Shown here: positions 1-45,478 of the stretch, piece by piece
Numbering within the stretch: the first letter of the stretch is position 1
Layout of the letters: each line of letters starts with the position of its first letter
Virus record (IMG/VR): IMGVR_UViG_3300022074_000091
Span: 1 to 45,478 of that record
Length of the DNA stretch: 45,478 nt
Reading direction: 5' to 3' (one strand)
DNA from: a virus
The notes under the pieces: model-generated
The model's database searches: none
Told to the model about the DNA's origin: nothing
Seen by the model: the letters and a program-made list of their open reading frames with translations, nothing else
Translations under genes and position numbers: made by a program

Positions 1-21
1 GAAAAATATATAATAGAATAG
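1..21 (+). CDS. Possible 3' end of an upstream gene (partial)
   Basis: Frame 1 reads six codons (ending in Ile-Ile-Glu) and then TAG at 19-21; the other two forward frames stop earlier. A gene running into the window could end here, as the dense + strand packing would predict. Too short to identify. Confidence 0.25.
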   Translation, partial: EKYIIE

Positions 22-52
22 TTGCCATTCAGCAATATTTTTATTATCTTCG
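19..52 (+). promoter_or_regulatory. Host-type (Bacteroidetes sigma-A-like) promoter
   Basis: TAGTTG at 19-24, a 20-base spacer, then TATCTTCG at 45-52. This fits the Bacteroidetes vegetative consensus (TTG, about 20 bases, TANNTTTG) at all but one defined position. The same TAGTTG and 20-base spacer recur at 940, 30236, 33662 and 39185. It would drive the HD-hydrolase/sigma module starting at 162, leaving an untranslated leader of about 100 bases. Confidence 0.55.
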
Positions 53-161
53 ATAATATATAATATATAAATTATTATTTAATATTAATTTTTATTTAAT
101 TATTATATTAATATATAAATATATATAGATTAATAGGTTATTAAAAAAGGAATACTATAAT
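53..161 (+). promoter_or_regulatory. A/T-only leader with a T4-late-like TATAAATA box
   Basis: Nearly pure A/T between the promoter and the first gene, with short alternating AT runs that can fold into weak hairpins. TATAAATA at 114-121 is identical to the T4 late -10 box in the sense orientation, but in sequence this biased a chance match is quite possible. A weak Shine-Dalgarno-like AAGG lies at 147-150, 11 bases before the ATG at 162. Confidence 0.3.
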
Positions 162-896
162 ATGAGTTTAAAAGCAGAGCAAATTAGTAATAATTACGAA
201 AAACACCTAAAAATAATAGACCACTACTTAGGAGGTAGGGCTATTTCATGTAAGGAGATGATTAAACAGTTAGGAGAAGAGTATATTATGGCTCCTGCTA
301 GTGGTAAGACTTGGTTTCATAATGCTTTTGCCGGAGGATATGTTGATCACGTTAATAGAGTAGTTCAATATGCCGTTAAACAATCACAACTTTATAAAGA
401 TATGGGCGGTACGGTTGATTATACCGAAGAAGAATTAGTATTTTCTGCTTTATTTCATGATTTAGGTAAGATAGGAGATCCTAATATACCATCATATATA
501 CCTCAGACTGATAAATGGAGGCAAGATAAGCTAAATGAAATGTATACTCCTAACTCAGAACTTGAATTTATGCTAGTACCAGATAGATCTTTGTTTACTT
601 TACAGAAATTCGGTATAGAATTAACTAAAAACGAGTATTTAGCTATAAAACTACACGATGGAGTGTTTTCCGACGCTAATAAACCTTACTTTTTTACTAA
701 TAACCCTAATGCTAGGATGAGAACATCGATAGTTAACGTACTACACAGTGCAGACTTCTTAGCTTCTAAGGTTGAATACGATATTTGGAAGAGAAACGGT
801 GGTAACACCAACTCAACCGTTAAAAAAACTAAGTCTTCCACAGGAAAACGAGTTAATTCGTCGGAAGGACTTACTAATATGTTAAAAAAACTATAA
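162..896 (+). CDS. HD-domain metal-dependent phosphohydrolase
   Basis: A 244-residue protein of the HD superfamily, whose members hydrolyse phosphoester bonds in nucleotides or nucleic acids using a bound metal. Visible ligands: His63 in the GGYVDH stretch, the His99-Asp100 doublet in FHDLGK, a further LHDG, and HSADF near residue 190. The last 40 residues are Ser/Thr/Lys-rich and look like a flexible tail. It is the first complete gene, follows a host-type promoter, and is one base from the next gene. Related HD proteins are common in T4-like phages; the substrate cannot be read from sequence. ATG 162 is the first start after the A/T leader. Confidence 0.75.
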   Translation: MSLKAEQISNNYEKHLKIIDHYLGGRAISCKEMIKQLGEEYIMAPASGKTWFHNAFAGGYVDHVNRVVQYAVKQSQLYKDMGGTVDYTEEELVFSALFHDLGKIGDPNIPSYIPQTDKWRQDKLNEMYTPNSELEFMLVPDRSLFTLQKFGIELTKNEYLAIKLHDGVFSDANKPYFFTNNPNARMRTSIVNVLHSADFLASKVEYDIWKRNGGNTNSTVKKTKSSTGKRVNSSEGLTNMLKKL

Positions 897-1217
897 ATGT
901 TAATAGAAACTACAACTTTATACATAATTTCCGGAATAATAGTTGGAATTATACTTATTTTATCTTATATTATAAGAAACTTACTTATAAAAGTAGAGAA
1001 ATACGAAGACGTTACCATAGATCAAACACAATATCTTCAGAATGTCTCTAATTTAATAGGTGATTCTAAAAAGCACCTTAATAAGCTTGATGAACGAGGG
1101 GTCTTTCAATCAGATGATGAGGTCGGTTACTTTTTTAAACAAATGAAACTAGTACAAAAAGAGCTAGACCGATACATGCTCCCCGAGAATTATGGCACGA
1201 AAGAAGAGCAAAGCTAA
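897..1217 (+). CDS. Small single-pass membrane protein with coiled-coil-like tail
   Basis: A 106-residue protein with one strong transmembrane helix at about residues 8-30 (Ile/Leu-rich, no charge until Arg) and a charged, helical C-terminal part of about 75 residues. No signal peptidase site is evident, so an N-terminal membrane anchor is likely. It starts directly after the HD gene's stop and overlaps the sigma-factor gene by 26 bases. The reading frame contains a promoter-like site (940-973). I do not recognise the family; roles in host membrane takeover or lysis are possible but unsupported. Confidence 0.65.
   Translation: MLIETTTLYIISGIIVGIILILSYIIRNLLIKVEKYEDVTIDQTQYLQNVSNLIGDSKKHLNKLDERGVFQSDDEVGYFFKQMKLVQKELDRYMLPENYGTKEEQS
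940..973 (+). promoter_or_regulatory. Host-type promoter inside the membrane-protein gene
   Basis: TAGTTG at 940-945, exactly 20 bases, then TATATTAT at 966-973. All 14 defined bases and the spacing match the intergenic sites at 30236, 33662 and 39185. It lies about 220 bases ahead of the gp55-like sigma gene, so it could give that gene its own host-polymerase promoter. The match lies inside a coding frame, so chance cannot be excluded. Confidence 0.5.
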
Positions 1218-1896
1218 TTACTTTACTAAAGAAACAGAAGAGTATATAGTTAAATACAACACCTCTACAGATACAGAGTATAGAAATAGTATCTTTACCG
1301 AACACATTTACTTCCCTTTCTACAAGTTAGCAGAGAATATTATACATACTTTTAAGTTTTATTATACTGATGTTGATAAGATAGAAGATTTAAAACTTGA
1401 AATAGTTTCTATGCTTTTAGAGGAAAAGATAATGAAATTCGATCCTACTAATGGCGCTAAAGCATATTCTTACTTTGGTACTATAGTTAAAAGATGGTTA
1501 ATTAATTATAATAATAAAAATTATAAGAACCTAAAAAAGGTAGGAACCTTCGATGAAATGCAAGAAGGCTACAACCCTTCTCCTATACCTAATGAGGATA
1601 ATGCTATCTCTCTGGGTATATTTTTAGATTTATACGTTAATCAAACATACTTAATATTAGAAGATTTATTTCCAAAAGAAAACGAAAGGAAGATCGCAGA
1701 TGCTATTTTAACTATATTTAAAACTAGACAGGATTTAGATATCTTTAAGAAAAAAGCTCTTTATATTTATATAAGAGAGATGACTGACTGTGAAACTCCT
1801 CATCTAACTAAAGTAGTAAATAAGTTAAAAATCGAATACTATAAACTATTCGAAAAATATAATAGTATAGGACTAATTAAAACAAAGTTAGTTTAA
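1192..1896 (+). CDS. 55: Late-transcription sigma factor, T4 gp55-like
   Basis: A 234-residue protein resembling the reduced sigma factor of T4-like phages, which redirects host RNA polymerase to late promoters. The telling part is residues about 82-118: a helix with Phe-Asp-Pro-Thr, then AYSYFGTIVKRWLINYNNK, matching sigma region 2 and the gp55 stretch (FDxTKxKNPHAY... followed by basic residues). The N-terminus is basic (ARKKSK); the C-terminal half is helical with little recognisable region 4. The start overlaps the upstream gene by 26 bases; no better ATG follows. It presumably acts with the sliding clamp to transcribe the structural genes that follow. Identification rests on motif recall. 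Confidence 0.7.
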   Translation: MARKKSKANYFTKETEEYIVKYNTSTDTEYRNSIFTEHIYFPFYKLAENIIHTFKFYYTDVDKIEDLKLEIVSMLLEEKIMKFDPTNGAKAYSYFGTIVKRWLINYNNKNYKNLKKVGTFDEMQEGYNPSPIPNEDNAISLGIFLDLYVNQTYLILEDLFPKENERKIADAILTIFKTRQDLDIFKKKALYIYIREMTDCETPHLTKVVNKLKIEYYKLFEKYNSIGLIKTKLV

Positions 1897-1898
1897 AT

Positions 1899-1908
1899 CT
1901 ATTTATTA
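1899..1908 (+). promoter_or_regulatory. Candidate late-promoter motif (CTATTTATTA)
   Basis: CTATTTATTA between the sigma gene and the first structural-region gene, 14 bases before ATG 1922. The identical 10-mer is at 4301. It resembles the TATTTATA motif found before 13823, 15630, 20049, 40445 and 43180. Confidence 0.35.
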
Positions 1909-1921
1909 AAAAAGACTTATA

Positions 1922-2290
1922 ATGGACAGTAGTAAAGAAATATTTAAAGGTAAATCACTATCTGATCTTTTTAGCGAAATTTACGACAATTCTAAAGAAA
2001 CTAAATCTCAGGTTAGAGCTCTTATAGGCGAACTAAAACCTCTTATAGAAAATATAGGAGATGCAACTTTAATAGTACCTATGATTAAAGAGTATATGGA
2101 GATAGGAGTTAAAAATGACGAACACTTAATTAAACTAGCAACGGTAATACAAAGACTAGAAGCTATCACAGCTAAAGGCGGAGATGGCGAAATGTTTAAT
2201 TTTGACGACCTACAAGAACTGTTACAAGAATCTGAAGAGATTCAAGGAGAAGTAAAAGACGTTAGTGAAGATACTGAAGAAAAAGAGTAA
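1922..2290 (+). CDS. Conserved phage protein of unknown function, acidic tail
   Basis: A 122-residue, mostly helical protein. Residues 10-75 contain a stretch (SDLFSEIYDNSKETK, then PLIENIGDATLIVPMIKEYM) that I associate with a conserved family in marine T4-like phages, without known function. The last 25 residues are strongly acidic (Glu/Asp). It follows the candidate late motif at 1899, and its stop overlaps the next start in TAATG, so it is likely translated with the spike-like gene. Its place between the late sigma factor and the baseplate genes suggests a late assembly or regulatory role. Confidence 0.6.
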   Translation: MDSSKEIFKGKSLSDLFSEIYDNSKETKSQVRALIGELKPLIENIGDATLIVPMIKEYMEIGVKNDEHLIKLATVIQRLEAITAKGGDGEMFNFDDLQELLQESEEIQGEVKDVSEDTEEKE

Positions 2291-3468
2291 TGATAGATTT
2301 TAATTTTCGTACCGGCGGGGCTTTACCCAGTGGTTTAGATAATGTAAGTAGAGATAAAACTAATCCTGCTAGAGTTATCGATATTATATTAGATAGCGAT
2401 CATCCTTTGTACGATCAATACGACGGTCCTAATAGTATCGGTATGATTTTTTATAGGTTGATAGATGAAACTAATCTAGATAATACTGAAACAGGAGAAG
2501 AAGAATATACAGGTCAAGCTTTTCCTATAAGTAGTTATCAAAAACTCCTTCCTTTAAAAAACGAAATAGTATTTCTGACCAAAGGACCAGATGGACTAGT
2601 AGATGATGGATCAGGAGAAGGTAAGTATTACTATATAACTCCTTATGCTATATGGAACCACCCTCATCATAATGCTATACCAGTACGAACTGAAGATAAT
2701 CCAGAAGTAAATATAGGAGAAAACTTAACACCAGACGATAAAGTTGCTCCTTTGCAACCTTTTCCTGGTGATATGATATTAGAAGGCCGTTTAGGTCAAA
2801 CTATAAGATTTGCTGGATTACCTCATCCTAAGTCTCCATTTACTGATAATACAAATGAAAACAAACCTATATTCATAATAAGTAACGGACAAGGTGAAAC
2901 TGAAAACGGTTTTATGCATATAATAGAAGACATTAATAAAGACCCGTCTTCTATATTTTTAACTTCTAATCATAAAATACCTTTAGAATTAGCTAATAAT
3001 AAAAGACTATCTTATGACGATATACCGGATACACCTAATAAGTATCAAGGTCCTCAAATACTATTTAATGCTGATAGGTTAGTTTTAAATGCCCGTAAAA
3101 ACGATATACTATTATCAAGTAGTACTTCTATAGGATTAAACTCCGATACAGTTAATATTGACGGAAAAGACTATATGTGTATAGATGCTGATAAAATATA
3201 CTTAGGAACTCAAGCTAGAACAGCTGAAGGAGCAAGCAAACAACCAGCAGTACTTGGACATAGATTAGAAGCATACTTGGGAGATATACTAGATCAACTC
3301 CAAGCTATGGCTAAAGCTATGGGAAGAGCTAAAACTATAAAAGGAGATGCTATACCGACTATCAATTTAAGAGGGAAATCATCTCAAATAGTACTTAAAC
3401 AATTAAAAAGGCAACTTAACCCTAAAGGTACAAGTAATCTTAAATCTAAAAAACTTTATATAGAATAA
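2290..3468 (+). CDS. Baseplate central spike/hub protein, gp5-like without lysozyme domain
   Basis: A 392-residue structural protein. Residues 1-110 look like an OB-type beta domain; residues about 160-185 contain PGDMILEGRLGQTIRFAG, a turn-rich motif typical of the gp5/VgrG/gpV spike family. Residues 255-310 are short strands ending in VLNARKNDILLSSSTSIGL, like the trimeric beta-helix or needle of such spikes. No lysozyme domain is visible, unlike T4 gp5. The C-terminus is basic. It starts in TAATG with the preceding stop and its own stop overlaps the next start. It would cap the tail tube and puncture the host envelope. Confidence 0.65.
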   Translation: MIDFNFRTGGALPSGLDNVSRDKTNPARVIDIILDSDHPLYDQYDGPNSIGMIFYRLIDETNLDNTETGEEEYTGQAFPISSYQKLLPLKNEIVFLTKGPDGLVDDGSGEGKYYYITPYAIWNHPHHNAIPVRTEDNPEVNIGENLTPDDKVAPLQPFPGDMILEGRLGQTIRFAGLPHPKSPFTDNTNENKPIFIISNGQGETENGFMHIIEDINKDPSSIFLTSNHKIPLELANNKRLSYDDIPDTPNKYQGPQILFNADRLVLNARKNDILLSSSTSIGLNSDTVNIDGKDYMCIDADKIYLGTQARTAEGASKQPAVLGHRLEAYLGDILDQLQAMAKAMGRAKTIKGDAIPTINLRGKSSQIVLKQLKRQLNPKGTSNLKSKKLYIE

Positions 3469-4295
3469 TGCCGTGTAGTATACCTCCATCGAATCTTGCG
3501 GCATTTGTAGCCCAATACCTAGCTAAACTAGAAGCTTTTATTATTGCTAAAGTTTATGAAGAAGTAAATAAAATAATAGAAAAGCTAATGGGTCAAGCTT
3601 GCCCACCAGTAGAAGAATTAAAAAAACTATTAGCAGTTAGAGATAACTTACTTAATATGATTAACGGGTTAGAAGCAAAGATAGGACCTGTTAAAAAGTT
3701 TGCTGAACAAATGAAACCACCAATTCAAGCAGCTAAAGCAACTGTATTAGTATTAGAACAAATACCTATACCTACTACTATAGGAACACCACCTACAGGA
3801 GGAACTGCAGATATCGGTGGTCAAATATTCTCGATTACTGTAGGAGCTCAAAACAGATTTGCTCAACTACTTAATATAGCATGTCAAATAGTAGACTTAT
3901 TAATGAAAGATGCTCAAGCAATCTTAGATTTAACAGACATAAGCTTTGACGGACTAGATCCAGTTAAACAAAAACTACAAAGTATAGACTTAAAGCTATT
4001 TGAATGTGTAGAAGCACTTCCAGACGATCAAAAACAAGAAGTATTAGCGTTGATAGAGAACTTACCTGCTAATGCTGGCTTAACTGGAATAGATGATAAA
4101 GGTAATATTTTTTATAAAAATTATAAAATTACAATACAAGAGGATAAAGAATCTCCTGGATTTGCAAAAAGACGGTTTGCTCAAGTAGAAAATGATAGAG
4201 GAGTTGTAGTAATGAGAGGACCGGCATCGTTTAGCTCTTCAACAAAAGTGCTAGTAGACGAAATAAAATTCAGAATAGACAATCAACTTCCATAA
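3468..4295 (+). CDS. Probable baseplate-associated structural protein
   Basis: A 275-residue protein, largely helical from 1 to 110 (CPPVEELKKLL, then LLNMINGLEAKIG) with a Pro/Gly-rich linker near 95-115 and a C-terminal beta part (FAQVENDRGVVVMRGPASF, then SSSTKVLVDEIKFRIDNQLP). That C-terminal stretch looks conserved in marine T4-like phages, but I cannot name the function. The gene overlaps the spike gene by one base and precedes gp25 by one small gene, so a baseplate hub or wedge role is the natural inference. Four Cys residues are present without a clear zinc pattern. Confidence 0.6.
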   Translation: MPCSIPPSNLAAFVAQYLAKLEAFIIAKVYEEVNKIIEKLMGQACPPVEELKKLLAVRDNLLNMINGLEAKIGPVKKFAEQMKPPIQAAKATVLVLEQIPIPTTIGTPPTGGTADIGGQIFSITVGAQNRFAQLLNIACQIVDLLMKDAQAILDLTDISFDGLDPVKQKLQSIDLKLFECVEALPDDQKQEVLALIENLPANAGLTGIDDKGNIFYKNYKITIQEDKESPGFAKRRFAQVENDRGVVVMRGPASFSSSTKVLVDEIKFRIDNQLP

Positions 4296-4300
4296 CTTAA

Positions 4301-4310
4301 CTATTTATTA
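4301..4310 (+). promoter_or_regulatory. Candidate late-promoter motif (CTATTTATTA)
   Basis: Identical 10-mer to 1899-1908, in the 17-base gap before ATG 4313. The motif ends only two bases before the start codon, so a T4-like start site would fall inside the gene; this copy could act on genes further down or be something other than a promoter. Confidence 0.25.
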
Positions 4311-4312
4311 AT

Positions 4313-4732
4313 ATGAAACTAAATCAATTACGTAAAATTATACGAGAAGAAGTTAAAGCAGCTGTTAAGGAAGAGTTACAAGACATACTTAACGAAGCTG
4401 TTAAAGTTGCGAGTACTCCAACTAATGAGGCTAAATCTTCAAATGTAGCTATGCCAAAACCATCTCCTACTAATCCAGTAGCGACTGGTAAAAAGAGTAT
4501 AGATGAAATGTTAGAGCAAACAGCTAACAACATGACTAATGAAGAATATAGAAATGTATTCACTGGTACATCTGATATGGTAACTGGAATGCCAAATATG
4601 GCTTCTACAGTAGCTAATCAGATGAACATGAATTCAGGTAATCAACCAGGACTAGATATTTCTAATTTAGAGTTTGTGAATAAAGCAAAAGCAGTATTAG
4701 ATTTATCAAATAAGAAAACACAAGTAGTTTAA
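4313..4732 (+). CDS. Small structural-region protein with charged N-terminal helix
   Basis: A 139-residue protein opening with a strongly amphipathic helix (MKLNQLRKIIREEVKAAVKE), followed by a low-complexity Asn/Thr/Met/Pro region from about residue 45. The N-terminus includes IRE and later ILNEA, which fit the (I/L)-x-E rule for T4-type prohead protease cleavage, but the helix is longer and more charged than the clear targeting peptides elsewhere in this window. It lies one base upstream of the gp25-like gene, suggesting a baseplate or scaffold-like role. Family not recognised with confidence. Confidence 0.55.
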   Translation: MKLNQLRKIIREEVKAAVKEELQDILNEAVKVASTPTNEAKSSNVAMPKPSPTNPVATGKKSIDEMLEQTANNMTNEEYRNVFTGTSDMVTGMPNMASTVANQMNMNSGNQPGLDISNLEFVNKAKAVLDLSNKKTQVV

Positions 4733-4733
4733 G

Positions 4734-5144
4734 ATGGCGTTTGAAGCAAAAAAAATAAACCCTATAGACTTACAGCCTAGAAAAGCTGTAGGTATTGATT
4801 TACCTTTTAACGGTAAGGGTGTATTTAATTCAACGTTTGAAACAAAAGAAGCTATAAAAGCTAATCTTATTAACTACATACTAACTGGTAAAGGAGAGAG
4901 GTATTTTAACCCTAGCTTTGGTTCCGGTATAAGAAATCTAATTTTTGAGAATATAAATAGAGATAATTTAACAGATCTAGAATTTTTAATTAGAGATGCT
5001 TTAGCTCGATATTTTCCTAAATTAGAAATATTAAACCTTAACTTAGTAGGTGAAGCAGATTCTAACTTGATTAGTTTTTCATTAAACTTTAAGCTAGTCG
5101 ATACACAAGTAGAAGACGAAATAACTATAAATTTTGAACAATAA
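4734..5144 (+). CDS. 25: Baseplate wedge protein, gp25/GpW-like
   Basis: A 136-residue protein matching the gp25-like family in size and sequence: residues 50-75 read ILTGKGERYFNPSFGSGI followed by RNLIFE, the hallmark of gp25 (T4), gpW (P2) and type VI TssE. In T4 gp25 joins the wedge core and is where the sheath starts. The next gene is the J/gp6-like wedge protein, the usual neighbour, and the two genes overlap by one base (TAATG). No Shine-Dalgarno sequence is present. Confidence 0.88.
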   Translation: MAFEAKKINPIDLQPRKAVGIDLPFNGKGVFNSTFETKEAIKANLINYILTGKGERYFNPSFGSGIRNLIFENINRDNLTDLEFLIRDALARYFPKLEILNLNLVGEADSNLISFSLNFKLVDTQVEDEITINFEQ

Positions 5145-6946
5145 TGGCTCAAGATATTAAAATACAATATACAGATAAAGACTTCTCTAGTTTGAGAGGA
5201 CAGTTAGTAGAGTTAGCTAAAAACTACTTTCCTGATTCATATAATGATTTTTCACCTACCTCACCCGGTATGATGTTTGTAGAAATGTCTGCCTATGTAG
5301 GAGATATCTTATCTTTTTATCAAGACTCTCAATTACAGGAAACATTCTTACAGTACGCACAAGATCCTGGTAATTTATATGCTATGGCTTATATGATGGG
5401 ATATAAACCCAGAGTAACCACAGCATCGAACGTAGAAGTTAAAGTAACTCAAAGAGTTGCAGCTTCTGGTTCTAATTACGAACCTAACTATAATCAAGCT
5501 ATAACAGTAGCCGAAAATGGAGTGCTAGCTTCTGGTAACGAAAAGTTTATACTTGATAGTAAAGTTGATTTTTCTTTTTCAAGCTCATATGATCCTACTC
5601 TAGTTACTATATACAGTATAGATGGTAGTGGAAATCCTACTGAATACGAATTAGAAAAAACAGTAAAAGCACATTCTGGAGAAATAGTATCTCAACAATT
5701 TACTGTTGGTAGTGCTAGTAAATTTTTAACTCTTACTATAGATGATAGTAAAATTATAGGAATCTTAGATATTACTGATGGAGATGGCAATAAATATACT
5801 GAAGTGCCTTACTTAGGACAAGATGTTGTATTTACTGAAGCTGTTAATACAGGTAATAACGCAGGAGAAGTACCATACGTACTATCTGCTACAACAGCTA
5901 CTAATAGATTTGTTACAAGATTTAACTCTACTGGACAGCTACTTATACAGTTTGGCGCCGGGATGTCATCAGCAAATGATGAAACCTTTTTACCTGATCC
6001 TACGAAAGTAGGTGGAGGGACTAATCAAGGTATTAGAAGAACAGATTATGCTTATGATCCATCTAACTTTTTATTTAGTTCTGCATACGGTAATGCACCT
6101 TCTAATACTACCTTAACTGTAAGGTACATAAAAGGAGGAGGAGTGTCTTCTAATATTAACTCTAATACTTTAGTTAATCAAGAAGCTATAAATACTGCTG
6201 TTACTGATAATGCTTTCTTAAGTACATTAGATTTTACTAATCCAACAGCAGCTCAAGGGGGTAAAGATGGAGATACCGTAGAAGAAATCAGACAAAACTC
6301 TTTGAGGGCTTTTAATGAGCAGGGTAGAATAGTAACTAAACAAGATTATGCATTTAGAGCTATGACCCTTCCAACTACTTTAGGAGCTATTGCTAAGGCA
6401 TTTGTAACTACTGATGCTGATATACCAACATCTGATTCACAGGTCTATAATCCTCTAGGTGTATGTTTGTACGTATTAGCATATGATATAAATAAAAAAC
6501 TAATTCAATCTAAAGAAGAATTAAAAAATAATTTAAAAGTTTACCTAAGTCAATTTAAATCGTTGACTGATGGTTGTACTATTAAAGATGCTTTTGTTAT
6601 TAATATTGGAGTAAAATTTGAAATTATAACATTACCTAGTTATAACTCTAGAGAAGTTATACTAAAGTGTACTGAAGTATTAAAAGAGCATTTTAATATT
6701 GACAAATGGTCTATTAATCAACCTATAAATCTTTCAACTATATATACTTTATTAGACAGAGTAAAAGGAGTACAGACAGTACAAAATGTAATGATAGAAC
6801 CTAAAGTAGCAGGTAACTACTCTACTTTTAGTTATGATATTAAAGGGGCAACAAAAAACAACATAGTATATCCTTCTTTAGATCCGATGATATTTGAAGT
6901 CAAGTTTCCTAATAGCGATATACAAGGAAGAGTAACAACATTATAA
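5144..6946 (+). CDS. 6: Baseplate wedge protein, gp6/baseplate-J-like
   Basis: A 600-residue protein of the gp6/J family that forms the ring of wedges around the hub. The N-terminal 90 residues are diagnostic: DKDFSSLRGQLVELAKNYFP, then SPGMMFVEMSAYVGDILSFY, a dimer-core region. The middle (150-330) is beta-rich and probably the domain inserted in marine T4-like versions. Residues about 370-600 hold the conserved J-like end (EEIRQNSLRAFNEQGRIVTK, later DRVKGVQTVQNVMIEPK). It directly follows gp25 and is one base ahead of the next baseplate gene. Confidence 0.85.
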   Translation: MAQDIKIQYTDKDFSSLRGQLVELAKNYFPDSYNDFSPTSPGMMFVEMSAYVGDILSFYQDSQLQETFLQYAQDPGNLYAMAYMMGYKPRVTTASNVEVKVTQRVAASGSNYEPNYNQAITVAENGVLASGNEKFILDSKVDFSFSSSYDPTLVTIYSIDGSGNPTEYELEKTVKAHSGEIVSQQFTVGSASKFLTLTIDDSKIIGILDITDGDGNKYTEVPYLGQDVVFTEAVNTGNNAGEVPYVLSATTATNRFVTRFNSTGQLLIQFGAGMSSANDETFLPDPTKVGGGTNQGIRRTDYAYDPSNFLFSSAYGNAPSNTTLTVRYIKGGGVSSNINSNTLVNQEAINTAVTDNAFLSTLDFTNPTAAQGGKDGDTVEEIRQNSLRAFNEQGRIVTKQDYAFRAMTLPTTLGAIAKAFVTTDADIPTSDSQVYNPLGVCLYVLAYDINKKLIQSKEELKNNLKVYLSQFKSLTDGCTIKDAFVINIGVKFEIITLPSYNSREVILKCTEVLKEHFNIDKWSINQPINLSTIYTLLDRVKGVQTVQNVMIEPKVAGNYSTFSYDIKGATKNNIVYPSLDPMIFEVKFPNSDIQGRVTTL

Positions 6947-6947
6947 G

Positions 6948-8066
6948 ATGGCAGTAATAAAAATATTTCCGATAGAAGATACTTTCATATCCACAGAGAA
7001 ATCTTTATCCAATCACGGTAAAGATGAAATGTTAGAGGTAGGAGGGTATAAAACCTCTGGTGGAGGTGAAACGTTACGTACGTTTATAAAATTTAACAGA
7101 ACAGAAGTAGAGCAAGCTATAGCAGCTATATCTGCTTCTAGTAATAGTGGAAACTATGCTGTTAGGCTTAAAGGTAGCTTAGCTACTGCTAACGAAATAC
7201 CTTATTCATTTAATTTAAATCTACATCCTTTATCTCAATCTTGGGATCCCGGAACTGGAAAATATGGAGATCAACCAGCTAACCTTACAGGCTGTAGTTG
7301 GCTTTATAGAAAAGCTGGTTCACAAGACCAATGGATGACAGCAAGTTATTCTACCGGTGTTACTGCGTCTTTCGAAGATGATTTAAAAGGAGGTGGTGTT
7401 TGGTATACATCTTCTGTTTCTCAATCTTTTAATCAAAACTCAGATCTAGACTTAGATATGGTAGTAACCGACTTATTTGGGAGTGACTATAGAAGCGGCA
7501 GTTTAGGAGATTATGGTTTTGTTCTTAAACTAGAAGATCAATATGAATTTAATGCTTCTTCATCAGTTAGGTTAAAATACTTCAGTGCTGATACTAATAC
7601 TATATATCCGCCACATATTGAAATACAGTCAACAGCTACTGGTCTATTTACTGGTTCGTTACCTTCCATTACAGATTCAGAATTTACACTATCAGTTAGA
7701 AACAATAAAGGAGAGTACACTACTAATAACGATATTAACTTCACAGGTGATAAGCAAAGATTTAGATTACACTGTAGACCTAAGTATCCTACTAGAACAT
7801 TTACTACTTCATCAGCGTACATAAATAACCATGTTTTACCTACTGGTTCTTTCTGGGGACTAAAAGACGAAAACACCGAAGAAATGTGCATAGACTTTAG
7901 TACCGGTACTTATATCAATCACGATGCAACTAGTATGTATTTTGATATGTTTATGGATGGACTACAACCTGAAAGGTATTACAGGTTATTAGTTAAAACT
8001 GAAGTTGACGGCTCTACTATTATTGCAGATACTAATGAAGTTTTTAAGGTAGTAAGAAATGGCTAA
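6948..8066 (+). CDS. Baseplate/tail protein with DNRLRE-like beta domain
   Basis: A 372-residue, beta-rich, Ser/Thr/Gly-rich protein. The first 190 residues resemble a DNRLRE-type jelly-roll (start IKIFPIEDTFISTEKSLSNH, then GETLRTFIKFN), a fold used in cell-surface and phage-surface proteins. Residues 225-372 form a second beta module ending in YYRLLVKTEVDGSTII. The family seems conserved among marine T4-like phages, but its T4 equivalent is unclear. It overlaps the next gene by 8 bases, so the two products are likely made together, probably as outer wedge components linking gp6 to fibres. Confidence 0.6.
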   Translation: MAVIKIFPIEDTFISTEKSLSNHGKDEMLEVGGYKTSGGGETLRTFIKFNRTEVEQAIAAISASSNSGNYAVRLKGSLATANEIPYSFNLNLHPLSQSWDPGTGKYGDQPANLTGCSWLYRKAGSQDQWMTASYSTGVTASFEDDLKGGGVWYTSSVSQSFNQNSDLDLDMVVTDLFGSDYRSGSLGDYGFVLKLEDQYEFNASSSVRLKYFSADTNTIYPPHIEIQSTATGLFTGSLPSITDSEFTLSVRNNKGEYTTNNDINFTGDKQRFRLHCRPKYPTRTFTTSSAYINNHVLPTGSFWGLKDENTEEMCIDFSTGTYINHDATSMYFDMFMDGLQPERYYRLLVKTEVDGSTIIADTNEVFKVVRNG

Positions 8067-9093
8067 AAACGTAGAAATAAAAAAGACAGTCTTCGATAGA
8101 AAAGAGTATATCAGTACTATCGACAATAGGTTTAAATTCTTTAAAGAACCTGACCCTGTTGTTGATCCTGATACTGTCGAAGAACTTTTTAGACTATACG
8201 ATAAATTATATATTACTATTCCTATAGAAGGCGTAGATAATTCTCACCAGTATTTAGTAGAAAGAAGTTCAGAATTATATAAAATTGATGCTCAGTTAGA
8301 AAGTATACAACCTCTGTTAGATGAAGTAGCTTCTTTAAGAAATCAAATACTAGAACAAAATAGACAGATACTTGAATTAGAAACTCAATTAGCTAACGGT
8401 GGAGAGTTGAATTTTGCAGATGCTGAACAAATGCAATTATTAAGAACTCAACTTGAAACTGCCAACGCTACTATTGCTACATTAGAAAACGCTAACTCTC
8501 TTGCTAATAGAGCAACTGAAATGGCTTCAAAAGCAGCAGAAGATGCGGCTAAAAAAGCTGAAGATGCAGCTAAGACCTCAGCAGAAAATCAAGCAAGAGC
8601 AGCTGCTGCAGCCTCATCAGCAAATACTACCGCAGCGGTTAAAGATATCAAAGACATGATGAATAAGAAAAATACTACTTTATATCATGCCAGAAGATTC
8701 TTGAAAAACCCTAAGAGAGAATGGGCTAGATTAATACATAGAGCTAGATTTAATGGCAGCTTTTACAATAACTTTAACAGAGCATATTCAGGTAGATACT
8801 GGTGGTTATTTGCAGAGGATTCAGATGAAAGAGAATACCCTTCAGTTAGGAGAAGAAGAGGCTATAGGTACGGTCAAAATGCTAAAAAGAACTTTTTGAT
8901 AGCTAAAAATAAAAATCAAGCAGGAGATATGACTGTAGACTTTTTAGTAGACGAACTTAAACAAGGTGGATTTAAAGCGAATGAAATTAAAGACGCAATT
9001 GATTCTTATGGTAATTTAAAAGTTAGAACAAGAATAATTACATATAAAGATCCTGAAAGAGAAGACGATTTAGGATATAATTTTACAGGTTAG
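8059..9093 (+). CDS. Baseplate-region protein with long Ala-rich coiled coil
   Basis: A 344-residue protein in three parts: an N-terminal head (1-70), a long coiled coil (about 75-200) that becomes Ala-rich (AEDAAKKAEDAAKTSAENQA), and a C-terminal basic, aromatic part (RRFLKNPKREWARLIHRARF, then YRYGQNAKKNFLIA). The organisation suggests a trimeric or dimeric rod in the baseplate. The start lies 8 bases inside the preceding gene, and a 3-base gap leads to the next. I do not recognise a named family. Confidence 0.6.
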   Translation: MAKNVEIKKTVFDRKEYISTIDNRFKFFKEPDPVVDPDTVEELFRLYDKLYITIPIEGVDNSHQYLVERSSELYKIDAQLESIQPLLDEVASLRNQILEQNRQILELETQLANGGELNFADAEQMQLLRTQLETANATIATLENANSLANRATEMASKAAEDAAKKAEDAAKTSAENQARAAAAASSANTTAAVKDIKDMMNKKNTTLYHARRFLKNPKREWARLIHRARFNGSFYNNFNRAYSGRYWWLFAEDSDEREYPSVRRRRGYRYGQNAKKNFLIAKNKNQAGDMTVDFLVDELKQGGFKANEIKDAIDSYGNLKVRTRIITYKDPEREDDLGYNFTG

Positions 9094-9096
9094 TAA

Positions 9097-12000
9097 ATGG
9101 CAAATATAACATATACATTAATAGATAGAGATTTTGATTCTATAGAAGATAATGAAAATTACTCTTCCGCAGACTTGCGTCTAATAGATAACTATCAAAT
9201 TAATAAAAATTACGACCCTTCCCAGCATTATATAGAAACACATTTTTATTCTGTGAATAATGAAAAAATATTTTCGTTATACGATTATAATATTTCTTCA
9301 AACGTTGAAACAGATGCTGAAGGTGCTATAACTAATTTTACCTTAGAACCTGAAGAAATTGCAGCTGAGAATGGATTTGTAGGAGTAGATCATAAAATAG
9401 TTTTTCATTTTTTAAATGATTTATATACTTTTGATAATAATAAACAAGAGTTTTATATTCACTCTATCTCTCAAGATAGAAAAGAAGTTCTACTATATAC
9501 TGAAAAATTAGACATTAACAGGTTAATTAATAAGACCGAAGAGATAAAAGAAAATATTTCTTCTCAAACTTACTTTGAAGAGTATTGGTTAAACTGCGGT
9601 AATAATGATCTTTTTATAGTAACTAATGTAGATATATATGAACTTGACGACAAGTATACTATAGCATTAAAACTTTACGAAGAGCTTCCTGATAATATCT
9701 TAGTAAAAAATCAAGTACAGTTAGTTGAAAAAATAAGCGATTCAGTAGTAGTCGAAGTAGAAGTAGATATTGAAGAAGATCCAGTAGTTTATCCAACCTT
9801 AAAAGCTGCTAACTTTAATATAGAATTAGATACAGACGATTCTTCTCCTACAGAGTATTTTAATTATGATGAGCTTTTTAGTTATGCTAATTTAAATTCT
9901 AACAGAGAAATATTTAGTTACCTAAGTGAAAAAAGTGTTGATATAAACATAGATTACTCTGACTATTCTAACTTTATAAATTTTTCATCTGCTCAAGAAA
10001 GACTTAAAAACTTTAAATATAAGGTTCAACTTATACAAACTTATCAAGGAAGCAAAGACCAGCTTAGCAACACCTCACAAGCTTCTGGTAGCGAAGCTAG
10101 ATACGATAGATTAATAAAAGGAGTAATAGATAATTTTGATCATTATGAAAGATACCTTTATTATGAAAGCGGATCTAACGCATGGCCTAAGTCTACAACT
10201 GTCAAACCTCATATAAATTTACATACTACATCATCTGAAGGTATAAGCTGGTATGCAAATCAACTAACTTCTGCGTCTATCTACGATACTTCTAACTACG
10301 ATGTATTAACTAATGCTATACCTTCTTATATAGCAGAAGACACAAAGAATAACAGTGCTATCTTATTCGTTCATATGATAGGTCAACACTTTGATAACCT
10401 ATGGATATACTCTAGAGCTGTTACTGATAAGTATGATAATGACAATAGGCTTAATGTTGGTATATCTAAAGATTTAGTTAGAGACGTACTTAAGAGCTTT
10501 GGAACTAAATTATACAACTCTGCAGAAGGTTCTAACGATTTATTCAATTATTTAATAGCTGATACTTACGACAGTGGAAGCTCAGAAGAAGTAGTAAATA
10601 CTTTTTTACAGGTCCCCGGAATACCTTCGGACGCTCAACCTATTTCTAGAAAAGATTATGAAGGAGAAGTTTATAAAAGGATATACCATAACTTACCTTA
10701 TTTACTTAAAACTAAAGGAACTGAAAGAGGTTTAAGAGCATTAATAAACTGTTTTGGAATTCCTTCTAGTTTTCTTACTGTTAAACAGTACGGAGGAGAT
10801 ATAATAGGTAAATCTAAATTTCTTGGCTTTGCTGAAGAAAAATCCTCAGTAGAAAAAATAAGAGTAGAAACTAGAGCAAGCGGGTCTGTTGGTAAGGTAC
10901 TAACATCTAATAAATCTATTCAGAAAAAAGAAAATGATAGAATAAAAGATATCCATAGATTAGAAGTTGGTTTTTCACCGGCTGATTTAATTAACGATTA
11001 CATTAAAACTCAACTTTCATCTACATTTGATATAGATGATTATTTAGGAGATCCTAGAGATTCTAACAAAGGTTCTTATAACGAATTAAATAAGTTTACA
11101 GAAGGTATTTTAATAAACATTGATCGAGTACAACTAAATGATTTTGTAAGATCATTAAAATTTTTCGATAATGTTTTATTCAAAATGATTAAAGACTTTG
11201 TTCCTGCATCCTCAACTCTTGATTCAGGTATAATTATAAAACCTCATGCATTAGATAGGTCGAAAGCAAAAACTCCTGAAATGTCTGGTACGAAGCCTGA
11301 ATATACCGGAAGCATAGACACAGCATTTGTTACAGGATCAGACGGAGGAAGCTACCAAGTAGGTAAAAAGAATTTAAAAAAACTAAAAGATATAGAAGCT
11401 TACTGGCCTCAAAAAGTAGGAGGTATAAGTAACTTTACTTTTCAAGTAGATTTTTCAAACCCTACAACAGCTAACCCTGGAGAAATAGTTGTTAGAGGTA
11501 CTGAATTTTATCATCCAGACGGTACAGTTTATACATTTCCAGATAACCATTTTTACGGTACTATATATACTCCATACGAAGGTACAACCTCAACAGACCT
11601 AGATTTTTATTTAATGTTTACTTCTGAATCAGCTGCTAATAGATTTGGAATAAATAATGGACAAGGAGGTTCAGGTCAATTAGATGCAGCTCATCCTCAT
11701 ATCGTTCCTATAGATTATAGTCCTCATGGACAGAATAGCTGGGTAGTACGAGATAATGTAGGTACTATATCTTCTTCTTTTACACCTTTAGCTAATGATG
11801 TAATTATTGCAGCAGCTACAATGGAAGCTGATACAGACGTATTAAGTTACTTTGTTAACTATACTAAAACTCTAAATACTGTTAAACCAGGAGAAAAAAC
11901 CACGATATACAGAGAAGATATTAGAACTAAATCAGGTTCAGTAATTAAATGGACTGAAGATGAGTCTCCAAAACTAACTGGAGAATTGAGTGGTAGTTAT

Positions 12001-13788
12001 ATAGAAATAACTGACGGAGAACTCAACCCAACTAACTTATTTAAACAAGTAAACGTTCCAAGTTTAAATTACGATATAGTTTTTGTCGATGAAGGCGAAG
12101 ATGCAATATATACAGCATTTCAAATGGATCCTACAGCAGCAAACGATGGAACTGCATCGTGTGCTACTAATAACAGTACTGCTACATACTATCACGACGA
12201 TACCGGATCTTTTCCTAATACAGTAGGAACTTTCATTTACCTCGATATTGCAGGTAACTCTACATTTGGAGGTAATGCAGCTGCTAAATGGTATAAAATG
12301 CCTAATGGCCATAGCATTAGAGTAGGAGGAACAGGACAAGGTGCTGATCAAGGAAAAGTATTAGAAGTAGCAGATTGTAGCAAATTCGACTCTACTGCAC
12401 CAGCTGGATACACAGCAACCTGGAATCTTGGTACTGGAACTGTTATAAACTCAACTAATAAAACAGCAGCAGCATTTTATATATACGATGGTGAATTAGG
12501 TGCATCATATCACGCTACAGCATCTATAGGGAGTGATAAAGTTAACGCTACAGGAACAATTACAAACGCTACTACTCAATCAGCTACTATAGACGTTTCT
12601 TCTATACCAGACGGTTCAAATGTTTTACTAGATGTATTCTTAAAAGATGCTAATAATAATGCTGGTTCATTTGCTACTAATAAAGGAGGTGTAACAGCTA
12701 CAGATACTAATACTTTAACTGCAAGTTTATTAGATACTTCAGTACCTAACTTAAGCAGTGTAGAATTTACTAACAGTACATACTCTATTGGAGAAACTAC
12801 AAACTCTACGGGTACTTTGTATGTTAAAGTTTCTGGAGTACCTAATAATGAAAGAGGAACTATAAACTTAACTTTACAGAGCACAGGAGGAGGAACTCCT
12901 TATTCAACTGCTATAGCATTTAATAACTTAAACACACATACAGCAACCGCTACTTTAGCAATAACTTATTTTGCTCACGGCTTACCTAACGGTACAGTTT
13001 CAGTAACTGCACAAGCTGTAGATCAAGCAGGTAACACCGGAAATCAGGTTACAGATTCATTGGTAATGAACGTACAAACAGGTCTAATATCCGGAGGTAC
13101 AGCTAAATCCTCATCATCAGGGTTTGTGTACCTTGGCGTAAGTACAACACCTCAATCGTTAAGTTGGAATATAACTAAAAATCAAACCTGGGTTACTTTA
13201 ACCAATGGTACAGGTACAGGTAATGGTTCATTTACATTATATTTTGGAAACAACAGTTCTACGTCCTCTAGATCAGTTCAGCTATTTTTAAAGACAGGAA
13301 ATACAATACTAGATACACATATTATTACTCAAAATGGAACAACATCAAGTGGAGGTGGTGGAGGTTGTGTCGCACCTAATGTTATGATATTAATGGCAGA
13401 CGGAACTACTAAAAAAGCAGGTTTATTAGCAGTAGGAGATGAAATAAGAACTCAACAAGAGACTTCTTTAGAATGGGTTAATGCTAGAGTTAATGAAAAA
13501 AAATCTCTACATAGCACTAGAATAAAAGTATTTGCAGGAGATAAAGAAATTGTAGTTTCACCAAATCATAGATTTTATGTAGATAATAAAGATGAATATA
13601 TTGCAGCTAATTTATTAGAAGAAGGAGATATACTATCAGGAAATGAATTTATAAAGTACGAAGACTATAGCGATGGTGAGGTATTAAAGATATCTGTAGA
13701 AAATGCATTTACTTATGTATCTAATGATATTTTATCTCACAATGTTAAATTTATGCAAGATCAACAGAACTCATCAAATGTTCAATAA
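9097..13788 (+). CDS. Giant baseplate/tail protein with Ig-like, BACON-like and C-terminal Hint domains
   Basis: A 1563-residue multidomain protein. Residues 1-520 are probably baseplate-binding. Residues 525-570 (NLPYLLKTKGTERGLRALIN, then CFGIPSSF) are a conserved stretch of a large tail protein in marine T4-like phages. Residues about 740-1330 are beta-sandwich repeats, including Ig-like segments. Residues about 1332-1414 look like a BACON domain (WNITKNQTWVTLTNG, GNGSFTLYFGNNSS, a closing ITQNG). A Gly5 linker then leads to a Hint domain, Cys1424-Asn1549, with block A (ADGTTKK...VGDEI), block B SPNH, and a terminal Ser-His-Asn. Only 14 residues follow, starting with Val, so protein splicing is unlikely. 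Confidence 0.75.
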   Translation: MANITYTLIDRDFDSIEDNENYSSADLRLIDNYQINKNYDPSQHYIETHFYSVNNEKIFSLYDYNISSNVETDAEGAITNFTLEPEEIAAENGFVGVDHKIVFHFLNDLYTFDNNKQEFYIHSISQDRKEVLLYTEKLDINRLINKTEEIKENISSQTYFEEYWLNCGNNDLFIVTNVDIYELDDKYTIALKLYEELPDNILVKNQVQLVEKISDSVVVEVEVDIEEDPVVYPTLKAANFNIELDTDDSSPTEYFNYDELFSYANLNSNREIFSYLSEKSVDINIDYSDYSNFINFSSAQERLKNFKYKVQLIQTYQGSKDQLSNTSQASGSEARYDRLIKGVIDNFDHYERYLYYESGSNAWPKSTTVKPHINLHTTSSEGISWYANQLTSASIYDTSNYDVLTNAIPSYIAEDTKNNSAILFVHMIGQHFDNLWIYSRAVTDKYDNDNRLNVGISKDLVRDVLKSFGTKLYNSAEGSNDLFNYLIADTYDSGSSEEVVNTFLQVPGIPSDAQPISRKDYEGEVYKRIYHNLPYLLKTKGTERGLRALINCFGIPSSFLTVKQYGGDIIGKSKFLGFAEEKSSVEKIRVETRASGSVGKVLTSNKSIQKKENDRIKDIHRLEVGFSPADLINDYIKTQLSSTFDIDDYLGDPRDSNKGSYNELNKFTEGILINIDRVQLNDFVRSLKFFDNVLFKMIKDFVPASSTLDSGIIIKPHALDRSKAKTPEMSGTKPEYTGSIDTAFVTGSDGGSYQVGKKNLKKLKDIEAYWPQKVGGISNFTFQVDFSNPTTANPGEIVVRGTEFYHPDGTVYTFPDNHFYGTIYTPYEGTTSTDLDFYLMFTSESAANRFGINNGQGGSGQLDAAHPHIVPIDYSPHGQNSWVVRDNVGTISSSFTPLANDVIIAAATMEADTDVLSYFVNYTKTLNTVKPGEKTTIYREDIRTKSGSVIKWTEDESPKLTGELSGSYIEITDGELNPTNLFKQVNVPSLNYDIVFVDEGEDAIYTAFQMDPTAANDGTASCATNNSTATYYHDDTGSFPNTVGTFIYLDIAGNSTFGGNAAAKWYKMPNGHSIRVGGTGQGADQGKVLEVADCSKFDSTAPAGYTATWNLGTGTVINSTNKTAAAFYIYDGELGASYHATASIGSDKVNATGTITNATTQSATIDVSSIPDGSNVLLDVFLKDANNNAGSFATNKGGVTATDTNTLTASLLDTSVPNLSSVEFTNSTYSIGETTNSTGTLYVKVSGVPNNERGTINLTLQSTGGGTPYSTAIAFNNLNTHTATATLAITYFAHGLPNGTVSVTAQAVDQAGNTGNQVTDSLVMNVQTGLISGGTAKSSSSGFVYLGVSTTPQSLSWNITKNQTWVTLTNGTGTGNGSFTLYFGNNSSTSSRSVQLFLKTGNTILDTHIITQNGTTSSGGGGGCVAPNVMILMADGTTKKAGLLAVGDEIRTQQETSLEWVNARVNEKKSLHSTRIKVFAGDKEIVVSPNHRFYVDNKDEYIAANLLEEGDILSGNEFIKYEDYSDGEVLKISVENAFTYVSNDILSHNVKFMQDQQNSSNVQ
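13366..13743 (+). other. C-terminal Hint (intein/hedgehog-like) domain
   Basis: Encodes Cys1424 to Asn1549 of the giant tail protein (126 residues). All the marks of an autoprocessing Hint fold are present: Cys at position 1 after a Gly5 linker, ADG and VGDEI in block A, Ser-Pro-Asn-His in block B, and His-Asn at the end after VLKISVENAFTYVSND. The residue after Asn is Val, not Cys/Ser/Thr, so it fits bacterial intein-like (BIL) or hedgehog-type cleavage/ligation rather than splicing. Confidence 0.75.
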
Positions 13789-13800
13789 AAATACTAAAAC

Positions 13801-13815
13801 TATATTTATAATAAA
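13801..13815 (+). promoter_or_regulatory. Candidate late-promoter motif (TATTTATAATAAA)
   Basis: TATATTTATAATAAA in the 34-base gap before ATG 13823. The core 13-mer TATTTATAATAAA is repeated exactly before 15630 and 20049. The first eight bases are the reverse complement of the T4 late box TATAAATA. Confidence 0.45.
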
Positions 13816-13822
13816 GTAAAAG

Positions 13823-15577
13823 ATGCCAGGACAAGGAGTATTTTCTAACACAGCCCCAGCAAGCGGAACCATTACAGTTTTGCATAAAGACATTAATGGT
13901 CAACAGCAAATTAAAGCTATCAATGTATCTAATACAGATATAGATGGGGACAACATTGCCTTATCTTTAAATGAATTAAGCAAAATTACCCTACCTTTAA
14001 CCGGTTCTGGTAATGTATCGTTAGATATTTTAGATATAAACGAAAAAAGTGGATACTTCTTTTTAGATGTAGATAATAAAATTATTAACTCAGTATCTGC
14101 TAGTAACAACGCTAACATTGCTATATCTCCTTACCTAACAGAGCCTTTCTTCTACAACAATTATAACGCAGTATTATCTAACGCTGAAAACCCCGAAAGT
14201 AATTTCTTAAGATTTGATGTTGATAGAAGTAGCGGACAAGTAAGACCAAACAACTTTAATGCAATTGCAGGAGTTGGAGAACAGGTATTTACTATGAACT
14301 ATGAATTAGCTACTGGAGGTATAACTCCTTTTATAGAAGAAAGCGACTATAATACTACTAATAATGCAATACATGGAGCACTTACTTCTTCTGTACAAAG
14401 CTTTTTCAATAATAGAGACTTAGAATTGAGAGTTTTACAATTCGATTTAGAAAGAGTATTAGGTTTTCCTCAAAAATCAGTTATAAGCGTTCCTGAAACT
14501 GCATACGATAATTCAGCATATACACTACATGCTACTTCTTCATTAATCATTCAGGTAGATGATAATGCGAATTTTAATAATGCTAATAGTCATAGAACTA
14601 CTCATACGTTAGCAACTCAAACTTATACTGATAGAGATTTAAACTTTACTTATAATCCTTTACAGTTATCTATAACTTCAGGTAGCTTTACATCAGGTAA
14701 TGTATTTGTAAGAATAAAACAAGAAACTGAAATTATTTCATTTAATACAAGCTTAAGACAAACTATAACTTTTAGACCTTTCTTTACTAGTAACGAACTT
14801 GCTTTAGAAAACTTTTTAACCGTAAGCCAATACTTTAATGATCAAGTTCCTTATGCAGCACCTGCCTTAGTACAAGATTCAAGTTATACAGACACAGGGT
14901 TAACCAATGCAAGATATAACGGTACTAAGACTAACTCAGCAGATTATGGGGGTATAGATCCTGCTTTAAGTGCTACTACATTTCAAGGTAAAGAGTACAG
15001 GTTAGAGGAAACTTCATCTTTTATATGTGGTCAGAGCTTATCAGATCGAGGTGAATTAGAAGATTATTTATTCATAGGCTCTGGAGAGCTACCAGGAGTT
15101 TTAAGTTCTGAAGTAGGAACTATAACAAGTAGTGCACTTTATAATTCAACCGCAGGTAATACTGCTCAAAATATAATTTCTTCTAATAGCGATAATTCTT
15201 TCTTATTAAGAGGATTACCTCAAAACTTAGCTACTTTAGAAGTAGGAGAACTCTTAACCTTAACCTCAGGTAGTAATCAAGAAACTGTTCAAGTACTAAA
15301 TATACTTAATGTAACTAGAACTTTCATAGGTTTAACCACTACTCAACTTAATATTAAAGAAATAATAGTTAGTAGAGCGTTTTTAGGAACTACAGCACAA
15401 GCATCGTTCGGTGATCAAACCGTAGTAAGTAGATTCTCAGGTACTCAAATATTTAAAATAGAAGGCAATAGAATACTTTCTGTTTCAAATAAACGTATAT
15501 GGATAAAAGATAATAGAACATTAATTAATACAGGTGACAGAGGATTTGTTGTTTCTTCGTTTACTTGTCCAGCATAA
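13823..15577 (+). CDS. Large tail/baseplate structural protein, unknown family
   Basis: A 584-residue, beta-rich, Asn/Ser/Thr-rich protein. The start is a short turn-rich segment (PGQGVFSNTAPASGTITVLH). The middle has several Phe/Tyr-rich stretches, and residues 380-420 read GKEYRLEETSSFICGQSL. It has its own late-type motif and is flanked by large tail proteins, so a virion structural role is a firm inference, but I do not recognise the domain. The C-terminal part (FKIEGNRILSVSNKRIWIKD) looks like a beta-hairpin repeat. Only one Cys pair is present. Confidence 0.6.
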   Translation: MPGQGVFSNTAPASGTITVLHKDINGQQQIKAINVSNTDIDGDNIALSLNELSKITLPLTGSGNVSLDILDINEKSGYFFLDVDNKIINSVSASNNANIAISPYLTEPFFYNNYNAVLSNAENPESNFLRFDVDRSSGQVRPNNFNAIAGVGEQVFTMNYELATGGITPFIEESDYNTTNNAIHGALTSSVQSFFNNRDLELRVLQFDLERVLGFPQKSVISVPETAYDNSAYTLHATSSLIIQVDDNANFNNANSHRTTHTLATQTYTDRDLNFTYNPLQLSITSGSFTSGNVFVRIKQETEIISFNTSLRQTITFRPFFTSNELALENFLTVSQYFNDQVPYAAPALVQDSSYTDTGLTNARYNGTKTNSADYGGIDPALSATTFQGKEYRLEETSSFICGQSLSDRGELEDYLFIGSGELPGVLSSEVGTITSSALYNSTAGNTAQNIISSNSDNSFLLRGLPQNLATLEVGELLTLTSGSNQETVQVLNILNVTRTFIGLTTTQLNIKEIIVSRAFLGTTAQASFGDQTVVSRFSGTQIFKIEGNRILSVSNKRIWIKDNRTLINTGDRGFVVSSFTCPA

Positions 15578-15599
15578 CAACAATAAAAGTATAAAACAA

Positions 15600-15614
15600 T
15601 ATATTTATAATAAA
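15600..15614 (+). promoter_or_regulatory. Candidate late-promoter motif (TATTTATAATAAA)
   Basis: TATATTTATAATAAA in the 52-base gap before ATG 15630, the same 15-mer as at 13801. No hairpin terminator is visible in the gap. Confidence 0.45.
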
Positions 15615-15629
15615 TAAAAAAGTTAGAAA

Positions 15630-16289
15630 ATGGGATACTTAAATAACTCAGTCGTAACAGTCGACGCAATCTTGACCAAAAAAGGAAGAGAGCTACTAGC
15701 GAGAGGAGATGGATCTTTTCGTATCACCCAGTTTGCATTAGCAGATGATGAAATAGACTATACACTGTATAATACTACGCACCCATCTGGTTCTGCATAT
15801 TACGGTGAGGCAATCGAAAACATGCCATTGTTAGAAGCATTTCCTGATGAAACTCAAGTAATGAAATACAAATTAGCTACCTTACCAAGAGGTACTGCTA
15901 AACTACCTATAATAGAAGCAGGATATGCATCTATCACTCTGAAGCAAGGAGCTTCATTAACTATTACTCCTCAAACATTGAACTTTTTAGGAACTTCTCA
16001 AGCATTTGAATCAAGTGGGTATACCGTAACTATAGCAGACGTAAGATTGCTTTCTAACTTTACAGGTGTAGGTATCAACACAGCAGATGCTGAAAGACTA
16101 AATGCTACTACTACTTTAGGTACTAACGTATCTAAAACAGTAATTGGTACTTCAATCAATTTAACAGGAACAACTATTAACACGTTGTACGGATCTTCTA
16201 GTACTTCTTTAACAAGTACAATCACTATTATTGGTAGAGATAGTGGTGCTAGAGTAACGATTCCAATTAACGTAACTAAAATAAATTAA
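15630..16289 (+). CDS. Tail structural protein (marine-phage family, unnamed)
   Basis: A 219-residue protein. Its first 110 residues (LNNSVVTVDAILTKKGRELL, then RITQFALADDEIDYTLYN) belong to a family I associate with tail regions of marine myoviruses; no function is known to me. The second half is a Thr/Ile/Ser-rich beta domain (VIGTSINLTGTTINTLYGSS) that looks like an Ig-like or surface decoration domain. It lies behind a late-type motif and six bases ahead of the next tail gene. Confidence 0.6.
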   Translation: MGYLNNSVVTVDAILTKKGRELLARGDGSFRITQFALADDEIDYTLYNTTHPSGSAYYGEAIENMPLLEAFPDETQVMKYKLATLPRGTAKLPIIEAGYASITLKQGASLTITPQTLNFLGTSQAFESSGYTVTIADVRLLSNFTGVGINTADAERLNATTTLGTNVSKTVIGTSINLTGTTINTLYGSSSTSLTSTITIIGRDSGARVTIPINVTKIN

Positions 16290-16295
16290 TAAGAT

Positions 16296-17315
16296 ATGTC
16301 ATTTAAACCATTCGATAACGAAGACGTAATTGTAAGCTCAGATTCTATATCATCTACCGTATGGAGTACTGATACGTATGAACTCTCTGCATTTTTTACT
16401 TCCTCTACACAAGAGTCAGCAACAAGTGGAGACTACTACTTAAATGTATATCAAACAGGTTCAGATTTATCTAACTCTGCTGTACAGTTTTCTATTGCTT
16501 ATGCTAACAGTTCAGGAGTTGGTTCTAGTCCATTTAATTCAAACGTTGCAGGTAAATCACCTTCTTCAACTATATACGGTCAATATAGATCGTTAGTTAT
16601 AGGCGATGAGGAACAAGATATTCTTTTTGGAGGATTGCCTTCTACTAAAGGATTTTTTGCAATTTCTGTTGATAGAGCCAGATATAAAGAAAAATTAATG
16701 CCAGGTACTTTTAATTTAAAACTACATGCTGGTTCTCAAACTATAGAATTAACAGACAACAGTGGTCAAATATCCACAGTTGCATATAGTGATGCAGGAA
16801 GAGTATATGAAATTATATCTGGATCTAATGGAGTATCATTTGACGGAGGTAACGGATATTCAACTGCAAATAGCTATGCAGGTTCATTTGGTAAATTCTT
16901 ACCAGATATCGGCGTTATACTACTTAACGGACAAGCATTAGATAACCACTTAACGAGTTTATCCTTTACTACAGGTTCAGCTGATAATAATGGTGCTAAC
17001 AATGGAATATTATTTGGAGCTTTAAATCACGGCTCAGCACAATCATTTAAATTGAATTCAGAAGAAACTATATCTTCTAATTATGTATTTGTAAGAGTTA
17101 GAAATAGTGAGTTTAATTACTCCAATAACCCTTCTAATATTACAGGTTCAGGGGAGTTAAGACATAACTCTATGGTGAATAACCCACAGGCTTATATCAC
17201 TTCTGTTGGTCTTTATAATGATAATAACGATCTATTAGGTGTAGCTAAATTATCTAAACCATTACTTAAAGACTTTACTAAAGAAGCCTTAATAAGAATC
17301 AAACTTGATTATTAA
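16296..17315 (+). CDS. Tail protein, paralogue of the next gene (shared C-terminal module)
   Basis: A 339-residue beta-rich tail protein. The C-terminal 75 residues (FVRVRNSEFNYSNNPS, then PQAYITSVGLYNDNNDL and VAKLSKP, ending IRIKLDY) closely match the end of the next gene's product, so the two arose by duplication with divergent N-termini. Residues 95-150 contain EEQDILFGGLPSTKGFFAIS, a stretch I connect with marine T4-like tail proteins. The family lacks an assigned function. The next gene begins three bases after the stop, on the same strand. Confidence 0.6.
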   Translation: MSFKPFDNEDVIVSSDSISSTVWSTDTYELSAFFTSSTQESATSGDYYLNVYQTGSDLSNSAVQFSIAYANSSGVGSSPFNSNVAGKSPSSTIYGQYRSLVIGDEEQDILFGGLPSTKGFFAISVDRARYKEKLMPGTFNLKLHAGSQTIELTDNSGQISTVAYSDAGRVYEIISGSNGVSFDGGNGYSTANSYAGSFGKFLPDIGVILLNGQALDNHLTSLSFTTGSADNNGANNGILFGALNHGSAQSFKLNSEETISSNYVFVRVRNSEFNYSNNPSNITGSGELRHNSMVNNPQAYITSVGLYNDNNDLLGVAKLSKPLLKDFTKEALIRIKLDY

Positions 17316-17318
17316 TGA

Positions 17319-18365
17319 ATGGCTGCTTACAAAAAATTAAAAAAAGAAGATTCATACTTAACATCGTATGTAGCTCATAAAACTTTCACTGTTAGTGGAA
17401 GTCAACATGATGAATTCGGTGTAGAAACATATATAGGAATCTCTGGTTCTGGTGAATGGTTACCGAGTACCGCTGATAAAAGATTAGGAGGTACTAATTA
17501 CGAACACTATACAAGGTTAGTTTATAATAGTATAAATCATTTATATTATTCTGGATATAACGATTTAGGTATGCCAACAACCAGCTCTAACGATTTGTCT
17601 GGTTCTGCATATGAAAATTATATGCAAAGCTCTTATACTGCTAATCAAAGAAGAGCACAAGGAAAATTCACAGTAATATCAGTACCGCAAGAATTATTTG
17701 GAGTTTATATTAAACCAGGAAGCGTTATTATATCTCCACCTACATCAGTTTCTTCATCTAATTATGCTTTTACTAGTAGCGATGCTACCGGTAATTATGC
17801 ATCAGAAAGCTTTGCTGAAGAAATAGATACACTATACGGTGGTGCAGTAGAGTTACAAGATGACGAGTATGTACAAGATGAAGAGACATATATTAATGAA
17901 ACTGTAGAAGAATTTGTGATACCGGGTTTTGATGATTATAAAACAACATTAATAGACGACAGTAACGGTAATTTAATCCTTTCAGCCTCTCAACCACAAA
18001 GAGTAGTAGGAAATGTAATATATTCTCACGGTCTTATAGTTATAACTAATCCTCAAGTAGGAGCATACTATGCAAACTATTTTTCCGGAAGTATTACTTG
18101 GCAATCATCTCAACCTATTTATACATATAATTACCACTGTCCTGTAAAGGAAAGTGAATTTAACTTCAGTTCGAACCCTTCTATATTAAAAGATAGTAGC
18201 GGTTCCTTAGCAGATAATGCTACTGGAAGTTACTTTAACCCCTACTTTACAACAGTAGGATTATATAACGATGCTAGTGAATTAGTTGCAGTAGCAAAAA
18301 TGGCTCAACCGATACCAGTATCAGACAATAACGAAACAACTGTAGTAGTAAAACTAGATATTTAA
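17319..18365 (+). CDS. Tail protein, paralogue of the previous gene
   Basis: A 348-residue protein. The C-terminus (CPVKESEFNFSSNPS, then NPYFTTVGLYNDASEL and VAKMAQP, ending VVVKLDI) repeats the module at the end of the preceding protein. The N-terminal part (KKLKKEDSYLTSYVAHKTFT) and the central acidic insertion around 185-200 (DDEYVQDEETYINE) are its own. Two overlapping ATGs exist at the start (17315 and 17319); only 17319 gives the long frame. Function unknown; a fibre-adapter role fits its position just before the two fibre genes. Confidence 0.6.
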   Translation: MAAYKKLKKEDSYLTSYVAHKTFTVSGSQHDEFGVETYIGISGSGEWLPSTADKRLGGTNYEHYTRLVYNSINHLYYSGYNDLGMPTTSSNDLSGSAYENYMQSSYTANQRRAQGKFTVISVPQELFGVYIKPGSVIISPPTSVSSSNYAFTSSDATGNYASESFAEEIDTLYGGAVELQDDEYVQDEETYINETVEEFVIPGFDDYKTTLIDDSNGNLILSASQPQRVVGNVIYSHGLIVITNPQVGAYYANYFSGSITWQSSQPIYTYNYHCPVKESEFNFSSNPSILKDSSGSLADNATGSYFNPYFTTVGLYNDASELVAVAKMAQPIPVSDNNETTVVVKLDI

Positions 18366-18367
18366 CC

Positions 18368-20008
18368 ATGGCTATAACATTAAGAACTAATAAAGGATCT
18401 GCATTATCATACGAAGAATTAGATATTAATTTTCAAAGTTTCTTCTATTCAGCTTCTGTACCATCAGATTCTTCTTCCTTATCTCTATACTATACTGGTA
18501 GTGCTTTACAATCTGCCGGGGTAGTAAATATTCCTTTGAATACTTTTACCGGCTCTGTACAAGTAGCTGGAAACGTAAGTGAACTTCAATATAAATTAAA
18601 CGGAACTCAGTTCGGTGGAGCAACTGGATTAGTTTATGATTCTTCAAACGTAGGTTTAGCAATCAATACCTCTTCTCTAGAAACTGGTGAAAAATTAAGA
18701 GTAGATGGAGGTAAAGTAGTGTTAGAAAATAGTACACTGGCTATCGCTCAAGGTAGCGTATCATCGAGTTTCTCTATGGGAGGTACTACTAAAGACTTAA
18801 CTGTTAGAAATCATCACGCTGATAGTAATGCAGATATAATTTTTGAAACTAATAACGGTAATGAAGTTTTAAGATTAAAAGGTAGCGGTAATATTACACA
18901 TAAAGGATCTGATTCATCTTTGGGAGATTTCGTTGTAAGTGGAAGTATTATTTTTGGAAAAACTCATGAGGATATTTACAGATCAAAACTTTTTACTTGG
19001 GACTCAGGTAATCCAAGAATTGAAAGTAATACAGGGAATAATCTATTAGTAGGTAATGAAAGAGGTATTATATTAGAAGGTCCTCAAAATGCACACGTAA
19101 TAGTAGGGGTACAGTCTGCTACAGGAAATGATTCTTTTTCAATAATTTCAGCACCTCCAACTGCAAGCAATGAACCTACCTACGATAGATTAGTTGCTCA
19201 TTTCGGTGCAAACGGTAATGTAGGTATTGGAACATCCTCACCTGCAGGTAAGTTACATGTAAATGGTAATATAACAGGTTCTGGTAATCTTGCAGTAAAC
19301 GGTACAGGAACTATAGGAGGAATATTATCTGGTAGTGCAGACTTGTATATTAGCGGCTCCTCAACTTTATCTGGTTCAGTTACTCTTAATACAGTAGGAA
19401 ATGCTGCAACTGCAGATCATTACGATTTCTTAGTAGTATCACAAAGTAAAATAGTTAAACAGGTTAATGCAGCACCAATTCCACTAGGAGGTATAATAAT
19501 GTGGTCAGGTAATATGAACGCTATACCTTCAGGATTTACTTTATGTGACGGTAATAGCGGCAACACAGTAAACGGATTAACTATACCAGACCTAACAAAT
19601 AAGTTTGTAGTAGGAGCAAGTAATAGTACAGGAACACCTACAACTACTGTTTCTGGTAGCGCAGTTGCAACTGGAGGGGATATATCACACAATCACGGAG
19701 GTAATGCAGGTACTACTGCTTTAACTACTTCTCAAATACCTTCACATACTCATACATACAAAGATTCTTATTTTATAGAAATACATAGTGTAGGAGTAGG
19801 AGCTGGTGGGGCTATAGGTGGAGTAGATTATGTAGGACCTACTAAATATAAAGGAAGTGGAGACAGTGATAATGATAATACTAGAGTTTATTGGAGAAAC
19901 GGAACTAGTAATTCTACCGGTGGTGGCGGAGGTCATAACCACACTATACATACAGATCATCACGTACCTCCATTTTTAGCTCTAGCTTATATTATGTATA
20001 CGGGCTAA
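18368..20008 (+). CDS. Short tail fibre with collar domain and His-rich tip
   Basis: A 546-residue fibre. Residues 1-32 (ITLRTNKGSALSYEELDINF) form an attachment domain also found at the start of the 3161-residue fibre. Residues 280-350 are shaft-like and include NVGIGTSSPAGKLHVNGNI, typical of fibre shafts. Residues about 373-425 are a Tail Collar domain (GGIIMWSGNMNAIPSGFTLC, then IPDLTNKFVVGA). The C-terminus carries His-x-His motifs (HNHGG, HTHTY, HNHTIHTDHH) and ends in LALAYIMYTG, like the metal-binding tip of T4 gp37/gp12. The tip is the likely receptor-binding end. Confidence 0.8.
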   Translation: MAITLRTNKGSALSYEELDINFQSFFYSASVPSDSSSLSLYYTGSALQSAGVVNIPLNTFTGSVQVAGNVSELQYKLNGTQFGGATGLVYDSSNVGLAINTSSLETGEKLRVDGGKVVLENSTLAIAQGSVSSSFSMGGTTKDLTVRNHHADSNADIIFETNNGNEVLRLKGSGNITHKGSDSSLGDFVVSGSIIFGKTHEDIYRSKLFTWDSGNPRIESNTGNNLLVGNERGIILEGPQNAHVIVGVQSATGNDSFSIISAPPTASNEPTYDRLVAHFGANGNVGIGTSSPAGKLHVNGNITGSGNLAVNGTGTIGGILSGSADLYISGSSTLSGSVTLNTVGNAATADHYDFLVVSQSKIVKQVNAAPIPLGGIIMWSGNMNAIPSGFTLCDGNSGNTVNGLTIPDLTNKFVVGASNSTGTPTTTVSGSAVATGGDISHNHGGNAGTTALTTSQIPSHTHTYKDSYFIEIHSVGVGAGGAIGGVDYVGPTKYKGSGDSDNDNTRVYWRNGTSNSTGGGGGHNHTIHTDHHVPPFLALAYIMYTG

Positions 20009-20024
20009 TAAGCGAATTGGAGCG

Positions 20025-20037
20025 TATTTATAATAAA
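20025..20037 (+). promoter_or_regulatory. Candidate late-promoter motif (TATTTATAATAAA)
   Basis: The exact 13-mer found at 13803 and 15602, here in the 40-base gap before the giant fibre gene, 24 bases upstream of ATG 20049. Confidence 0.45.
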
Positions 20038-20048
20038 GGACAGACAGA

Positions 20049-23000
20049 ATGGCTATAACTTTTAGAGACGAGAAAGGAGCTCCTCTAACTCATGAGGAAT
20101 TAGATGCTAATTTTAGATCGTTTTTCTTTACTGCTTCATTTAGTGAGAATAATTTATCTCTTCAAAGAAAAGATGGCGTAACGATTAACGTTCCTGTTGG
20201 TGGTCAAGCATTTGCTGACTTCCAAGAAAACGGTGGATCTATTGGAGACGTCTTTATAGCTGATAGTCAAATTACTGGTAGTAGAATGATTATTGACCTA
20301 TTCAATGGTCAATTTTATGATAAAACTAAAGCTCCAAATTCTGCAGGCGGAGGACTAACCTCAGACGAATGGTATATAGACTTCGATCCTGCATCAACAG
20401 CTCCTTATTATGTACACTTCGGACCTAACTTTGCTATTTCTTCTAGCGGGTATATGTTCGCTTCTGGAGCTAGACTTGAAGGAGATGTAACAGCCTCTTC
20501 TGGTTTGATAGCTGGATTTGGCATAACCCCGGACGCTATACACGGTCCTTTAACTTTAGGGACACCTAACTTCTTTATATCAGGAGCAGCGTCTAATACA
20601 GATCATTTTATCTCAGCATCTAATTTTAGTTTAAAAGGTAGTGGTGATATAACAGGATCAGCAGTATTATTTAGCGGTGGTACTATAGCAGGATGGACCA
20701 TTACTAACTCAGAAATACGTAAGTCATCTAATATAGTGTTAGATGCTACGAACGAAAGTATTTCTATTAAGAGTTCTACTTTCGGTAATCAAGGTATTCA
20801 ATTACAACATAATAGTGGAACTCCGAGATTTTATGTAGGAGATGGAGCATCAAGTTTTGCTAAATTTGACGGCACTGATGTAAGTATATCAACTAAGCTA
20901 TTAGAAATATCTGCTTCTAATATAGAGATATCTTCAACACATGCTTCTATGTCATTAGGCGGTGGTAGTGTAAAACTATTAGGAGCTTCTTCAGCTATAG
21001 AAGTTGGTACTACTAACAAATTTAAAATATCAGGAAGCGCTGAAGACGCAATGATAGTTGCAGGAACTAAAACAGGTTTTGCTACTAACGATGCTGGATT
21101 GATATTAGGTATGGATGCAGCTGTTCCTACGCTGGATCTTACCAAGGATGCTAGTAACTACCTAAGGTTCAATACAACAAGTGGTATTGATATTAAAACA
21201 GATACTTTTAAGTTAGATACAACTAATTTTGATATTGATACTTCTACTAAAAGATTAACTATATTTAAACCTTCTGGGCAAGAAATAATTAGATTAGGAG
21301 AAATATCTAATGCCGCAGGAGATTTATTTGGTTTAAAAATATACGATGGTGCAGGCACCGGTTCTAATAATACCATTGCTCAATTCGGTCAGCAAGGTAA
21401 CAAAGTTGGTGGATGGGAAATAACAGGCGATCAAATAAGATCAATTCCTGCTGCCGGCTTTGGAGGTTCTTATGCTGAAGGTGAAACAGGTTTAATAATT
21501 AATTCATCAGGCACTATAGAATCATCTAACTTTGTAACTAATGTTAAAGGTTGGAGAATAGATACTTTAGGAAACGGTTCTGCTGAGTTTGAAAATATGA
21601 GAATACGTGGTACATTAAAAACTACTGTATTCGAAAAAGAAAGTGTTAACGTTGTTGGTGGTCAGCTAATGGTTACTAACGCTTCTACTATACAGCCATT
21701 AAGATCTGCAGAAGGAACTATTATAGCCGGTTCTTCTTCATATGCTGCTAACGCCGTTACTCTTTCTTTAGCTAACGTATCAGGATTTGAAACAGGAGAA
21801 ATATTAAAAGTAAAAACTGTAGATGATACAGGATTCGGAGTAGAGTATTTATACGTTTCTGGTACGAAAAGATATTCAGAGGACAATGCTTTAAGTTACA
21901 ATACAGGTTCAATAGACCCTGATGGATTAGCAGGAGAAATTTATGTAGAGAGAGGTTTTGGAGGAACTCCTGCTGTTTCTTCATCTATCACTACTGTATC
22001 CTCGAGTGTAGATACGGCATCAGAAACTACTATCGAAGTAGTTAGTTCAACCGGATTGAACTTACAAGATATTATCAAAATTGATAATGAAAGATTAAAA
22101 GTTACTGCTATTAATAATAAAGTATTAACAGTTATTAGAGGTTATCACGATAGTGTTGCCGATTCACATACTGTTGGAGATACTATATTTAAAATAGATA
22201 CCGATAAAGAATTTTTAAGCGGCCTCGTATCCGCAGCACGTCCTCTAAACGAAGGTCAAGTAATATTATCAACAGGTGTATTTAATCCAGCTACAGATAT
22301 ATCTTCCGGGTATATAATGATGAATGCTAATCCTAGAGATATTTCTACTCCTTATATGGACATAGTAGAAAGAACAGGATCAGGGGTTTATGACTTAGAA
22401 TTAAGATCTAGATTAGGAGACCTATCAGGATTATCCTCAGGGTACTTATACGGTAATAATGAACCAGGATTTGGTTTATATACTGAAAATGGATTTTTTA
22501 AAGGGGCTATTACTGCCGATACAGGTTCTATTGCAGGTATACTTCATGTAGCAACTACAGCAGGAGGATTAGAAACAGGTCAAAAAATATCTATAGGTAG
22601 AAAAGTATCAGGCACAACAGGAGCTTTCAACGACGGTATATTTGTAAATAATAATAACTACTGGTATACAGACGGTGCTTGGAAAGTAGGAGGATCAGAT
22701 AACTTTATATCTCTAGATAATTTTACAGACGGAAACTTAGTTATTAGAACAGAAACGTTTACGTTAGATACTCCTACGTTTATGATTTCTAGTTCCTTAA
22801 ATAATGGAACTTTAACTGCAGGTACTAACGCAAGTTCTATAACAACAACATCAGGAACAGGAGTTTATATAGATGGAAATGGTAAATTTAGAGTAGGAAC
22901 AGCAACTAGCGGTAACAACTATATTTACTGGGACGGTAGTACTTTAAATATCAAAGGTGCTATAGATATAACAGGCGGTACCGGTGCAACTACTGCTGAG

Positions 23001-26000
23001 TTGAATGCTGCAACAGCTTCTCTATCAGGATCTTTAGCATCAGAAATATCGTCATCAGATGCTTCTTTATCTAGCTCTTTAGCTACCACAGCTGATACTT
23101 TAGATGCAAAAATATTTACTGACAGTTCAGGTAGAGCTGTTAGACCTCCAACTGCTTCTGCTCAAGGTCTTTATATGACCTCTACTAATTTAGGTTTCTA
23201 TAAAGGTGGGGAATGGGCAACTTATATGGATAACGAAGGAGACTTTTTCCTTACAGGTTCAGCCGGTAATAAACTTGCTTGGGATTCTTCAGCGGGTAGT
23301 TTAGAAATAAAAGGTAGTATAAATATTACTGGAGGTAATGCCGCAACTCAAACCTTTGCTTCTCAAAGTGCAGCAGCAGCTGAATCAGCTTCTTTAGCTG
23401 CGATAACAGATGTATCTTCATCATTAAGTTCATCGATTAGTTCTTCTACCGCTACTTTACAAGACGGATTAGATTCTGCTAATAACGTAATATCAGGTAA
23501 ATCAGCTATATTTAGATCACCAAATCCACCAACAGCAACAGCTATCGGCGATATGTGGATTGAATCAGATGAAGGAAATAGAGTAAGAATTTGGAACGGA
23601 TCAACTTGGGCAATAACTCCTGATGGTACTTATGACCAAACAGTTCTAATTAATACTACATCTGCTTCTTTATCATCATCAGTAGCTTTAGATATATTTA
23701 CAGACTCTACAGGTAAGTTAGTACAAACTCCTGATACTTCTTCAGGTACAGCCGAAGGATTATTTTTAGGAGATACTAATTTAGGATTCTATTCTGGTAG
23801 TCAGTGGAGAACCTATATGGCTAATAACGGTAACTTCTTTTTAACTGGTAGTGATAGTCAATTCTTATCTTGGGATGGAGGACAATTAACTATTAAAGGA
23901 TCTATTAATATAGTGTCCGGTAATGCAGCAACTACATCTTCCGTAGCATCAGCACAAACAGCAGCACAGAACTTTGCTGCTACTGCTGCAGCTAATGCTG
24001 TAACAAGTGGAAGTAATGCAGCATCTACTGCCGAAGCTAATGCTTTAGCAGCTACAAATGCAGCAACTGCCTCTTTATCTAGTTCCCTTTCTGCTTCTAT
24101 AGCAGCAACAGATGCAACAGCACTATCAGTTTCAGCTTCTCATGCTGCAACAGCTAATTCATTTAACGGAGTACTATCAGGAAAAAATTCAGTATTTAGA
24201 CAAAACGATGCTCCATCTACATCAGGACGTACACAAGGAGATATGTGGATAGATGATAATGATGCAAATAGACTTTATATTTTTAGCGGTTCAACATGGG
24301 TTACAGCTTCAGATGCTACCTTTGATCAAACAGCTTTAATTAGCTCTACATCTGCTTCATTCGCTTTAGATACCTTTACAGACAGTACCGGTAGAATAGT
24401 ATCTACTCCTAGTACAACACAAGCCGGTCTATACTTAGGAGATTCAGCTTTAGGTTACTATAACGGTAGTAAGTTTGCTACTTTTATGTCTAATAACGGA
24501 AACTTCTTTTTAACTGGAAGCGGTACTAATAAGTTAGCATGGGATGGTGGTACCTTAACTATAGCAGGAGATATAAACATATTAGGAGGAAATGCTGCTA
24601 CGACAGCTTCAGTTGATGCAGCAACAGGTTCTCTATCAGCATCATTAGCAACAGGTATATCAGCTTCAGTTGCAGAAACCTCTGCTTCAGCAGCATCAGC
24701 ACAGCAAACAGCAACCGCCGCTTCAGGAACAGCAACACAAGCTAGTCAAAACGCAAGTACAGCTCTAACTAGAACAGTTGATAATACCGGTAAGATTACT
24801 TTTAACCCTACACCAAGTGGAACGGGATTATTTATGAGTGCAAATAACTTAGGTTATTACGATACTAATAAATGGAAAGCTTATTTATCTTCTTCTGGAG
24901 AATTTTTCTTAACAGGAAGTGGAAATAGTGGATTAGTATGGGACGGAACAGATTTATCAATTGATGGTAGTATAATAGCTAGAGACGGTTCTATCGGAGG
25001 TATTGAATTAGATGCTACTAAAATGTATATAGGTTCAGGTAACCATAATAATGCAGATACTAAATTCTATACTGACAATACGGGTAAGTTTTCTCTTGGT
25101 AATGCATTATCATGGGATGGAACAACCTTAACTATATCCGGTAGTGTTACCGTAACTAATGAAAATGATTTTGCTTCTCAAGCAGAATTACAAACTGTTA
25201 TTAATGCTACTTCATCGTTAGCTAATCCTGATTCTTATTCATTTGGTCCTTCAGGCCAACCAGGATTTGCTTTAGCTGCTATTACAGGTAGTATAACAGG
25301 AGCAGGATTATTCTTTGATTCAGAAAAATTAGGATTCCATAGTGGTAACAACGGTACGTTCTTAACCTATATGGATAAAGAGGGTAACTTCTACTTAAGC
25401 GGAAGTGGAGATCAAGGTCTAGCATGGAATGGAAGTAGATTAATTATTGGTAATAAAGGATTAGGTCCTTCATTAACTTATCAATTTAGCGGCTCATTAG
25501 ATAGTTCTACTTTCGTATCAGAAAACGGAACAGGAGCGTTAGCAACAGCAACTCTAACTACACCGGTATTAGGAAATAGATTCAATAATAATAACGATGC
25601 ACACGATGCAGGGTTCCACTCAGATGCAATTTTTGCCAGAAGTGACTCTCCTATATTTGAATTTGATATAGTAGCAGGTTCTACGAATCCACGTACTGCA
25701 ATTGGTTTATTTAGAGATACACCAAGTAACTTCGGAAGAGGTCAAATGTCTCATGCCGTAGTAATGGATAATGGTCAGTTTAGTATTTTTGAAAAGAAAG
25801 CAAGTGATTCATTTGGTGTTGAAATAAGAACTCAGCAACAGTTAATGGGTACTACAAATGCTCAATGGACTGACGATACAGATTTCTCAGATAACCAACA
25901 ATTTAGAATTAGAATTAGATTATTACCTACAGGAGCTAGATATACAGTATTTAAAGACGGTAATTTTATAACACCGTTATTTGTATACGATTCTATAACT

Positions 26001-29000
26001 AACGGCGTAACAGAAGCATTTGTAAGACCAGGAGCTAGTTTCTTTTATTCATCAACTTCTGCACAAGTACTTTTCCAAGCAATGGCTGGAGGTCATAGTT
26101 TAGGTAATACTACTAAGATTGCTGGTGATATGATTCAAACAGGACTTATTAAGTCTAATAATCATTCAGGTAATACTAACGGTAATGCATTTACTTCAGC
26201 AGGTACAGCTATTGATTTAGATGGTGGAGCATTTACTTCAACACATTTTAGAATAACTAATTATGGTGCAGCAGTATTTAAAGGATCGCTAGACGCTGCG
26301 ACTGGTAGATTTGACGGTTCGTTACAAATAGGCTCGGGTGATGATATATTTATGGCATCTCCTAATATAGGTATACATTTAGGAAATGCATCATTTAATT
26401 CAGCTCCTTTCAGTGTTACAAAAGGAGGTTTGTTAAAAGCTACTTCAGGTACTATAGGAGGTATTAATTTAGGTACATCTAAAATCTTTATAGGAACTGG
26501 TACTCATAATAATGCAGATACTAAATTCTATGCTGACAATACAGGTAAGTTTTCTCTTGGTGATAAACTATCTTGGGACGGAACTACTTTAAGTATCTCA
26601 GGTAATATTAATATAACAGGGGGTAATGCAGCAACAACAACAGCATTAAATAGTGCAACAGCTTCTTTAAGTTCTTCTATTAATGAATCACAAATTTTAG
26701 CTGCTAACTTAAGCTTAACTAGTAACTTAGAACTTGTAGGTAGATCAGTTAGAAAAATAGCTAATGATAATTCCTGGAATGGTGAAATGAAATCTCTACA
26801 CGGTCAAGCAGGAAGTGCAGAAGTAATATTCAGAGTAACTAATGTTGCATCTAGTAGAAGATTTATGATGGGTCTCAACACTGACCCTTCTACTAATACT
26901 AATTATACAAGTATAGATCATGCCTGGTATATAAATGGTACGACTTCTCAAATTTACCAAAACGGTAATAGCATACAGACATACGATTCAATAAGTAACG
27001 GGGACGTATTTAAGATATGTTATGATGGAGCTACAATAAAATATTACCATAATAATACGCTAAAAAGAACAGAAAGTAATCAAAGTGCTACAACAACCTA
27101 TTACTTAGATTCTTCATTCTTCGATGTAACGAATGACCCTATCTTAGATTGGTTTGATTTTAGCGCAGGAGCAGGTGTTAATGCTAACTTCGATGATGGC
27201 TTTGTTGGAGGATGGACAATTGATTCAGATGCAATCTTCTCTGGTACTAAAAATACTTCAGGATTTAATACCAATGTAGGTATTACTTTAAGTTCTGCAG
27301 GTAGTATACATTCAAAAGGTTTCTTTATCAGTCAATCAGGAGATGCTCAATTTCAAGGGCTAGTACAAGGTTCCGGTATTACTGGTAGTTTGATAGTAGG
27401 TACTAGTATAGTAGGTGGTAATATAGAAGGTGGGAATGTAATAGGAGGTAATATAAGTGTCCCTACTGCTGCTGCACCTAAATTCTCGGTAAATAGCGAA
27501 GGTATTATGACAGCAGAGGATGCTGCTATAACAGGTGAAATAACCGCTACTTCAGGTAGAATAGGTGATTGGATAATCGACCAAAGTACTAATGCATTAA
27601 GAGACGACAATAGCGAAATAATTTTTGAACCTAATATACCAGAAATTCAAATGTTTTCTGGTGCTGAGAAAAAAGTAATTATATCTCCATTAGATGAATT
27701 AACTCCTATTGCTGATACTACTACAAATGTTGATATGGGGAGTATACCAAGCTCTGGAGGAAACTGGTCTACTTTAACTTCTACTACTTCGGTATCTAAT
27801 CCAACATACGGAGTTGTAGGAGGTAGTGCCTTATCAGGATTAGCTACGGCATCTATACAAGGCCCAGATGCTTCAAGTAATACTTTTACAGCAGATGCTA
27901 AAGGTACGTTCGAAATTACCTTAGACGTCCCAGCCTTTACAGTTAAAAGACCTTCAGTTTCAGCATCAGGTTCAACTGTTAATCCAACTTATAATGCATC
28001 TTATAATAATCAAACACATGGTTATATTACTCCTGTAAAAGCATTCTTAGGTGCTGATTTATATTTATGTGCTTTCGATTCTTCCAATAATGAAATTGGA
28101 TCAGTAATATTAGGATCAGCATATAAGTTTGGAAACTCAAGCGCTTATACCTACAGTCAAGCATCAGGAACATCAAGTGGTAATAGCTCCGGTGGTTATG
28201 GATCCGGGGGGAGTGGATTTAAAACTCCATTTGACATTATTGAAGCACAACAATCTGTTGAGGAAACTTCTTTAGTTACTTTAGGTAACGGTGATACTAA
28301 ATTAGCTAGAGATTTACAAGAAGGAGATGAATTAAAAGTATGGGATTATACTAAAAACAAATTTGTTACCGATAAAATAAGTAGAGTAAATAAAGCTACC
28401 AGAGCTGAATATTTTGAAGTTGAAGTAGATAATAAAGTAATTAAAGTATCATGTGGTCATGAATTTTGGATTGAAAATGGCGAAGCTTTAAAAGTAGATG
28501 AAGTTAATCCTGGGTTTACTAAAATATTTATCGACACAGGAAACGGAATAGAAAAAAAATTAGTTACTAAAAGAGAATTAGTAAAAGAAGAATTAAATGT
28601 AGTTTCTATAAAAATTCCTCCTCATGTTAATTATATAGCAAATGGAATAATACATCACAATACTGCTGCATTTAGTTGGAACAATAATGTACAATTTGCA
28701 GGTTCTACTGGTACACAATCTAACCAAGCTGCAGAAAACGGCAAAAAAGTTCTTCTGACTATATCGGAAAGCGGAACTATAAAACTGAGATACAAATGGC
28801 TTTTAAAATCTTCTGCTGCTAGAAACCATACAACTAATGCTTCAGGTATTACTTCTTATACGACTTCTAACTTTAGCGTAAGTAACCAATCTCAGACTTT
28901 TGATTCAGTTGGTTCATTTGATACTCAAGTACAGGTTAAATTGCCTACTAACTTCGTAGAATTAAAAGCCGGGGGATTACAAGTAGTTTCAGGTGCAGAC

Positions 29001-29534
29001 AAATATATTAAAGCTGTAAGACAAGATGCAGGTATAACAGGTAAACAAACTATATTCCAGGTTAAAGGTGGAAACCTATTAGCTGATGATTTATTACCTA
29101 ATACAAACAGTACTAGCACATCTACAGGATTCGATCTCGGAGCTAACGGTAGTAGGTGGAGAAATCTTATAGTATATAGAATTTTTGCTAGAGATAATAT
29201 TACTGCATTTACAACATCTACTTCTTCTGATATAAGGTTGAAAGAAAATATAAGACCTATTACAGGAGCATTAGATAAAGTATTAAACTTACAAGGAGTA
29301 TCATTTGATTGGAAAGATAAAGAAAAAGGTAGTTCCATAGGATTTATTGCACAAGATTTTGAAAAGCAACTTCCTGAATTAACTTATACTGATACTACTA
29401 ATAATTTAGATGATGATATAAATGATGTAAAAACTATCGATTATTCTGCAACGGTAGCGGTACTTACTGAAGCTATAAAAGAACTAACAGCTAAAGTAAA
29501 CGAGCTAGAAAAGAAGTTAGAATCTAAAAACTAA
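20049..29534 (+). CDS. Giant tail fibre with probable mini-intein and S74 chaperone domain
   Basis: A 3161-residue fibre. Residues 1-30 (ITFRDEKGAPLTHEELDANF) match the attachment domain of the short fibre. The shaft runs to about 2700 with at least four imperfect repeats at 1023-1650 and two lectin-like beta modules (about 1808-2020 and 2218-2378). A Hint domain, Ser2736-Asn2871, ends in His-His-Asn and is followed by Thr, so splicing is plausible. The final ~100 residues (SSDIRLKENIRPITG, then GFIAQDFEKQLPE and a coiled-coil end) are a Peptidase S74 intramolecular chaperone, which normally cuts itself off after trimerisation. If both modules act, the mature fibre loses about 240 residues. 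Confidence 0.82.
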   Translation: MAITFRDEKGAPLTHEELDANFRSFFFTASFSENNLSLQRKDGVTINVPVGGQAFADFQENGGSIGDVFIADSQITGSRMIIDLFNGQFYDKTKAPNSAGGGLTSDEWYIDFDPASTAPYYVHFGPNFAISSSGYMFASGARLEGDVTASSGLIAGFGITPDAIHGPLTLGTPNFFISGAASNTDHFISASNFSLKGSGDITGSAVLFSGGTIAGWTITNSEIRKSSNIVLDATNESISIKSSTFGNQGIQLQHNSGTPRFYVGDGASSFAKFDGTDVSISTKLLEISASNIEISSTHASMSLGGGSVKLLGASSAIEVGTTNKFKISGSAEDAMIVAGTKTGFATNDAGLILGMDAAVPTLDLTKDASNYLRFNTTSGIDIKTDTFKLDTTNFDIDTSTKRLTIFKPSGQEIIRLGEISNAAGDLFGLKIYDGAGTGSNNTIAQFGQQGNKVGGWEITGDQIRSIPAAGFGGSYAEGETGLIINSSGTIESSNFVTNVKGWRIDTLGNGSAEFENMRIRGTLKTTVFEKESVNVVGGQLMVTNASTIQPLRSAEGTIIAGSSSYAANAVTLSLANVSGFETGEILKVKTVDDTGFGVEYLYVSGTKRYSEDNALSYNTGSIDPDGLAGEIYVERGFGGTPAVSSSITTVSSSVDTASETTIEVVSSTGLNLQDIIKIDNERLKVTAINNKVLTVIRGYHDSVADSHTVGDTIFKIDTDKEFLSGLVSAARPLNEGQVILSTGVFNPATDISSGYIMMNANPRDISTPYMDIVERTGSGVYDLELRSRLGDLSGLSSGYLYGNNEPGFGLYTENGFFKGAITADTGSIAGILHVATTAGGLETGQKISIGRKVSGTTGAFNDGIFVNNNNYWYTDGAWKVGGSDNFISLDNFTDGNLVIRTETFTLDTPTFMISSSLNNGTLTAGTNASSITTTSGTGVYIDGNGKFRVGTATSGNNYIYWDGSTLNIKGAIDITGGTGATTAELNAATASLSGSLASEISSSDASLSSSLATTADTLDAKIFTDSSGRAVRPPTASAQGLYMTSTNLGFYKGGEWATYMDNEGDFFLTGSAGNKLAWDSSAGSLEIKGSINITGGNAATQTFASQSAAAAESASLAAITDVSSSLSSSISSSTATLQDGLDSANNVISGKSAIFRSPNPPTATAIGDMWIESDEGNRVRIWNGSTWAITPDGTYDQTVLINTTSASLSSSVALDIFTDSTGKLVQTPDTSSGTAEGLFLGDTNLGFYSGSQWRTYMANNGNFFLTGSDSQFLSWDGGQLTIKGSINIVSGNAATTSSVASAQTAAQNFAATAAANAVTSGSNAASTAEANALAATNAATASLSSSLSASIAATDATALSVSASHAATANSFNGVLSGKNSVFRQNDAPSTSGRTQGDMWIDDNDANRLYIFSGSTWVTASDATFDQTALISSTSASFALDTFTDSTGRIVSTPSTTQAGLYLGDSALGYYNGSKFATFMSNNGNFFLTGSGTNKLAWDGGTLTIAGDINILGGNAATTASVDAATGSLSASLATGISASVAETSASAASAQQTATAASGTATQASQNASTALTRTVDNTGKITFNPTPSGTGLFMSANNLGYYDTNKWKAYLSSSGEFFLTGSGNSGLVWDGTDLSIDGSIIARDGSIGGIELDATKMYIGSGNHNNADTKFYTDNTGKFSLGNALSWDGTTLTISGSVTVTNENDFASQAELQTVINATSSLANPDSYSFGPSGQPGFALAAITGSITGAGLFFDSEKLGFHSGNNGTFLTYMDKEGNFYLSGSGDQGLAWNGSRLIIGNKGLGPSLTYQFSGSLDSSTFVSENGTGALATATLTTPVLGNRFNNNNDAHDAGFHSDAIFARSDSPIFEFDIVAGSTNPRTAIGLFRDTPSNFGRGQMSHAVVMDNGQFSIFEKKASDSFGVEIRTQQQLMGTTNAQWTDDTDFSDNQQFRIRIRLLPTGARYTVFKDGNFITPLFVYDSITNGVTEAFVRPGASFFYSSTSAQVLFQAMAGGHSLGNTTKIAGDMIQTGLIKSNNHSGNTNGNAFTSAGTAIDLDGGAFTSTHFRITNYGAAVFKGSLDAATGRFDGSLQIGSGDDIFMASPNIGIHLGNASFNSAPFSVTKGGLLKATSGTIGGINLGTSKIFIGTGTHNNADTKFYADNTGKFSLGDKLSWDGTTLSISGNINITGGNAATTTALNSATASLSSSINESQILAANLSLTSNLELVGRSVRKIANDNSWNGEMKSLHGQAGSAEVIFRVTNVASSRRFMMGLNTDPSTNTNYTSIDHAWYINGTTSQIYQNGNSIQTYDSISNGDVFKICYDGATIKYYHNNTLKRTESNQSATTTYYLDSSFFDVTNDPILDWFDFSAGAGVNANFDDGFVGGWTIDSDAIFSGTKNTSGFNTNVGITLSSAGSIHSKGFFISQSGDAQFQGLVQGSGITGSLIVGTSIVGGNIEGGNVIGGNISVPTAAAPKFSVNSEGIMTAEDAAITGEITATSGRIGDWIIDQSTNALRDDNSEIIFEPNIPEIQMFSGAEKKVIISPLDELTPIADTTTNVDMGSIPSSGGNWSTLTSTTSVSNPTYGVVGGSALSGLATASIQGPDASSNTFTADAKGTFEITLDVPAFTVKRPSVSASGSTVNPTYNASYNNQTHGYITPVKAFLGADLYLCAFDSSNNEIGSVILGSAYKFGNSSAYTYSQASGTSSGNSSGGYGSGGSGFKTPFDIIEAQQSVEETSLVTLGNGDTKLARDLQEGDELKVWDYTKNKFVTDKISRVNKATRAEYFEVEVDNKVIKVSCGHEFWIENGEALKVDEVNPGFTKIFIDTGNGIEKKLVTKRELVKEELNVVSIKIPPHVNYIANGIIHHNTAAFSWNNNVQFAGSTGTQSNQAAENGKKVLLTISESGTIKLRYKWLLKSSAARNHTTNASGITSYTTSNFSVSNQSQTFDSVGSFDTQVQVKLPTNFVELKAGGLQVVSGADKYIKAVRQDAGITGKQTIFQVKGGNLLADDLLPNTNSTSTSTGFDLGANGSRWRNLIVYRIFARDNITAFTTSTSSDIRLKENIRPITGALDKVLNLQGVSFDWKDKEKGSSIGFIAQDFEKQLPELTYTDTTNNLDDDINDVKTIDYSATVAVLTEAIKELTAKVNELEKKLESKN
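23115..25000 (+). repeat. Four imperfect shaft repeats in the giant fibre
   Basis: Protein-level units begin at 23115, 23697, 24375 and about 24771. Each unit runs FTDS-G-x-x, then GL-x-x-x-x-x-LG-[FY]-Y, [AT]-[TF]-M-x-x-[EN]-G-x-FFLTGS, then W-D-G and NAAT. Units are separated by Ala/Ser-rich coiled-coil segments. Spacing varies (582, 678, about 396 bases), so the repeats duplicated and diverged rather than expanding recently. Confidence 0.7.
25044..25100 (+). repeat. 57-base near-identical repeat, copy 1
   Basis: Matches 26504-26560 at 55 of 57 bases, encoding HNNADTKFYxDNTGKFSLG in the giant fibre. This is far more similar than the surrounding repeats, so it reflects recent duplication or gene conversion. 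Confidence 0.75.
26504..26560 (+). repeat. 57-base near-identical repeat, copy 2
   Basis: Second copy of the 25044-25100 element, differing at two bases, one of which changes Thr to Ala. Flanking sequence on both sides is related but more diverged. Confidence 0.75.
28254..28661 (+). other. Probable mini-intein (Hint domain) in the giant fibre
   Basis: Encodes Ser2736 to Asn2871 (136 residues). Block A has LGNGDTKLARDLQEGDEL, block B is Ser-Cys-Gly-His, and the end is VVSIKIPPHVNYIANGIIHH followed by Asn, then Thr. Ser1, the block B His, His-Asn and a +1 Thr nucleophile together meet the needs of splicing. There is no endonuclease domain. A Ser/Gly-rich linker lies just upstream, as in the other two Hint proteins here. 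Confidence 0.72.
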
Positions 29535-29539
29535 CTACT

Positions 29540-30235
29540 ATGGCATTACAAACATCAGGAGCGATTTCTTTAGACGATATACACGATGAAGCAGGAGGCA
29601 CTTCAGGAACTCAATGCTCTATAAATGATTCTGATATTAGAGGTTTAGATGAAGCATCAGGTAAAACTATTAATAATACTGCAGACACAGAGATTGATTT
29701 TGATGATTTTTACGGAGCTGAAATTCCAATAACTAGTGGCAATGGCGGTTCATCAGGAGGTGGATGCTTAGTTTTCGGTACTTTAATTAGTATGGCAGAC
29801 GGTACAAAAAAAGCTATAGAAAATATAGTAGCAGGAGATGAAGTTGTATCTTATAATATAGATGGTTTAGGTACTGAAGAAGAATGGGTAAATTGGTTTA
29901 GTAATAACCTTTCAGGCACTTTAAGTACTTCAACAGTAATTGAAAACAGATTAGCTACATATCATCACTACTACTTAATTAACAATCTTATCAAAGCTAC
30001 TTGGGAGCAACCATTCTTGATCAATAGTAATAATATACGGTTTACTTTAACAGAAGATTTAAGAGTAGGAGAATTAATTTTTAGCAAAGATGGAGAATGG
30101 ATAGAAATAACTAGTATAGAAAGAATAGAAGAAAGTATACAAACTGGAGTACTAGATGTAGAAGATGTAGATACTTATTTTGCTGAAGGTTTTTTAACTC
30201 ATAATGTTGAAGAAGATTTAAAACAAAAAGAATAA
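29540..30235 (+). CDS. Short tail protein with C-terminal degenerate Hint domain
   Basis: A 231-residue protein. The N-terminal 65 residues (SGAISLDDIHDEAGG, then IDFDDFYGAE) form a minor tail protein module shared with the gene at 31857. After a Gly/Ser linker, Cys76 to Asn222 is a Hint domain: FGTLISMADGTKKAIENIVA and GDEV in block A, and a closing DTYFAEGFLTHN. In block B the usual Thr-x-x-His reads Thr-Trp-Glu-Gln, so the His needed for the N-terminal acyl shift is missing. The residue after Asn is Val and only nine residues follow. It starts five bases after the giant fibre's stop. Confidence 0.72.
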   Translation: MALQTSGAISLDDIHDEAGGTSGTQCSINDSDIRGLDEASGKTINNTADTEIDFDDFYGAEIPITSGNGGSSGGGCLVFGTLISMADGTKKAIENIVAGDEVVSYNIDGLGTEEEWVNWFSNNLSGTLSTSTVIENRLATYHHYYLINNLIKATWEQPFLINSNNIRFTLTEDLRVGELIFSKDGEWIEITSIERIEESIQTGVLDVEDVDTYFAEGFLTHNVEEDLKQKE

Positions 30236-30269
30236 TAGTTGTTTTTATTAAATTAATTTCTTATATTAT
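30236..30269 (+). promoter_or_regulatory. Host-type promoter
   Basis: TAGTTG at 30236-30241, 20-base spacer, TATATTAT at 30262-30269, directly after the stop of the Hint-tail gene. ATG 30276 follows 7 bases later, so its transcript would be nearly leaderless. Same layout as at 940, 33662 and 39185. Confidence 0.62.
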
Positions 30270-30275
30270 TAGATT

Positions 30276-30755
30276 ATGGTTACAATACCAGGTTGGACAT
30301 ATAAATCATATTACGTAACTGATATAGATGATATGCCTAAAGGTACGTATGGTTTCATTTATGAAACTAAACATAAACCTACAGGTAAAAAATACATCGG
30401 TAAAAAAGTTCTTTTCTTCGAACGTAATAAAAGATTAGGTAAAAAAGCTTTAGCAGCATTAAAAGAAGAAAGAAAAGCAAAAGGTATAGGAGGAAGAGTA
30501 CCTCTTAAACAGAAAGTTATTACCGAATCTGATTGGAAAGATTACTACGGATCTCATAAAGACATTTTAAAATTACTTAAGGAAGGTGATCCAATGGACT
30601 TTGAAAGAAGAATCTTATGTTACGTTCCTAATAAAAAGCTATTAACATATTTTGAATGTAAATACCTATTTATAAATGAAGTACTAGAGCAAGATGACGT
30701 TTATATTAACGATAATGTTCTAGGAAAATTTTATAGAAAAGATTTTATTAAATGA
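30276..30755 (+). CDS. GIY-YIG-like nuclease, free-standing phage type
   Basis: A 159-residue protein. GFIY (26-29) and KYIG (39-42) form the GIY-YIG signature. Later motifs (SDWKDYYGSHKDILKLLKEG, FERRILC, YFECKYLFINEVL) match a family of small GIY-YIG-like proteins of T4-like and cyanophages that includes Seg-type homing and repair nucleases. A catalytic Arg is plausible but not certain. It heads a module behind a host-type promoter and overlaps the next gene by 4 bases (ATGA). Host DNA cutting, homing and repair are all possible roles. Confidence 0.68.
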   Translation: MVTIPGWTYKSYYVTDIDDMPKGTYGFIYETKHKPTGKKYIGKKVLFFERNKRLGKKALAALKEERKAKGIGGRVPLKQKVITESDWKDYYGSHKDILKLLKEGDPMDFERRILCYVPNKKLLTYFECKYLFINEVLEQDDVYINDNVLGKFYRKDFIK

Positions 30756-31054
30756 AACTAACTGATATAATTCTCGAACAAAATCGTTATAATGACGACG
30801 GATACGATGAAGGAGATATCAAACTAATGGGTGATATGATCTTACCAACCGGTAAAATGGTTGTACTTCAAGCAGAAGAAGATACATATAACAGAGGATT
30901 ATTAGTAACAAGTAATGAAGATAAAAGTTACGACGTAGCTTATTGGGCAGATGATAAAACTAAACCTTATCCAATTGGTATAGAAATCGATGGCAAAGAG
31001 GTAGCTAAAGATGCAAAAATAATCAAATTCCTTTTCCACCCAGAAATGAAATAA
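30752..31054 (+). CDS. Small protein with capsid-targeting-like N-terminus
   Basis: A 100-residue protein beginning MKLTDIILEQ. The hydrophobic peptide ending in Ile-Leu-Glu resembles the capsid-targeting peptides of T4 internal head proteins, cut after (I/L)-x-E by the prohead protease, and the same style of N-terminus occurs in at least four other genes here. The rest (PTGKMVVLQAEEDTYNRGLL, then VAYWADDKTKPYP) is a small, acidic beta-rich domain I do not recognise. It overlaps the nuclease gene by 4 bases and lies one base before the next gene. Confidence 0.55.
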   Translation: MKLTDIILEQNRYNDDGYDEGDIKLMGDMILPTGKMVVLQAEEDTYNRGLLVTSNEDKSYDVAYWADDKTKPYPIGIEIDGKEVAKDAKIIKFLFHPEMK

Positions 31055-31055
31055 T

Positions 31056-31844
31056 ATGATACAAATAAAAGAAATTTTAGGATACCCGTCGTTAAAATAC
31101 CATTTAGATAAAAAGCTAACGTTATCTGAGCATGTCTACCGTTATAGCTCTGATGCCTTTATACAATTATTCAAAGAAGCAAGAGAAGCATGGAGAGACG
31201 GTAAAATAGAACTTAATGATCAAGATAAAGTATTATTAGAGTCTACTGATATTGGTGAATATGGGGATTATAATGGTATGAGAGTTCCTTTGGATTTACC
31301 TATGGTATCACCAAACTATAATCCAATGTTTGAAATCGGTAACCTAATCGATGAAATGATCGAAGATGAAAATGCTATCGACGAGGCTGCTTCTATAGAA
31401 GAAATGATTGATTTCGATTTAATCAAAGAATTAGTAGAATCTATAGGAGGTAATATGAATATGGATAAATTCAGAAAGGCAGTTTCAATACAAAACGAAA
31501 CTTTCGATTATAATGGATTTGAAATGCTTAAAGCATCTGTAGATTATATACCAGAAGCTGAGTATAGAGGTAAAAAAGTACAATTAAATAAACCTAAACG
31601 AGGAGGTTCTAAAAAGTTCTACGTTTACGTTAAAAACCCAAAAACAGGTAATATTAAAAAAGTATCTTTTGGTGACACAGGTCTTTCCGTTAAACTAAAA
31701 CAGAAAGGTGCTAGAGCATCATTTGCTGCTAGACATAAATGTGCACAGAAAAAAGATAAAACTAAAGCTGGTTACTGGTCTTGCAATATCGGTAGATACT
31801 GGAAGTCTTTAGGCGGAAGTTCAAACTTTTCAGGATACTGGTAA
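31056..31844 (+). CDS. Conserved marine-phage protein with Cys-rich basic C-terminal module
   Basis: A 262-residue protein. Residues 20-85 (LTLSEHVYRYSSDAFIQLFK, DGKIELNDQDKVLLE, PLDLPMV) and the C-terminal 90 residues (KPKRGGSKKFYVYVKNPKTG, then FAARHKCAQKKDKTKAGYWS followed by Cys) are modules I have met in many marine T4-like phage proteins, often at the end of prohead or virion proteins. Their role is unknown to me. The two Cys and adjacent Lys/Arg/Trp could bind metal or nucleic acid. A long acidic linker (110-150) separates them. Confidence 0.55.
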   Translation: MIQIKEILGYPSLKYHLDKKLTLSEHVYRYSSDAFIQLFKEAREAWRDGKIELNDQDKVLLESTDIGEYGDYNGMRVPLDLPMVSPNYNPMFEIGNLIDEMIEDENAIDEAASIEEMIDFDLIKELVESIGGNMNMDKFRKAVSIQNETFDYNGFEMLKASVDYIPEAEYRGKKVQLNKPKRGGSKKFYVYVKNPKTGNIKKVSFGDTGLSVKLKQKGARASFAARHKCAQKKDKTKAGYWSCNIGRYWKSLGGSSNFSGYW

Positions 31845-31856
31845 AAATTTTCTATT

Positions 31857-32417
31857 ATGGCAGTACCGGGATTAGGAGCATTATCTTTAAGAGGAATAAG
31901 GAGAGAGATTGGTAATAATAACTACTCTGCCTTAACAGCCTATAGTAACATTAGTTTACAAAATATGTCAACAGGTGGTAACGGAACTATTAATACTGCT
32001 AATAGTTTTTCTAACAGACCTGATGGAATTGCTCCTCATTCAATGAGTGAATTTTACAGCTACGACCATGATAAAACCTCAGTAACTACACCTACAGTAG
32101 CTACAGGAACTGTATCATTATCAAGCGGTATTTTATCAATGGTAGGATTTGTAAGTAACACCGGAGGGGCTACTGTAACTGCAAGAGGACATGTTGCTTC
32201 TTCTACTACTCAAACACCAACAATAAGTTCAAACAACTTTAAAGAAACACACCCTACAGGAGGTACTGGGTCATATACAACTTCTAGATCTACCAATTCT
32301 ATTATTACTGCACCTAGTGGGACTACTTACTATGTTCGAGCTTTCGCTACAAACAGTCAAGGAACTTCATACGGTTCAACAAGATCTATTTTGGTAACAT
32401 CTCAAGGTCAGATATAA
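31857..32417 (+). CDS. Minor tail protein with FN3-like domain
   Basis: A 186-residue protein. The N-terminal 60 residues (GLGALSLRGIRREIGNNNYS, then MSEFYSY) belong to the same GAISL-type module as the gene at 29540. Residues about 75-186 resemble an FN3-like beta-sandwich whose closing strand (TTYYVRAFATNSQGTSYGST) is a signature of Bacteroidetes surface proteins. It probably decorates the tail or fibre base; the Bacteroidetes-style domain supports the host guess. It lies 12 bases after the preceding stop and 5 before the next gene. Confidence 0.65.
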   Translation: MAVPGLGALSLRGIRREIGNNNYSALTAYSNISLQNMSTGGNGTINTANSFSNRPDGIAPHSMSEFYSYDHDKTSVTTPTVATGTVSLSSGILSMVGFVSNTGGATVTARGHVASSTTQTPTISSNNFKETHPTGGTGSYTTSRSTNSIITAPSGTTYYVRAFATNSQGTSYGSTRSILVTSQGQI

Positions 32418-32422
32418 TACTT

Positions 32423-32686
32423 ATGAGTAATCCTTATAAAGAAAGAGTTACAGATCAATATGTTATTAGAGAGTTTTCTACTAAAACTCCCGCTTTAGAA
32501 TTTGTTTGGCACAGAGATAAAGAAGATAGGATTGTTCAAGCTCTTCATACTACTGATTGGCAGTTTCAATTAGACAACGAGTTCCCACAAAGATTATCAG
32601 AAAACAAACTATTTATACCAAAGGAGACATATCACCGGTTGATAAAAGGAACTGGTAATTTAAAAGTTAAAATATACAAATTATGA
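32423..32686 (+). CDS. Small conserved phage protein, unknown function
   Basis: An 87-residue soluble protein. The core (FVWHRDKEDRIVQALHTTDW, later LFIPKETYHRLIKGTGNLKV) looks conserved in marine T4-like phages, without any known role. Aromatic residues and basic patches suggest a small beta-type binding domain. Its stop TGA overlaps the next ATG (ATGA), linking it to the tiny Cys-rich gene. Confidence 0.55.
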   Translation: MSNPYKERVTDQYVIREFSTKTPALEFVWHRDKEDRIVQALHTTDWQFQLDNEFPQRLSENKLFIPKETYHRLIKGTGNLKVKIYKL

Positions 32687-32748
32687 AATGTGATTGTAAA
32701 ATTTGTAAATGTGGAACATCTTGCCAATGCAATTGCTGTGACTGTTAA
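32683..32748 (+). CDS. Metallothionein-like 21-residue Cys-rich peptide
   Basis: A 21-codon frame whose product has nine Cys residues (positions 3, 5, 8, 10, 14, 16, 18, 19 and 21) in CxC, CxxC and CC arrangements, with almost no hydrophobic residues. Such spacing is the hallmark of metallothioneins, which bind several zinc, cadmium or copper ions in thiolate clusters. ATG 32683 overlaps the preceding stop in ATGA, and the next gene begins two bases after its stop, so it sits in a tight run of expressed genes. It is far smaller than known bacterial metallothioneins (about 50 residues); expression is inferred. Confidence 0.6.
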   Translation: MKCDCKICKCGTSCQCNCCDC

Positions 32749-32750
32749 AA

Positions 32751-32885
32751 ATGGCTAGAACATATTTAGGCGGTGCTTTTGCTAAGATAAAAAAAAAGAG
32801 ACCTGGCATACATGCCAAGACTAAAACATCTAGATCAAAAGGAAGCGTAAATTATAAAAAGAAATATAAAGGTCAAGGAAAATGA
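32751..32885 (+). CDS. Small basic protein (44 residues)
   Basis: A 44-residue, very basic peptide (16 Lys/Arg) starting MARTYLGGAFAKIKKKRPGI and ending in a Tyr/Lys-rich GQGK. It begins two bases after the Cys-rich peptide's stop and its TGA overlaps the next ATG (ATGA). I recall similar short basic proteins in marine phages. Binding to DNA, RNA or ribosomes is a reasonable guess from charge, not a demonstrated role. Confidence 0.6.
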   Translation: MARTYLGGAFAKIKKKRPGIHAKTKTSRSKGSVNYKKKYKGQGK

Positions 32886-33247
32886 AACTATCAAATATAC
32901 TATTAAACGAGTACGGAGAGTTTAAAGCTGAAGAAAATAAACTTGAAAAATTACTAAAAAGGAGATTAAGTCAAGCTTATAGACTTAATATTAATATGAA
33001 CGCTTATGATCAAGATAGAAAAGACGATGATCCTTTAAAAGGAAAAGGTTTTGGTTCTATAACGTTTGTTTATAGAGATGAGATACCTCATGACGATTTT
33101 GAAATGGCAAAAGCCTTACTTACGAATCAAGGACTTGAAGTTATAGAAGATCAATCAACTAACTACTACGATAGTGATCCAGGAGAAAGAGATTATTTTC
33201 CAAAAATAAAATTTCACTTTAATCTACATCAGACAAATTATAAGTAA
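32882..33247 (+). CDS. Small protein with capsid-targeting-like N-terminus
   Basis: A 121-residue protein beginning MKLSNILLNEYG. The Leu-Asn-Glu at 8-10 fits the (I/L)-x-E prohead protease site, and the N-terminus aligns with those at 30752, 33247 and 36075. The body is mixed charged alpha/beta (EENKLEKLLKRRLSQAYRLN, FGSITFVYRDEIPHDDFEMA). I do not recognise the domain. It overlaps the upstream gene by 4 bases and its last base is the first of the mini-kinase gene, so the two are probably translated together. Confidence 0.55.
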   Translation: MKLSNILLNEYGEFKAEENKLEKLLKRRLSQAYRLNINMNAYDQDRKDDDPLKGKGFGSITFVYRDEIPHDDFEMAKALLTNQGLEVIEDQSTNYYDSDPGERDYFPKIKFHFNLHQTNYK

Positions 33248-33675
33248 TGAGACTTTCCCACGTAATATTAGGAGAAATTTTATATTACGATCCTGATTTT
33301 GAAAGAGAAACAGATAAAATCGAAGATCAAGGAGGAGTAAGATTGGGTTCAGGTGATTACGGTACAGCTTATCTTCTTAACGGCCGAGTATACAAAGTCA
33401 CTACTGACGAAATTGAGCTTGAACATGCACAACTTCTTAAAGGTAAAAAAACTAATAATTTTGCACATATTTACGATGTTGAGGTTATAGATAAAAAATT
33501 AGGTATTATACAAATGGAAGTTTTAGGAAAATATAAAGGTAATATTCCGGAAGAATGGGTAGATGCTGTTGAAAAAGAAGCTCCTAGGTACGGAATAGAT
33601 CCAGACGAGCTTGATATAAGACCTTCAAACATAATGGTTAATCAGAAAAAACACCTTAAATTAGTTGATATTTAG
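33247..33675 (+). CDS. Kinase-like mini-protein with capsid-targeting-like N-terminus
   Basis: A 142-residue protein carrying the key motifs of a protein kinase-like fold. Gly-rich loop GSGDYG (34-39), Lys50 in VYKV at the place of the ATP-binding Lys, a Glu-rich helix (57-59), a hinge-like IIQMEVLGKY, the catalytic loop DIRPSNIMV (Asp123, Asn128; compare DxKPxN), and Asp141 in LVDI at the place of the DFG Asp. The protein ends one residue after Asp141, so the activation segment and most of the C-lobe are absent. The N-terminus MRLSHVILGE resembles a prohead-targeting peptide. Activity is uncertain: it could be a true minimal phosphotransferase or an ATP-binding pseudokinase. Confidence 0.62.
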   Translation: MRLSHVILGEILYYDPDFERETDKIEDQGGVRLGSGDYGTAYLLNGRVYKVTTDEIELEHAQLLKGKKTNNFAHIYDVEVIDKKLGIIQMEVLGKYKGNIPEEWVDAVEKEAPRYGIDPDELDIRPSNIMVNQKKHLKLVDI

Positions 33676-33695
33676 ACTAATTCTTCTTATATTAT
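33662..33695 (+). promoter_or_regulatory. Host-type promoter
   Basis: TAGTTG at 33662-33667 overlaps the last codons of the mini-kinase gene; after exactly 20 bases comes TATATTAT at 33688-33695. ATG 33721 of the primase gene follows 25 bases later. Same layout as at 940, 30236 and 39185. Confidence 0.62.
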
Positions 33696-33720
33696 TATAT
33701 AACTAGTTACAGAACAACGT

Positions 33721-34644
33721 ATGGATTATACATTCCTACTGGGCTCTATTGAAAATATATTAGGTAAATCTCATAAAAGAGCTAGAGATAATTATGCCTT
33801 TCATTGCCCCTTTTGCAATCATCATAAACCTAAGTTAGAGATTAAAATGTCTACTAACGAAGAAGGACAAAATCCGTGGGAATGCTGGGTTTGTGAAACT
33901 AAAGGGCGTACCGTACGTTCATTACTTAAACAGCTTAAAACACCAAGAGATACTGCTAATGAAATACTTAAATACGTACCAAGAGGAGCACAAATAGAAT
34001 ATAAGCAACTATCTATAATAGAACTACCGAAAGAATATCAGCCGCTATATTCCGCTTCCGGTGCATCAGTTATAGCTAACTTGGTAAAAAAATATTTATA
34101 TGAGAGAGGACTTTCCGACAATGATTTTATTAAATATGGGATTGGATACTGCACATCTGGAGAATATGGAGGACGAGTTATTATCCCAAGTTATTCTGCA
34201 TCCGGTACACTCAATTTCTTTGTTGCAAGAAGTTATGATGGCAACTACTATAAGTATAAAAACCCGGAAGCGAGCAAAGACATAATCTTTTTTGAAAATT
34301 TAATAAATTGGAATGCTCCTATTATTTTATGTGAAGGAGTATTTGATGCAATGGCAATACGTAGAAACGCTATACCTATATTAGGTAAAAATATATCTAC
34401 TTCGCTTTATAAGAAAATAATAACAAGTCCTTTGAGGGACATTTATATTGCGTTAGATAATGACGCTAAATCAAAAGCTTTAAAAATAGCTGAACAATTT
34501 TTAAATAACGGTAAAAGAGTTTTTATAGTAGAGATGGAGGATAAAGATCCTTCCGAAATGGGATTTCGAGCTTTTACCAGTTATATTCAATCAGCAGAAG
34601 AATTAGATATATCTCGTCTAATGCTGCATAAATTAGACCTATGA
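33721..34644 (+). CDS. DNA primase, DnaG/gp61-like
   Basis: A 307-residue primase that lays RNA primers at the replication fork. A zinc finger is formed by Cys29, Cys32, Cys55 and Cys58 (FHCPFCNHH ... CWVC). A TOPRIM catalytic domain follows, with Glu205 and Asp209 in CEGVFDA and Asp246/Asp248 in ALDNDA; a conserved EDKDPSEMGF lies near 275. It is near the size of T4 gp61 and shorter than bacterial DnaG, with no helicase domain. Its start follows the promoter at 33662, and its last bases overlap the nuclease gene's ATG. Confidence 0.88.
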   Translation: MDYTFLLGSIENILGKSHKRARDNYAFHCPFCNHHKPKLEIKMSTNEEGQNPWECWVCETKGRTVRSLLKQLKTPRDTANEILKYVPRGAQIEYKQLSIIELPKEYQPLYSASGASVIANLVKKYLYERGLSDNDFIKYGIGYCTSGEYGGRVIIPSYSASGTLNFFVARSYDGNYYKYKNPEASKDIIFFENLINWNAPIILCEGVFDAMAIRRNAIPILGKNISTSLYKKIITSPLRDIYIALDNDAKSKALKIAEQFLNNGKRVFIVEMEDKDPSEMGFRAFTSYIQSAEELDISRLMLHKLDL

Positions 34645-35423
34645 TAAAACAAGGTATGAACATTCTCGAACAAAACGAGAAAAAAAGGTTGGACTTTAAA
34701 CCTGAACTCCAACAAATTAATTTTTTAGATAGAAGAGTTTATAAAAGATCGGAAGGAGTATACTATCCATCTGTAACTACCATACTCCAATATATGCCCA
34801 AAAATAAATTTTTTGAGTCATGGCTTAAAGATGTTGGGCATAGTGCCGATCTTATTATGAGAAGAGCTGGTAAAGAAGGAACCCAAGTACATGAAGCAGC
34901 AGAAGCATTAGTAAAAGGAGAAGAAATTTCTTGGATGGATGCTTACGGTAATGCTAAATACTCTCAAATAGTATGGGAAATGATTCTTAAATTTCATGAT
35001 TTCTGGAGTTCCTGTAAACCTGAATTAATATCCACAGAAGACTTTGTATATTCTGATGAATTTAAATTTGCTGGTACTGCCGATTTAGTAGTAAAAATGG
35101 ATGATGAAGTTTGGCTGTTAGACCTTAAAACTTCTAATAGTTTACATAAGTCTTATGACCTACAGTTAGCAGCATACGCTAAAGCATTAGAAGAAACTAA
35201 AGGTATTAAAATAGATAGAACCGGTATTATTTGGTTGAAAGCTCAATCAAGAGGACCTTCTAAAAAGCAAGGAGTATATCAAGGAAAGGGCTGGAAAATA
35301 AAAATAGTAGATGAAATTGATTATAATTTTGATTTATTTCAAACAATCTATAAACTATATTCTTTAGAAAACCCTAAGGTTCAACCTATTTATAATAGTT
35401 ACCCAACTACACTAAAATTATGA
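34641..35423 (+). CDS. PD-(D/E)XK nuclease, Cas4/RecB-like
   Basis: A 260-residue nuclease. Motifs in order: GTQVHEAAE (His84), FAGTADLVV (Asp148), LLDLKTS (Asp161, Lys163) and LQLAAYAKALE (Gln in motif QxxxY). This is the PDDEXK_1/Cas4-RecB exonuclease arrangement, used for DNA end processing, recombination or host DNA degradation. No Cys cluster for an iron-sulfur centre is seen, unlike Cas4. The N-terminus (GMNILEQNE) loosely resembles the targeting-type peptides of neighbours, with ATG 34641 overlapping the primase stop. It ends in ATGA overlap with the lipoprotein gene. Confidence 0.82.
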   Translation: MIKQGMNILEQNEKKRLDFKPELQQINFLDRRVYKRSEGVYYPSVTTILQYMPKNKFFESWLKDVGHSADLIMRRAGKEGTQVHEAAEALVKGEEISWMDAYGNAKYSQIVWEMILKFHDFWSSCKPELISTEDFVYSDEFKFAGTADLVVKMDDEVWLLDLKTSNSLHKSYDLQLAAYAKALEETKGIKIDRTGIIWLKAQSRGPSKKQGVYQGKGWKIKIVDEIDYNFDLFQTIYKLYSLENPKVQPIYNSYPTTLKL

Positions 35424-36313
35424 AAAGATTACCAAGCTCATTATTTAGACTTCTAGGTGGTTTAATTACCATTTTTTTGCTTCACGGATGTGCTTCGTAT
35501 AAACTTGCCACATTAAATCACGATCCTTTATACCCGGTCGATTATATTATACCGGTTGCAAAAGAAACTAAAATAGACACGATAAATTCCTTTTCAGATT
35601 TAAGGTGGAAGTTAAGAACTGACTTTAATTTTAGATGGGACTTTGCTCAATATGCTATGAATCAACCTTATTCATGGTACTGGAATAATCCAAGGTTAGA
35701 CGGAATATGGAGACCATATAATAGATTCGATGTTTATTTTCATAGTCACTGGTTTTGGACTGATTGGGCTTTCAGTTATAATTCTTGGTCCTGGTACGAC
35801 TGGTATAGACCTTTTCACTATTACGGATGGAACCGTCCTTACAGACCATGGAATAATGTAGTATGGGGTTCGAATTATAATAATTATAATGTTGCTTATA
35901 TTAATGGAAGAAGAGGGAGTAACGTAACTAATTATAATAATAGGACCATTAGTAATCGAATAATTACTAGATATAATAATCCTAGAAATAACGTTAATAA
36001 CGATAATATTAATCGTATAGTTAACGAATTTAAAGAAAATGGCCTTAACGTAAGAATAATAAATAACAGTAATAATGATCAAATTATCAGAAATAATTCT
36101 GGAACAAACTGGTCGTCCGAAAGCCGTAATAATGGCAGGGGGAGCTGGAACAGGCAAAACATACCTTCTAAACCAGTTGTCCCTAGACTCTCTAACCCAG
36201 TTCAACCCAGACAAGTATATAGAGGATCCGGATCACCCGTATTACAACAAACTAGGTCCAGCGTCCAGTCAAACAGCCAAGGACGCAATGGCGGCAGCGG
36301 AAGAAAAAATTAG
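35420..36313 (+). CDS. Aromatic/Asn-rich lipoprotein, C-terminus overprinted by the next gene
   Basis: A 297-residue protein with a signal peptide (two basic residues, hydrophobic 11-21) and a lipobox ending Leu-His-Gly-Cys24, so it is probably a lipoprotein. Residues 75-150 are extraordinarily rich in Trp, Tyr, Phe, Asn and Arg (NRFDVYFHSHWFWTDWAFSY), and from 150 on Asn/Arg/Ser dominate. The last 79 codons overlap the kinase gene at 36075 by 239 bases in another frame. Surface lipoproteins of phages often block superinfection or act in lysis; neither is shown. Similar aromatic prolipoproteins exist in Flavobacteria. Confidence 0.68.
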   Translation: MKRLPSSLFRLLGGLITIFLLHGCASYKLATLNHDPLYPVDYIIPVAKETKIDTINSFSDLRWKLRTDFNFRWDFAQYAMNQPYSWYWNNPRLDGIWRPYNRFDVYFHSHWFWTDWAFSYNSWSWYDWYRPFHYYGWNRPYRPWNNVVWGSNYNNYNVAYINGRRGSNVTNYNNRTISNRIITRYNNPRNNVNNDNINRIVNEFKENGLNVRIINNSNNDQIIRNNSGTNWSSESRNNGRGSWNRQNIPSKPVVPRLSNPVQPRQVYRGSGSPVLQQTRSSVQSNSQGRNGGSGRKN

Positions 36314-37016
36314 CTTTGTTTGGGATACTACTGCTTCAGGAGCTGGCTTTCAGAGAAACTTAGACAAGTTACTTTCTCTAGGTTATGATGTATATATGGT
36401 GATGGTATATGCACATCCTATGATTTCATATATTTCAAATTTTAAAGGTAGAAAAAGAAATGTTCCTGCAGATGCAGTAATGTCTACCTGGAGAAATATT
36501 TATCAAAAAATTGAAGATTATAATAAAAAATTAAAAGGTAATTTATCTATACATGTTAGCGATAGGGGCGGAAAATTTAATAAAGAAATTGAAGGATTTA
36601 ATACTGCTGCTAAAGCAGGAATATCTGGAGTTAAAGATTATTTAAAGAGGTATAATGAAGAAAACGATATAGGAGGTTCATCTTTCTTTGAACCAATAGA
36701 AATGTCTAAAGAAGAAGAGGACGAGTTTATAAAGCATGTTGGTAGTCTTAGTTGGGACAAGGATAGTAGATCTGAAGACAAAGCTATTAAAAAAGAATTT
36801 TTAAAAGCATATAGAAAAAACGGAGTAGGTCCTGGTCAAGATAAATTAAGAGATGCAGTAAAAAAGTATAGAGATAGAAAAGCAAAAAGAGATGCAGATT
36901 ACGATGCAGTTTTAGACAACATAATTGATATGATTTATAATCCTATTTTTCAAGAAAAACTTAAGCACTCTACTCCTAGAGAAATAGATCAAAAAGTACA
37001 AGCATTTTTAGCATGA
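36075..37016 (+). CDS. Zeta-toxin-like P-loop kinase with capsid-targeting-like N-terminus
   Basis: A 313-residue protein opening with MIKLSEIILEQ, the targeting-type peptide seen in several neighbours, followed immediately by a Walker A motif GGAGTGKT (22-29, Lys28). Further zeta/AAA_33 features: FVWDTTASGAGF near 85, and YAHPMISYISNFKGR then Arg/Val-Pro-rich R-x-x-x-x-x-x-W. Zeta toxins phosphorylate UDP-GlcNAc and stop wall synthesis; the phage relative may do this or phosphorylate another small molecule or RNA end. The C-terminal ~110 residues are charged helices. ATG 36075 is inside the lipoprotein gene, and the stop overlaps the next ATG. Confidence 0.72.
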   Translation: MIKLSEIILEQTGRPKAVIMAGGAGTGKTYLLNQLSLDSLTQFNPDKYIEDPDHPYYNKLGPASSQTAKDAMAAAEEKISFVWDTTASGAGFQRNLDKLLSLGYDVYMVMVYAHPMISYISNFKGRKRNVPADAVMSTWRNIYQKIEDYNKKLKGNLSIHVSDRGGKFNKEIEGFNTAAKAGISGVKDYLKRYNEENDIGGSSFFEPIEMSKEEEDEFIKHVGSLSWDKDSRSEDKAIKKEFLKAYRKNGVGPGQDKLRDAVKKYRDRKAKRDADYDAVLDNIIDMIYNPIFQEKLKHSTPREIDQKVQAFLA

Positions 37017-39187
37017 TAGCACTATACCCAGGAGCATTTAAACCACCTCATAGAGGTCATTTTAACGTAGTAAAATCTTTACTCGACGGCTCTTATAATG
37101 GTTCTATATACGATAAAGACAATTATAAAGAAAAGGGTATAGATCTAGTTTCTGGTAAATCTAATGAAAAACCTAATATAGATAAAGTTATAGTATTTGT
37201 AGGTGCAGGAGAAAGAAACGGTATAGATAAAGACGAAGCATTAACTATTTGGAACATATATGCTAGATACTTAGGTAATGTAGAAATATTAGATGGAGGA
37301 AGTAACCCAATGTTTGCTGCAAAAGACTATGCTCAAGCAGATCCCGAAACTAAATTCGTAGCAGTAACAGGAATAAGATCAGAAGAAGATTTTGTAGATT
37401 TAAGGAGAGTTACTACTTTTAAAAATGCACCTAACGTACAAGGTTTAGCTTTAGCTTCTAAACCCGGTTCAGGTGTAAGAGCTACAGATTTTAGAAAAAA
37501 TATACTTTCAGGTAACTTAGATCAAATTACAGATTTTTTTCCTAAAGATCTATCAGGAGAAGAAATTTTAAAAATTTTAAACGATCTGAAAGATAAAATC
37601 GTTGCAGAAATATTAGCAAACAATATAGATGGTTTTATAAATGAATATTTTAACGAAGGGCAATTGAATAAAACAGGAATAATAAACTCTGTTGATAAAA
37701 ATAGATTAGATATACTTTATAACTACCTTTACAGATTAATACCTAGCGGAGTTAATATTACTCACAATAGAGATTATTTAACAGTAAAATTTGATAACAT
37801 GAAAGAAGAACAATTGTCTTTATTTAAAGTAGCACCGTCTGGAAAAGTGTTTAACCTAATTCAACAGTTTAGACAAGAAGCAGGATCCCAACAGTGTAGT
37901 ATTTACGATAAAAGAGACAACTGTGGCCCAGCAGCATTAGATTTTATTTCATGGGCTGAATCTAAAGGAATAAAAGACCTAAAAAGAATAAGAGGTTTCT
38001 TTAGGGCAGACATTCCAGTCTCTGGAAAAAGAGATTTTACTCGTGAAATGAAACAAGAATTTTTAAAGGATGGTGGAAATTGGAATAGTGCTAAAGAGAG
38101 ATTCGAATGGATCTCTAATAGCAAATATAAAGAACAATGGAAGTATATTCCTCATTTCTGGGTAGAAGATTCAAAAGGTAGAATTTATGACACAGTAGGT
38201 CAACAGCAATTCATTGATGCTGGTTATTCTAAAGATTTAAACTCAGATAGATACACGTTATCTGATATACTAGAAACTTTGTTCAATGGTAAAGTAAAAA
38301 GAAAACAATCTAGATTACAATTAAAAGATTATATTACTTCTTTAACTGAATATATGCTTGATATAGGAATGAATATTACACCTTTGCCCGAAGTTGTAAT
38401 TAAAAAAGATCAAAATAATGCTAATAACTTTTTTGGAAGAACAGCTTATTATTCTCCTTCTGAAAAAAAAATAGTTTTATATATTACCGGAAGACATAAT
38501 AAAGATATAGTTAGATCTTATGCACATGAAATGGTGCATCATATGCAAAACTTACAAGGCGTTCTCAACAACATCAATACTACCGATACTAACTCAGATG
38601 ATAGATTATTACAATTAGAGAAAGAAGCATATACTTTAGGTAACATAACTTTTAGAAACTGGGAAGATAGTATAAAAAATTTAGACGAGAGTTTATGGGC
38701 GAATATAAATGCTAAAAAGAAATCTGGTAAAAAATCTTCTCATAAAAATTCAAAAGCGTATAAAGCAGCTAAAAAAGCAGGCACGGCATTAAAAAAATCT
38801 AAAAACGAAATAGTATTTAGTATCGATGAATTAGCTGAAGATTTAATCAAATTAATAAAAGAAGAACCTAAAAAAGGTACAGGTAAGAAACCAAAAGGAT
38901 CAAGCAGAAGATTATACACAGATGAAGATCCAAAAGATACAGTTGGAGTTAAATTTAGCTCTAGACAAGATATAGTAGATACTTTAAATAAAAAATCATT
39001 TAAAGCTAAATCTCATGCTAGACAATCTCAAATTATAAACTTGATTCATCAAAGAACTAGAGCAGCATATAATAGAGCAAAAAAACCTGATGTTAAAAAA
39101 CGTTTAAAAAGTGCTTTTGACTATATAAAAGATAGAAAAGAAGCGTCTAAAAAGAAGACTCAACGTTTAAAAAAATCTAAAAAATAG
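37013..39187 (+). CDS. Fusion of nucleotidyltransferase, cysteine-protease-like and zincin domains
   Basis: A 724-residue protein. Residues 1-195 form a cytidylyltransferase-like/NMN-adenylyltransferase fold: YPGAFKPPHRGHFNVV at the start and SKPGSGVRATDFRKNI near 155-170 (an ISxTxxR-like motif). Residues about 295-410 look like a papain/transglutaminase-type enzyme, with Cys304 in NCGPAALDF, His381 in PHFW and Asp393 in YDTVG as a possible triad. Residues 430-560 are a zincin: HEMVHH at 505-510 and Glu538 in LEKEAY as third ligand. The last ~130 residues are Lys-rich. No targeting peptide is seen. The combination suggests several ejected or auxiliary activities in one chain. Confidence 0.68.
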   Translation: MIALYPGAFKPPHRGHFNVVKSLLDGSYNGSIYDKDNYKEKGIDLVSGKSNEKPNIDKVIVFVGAGERNGIDKDEALTIWNIYARYLGNVEILDGGSNPMFAAKDYAQADPETKFVAVTGIRSEEDFVDLRRVTTFKNAPNVQGLALASKPGSGVRATDFRKNILSGNLDQITDFFPKDLSGEEILKILNDLKDKIVAEILANNIDGFINEYFNEGQLNKTGIINSVDKNRLDILYNYLYRLIPSGVNITHNRDYLTVKFDNMKEEQLSLFKVAPSGKVFNLIQQFRQEAGSQQCSIYDKRDNCGPAALDFISWAESKGIKDLKRIRGFFRADIPVSGKRDFTREMKQEFLKDGGNWNSAKERFEWISNSKYKEQWKYIPHFWVEDSKGRIYDTVGQQQFIDAGYSKDLNSDRYTLSDILETLFNGKVKRKQSRLQLKDYITSLTEYMLDIGMNITPLPEVVIKKDQNNANNFFGRTAYYSPSEKKIVLYITGRHNKDIVRSYAHEMVHHMQNLQGVLNNINTTDTNSDDRLLQLEKEAYTLGNITFRNWEDSIKNLDESLWANINAKKKSGKKSSHKNSKAYKAAKKAGTALKKSKNEIVFSIDELAEDLIKLIKEEPKKGTGKKPKGSSRRLYTDEDPKDTVGVKFSSRQDIVDTLNKKSFKAKSHARQSQIINLIHQRTRAAYNRAKKPDVKKRLKSAFDYIKDRKEASKKKTQRLKKSKK

Positions 39188-39218
39188 TTGGAAACTAACA
39201 TGAAAGTTCGTATATTAT
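39185..39218 (+). promoter_or_regulatory. Host-type promoter
   Basis: TAGTTG at 39185-39190, whose TAG is the stop codon of the fusion gene, then exactly 20 bases and TATATTAT at 39211-39218. ATG 39249 follows 30 bases later, with AAAGG just before it. Same layout as at 940, 30236 and 33662. Confidence 0.62.
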
Positions 39219-39248
39219 ATAAGAAAACTATAGTTAAATAAAGGTTAT

Positions 39249-39842
39249 ATGAATACAAGTATTGTAGACTTACTAGAGGCATATCCTCTTCCGGAACAAA
39301 AAGAAACACCATCTTACCAGATATACTGTGATATGGATGGAGTATTGACTGACTTTGAATCTAGGTTTCATAAAAAACTTAATGAAGTTGGTCCTGATTA
39401 TTATCCTTTAAGAGATATTGAAAAGGTAACTAAGCCAAAGCATTTTGAACAAATATTTGGTATGGATGAATTTTGGAATTTTATCGATAATATTGTAGGT
39501 GTATCGTTTTGGGTAGGTATGGACTGGATGCCAAGAGGGCAAGAGTTATGGAATTTTATTAGTCCTTATAGTCCTCAACTTCTTACCTCTCCTTCTAGAA
39601 ATAATACTTCAAGATTAGGAAAAAATTTATGGGTAAAAAATAATCTTACTCCGAAACCAAAAGTAAACTTTGCATACTCTGCTGATAAACAAAGATATGC
39701 TAATGAAAATAAAATATTAATAGACGATAAGAAATCTAATATAGCAGAATGGATATCGAAAGGTGGTATTGCCTTTAGAGTAAAAAATGGAGATATCGGA
39801 CCTGCTATACAGGGACTAAAACAACTAGGTTATGAGGGATAA
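39249..39842 (+). CDS. HAD-type 5'(3')-deoxyribonucleotidase with targeting-like N-terminus
   Basis: A 197-residue HAD phosphatase. Motif I is YCDMDGVLTDF (Asp28, Asp30) and a motif IV-like ILIDDKKSNI lies near 155-163. The cap region is helical and Trp-rich (FWVGMDWMPRGQELWNFISP). The family removes the phosphate from nucleoside monophosphates and is common in phages that recycle nucleotides. The N-terminus MNTSIVDLLEAYPL has an Leu-Leu-Glu before the catalytic domain, like the prohead-targeting peptides of neighbouring genes, though less clearly. It overlaps the next gene by 11 bases. Confidence 0.75.
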   Translation: MNTSIVDLLEAYPLPEQKETPSYQIYCDMDGVLTDFESRFHKKLNEVGPDYYPLRDIEKVTKPKHFEQIFGMDEFWNFIDNIVGVSFWVGMDWMPRGQELWNFISPYSPQLLTSPSRNNTSRLGKNLWVKNNLTPKPKVNFAYSADKQRYANENKILIDDKKSNIAEWISKGGIAFRVKNGDIGPAIQGLKQLGYEG

Positions 39843-40407
39843 TACTCTTAAAAAAGAGTTTAAAAAATCAGATGTAGATAGAATAAGAAATATAGTCAAT
39901 AAAGATTTTACTTCTAAAACTAAAGCACAAACCGGTTATAAAAAATCTTCTAAAAGATATAAAGAAGGAGAGATTTGGGAAGAACGCGGTAAGCAATGGA
40001 CTATTAAAAACGGCCTCAAACAAAACATTACTAAACTTGATTCTGCTAAAAAGGCAGCTAAAATACCTTTAGCCTGCCCAAAATGTGGTGGTCCTATGAA
40101 TTATCATTTATCTAAGCAAACTTATAAGATAAATAAGATGTGCTTTAACTGTACTATGGACTATAACGATGAACTTAGAAAAGCAGGATTACTAGATGAT
40201 TATATTCGTCAAATGCAAAAAGGAAATATTAAAGTTTTTGTAAATGATGTTGAGCAGCAGTTAGAGGAGTATATGGATGACGATTCGAGTATAGTAACAG
40301 AACAAGGTGATATAGAAGTTTGGAAATCGAATGAGTCTAAGGTTAAAAATGAAATGTCTGATAAATTAAAGGAATATTTAGACTATTTAAAGAGTAAGCT
40401 GGATTAG
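39832..40407 (+). CDS. Zinc-ribbon protein of a conserved marine-phage family
   Basis: A 191-residue protein. CPKCGGPM (about 82-89) and CFNCTMDYNDELRKAG (about 102-117) give two CxxC pairs, typical of a zinc ribbon. Ahead of it, EIWEERGKQWTIKNGLKQNI is a conserved stretch I recall from cyanophage and marine phage proteins. The C-terminal 60 residues are acidic and helical. Function is unknown; nucleic acid or protein binding is a fair guess. It overlaps the nucleotidase gene by 11 bases and is followed by a 37-base gap with a late-type motif. Confidence 0.6.
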   Translation: MRDNTLKKEFKKSDVDRIRNIVNKDFTSKTKAQTGYKKSSKRYKEGEIWEERGKQWTIKNGLKQNITKLDSAKKAAKIPLACPKCGGPMNYHLSKQTYKINKMCFNCTMDYNDELRKAGLLDDYIRQMQKGNIKVFVNDVEQQLEEYMDDDSSIVTEQGDIEVWKSNESKVKNEMSDKLKEYLDYLKSKLD

Positions 40408-40409
40408 TA

Positions 40410-40424
40410 TATATTTATATTAAA
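40410..40424 (+). promoter_or_regulatory. Candidate late-promoter motif (TATTTATA)
   Basis: TATTTATA at 40412-40419 within an AT-rich run in the gap between the zinc-ribbon gene and ATG 40445. It shares the core of the 13801, 15600 and 20025 motifs but continues TTAAA instead of ATAAA. Confidence 0.3.
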
Positions 40425-40444
40425 CTATATTATTTTTTTATCTC

Positions 40445-40792
40445 ATGACACAGAAGCAACTATTAGAATCTGTATTATCCGAACTCGTACATATTAAAAA
40501 ACATATGCCTAATGGTGAACTTAAGGCTATGATTGAAGATGTAAGAGAACTTAAAGAAGACATGTCTGACCTTAAATTTACTCTATTAAACCCAGAAGAC
40601 GGAGTAATAGTTAAAACAAATAAAAACTCTGATTTCAGGAGAGATATGCAAAGTAATGAAAGAGATTTTCAAGCTAAGATGGCTGAAGTAGAAGATCTTA
40701 AACGATGGAAAGACGGAGTTACTAAGGCACTATGGATTTTATTTGCAGGATTAGCTGCTGTAATAATTAGATTACTAACAGAAATAATTTAA
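40445..40792 (+). CDS. Tail-anchored coiled-coil membrane protein
   Basis: A 115-residue protein with a helical, coiled-coil-like N-terminal 90 residues (NGELKAMIEDVRELKEDMSD) and a single transmembrane helix near the C-terminus (ALWILFAGLAAVIIRLL), with only a few residues after it. XhlA-type hemolysin/holin partners and some phage membrane anchors share this layout, so a lysis role is possible. The central LLNPEDGVIVKTNKNSDFRR is a stretch I associate with marine phages. It follows a late-type motif and is six bases ahead of the next gene. Confidence 0.55.
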   Translation: MTQKQLLESVLSELVHIKKHMPNGELKAMIEDVRELKEDMSDLKFTLLNPEDGVIVKTNKNSDFRRDMQSNERDFQAKMAEVEDLKRWKDGVTKALWILFAGLAAVIIRLLTEII

Positions 40793-40798
40793 TGATTA

Positions 40799-42121
40799 AT
40801 GACTAATAATGAATTAAATATTATTGTTAAAGAATCTTTAAGAGATTGGTTTAAAAAAGAAAAATGGGTCAGGATTAGTACTGCTGGTAACATAGCAGGT
40901 CCATGTGGTACCTCTAAAAATAAAAAAAACCCTGATAGGTGTTTGCCTGCTGCTAAGGCAAGAAGTTTAACTAAAGCACAGAGAGCAGCTACTGCAAGAA
41001 AAAAACGTAAAGCAGGAGCTAAAGGAAAAACAGTCGTGAAAAATACTAAAAAAGCAACCGTTCAAAAGGAAGTAAGAGTTTACGGAGATACTAAAATAAC
41101 CGATATGCTAGAAAAGCTAGCTAGAAGTATAGGTAGAGAAAAATTTGCTATGCATATACTATATGATTTACCTAAAGATATTAAAAGAGATATTTTAGAT
41201 GCTTTAGATTTTAAAAAAGGAGGTATATACAACATGGATACAATCTATGCAGATGCTCCTTTAGAAGAAAATATCAATGCAAAAATAGATAATATCGAAA
41301 AGATAATATCTAAAATACCTGGCGTAGGTAAATTAGTAGCAGGAGGTATTAACAAATTACAAGGACAAGTTAATAATATGATACAAACTGCTAAAGAAGA
41401 AGCAGGTGAGACTAGAGATATGTTATTACTAGTTGGTCGTTATTTAAAAGGGGAAAATGTTAGTGGAGAAAATCAAGAATTTATCAAAAGACAGCTTTTA
41501 GATCTTCTTAAAATTAACGCAGTAGTCTTTGGAGCAATAACTAAAAAAATTCCTATTATCGGATTTTTAGGATTTATTATAGCTAAATTAGGACTAACTG
41601 ACGAAATATTTGCTCTTTCTGATGAAGATAAAAGAACTACTAGAGGTCAAGATGATCGTAAATCGCTTGCCGGTAAAGTTAAAACATTTGATGGTATTAA
41701 GTATGTCCCTTATGATGATATTTTACCGTATTTGAAAAAAGGAGAATATTCAGCAGCAAATGAAAATTTAGATCCTTCATATAAACACGACGGTAAATCA
41801 GCACCTTTTGGTTCTGGTTATAAAAAAATTACTAAAGAAGATATTATTAATTTAGTAGTTGGTTTATTAGGAGAAAGAAAACCTATTTCTGAAAAAAAGA
41901 AAAAGAAAGATGATAGGTGTACTCGTATAGCTAAACGTAAGTACGACACTTGGCCTTCTGCTTATGCTTCTGGTGCTGTAGTTAGATGTAGAAGAGGAGA
42001 AATATGGAAAGGTGTTAAAGAAGAAACAATTAACGAAATGAATTGTAAATACGGTAAGTATTTTTGCCCTCATGATAAAGTTTATAAATGTAGAAAAGGA
42101 CCTAAAAAATCAAGAAACTAA
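40799..42121 (+). CDS. Large conserved marine-phage protein with Cys/basic modules
   Basis: A 440-residue protein. Residues 22-85 are basic (KWVRISTAGNIAGPCGTSKN, then KARSLTKAQRAATARKKR), a stretch I recall as DUF5872. Residues 225-262 are hydrophobic and may insert in a membrane (FGAITKKIPIIGFLGFIIAK). The C-terminal 70 residues again hold a Cys/Trp/Arg module (RCTRIAKRKYDTWPSAYASG, then VVRCRRGEIWKG) and a terminal MNCKYGKYFCPHDKVYKC segment. These modules recur in marine T4-like phage proteins, function unknown; DNA or metal binding is plausible. It directly precedes two small basic genes. Confidence 0.55.
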   Translation: MTNNELNIIVKESLRDWFKKEKWVRISTAGNIAGPCGTSKNKKNPDRCLPAAKARSLTKAQRAATARKKRKAGAKGKTVVKNTKKATVQKEVRVYGDTKITDMLEKLARSIGREKFAMHILYDLPKDIKRDILDALDFKKGGIYNMDTIYADAPLEENINAKIDNIEKIISKIPGVGKLVAGGINKLQGQVNNMIQTAKEEAGETRDMLLLVGRYLKGENVSGENQEFIKRQLLDLLKINAVVFGAITKKIPIIGFLGFIIAKLGLTDEIFALSDEDKRTTRGQDDRKSLAGKVKTFDGIKYVPYDDILPYLKKGEYSAANENLDPSYKHDGKSAPFGSGYKKITKEDIINLVVGLLGERKPISEKKKKKDDRCTRIAKRKYDTWPSAYASGAVVRCRRGEIWKGVKEETINEMNCKYGKYFCPHDKVYKCRKGPKKSRN

Positions 42122-42318
42122 TGCCTGCTAAATTAAAACCTAGTACTAAAGATTACGTAAGAGATGCTCGTGGTAAAATGACCAACAAGTTTATTTGGAA
42201 ACATTATACACCTCATAATACCTCAACTGAAGAGTTACAAAAGATGTATGAAAGTGACTCTTTTAAAAGGAAAAAAAATATTATAAAAAGAGAACTAGAA
42301 AGAAGAAATGTCATTTAA
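42121..42318 (+). CDS. Small basic protein (65 residues)
   Basis: A 65-residue protein rich in Lys and Arg (MPAKLKPSTKDYVRDARGKM, C-terminal KKNIIKRELERR). Likely helical at the C-terminus. No domain recognised. The ATG overlaps the previous stop (TAATG) and its own stop lies inside the next gene, so it is expressed from the same transcript. DNA or RNA binding is suggested by charge only. Confidence 0.5.
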   Translation: MPAKLKPSTKDYVRDARGKMTNKFIWKHYTPHNTSTEELQKMYESDSFKRKKNIIKRELERRNVI

Positions 42319-42514
42319 AAAATCTCAATTAAAAGAATTAGTTTTAGAAGTAATGTATGAAGGAGTACATGACCCAGTAAAACCTGGAATACTAAAAAAA
42401 CGACTTGGTAAGCTTTCATGCTCTAAAGTTAGATCTGCTAAATCTAAATTAAAGAATAAAGGAACACATTATGCTAAAGCATTACAACGTTACTTAAATT
42501 ACCATTGTCAATGA
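42308..42514 (+). CDS. Small basic protein with two-Cys core
   Basis: A 68-residue protein. The first 20 residues (MSFKKSQLKELVLEVMYEG) contain Val-Leu-Glu and a hydrophobic run, a weaker form of the targeting-like peptide. The core (KPGILKKRLGKLSCSKVRSA, then KNKGTHYAKALQRYLNYHC) is basic with two Cys, a pattern I recall from marine phage proteins. Function unknown. It overlaps the 65-residue gene by 11 bases and ends in ATGA with the next gene. Confidence 0.5.
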   Translation: MSFKKSQLKELVLEVMYEGVHDPVKPGILKKRLGKLSCSKVRSAKSKLKNKGTHYAKALQRYLNYHCQ

Positions 42515-43140
42515 AAATATCAAATAATAAATTACATAGGAATGCTTATTTTTTAGATCCTACTGAAGAAGTAGAGGTATTATTAAATCCCAACTGTGTA
42601 GATTTATTTGACCAAAATGGTTATCATTTAACAAAAGCTGAACAAGCTTTTTTAAGTAGTAATGGATATTCAATCGTAGAAAGGAGACACGAAGACTGTA
42701 TGAGATATGATTGGATTACTTGGGATAAAAGAGACGGAGCCCACATAAATCATTCAGATCTATTTGAAAGAAAAGGTTTTTATTCTGTTGCTTTAGAACA
42801 GATATCTTATATAGCTCAAGAAAGCAATCCTATGCTTTGGAAATTAGTTAAAATGAAACCAAAATGGGGAATAGATATTTCTATTGATTATGTTTCACCT
42901 GATGCTGTATTTGAAGTTTTTCACTATGAATGGGATTCTTTTGAGTACGATGCAGTACTAGAGAAAAAACTAGAAATAGAACAATTTGTTATTAATCAAG
43001 ATTGGGATGATATTGCTAAGAAACTATGGAAAAAGAGAAGTGAATGGTTTAATTTAGATTTCTTTGAGCAAACACAATGGAGAACAGATTATTTTGGATT
43101 ATCACCAGAAAAGTTTAAAAACGTTATTTGGGAAGATTAA
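42511..43140 (+). CDS. Unrecognised 209-residue protein
   Basis: A soluble, aromatic-rich protein (ITWDKRDGAHINHSDLFERK; MKPKWGIDISIDYV; a Trp-rich acidic end). The best start is ATG 42511, overlapping the preceding stop in ATGA; an in-frame TTG at 42505 is less likely. No domain is recognised. The length and single-copy look suggest a stand-alone enzyme or adaptor. It is followed by a late-type motif and a 39-base gap. Confidence 0.5.
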   Translation: MKISNNKLHRNAYFLDPTEEVEVLLNPNCVDLFDQNGYHLTKAEQAFLSSNGYSIVERRHEDCMRYDWITWDKRDGAHINHSDLFERKGFYSVALEQISYIAQESNPMLWKLVKMKPKWGIDISIDYVSPDAVFEVFHYEWDSFEYDAVLEKKLEIEQFVINQDWDDIAKKLWKKRSEWFNLDFFEQTQWRTDYFGLSPEKFKNVIWED

Positions 43141-43142
43141 TC

Positions 43143-43154
43143 TATTTATTTATA
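43143..43154 (+). promoter_or_regulatory. Candidate late-promoter motif (TATTTATTTATA)
   Basis: TATTTATTTATA in the 39-base gap before ATG 43180; it contains both TATTTATT (as at 1900 and 4302) and TATTTATA (as at 13803). It precedes the large gene that runs off the window. Confidence 0.35.
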
Positions 43155-43179
43155 TAGCTATACAATAAAAAACACTACG

Positions 43180-45478
43180 ATGACGTACGAAGAAATCAAA
43201 AAACGTCTAACCGAAGTTGAAACTGCTTTACAAACTATTGGAAGTAGTAAGAAAACTACGTTAGAAACTTCATATACAGGTAAAAGTATATCCAACTTAA
43301 CTACCTTAAAAGAATCACTTCAAAAACAATTAGCAGAAAAAGAAGAAACTATGTTTGTTTCTACTAAAGGTGGGGACACTAAAGCTGTTCAAATGGACAG
43401 GAAAACTGCTATGGATCTTAAAAAAGACCCTGCAATTACAGGAATAGATACAGCGAAAGGGGCTAAAATAAAAGAAGTAAACAGATTAGATAAAAACTCA
43501 GGTATCGAATTCGACCAAAATGAAACAGCTATGGTTGCAATGGAAACAGGGAAAGCTCTTGCAAAAGCACTCATCAATACAGGAGATGAATTAGCTAGAA
43601 TGAAAGTAAAAAGAATTCAGCCAATGAGTTTTGACGTACATGTAGTATACAAAGGAGAAAGAAATAGTGATGATGAATTCTCCTTCCATATACAAGATAA
43701 TAATCTGCATTTAGCAGACTTTTCGTTCGATAAAAAGTTAGTAGAAGTTGGTGTAGCTGGTTCTGGTAAACCTATTATAAATAAAGATGTATTGACTAAC
43801 GAGTTAATGAAACACTTTAAGTCTTTAAACGAAGAATTAAATGAAATAAACTATTCTACTTATACAGAACCTAAGCACTTTGATATCTGTCCTGGTGCTG
43901 AATCATTAAGAGATGAATTAATCGAAGGTGGCAAATCACCAGAAGAATTAGGAGAGTGGACTTATAAACATGATGAATTATTCAAATTAGAAAAAGCAGT
44001 TTTAAAAGCAAATAAAGCTGATGAAAGACATGTTAAAGTAGCTAATAAATTGAGAGATGAAATTATTAATCTTTCTAGAGATTTAGAAATTGATCCTGGT
44101 AAAATTAACTATTTAAAAGGTCACGTTAAAAAGATCGAAGATGTAGCTAATAAAACCGACGGTAAAGGAGACGATGTAACTTTAATGGGACAAGATGTTG
44201 ACGAAACTAAAGGTGCTCCTAAAGGTCATTATTTTACTAAATCAGGTAATCTAGTAAAAGGTAGATTAACTAAAGATGCTAGAGAAAGAGGAGCTAGATT
44301 AAGCGACCCAAAAGATAAACAAAGATCTAAAGTACCTCCAGTAACTCAATATAAAAATGAAGGAGAAGGAGATGATCACCACTATATAAAAGTTCCTAGA
44401 AGAGATTTTAAAAAAGCAGAAGCAATAATAGCACAGAATATAGACGGTAATTTTGTTAAAATGGACTACGTCGATGATGACGGTGCAGGTAATGTAATTA
44501 TCTACTTTATGTTTAGAGATGGAGATATAGCTTCTGGAGAAGCAGCCTCATTTATGTATGATGTTGTAATGGATTTAGAAGCTTACGGTATAATGATTCC
44601 TGATCATAGCGCTGAATTAGATGAAGGACATTCTCATGGAGGAGATGATTTAGATGTAGGTCATCAAGATGATGAGCCTGGAATGTTAAAATCAACTTCA
44701 TACGAAATAGCAACTTATGCTGCTAAATTATATAAGAAATTAGCTAAATATGACCAAGTAGATGGAGAAGTAGATTTTCCTAACTGGTGGCAATCAAAAT
44801 TAATCTTAGCAAAAGATTACGTATCAAAAGCTTACCATTATTTAGATTCAGAAGAAAAACAACCTATTATTGATAAGTTAGCTTTAGAGCATGCTTTAAG
44901 TGAAGGTACTGATCTTTATGATAGAAATGGTATACACATTAAAAGATTTTCTGGCGGTCCAAGAGGACTAATGGTACAGATAACTTACGGTAGAGAGTAT
45001 ATACAAATACCTGCTGATGAGTTTCCAATATTAGCTAGAGCTATGCAATCTGTAATAGGAGATATTAGAGATATGACTCTTCAAATGCCTAGAAAGAATT
45101 ATCCAAAAGATGTGAGAGAAGCATTAGATAGTGACTTACCTAAAGGTAAACACTCAGTTTCTAAATTACAAAAGGTTCATGGAATGATAGTTGATAAAAT
45201 GAAAGAGCTAAATGACTTAAGGAAAGAAAAAGGCGGCGATCATATGTATCAAGGAGGTTCTGAACCAGGTAAACACTCAGTAATGGTTCATTTAAAATCT
45301 CTTACTAGAAAGAAAAAACAAGTAGAAGACGCCTTAGATAAAGCTGTTGCTAATGTAGGCAAAGGTCAACAGTTAACTGAAGTAAGTGAAGATGAAGTTC
45401 ATGATGCTATTCAAGAATTAAGAGATTTGATTGATGAAATCGAGGCTAAAGGAGAAGAAGCTAGAGAAGTAGTAAGAC
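43180..45478 (+). CDS. Large modular phage protein, 3' end outside window (partial)
   Basis: An open frame of 766 complete codons from ATG 43180 to the window end, with no stop. Modules include helical segments (1-60, MTYEEIKKRLTEVETALQTI), a stretch from codon 348 (KGHYFTKSGNLVKGRLTKDA, then RERGARLSDPKDKQRSKVPP), a His/Asp-rich part near 485-500 (GHSHGGDDLDVGHQDDEPG), a NWWQSKLILAKDYVSKAYHY segment near 535-555, and a GPRGLMVQITYGREYIQIP beta part. I have met several of these in very large marine T4-like phage proteins; function unknown. A virion or core protein is a guess supported by the late-type motif upstream. Confidence 0.6.
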   Translation, partial: MTYEEIKKRLTEVETALQTIGSSKKTTLETSYTGKSISNLTTLKESLQKQLAEKEETMFVSTKGGDTKAVQMDRKTAMDLKKDPAITGIDTAKGAKIKEVNRLDKNSGIEFDQNETAMVAMETGKALAKALINTGDELARMKVKRIQPMSFDVHVVYKGERNSDDEFSFHIQDNNLHLADFSFDKKLVEVGVAGSGKPIINKDVLTNELMKHFKSLNEELNEINYSTYTEPKHFDICPGAESLRDELIEGGKSPEELGEWTYKHDELFKLEKAVLKANKADERHVKVANKLRDEIINLSRDLEIDPGKINYLKGHVKKIEDVANKTDGKGDDVTLMGQDVDETKGAPKGHYFTKSGNLVKGRLTKDARERGARLSDPKDKQRSKVPPVTQYKNEGEGDDHHYIKVPRRDFKKAEAIIAQNIDGNFVKMDYVDDDGAGNVIIYFMFRDGDIASGEAASFMYDVVMDLEAYGIMIPDHSAELDEGHSHGGDDLDVGHQDDEPGMLKSTSYEIATYAAKLYKKLAKYDQVDGEVDFPNWWQSKLILAKDYVSKAYHYLDSEEKQPIIDKLALEHALSEGTDLYDRNGIHIKRFSGGPRGLMVQITYGREYIQIPADEFPILARAMQSVIGDIRDMTLQMPRKNYPKDVREALDSDLPKGKHSVSKLQKVHGMIVDKMKELNDLRKEKGGDHMYQGGSEPGKHSVMVHLKSLTRKKKQVEDALDKAVANVGKGQQLTEVSEDEVHDAIQELRDLIDEIEAKGEEAREVVR

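Follow-up and report, generated by a model that had tools for sequence, protein, structure and literature searches.

A putative A-type BIL-like Hint domain at the C-terminus of a marine phage tail protein as a candidate self-processing cap

A 1563-residue protein encoded by a marine phage ends in a Hint domain that is followed by only a few residues, which raises the question of what such a domain does at the very end of a phage tail protein. The DNA analysed is an IMG/VR virus record of 45,478 bases, and this whole stretch is referred to as the window. The initial annotation of the locus had described a Gly5 linker, Cys1424, a terminal His-Asn, Val as the next residue and 14 residues left, and the translation agrees with it at each of these points (Gly5 at residues 1419-1423, His1548-Asn1549, Val1550). 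The good blocks A and B that it mentioned were also recovered, block A reading 'CVAPNVMILMADG', block B 'VVSPNHRFY' and the end of the domain 'DILSHN'. The features of the carrier are as follows.

9097..13788, + strand: carrier ORF, 1563 aa, tail/baseplate region; N-terminal part (1-753) conserved, middle variable, C-terminal Hint as candidate cap
13132..13338, + strand: BACON domain, aa 1346-1414, immediately before the linker; Pfam BACON E 0.0008, below the cut-off
13351..13365, + strand: Gly5 linker, aa 1419-1423, unconserved across orthologues
13366..13743, + strand: C-terminal Hint, aa 1424-1549, predicted to be A-type BIL-like; Cys1424 at position 1, block B His1491, terminal His1548-Asn1549
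13744..13785, + strand: 14-residue tail VKFMQDQQNSSNVQ, beginning with Val1550 and followed by the stop; conserved Lys1551 at +2 (13747-13749)

The carrier can be regarded as a baseplate or tail protein because of gene order (gp25 at 4734-5144, a gp6-like wedge at 5144-6946). This role had been assigned in the initial annotation. Searches of residues 1-753 against PHROGs and PDB profiles returned no named family, and a mediocre structure model of the N-terminal part (pLDDT 67) gave no Foldseek match at E < 0.03. The BACON domain scores above the Pfam cut-off in the orthologue at locus L007.

Pfam and NCBIfam searches with the carrier as a single sequence gave weak matches, Intein_splicing and Hint_2 of Pfam both being matched under their curated cut-offs. 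Iterated HMM searches with the carrier Hint found close relatives, and the profile of these relatives matched, among PDB chains, BIL2 of Tetrahymena (1.8e-16), the C. thermocellum BIL (1.4e-10) and the gp41-1 intein (4.1e-9). The AlphaFold2 model of carrier residues 1340-1563 had a mean pLDDT of 89.2; order was poor in the tail (positions 214-224 of the model, not resolved there) and in part of the linker. The model matched BIL2 with a Foldseek value of 4.4e-10 and a VIA-align Z of 20.2 (rmsd 1.7 A over 133 residues). The model also matched inteins and hedgehog structures; by profile, Foldseek and VIA-align alike, the closest solved structure was BIL2 of Tetrahymena BUBL1 (PDB 6Y75, 6TMM). BIL2 belongs to a eukaryotic ubiquitin-like protein, while no ubiquitin-like domain was seen in the phage carrier, and the placement of a Lys after the domain differs. 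Based on the relatives' profile and the model, the Hint fold of the carrier C-terminus is well supported, and these matches to BIL2 together with the HMM relatives show that the domain is not a chance match.

Several known types of Hint domain were compared with it. The predicted fold, together with a Cys or Ser at position 1 and a block B His that are invariant in a 40-sequence alignment, places it in the Hint superfamily. A-type BIL domains were reportedly described by Amitai, Dassa and Pietrokovski. Their signature consists of Cys1, the block B His, a terminal His-Asn and the lack of a +1 nucleophile, according to the accessible parts of PMC7664689, PMC7765530 and PMC4031507. The carrier Hint has His1548-Asn1549 at its end and Val1550 in place of Cys, Ser or Thr at +1, and it shares with the C. 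thermocellum BIL (PDB 2LWY; VIA-align Z 18.9) the fold, Cys1, the terminal His-Asn and the lack of a +1 nucleophile. What sets the carrier Hint and its relatives apart from A-type BILs is that phage tail proteins bear them, that the domain mostly closes the protein but for 2-14 residues, and that a Lys is conserved at +2. Class 1 mini-inteins such as gp41-1 and Ssp DnaB share the fold and blocks A, B and G, but they carry Cys, Ser or Thr at +1 and lie inside conserved enzymes, whereas the carrier has Val at this position, just 14 residues left and no host protein that would be restored. Hedgehog domains lack the His-Asn and are followed by a sterol-recognition region, in contrast to the His-Asn and 14-residue tail found here. 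On sequence and model, the C-terminal domain is thus best described as an A-type BIL-like domain, and the earlier assignment to the BIL type, lacking a +1 nucleophile while retaining Cys1, the block B His and His-Asn, was upheld.

Two more Hints, which had been missed before, were found in the window.

28254..28661, + strand: second Hint, inside a 3161-aa tail fibre (20049-29534); Ser at position 1, HHN, +1 Thr
29226..29381, + strand: S74 chaperone (Peptidase_S74), in the 3161-aa fibre, downstream of its Hint
29765..30205, + strand: third Hint, of PT-HINT type, at the C-terminus of a 231-aa protein (29540-30235)

A Gly/Ser-rich stretch precedes the fibre Hint, and the segment after it leads to the S74 chaperone; this copy is possibly a mini-intein that splices. 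Both of its flanks are common only to loci L167, L168 and L313, all three of which carry the Hint (with Val at +1 in L313), and a fibre orthologue without the Hint, sought as a test of splicing, was not found among these flank-sharing loci. The third Hint has a GGG linker, Cys1, THN, Val at +1, a 9-residue tail and a block B His that is not clear. It is the only domain of the window to pass the cut-off of PT-HINT (PF07591), with 31.8 bits in comparison to 27.7, while the domain at 13366-13788 does not pass it. The third Hint is in this respect like the pre-toxin HINT of polymorphic toxins; unlike these, the window's two C-terminal Hints carry no C-terminal cargo and are followed by 9-14 residues. 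A sister phage has all three Hints, since locus L004 and locus L168, the latter with two of them, share one contig. Directly downstream of the 231-aa protein lies a SegE-like GIY-YIG endonuclease gene (30276-30755; Pfam 1.2e-23), and in Erwinia phage Yoloswag an HNH gene is close to the tail Hint gene. A 186-aa protein at 31857-32417 has no Hint, and the layout of its start resembles by eye that of the 231-aa protein. A Zeta-toxin-like AAA kinase gene (36075-37016; Pfam 7.5e-11) overlaps the preceding ORF at its start.

The distribution of the domain was followed among orthologues of the carrier. A whole-carrier scan, whose patterns avoid the Hint apart from one placed in the tail of the query itself, yielded 373 stretches. 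The top 80 of these, from 79 loci, were retained and pooled with other retrievals for a survey of bit scores against residues 1-753, which counted only ORFs that do not run off contigs. The results showed that complete orthologues with at least 748 bits all carried a C-terminal Hint, while those with 626 bits or less, in the same pooled loci, had none; four orthologues at about 650 bits (L151-L154) carried a different, PT-HINT-like Hint. The orthologue in Flavobacterium phage immuto was also without the domain. The Hint is not essential to the carrier family, because the more distant orthologues lack it. In one orthologue (L007:14663-15061), the protein runs 133 residues beyond the His-Asn, where a Gly-rich linker is followed by another domain.

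In comparison to its sister L004, the window showed 6 synonymous and 0 non-synonymous codon differences in the Hint, 13 synonymous and 12 non-synonymous differences in the adjoining BACON domain, and 0 synonymous and 4 non-synonymous differences in the tail. These counts indicate that the Hint is under purifying selection, next to a fast-changing BACON domain. For 27 Hint-bearing orthologues (351 pairs), the mean identity was 57% in the N-terminal part and 45% in the Hint, the 250 aa upstream of the Hint averaging 28%, and the divergence of the Hint followed that of the N-terminal part (Spearman 0.85). Based on the codon differences and the regional identities, a variable adhesin region appears to be closed by a conserved cap.

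The conserved end of the domain extends two residues past the His-Asn. The loci of the whole-carrier scan hold 16 distinct Hints, of which 15 are on the carrier protein and all 15 end in HN-x-Lys, and the remaining one (L030), a divergent copy in a separate ORF, has neither HN nor Lys. Several orthologue tails end exactly at the +2 Lys (NK, GK, TK, IK). The alignment of 40 hand-chosen Hint sequences shows no exception at Cys1, the block B His, TY and HN, and at least 90% Lys at +2. Over all loci, 124 distinct Hint sequences formed 51 clusters, with clustering on the last 45 residues and with matches of E > 0.01 or short of the last 6 positions excluded. The 29 clusters of C-terminal Hints had Cys1 in 29, HN in 28, Lys at +2 in 21, Lys at +1 in 3 and Cys, Ser or Thr at +1 in 2. 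For the 12 internal clusters, the +1 residue was Lys in 8, Arg in 2 and Cys, Ser or Thr in 1, while the 10 clusters formed by C-terminal halves of inteins, which the same HMM retrieved, had Cys, Ser or Thr at +1 in all 10 and Lys in none. Lys at +1 or +2 was thus found in 32/41 tail-Hint clusters in comparison to 0/10 intein clusters, and a +1 nucleophile in 3/41 in comparison to 10/10, the latter being the pattern expected for BILs. In Fisher tests that treat clusters as independent, p is about 7e-6 for the Lys contrast and about 2e-8 for that of the +1 nucleophile. At the remaining tail positions, from +3 to +14, Lys made up 4/267 residues, in a count that excluded matches short of the last 6 model positions or beginning after position 8.

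Many HN-bearing loci had been retrieved by patterns containing HN or SH, and the HN counts are therefore inflated outside the whole-carrier scan and one further retrieval set; Lys was absent from those patterns. In that further set, Lys at +1 was found in 14/16 distinct Hints, these being internal copies of the L231 type and the other two being the types of the window's fibre and its 231-aa protein. A small and weak control for a general property of bacterial PT-HINTs, covering 118 Sphingomonadales genomes, held a PT-HINT match in 5 (6 loci), and a simple motif read the end in 4/6 of these loci as +1 Cys (3) or Gly-Lys (1). Many toxin HINTs end in HN-Lys-Cys, which would weaken the uniqueness of the Lys. 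Judging by these sequence comparisons, the conserved feature is His-Asn-x-Lys rather than oligo-Gly; the initial interpretation was right about the type of Hint and overlooked the Lys at +2, the His-Asn kept even before a two-residue tail, the two further Hints of the window and the unrelated tail proteins that carry the same end.

Taken together, the carrier Hint is probably, though by no means certainly, an A-type BIL-like cap that sits on a phage tail adhesin and removes itself by autoprocessing during assembly. From the conserved residues and the predicted fold, we infer its catalysis, its timing and the fate of the end as follows. Since Cys1, the block B His and His-Asn are retained, a thioester at Gly1423-Cys1424 is the expected first step, in which Cys1424 would attack the Gly1423 carbonyl with the assistance of His1491 of block B. 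Asn1549 would then cyclise with the help of His1548 and free the short Val-Lys tail. Water or an amine would resolve the thioester thereafter, the simplest candidate being an amine of the released tail. Type A BILs mostly cleave, and splicing is possible through attack of the freed amine on the thioester, as stated in the available part of PMC4031507. Having lost the Hint, the mature tail protein would end in its flexible linker, to which the x-Lys tail might be added, so that the Hint would act as a disposable C-terminal cap in the synthesis or assembly of exposed tail-tip proteins. C-terminal cleavage appears to matter because the His-Asn is strictly kept even with two residues after it, and this points to Asn cyclisation and not just to hedgehog-like N-terminal cleavage. 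What counts against the cap is that, where the tail is two residues long, its removal by cyclisation has no obvious use. The block F His is replaced by Phe in the carrier Hint ('AFTY', in comparison to 'AHTY' in most distant relatives), which could weaken Asn cyclisation in the window's copy. The Lys at +1 or +2 may help catalysis by its charge or serve as an acceptor.

The initial annotation had placed the point of the device in an activated Gly5 end that is passed to another virion or host molecule. The residues that would form the thioester are indeed intact, and a Gly-rich linker, counted as 4 or more Gly among the 15 residues that precede Cys, was found in 22/29 C-terminal clusters in comparison to 2/12 internal clusters. 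However, the residues before Cys across carrier orthologues are GGGGG, QNAL, YQST, QTNLS, QDEL or QAGQN, so that Gly5 varies within one orthologous family and is absent from many members, Gly-rich linkers are ordinary tethers, and no acceptor partner was identified. These linker sequences rule out oligo-Gly as a conserved element. With no conserved acyl donor at this position, Gly5 is a linker and is best read as a tether. The carrier might be joined covalently to another virion or host molecule, by analogy with the isopeptide bonds described for BIL2; transfer by way of Gly5 is very unlikely. An ordinary or decayed selfish intein seems still harder to credit and can be considered extremely unlikely: the fold is shared, the fibre copy with Ser1 and +1 Thr may splice normally and the SegE-like gene adjoins the third Hint, but the carrier Hint has neither a +1 nucleophile nor a homing endonuclease inside, lies C-terminally throughout its family with the one exception of L007, and is present in every complete close orthologue and not sporadically. 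The orthologue distribution, the +1 residues and the purifying selection thus disfavour it. The Hint fold might also be retained as a non-catalytic module, for example for receptor binding or stabilisation, as would suit the exposed end of an adhesin-like protein; this is unlikely, as the catalytic positions are the invariant ones, and identity elsewhere in the domain falls to about 37% between distant relatives.

The conserved Lys suggests another outcome, in which the Cys1 thioester would be attacked by the side-chain amine of the +2 (or +1) Lys, either of the same chain or of an adjacent subunit, leaving an isopeptide end or cross-link. The contrast between tail-Hint and intein clusters and the scarcity of Lys further along the tails are in its favour, as are internal copies of the L231 type, which have Lys at +1 and would lose their C-terminal domain unless it were ligated. 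The top structural match, BIL2, is reported to form isopeptide bonds, with a C-extein lysine described in the accessible portion of PMC8616854. On the other hand, Met-Gln follows the domain in the BIL2 construct, so its acceptor Lys is not at +2. Arg stands in for Lys at +1 in the two internal clusters noted above, which fits a role of charge better than one as nucleophile, and L151-L154, the 231-aa protein and Phage NCTB have no Lys at +1 or +2. Ligation directed by the Lys is considered unlikely. Covalent finishing of virions, with the conserved Lys in place of the intein +1 nucleophile and the tail end rejoined or cross-linked by an isopeptide, would be a similarly doubtful proposition; if true, such finishing of unrelated phage tail-tip proteins would need no separate enzyme or energy source. 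If the domain acts as inferred, the many small BILs with a conserved lysine would be material for tests of lysine-directed ligation.

The proposed self-removing cap also bears on tail proteins other than the carrier. The same end, consisting of linker, Hint and HN-[ILV]-K, was found on J-like tail proteins (Phage-tail_3; tblastn to relatives of the central tail fibre J; PHROG 5616 tail fibre) and on tail proteins of PHROG 376 and PHROG 2048, with no Gly linker in the PHROG 2048 copy (L107). Locus L107 has two capped tail proteins on a single contig. This end also occurs in bacterial genomes of the Sphingomonas group, including Sphingomonas desiccabilis (L253) and Stakelama pacifica (L254), and in one faecal phage, and Erwinia jumbo phages have a C-terminal Hint with Thr at +1. 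The occurrence on unrelated tail families suggests that the cap may be a common way of finishing phage tail tips. Peptidase_S74 is a self-removed C-terminal end of tail fibres whose fold and chemistry are unlike those of Hint, and such chaperone ends can be likened in role to the candidate cap, with homology excluded. If the inferred action is true, several unrelated kinds of tail protein would be finished by a common self-processing step that goes largely unnoticed in current annotation, and the virion C-termini of capped tail proteins would differ from the gene sequence, which would matter to the structure determination and engineering of tail fibres. In the databases, most carriers with an annotation are called hypothetical or tail protein, and one Erwinia jumbo phage record reads 'putative phage tail protein, contains intein domain'. 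In the open literature searched, with subscription papers and preprints outside its scope, Hint or BIL domains were nowhere described as capping the C-termini of tail proteins.

Two other arrangements were observed. A 579-aa protein (L231:10296-12032) has an internal Hint with Lys at +1 and belongs to a family present in many contigs fetched through S74 fibres; a search for its homologues in isolate phages found none. At L160:4627-6978, tandem Hints lie 7 residues apart in one ORF, and the second of them ends in HN-Lys-stop.

What the first reader, a model, noticed from the sequence alone, without database searches (positions are those of the whole stretch)
33247..33675. A 142-residue protein kinase-like fold that ends at the DFG aspartate
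Seen: GSGDYG loop, Lys50, DIRPSN catalytic loop and Asp141 are in the right order, then the protein stops one residue later. Known: kinases normally need about 100 more residues (activation segment and C-lobe helices). Inference: either a minimal phosphotransferase for a small substrate, or an ATP-binding pseudokinase, possibly delivered in the capsid.
Basis: partly seen in the sequence, partly recalled or inferred. Interest (0 to 1): 0.72.

Follow-up and report, generated by a model that had tools for sequence, protein, structure and literature searches.

The report
Capsid-tagged miniature kinase-fold phage protein
A family of T4-like marine phages of (probably) Flavobacteria carries a 142-residue protein that is the front half of a protein kinase and naturally stops right at the metal-binding DFG aspartate, behind a 10-residue tag that most likely packs it into the virus head for injection into the bacterium.

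Summary
The 142-aa ORF is real and its stop is not a truncation: all 84 distinct complete homologues from IMG/VR are 141-147 aa and end D-[IV]-stop at the same place. AlphaFold2 gives a confident protein-kinase fold (pLDDT 89). It superposes on CDK2 1-146, MEK1 to 209 and PKR to 433, so Asp141 is the DFG aspartate. Gly-loop, Lys50, Asn128 and Asp141 are invariant. The catalytic-loop Asp123 is kept in the window's clade but is Ser in the Immutovirus clade (13 of 85), so Mg-nucleotide binding is conserved more strictly than catalysis.

Residues 1-11 are the only disordered part, every homologue has an [ILV]-x-E site ending at residue 9 or 10, and the same tag sits on 17 unrelated protein bodies, including a complete Fe/Mn superoxide dismutase. 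Six of six long relatives encode a T4 gp21-type prohead protease. Packaging, cleavage, ATP binding and activity are inferred, not shown. Closest analogues: T4 internal proteins (delivery) and OspG/NleH, kinases with subdomains I-VII only (fold). Most likely an injected, partner-dependent kinase or nucleotide-binding pseudokinase.

The parts
33247..33675 (+). CDS of the 142-aa kinase-fold protein (P0001)
33247..33276 (+). Residues 1-10 MRLSHVILGE: predicted capsid-targeting tag with L-G-E cleavage site
   Evidence: (pLDDT about 35)
33346..33363 (+). Residues 34-39 GSGDYG, glycine-rich loop (G36 D37 Y38 G39 invariant 85/85)
33394..33396 (+). Lys50, beta3 (VAIK-type) lysine, invariant 85/85
33415..33417 (+). 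Glu57 in the helix-C equivalent (55-64), invariant 85/85; salt bridge to Lys50 not verified
33613..33630 (+). Residues 123-128 DIRPSN, catalytic loop; Asp123 72/85 (Ser in Immutovirus clade), Asn128 85/85
33667..33675 (+). Asp141 (DFG-type Mg aspartate), Ile142 and the conserved stop
33676..33720 (+). 45-nt gap to the primase gene with an element (TTCTTATATT and variants) present in most marine relatives; no coding continuation
32882..33247 (+). Upstream neighbour, 121 aa, same tag MKLSNILLNE on an unrelated body; in relatives this slot holds several different tagged proteins
36075..37016 (+). Zeta-toxin-like P-loop protein with the tag MIKLSEIILEQ directly before the domain
30752..31054 (+). 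Small protein with the tag MKLTDIILEQ

Best explanation
This is a natural miniature protein-kinase fold: Hanks subdomains I-VII only, ending at the DFG aspartate, behind a T4-type capsid-targeting sequence. Shown here: the conserved stop, the predicted fold, the invariant nucleotide and Mg residues, the modular tag with an [ILV]-x-E site ending at residue 9 or 10, and a gp21-type prohead protease in long relatives. Inferred: the tag recruits the protein to the prohead core, the protease cuts after Glu10 (mature protein about 132 aa), and the protein is ejected with the DNA into the host. There the N-lobe, hinge and catalytic loop bind Mg-ATP. Because activation segment, APE region and helices F-I are absent, it cannot hold a peptide substrate in the usual way. 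It most likely acts through a partner, either completed and activated by a host protein as OspG is by ubiquitin conjugates, or as an ATP-dependent pseudokinase that binds and modulates a host target early in infection.
For: Stop: 84/84 homologues end D[IV]* at 141-147 aa. Fold: AlphaFold2 pLDDT 89.2, pTM 0.82, disorder only at 1-11. Foldseek PDB: protein kinases at E=1.8e-5, probability 1.00. VIA Z up to 10.6, aligned ends at CDK2 146, MEK1 209 and PKR 433, where DFG lies. Second clade: pLDDT 88.4 and the same ends. Residues: G36, D37, Y38, G39, K50, E57, N128, D141 all 85/85, against D123 72/85. Tag: [ILV]xE ending at residue 9 or 10 in 84/84; 17 unrelated body clusters share it, internal-Met control 1/4439. 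SOD and Zeta domains begin right behind the tag. PF03420 protease in 6/6 long relatives; in three of them the gene next to the protease also has the tag. T4 IPIII and IPII start MKTYQEFIAE|A with the same geometry, and those 10 residues suffice for packaging (PMC9026906). OspG/NleH match kinase subdomains I-VII only, and OspG needs a host activator (PMC7943720).
Against: No virion proteomics, cleavage, ATP-binding or activity data were found for the family. In the Immutovirus-clade genome G005 the tag count (10) only equals the maximum of 500 shuffles, so the tag test is weaker there. TM-scores to solved kinases are modest (TMq about 0.5). No target or activating partner was identified. The salt bridge Lys50-Glu57 was not measured.
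Confidence: 0.62

Rival explanations
1. A catalytically self-sufficient minimal phosphotransferase that phosphorylates a small molecule, a nucleic acid or itself without a C-lobe.
For: Full set Lys50, Asp123, Asn128, Asp141 in the marine clade, 72 of 85; a small substrate would not need the peptide-binding C-lobe.
Against: Asp123, the catalytic base position, is Ser in 13 of 85 homologues that keep every Mg/ATP residue. SteC, a less reduced minimal kinase, loses activity when its C-lobe is cut further (PMC13395416).
Confidence: 0.16
2. A structural prohead-core component that uses a kinase fold as a scaffold and is not an effector: tagged, packaged or degraded, with no function in the host.
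For: The tag also occurs on a protein encoded next to the prohead protease, probably a core protein.
Against: Strict invariance of nucleotide/Mg residues is not expected for a passive scaffold. It clusters with changing tagged cargo genes rather than with head genes.
Confidence: 0.09
3. A cytoplasmic early or late phage protein; the N-terminal motif serves something other than capsid targeting.
For: No proteomic proof of packaging; the Immutovirus tag differs in sequence (MISIYNILKE) and its genome-wide signal is borderline.
Against: The tag is separable, disordered, shared by 17 unrelated bodies, ends in a gp21-like cleavage motif, and occurs in genomes with that protease.
Confidence: 0.11
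4. A truncated kinase remnant, pseudogene, or a kinase completed by readthrough or frameshift.
For: Two Immutovirus-clade members carry an internal stop or frameshift (L147, L151).
Against: Same end in 84/84 homologues down to about 41% identity; readthrough in the window adds 9 codons only; no constant neighbour could supply a C-lobe.
Confidence: 0.02

Closest known systems
T4 internal proteins IPI, IPII, IPIII (capsid-targeting sequence, gp21 processing)
   Same: N-terminal tag of about 10 residues ending in a Glu cleavage site, one tag on diverse small cargo, cargo genes that change between relatives, gp21-type protease encoded
   Different: Tag consensus MKLSxIILxE rather than MKTYQEFIAE; cargo is a kinase fold and other enzymes rather than the small T4 internal proteins; packaging not demonstrated
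OspG / NleH minimal effector kinases (type III effectors)
   Same: Kinase subdomains I-VII only, no activation loop or canonical C-lobe, delivered into the target cell (here inferred)
   Different: About 50 residues shorter than OspG (own knowledge); no C-terminal ubiquitin-binding part; no ubiquitin in the bacterial host; sequence relationship not tested (effector not fetched)
SteC minimal effector kinase
   Same: Reduced C-lobe; weak sub-threshold profile match (E=0.27)
   Different: SteC keeps helices F and G, and its activity needs this C-lobe (PMC13395416)
Protein kinase superfamily (PF00069)
   Same: Predicted N-lobe, hinge, catalytic loop and DFG aspartate in order
   Different: No DFG phenylalanine/glycine, activation segment, APE or helices F-I; helix D apparently absent and helix E short
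Other short phage kinase-like proteins (168-199 aa; Serratia phage Yaphecito, Xylella phage Cota)
   Same: Structural neighbours in BFVD
   Different: Longer by 26-57 residues; 15-19% identity; tag and end point not examined

Membership tests
Protein kinase superfamily (ePK fold) | N-lobe with glycine-rich loop, beta3 lysine and helix C | tested here: met
   AlphaFold2 secondary structure and VIA alignment 22-142 to CDK2 1-146; G36, G39, K50 invariant
Protein kinase superfamily (ePK fold) | Catalytic-loop Asn and DFG Asp (Mg ligands) | tested here: met
   N128 and D141 85/85; structural end at the CDK2/MEK1/PKR DFG position
Protein kinase superfamily (ePK fold) | HRD-type catalytic aspartate | tested here: inconclusive
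   D123 present in the window and in 72/85; Ser in 13/85 Immutovirus-clade members
Protein kinase superfamily (ePK fold) | Activation segment, APE motif, helices F-I | tested here: not met
   Protein ends one residue after the DFG Asp in all homologues
Protein kinase superfamily (ePK fold) | Pfam PF00069 curated cut-off | tested here: not met
   12.6 bits against 31.7
Protein kinase superfamily (ePK fold) | ATP binding and phosphotransfer | not testable with these tools
   needs purified protein
T4-type CTS internal (ejected) protein | Short N-terminal propeptide ending in [IL]xE | tested here: met
   84/84 with [ILV]xE ending at residue 9 or 10; residues 1-11 disordered
T4-type CTS internal (ejected) protein | Same propeptide on unrelated cargo | tested here: met
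   17 body clusters, internal control 1/4439; SOD with tag
T4-type CTS internal (ejected) protein | gp21-family prohead protease in the genome | tested here: met
   PF03420 in 6/6 long relatives; the 45-kb window record itself has no match and is a fragment
T4-type CTS internal (ejected) protein | Present in virions, cleaved after Glu, injected | not testable with these tools
   needs virion proteomics
OspG/NleH minimal effector kinases | Kinase subdomains I-VII without activation loop | tested here: met
   definition from PMC7943720
OspG/NleH minimal effector kinases | C-terminal ubiquitin-binding region | tested here: not met
   nothing follows the DFG Asp + 1
OspG/NleH minimal effector kinases | Sequence homology to OspG | not tested
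   effector sequences were deliberately not fetched; the PDB sequence searches list no OspG hit
APH / HipA / RIO small kinases | Closest structural neighbours of that class | tested here: inconclusive
   the listed rows are overwhelmingly ePKs, which does not exclude the others

The most novel reading that the evidence does not exclude
Phages pack a half-kinase (subdomains I-VII) into their heads and inject it, and it becomes an active kinase, or an ATP-dependent regulator, only on docking with a bacterial host protein that supplies the missing C-lobe function: a phage counterpart of OspG and perhaps the smallest natural kinase fold.
Probability: 0.3. Interest if true: 0.82.

Novelty: new variant of a known kind. 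Interest (0 to 1): 0.6.

Why it matters
If right, this is among the smallest natural kinase folds, conserved in that form across a large marine and freshwater phage group, and it makes testable how little of a kinase is needed for function. It also suggests that T4-like Bacteroidetes phages inject a varied enzyme cargo (kinase fold, Zeta-like ATPase, superoxide dismutase) under one recognisable tag, which allows ejected effectors to be predicted from sequence.

Tried and rejected
Truncation, pseudogene and readthrough: rejected by the conserved stop and by in-frame stops soon after it. Single-sequence PDB search gave nothing; the profile PDB search gave only sub-threshold kinase hits, E about 0.3-2, mixed with IMPDH. 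No significant PHROG, NCBIfam or PADLOC family for P0001. A pattern scan of 84,980 bacterial/archaeal species genomes found no relative, so a host origin was not found. An encoded partner supplying a C-lobe: upstream neighbours change between unrelated tagged proteins and downstream is usually the primase, so no constant partner. Literature searches for a phage mini-kinase or for the tag in Bacteroidetes phages found nothing direct. Isolated relatives: only Flavobacterium phage immuto, annotated 'hypothetical protein'. No OspG or APH chain was seen among the listed structural neighbours, which excludes nothing.

Full report
What was checked. The ORF at 33247-33675 encodes 142 aa with GSGDYG (34-39), K50, DIRPSN (123-128) and D141, followed by I142 and a stop. 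The window is a complete 45,478-base IMG/VR virus record. The order around the gene is tail-fibre-like genes, a SegE-like nuclease, several small proteins, this gene, a primase-like gene and an exonuclease-like gene (names by position and comparison). A similar order is found in the cultured Flavobacterium phage immuto, where the homologue is a 'hypothetical protein' followed, one gene later, by DnaG primase and exonuclease.

The stop is real and conserved. Four scans of IMG/VR with different queries gave over 200 homologous loci. Among 84 distinct closed homologues, lengths are 141-147 aa and all end in D-I or D-V, at identities to the window protein down to about 41%. In the window the codons after the stop run ACT AAT TCT TCT TAT ATT ATT ATA TAA, so readthrough adds eight to nine residues at most. 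In most marine relatives the primase starts about 45 nt downstream, behind a recurring TTCTTATATT-like element. The upstream neighbour changes between unrelated small proteins, so no constant gene could supply a C-lobe. Two Immutovirus-clade members have an internal stop or frameshift. These are exceptions and may be sequencing errors.

The fold. With a 64-sequence alignment AlphaFold2 gave pLDDT 89.2 and pTM 0.82, with only residues 1-11 disordered. The order is helix 16-27, beta 31-35, 39-44, 47-52, helix 55-64, beta 75-82, 85-90, helix 102-115, beta 129-131, 137-139. Foldseek against the PDB lists protein kinases throughout the top 50 (best E=1.8e-5, probability 1.00; TMq about 0.5). VIA gives Z up to 10.6 (PKR, 121 residues, 3.6 A) and consistently aligns residue 142 with CDK2 146, MEK1 209 and PKR 433, the residue after the DFG aspartate (DFG numbering from general knowledge). 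A separate model of the Immutovirus-clade protein (about 43% identical to the window protein) gives pLDDT 88.4 and the same end points. Sequence profiles alone are too weak (Pkinase E=0.09; PDB profile kinases from E=0.27), so the kinase assignment rests on structure prediction plus motif order.

Active or not. In 85 sequences G36, D37, Y38, G39, K50, T52, T53, D54, E57, N128, M130 and D141 never change. Asp123, the HRD position, is Asp in 72 and Ser in the 13 Immutovirus-clade members. Nucleotide and Mg ligands are therefore under stricter constraint than the catalytic base. This favours an ATP-binding module whose catalysis is lost, or conditional, in part of the family. The protein lacks activation segment, APE and helices F-I. 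SteC, a less reduced minimal kinase, needs more of its C-lobe for activity (PMC13395416). OspG and NleH match subdomains I-VII only, and OspG needs host ubiquitin for activity (PMC7943720). Subdomain VII is the DFG motif, so this protein has the OspG reduction or slightly more.

The tag. All 84 homologues have [ILV]-x-E ending at residue 9 or 10, though the other tag residues vary (MRLSHVILGE, MKLYRIISE, MISIYNILKE, MKTTRITLGE). In an N-terminal motif scan of 1,313 distinct ORFs from the loci, the MKLSxIILxE-type tag was on 204 proteins falling into 17 clusters unrelated in their bodies, against 1 of 4,439 internal methionines. The set is enriched for this locus, so the number of clusters is the meaningful figure. 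The tag is separable: in L014 a complete Fe/Mn superoxide dismutase domain begins at residue 12, right after MKLSKLLLEEK, and a Zeta-toxin-like domain begins at residue 11 after MIKLSDLILE. In three long relatives the gene next to the prohead protease also carries it. A T4 gp21-type protease (PF03420) is present in all six long relatives tested. T4 IPII and IPIII, fetched here, begin MKTYQEFIAE|A. In T4 those ten residues suffice for packaging, with processing determinants at positions 8 and 10 (PMC9026906), and gp21-type proteases cut after Glu (PMC5694885). Whole-genome counts were 12 against a shuffle mean of 3.3 (maximum 10) in G001, 7 against 0.8 (maximum 4) in the window, and 10 against 3.4 (maximum 10) in the Immutovirus-clade genome G005, where the signal is borderline.

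Conclusion. Shown: a conserved stop, a predicted kinase fold ending at DFG, invariant nucleotide/Mg residues, and a modular T4-like tag in genomes with the matching protease. Inferred: packaging, cleavage after Glu10, injection, ATP binding, and action through a host partner or as a pseudokinase. Nothing here identifies the target. Confidence in this combined reading is 0.62; confidence in 'conserved mini kinase fold' alone is above 0.9, and in capsid delivery about 0.8. Novelty: a new variant of known kinds (minimal kinase plus T4-type ejected protein).

Noticed in passing
L014:1743-2366; also L244, L248, L252, L253, L258: Phage Fe/Mn superoxide dismutases carry short N-terminal extensions with an [IL]xE-like site before the SOD domain, suggesting capsid-packed SOD.
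   Followed up: partly
window 36075-37016: Zeta-toxin-like P-loop protein with the same capsid-type tag (MIKLSEIILEQ); a cluster of 36 distinct proteins shares it.
   Followed up: partly
window 20049-29534 and 29540-30235: Hint/intein-like stretches inside or at the end of tail proteins...VEETSLVTLGNGDTK...IIHHNTAAF in the 3161-aa protein and GGGCLVFGTLISMADGTK...LTHNVEE in the next (read by eye; weak intein_Cterm hit for the second).
   Followed up: no
window 35420-36313 and 36075-37016: Two long same-strand ORFs overlap by 239 nt in different frames; the first looks like a Tyr/Trp/Asn-rich lipoprotein (LLHGC).
   Followed up: no
window 33676-33720 and relatives: A TTCTTATATT / TTCGTATATT-like element recurs between the kinase-like gene and the primase gene, possibly a phage promoter.
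   Followed up: partly
window 37013-39187: 724-aa protein starting with a nucleotidyltransferase-like motif (GAFKPPHRGH; the positional counterpart in immuto is annotated NMN adenylyltransferase) with a weak metallopeptidase hit (DUF6782, E=0.067); looks like a multi-domain phage protein.
   Followed up: no
L147:4001-4441 and L151: Immutovirus-clade homologues interrupted by an internal stop or frameshift; real decay or sequencing error not decided.
   Followed up: partly
L120-L150 upstream and downstream genes: The Immutovirus clade uses other recurring N-termini (MKKSQLREIIRKE, MENTFDLKKFLVENKL; also MENNFDMHQWRANFLKE next to the prohead protease), possibly alternative capsid tags.
   Followed up: partly
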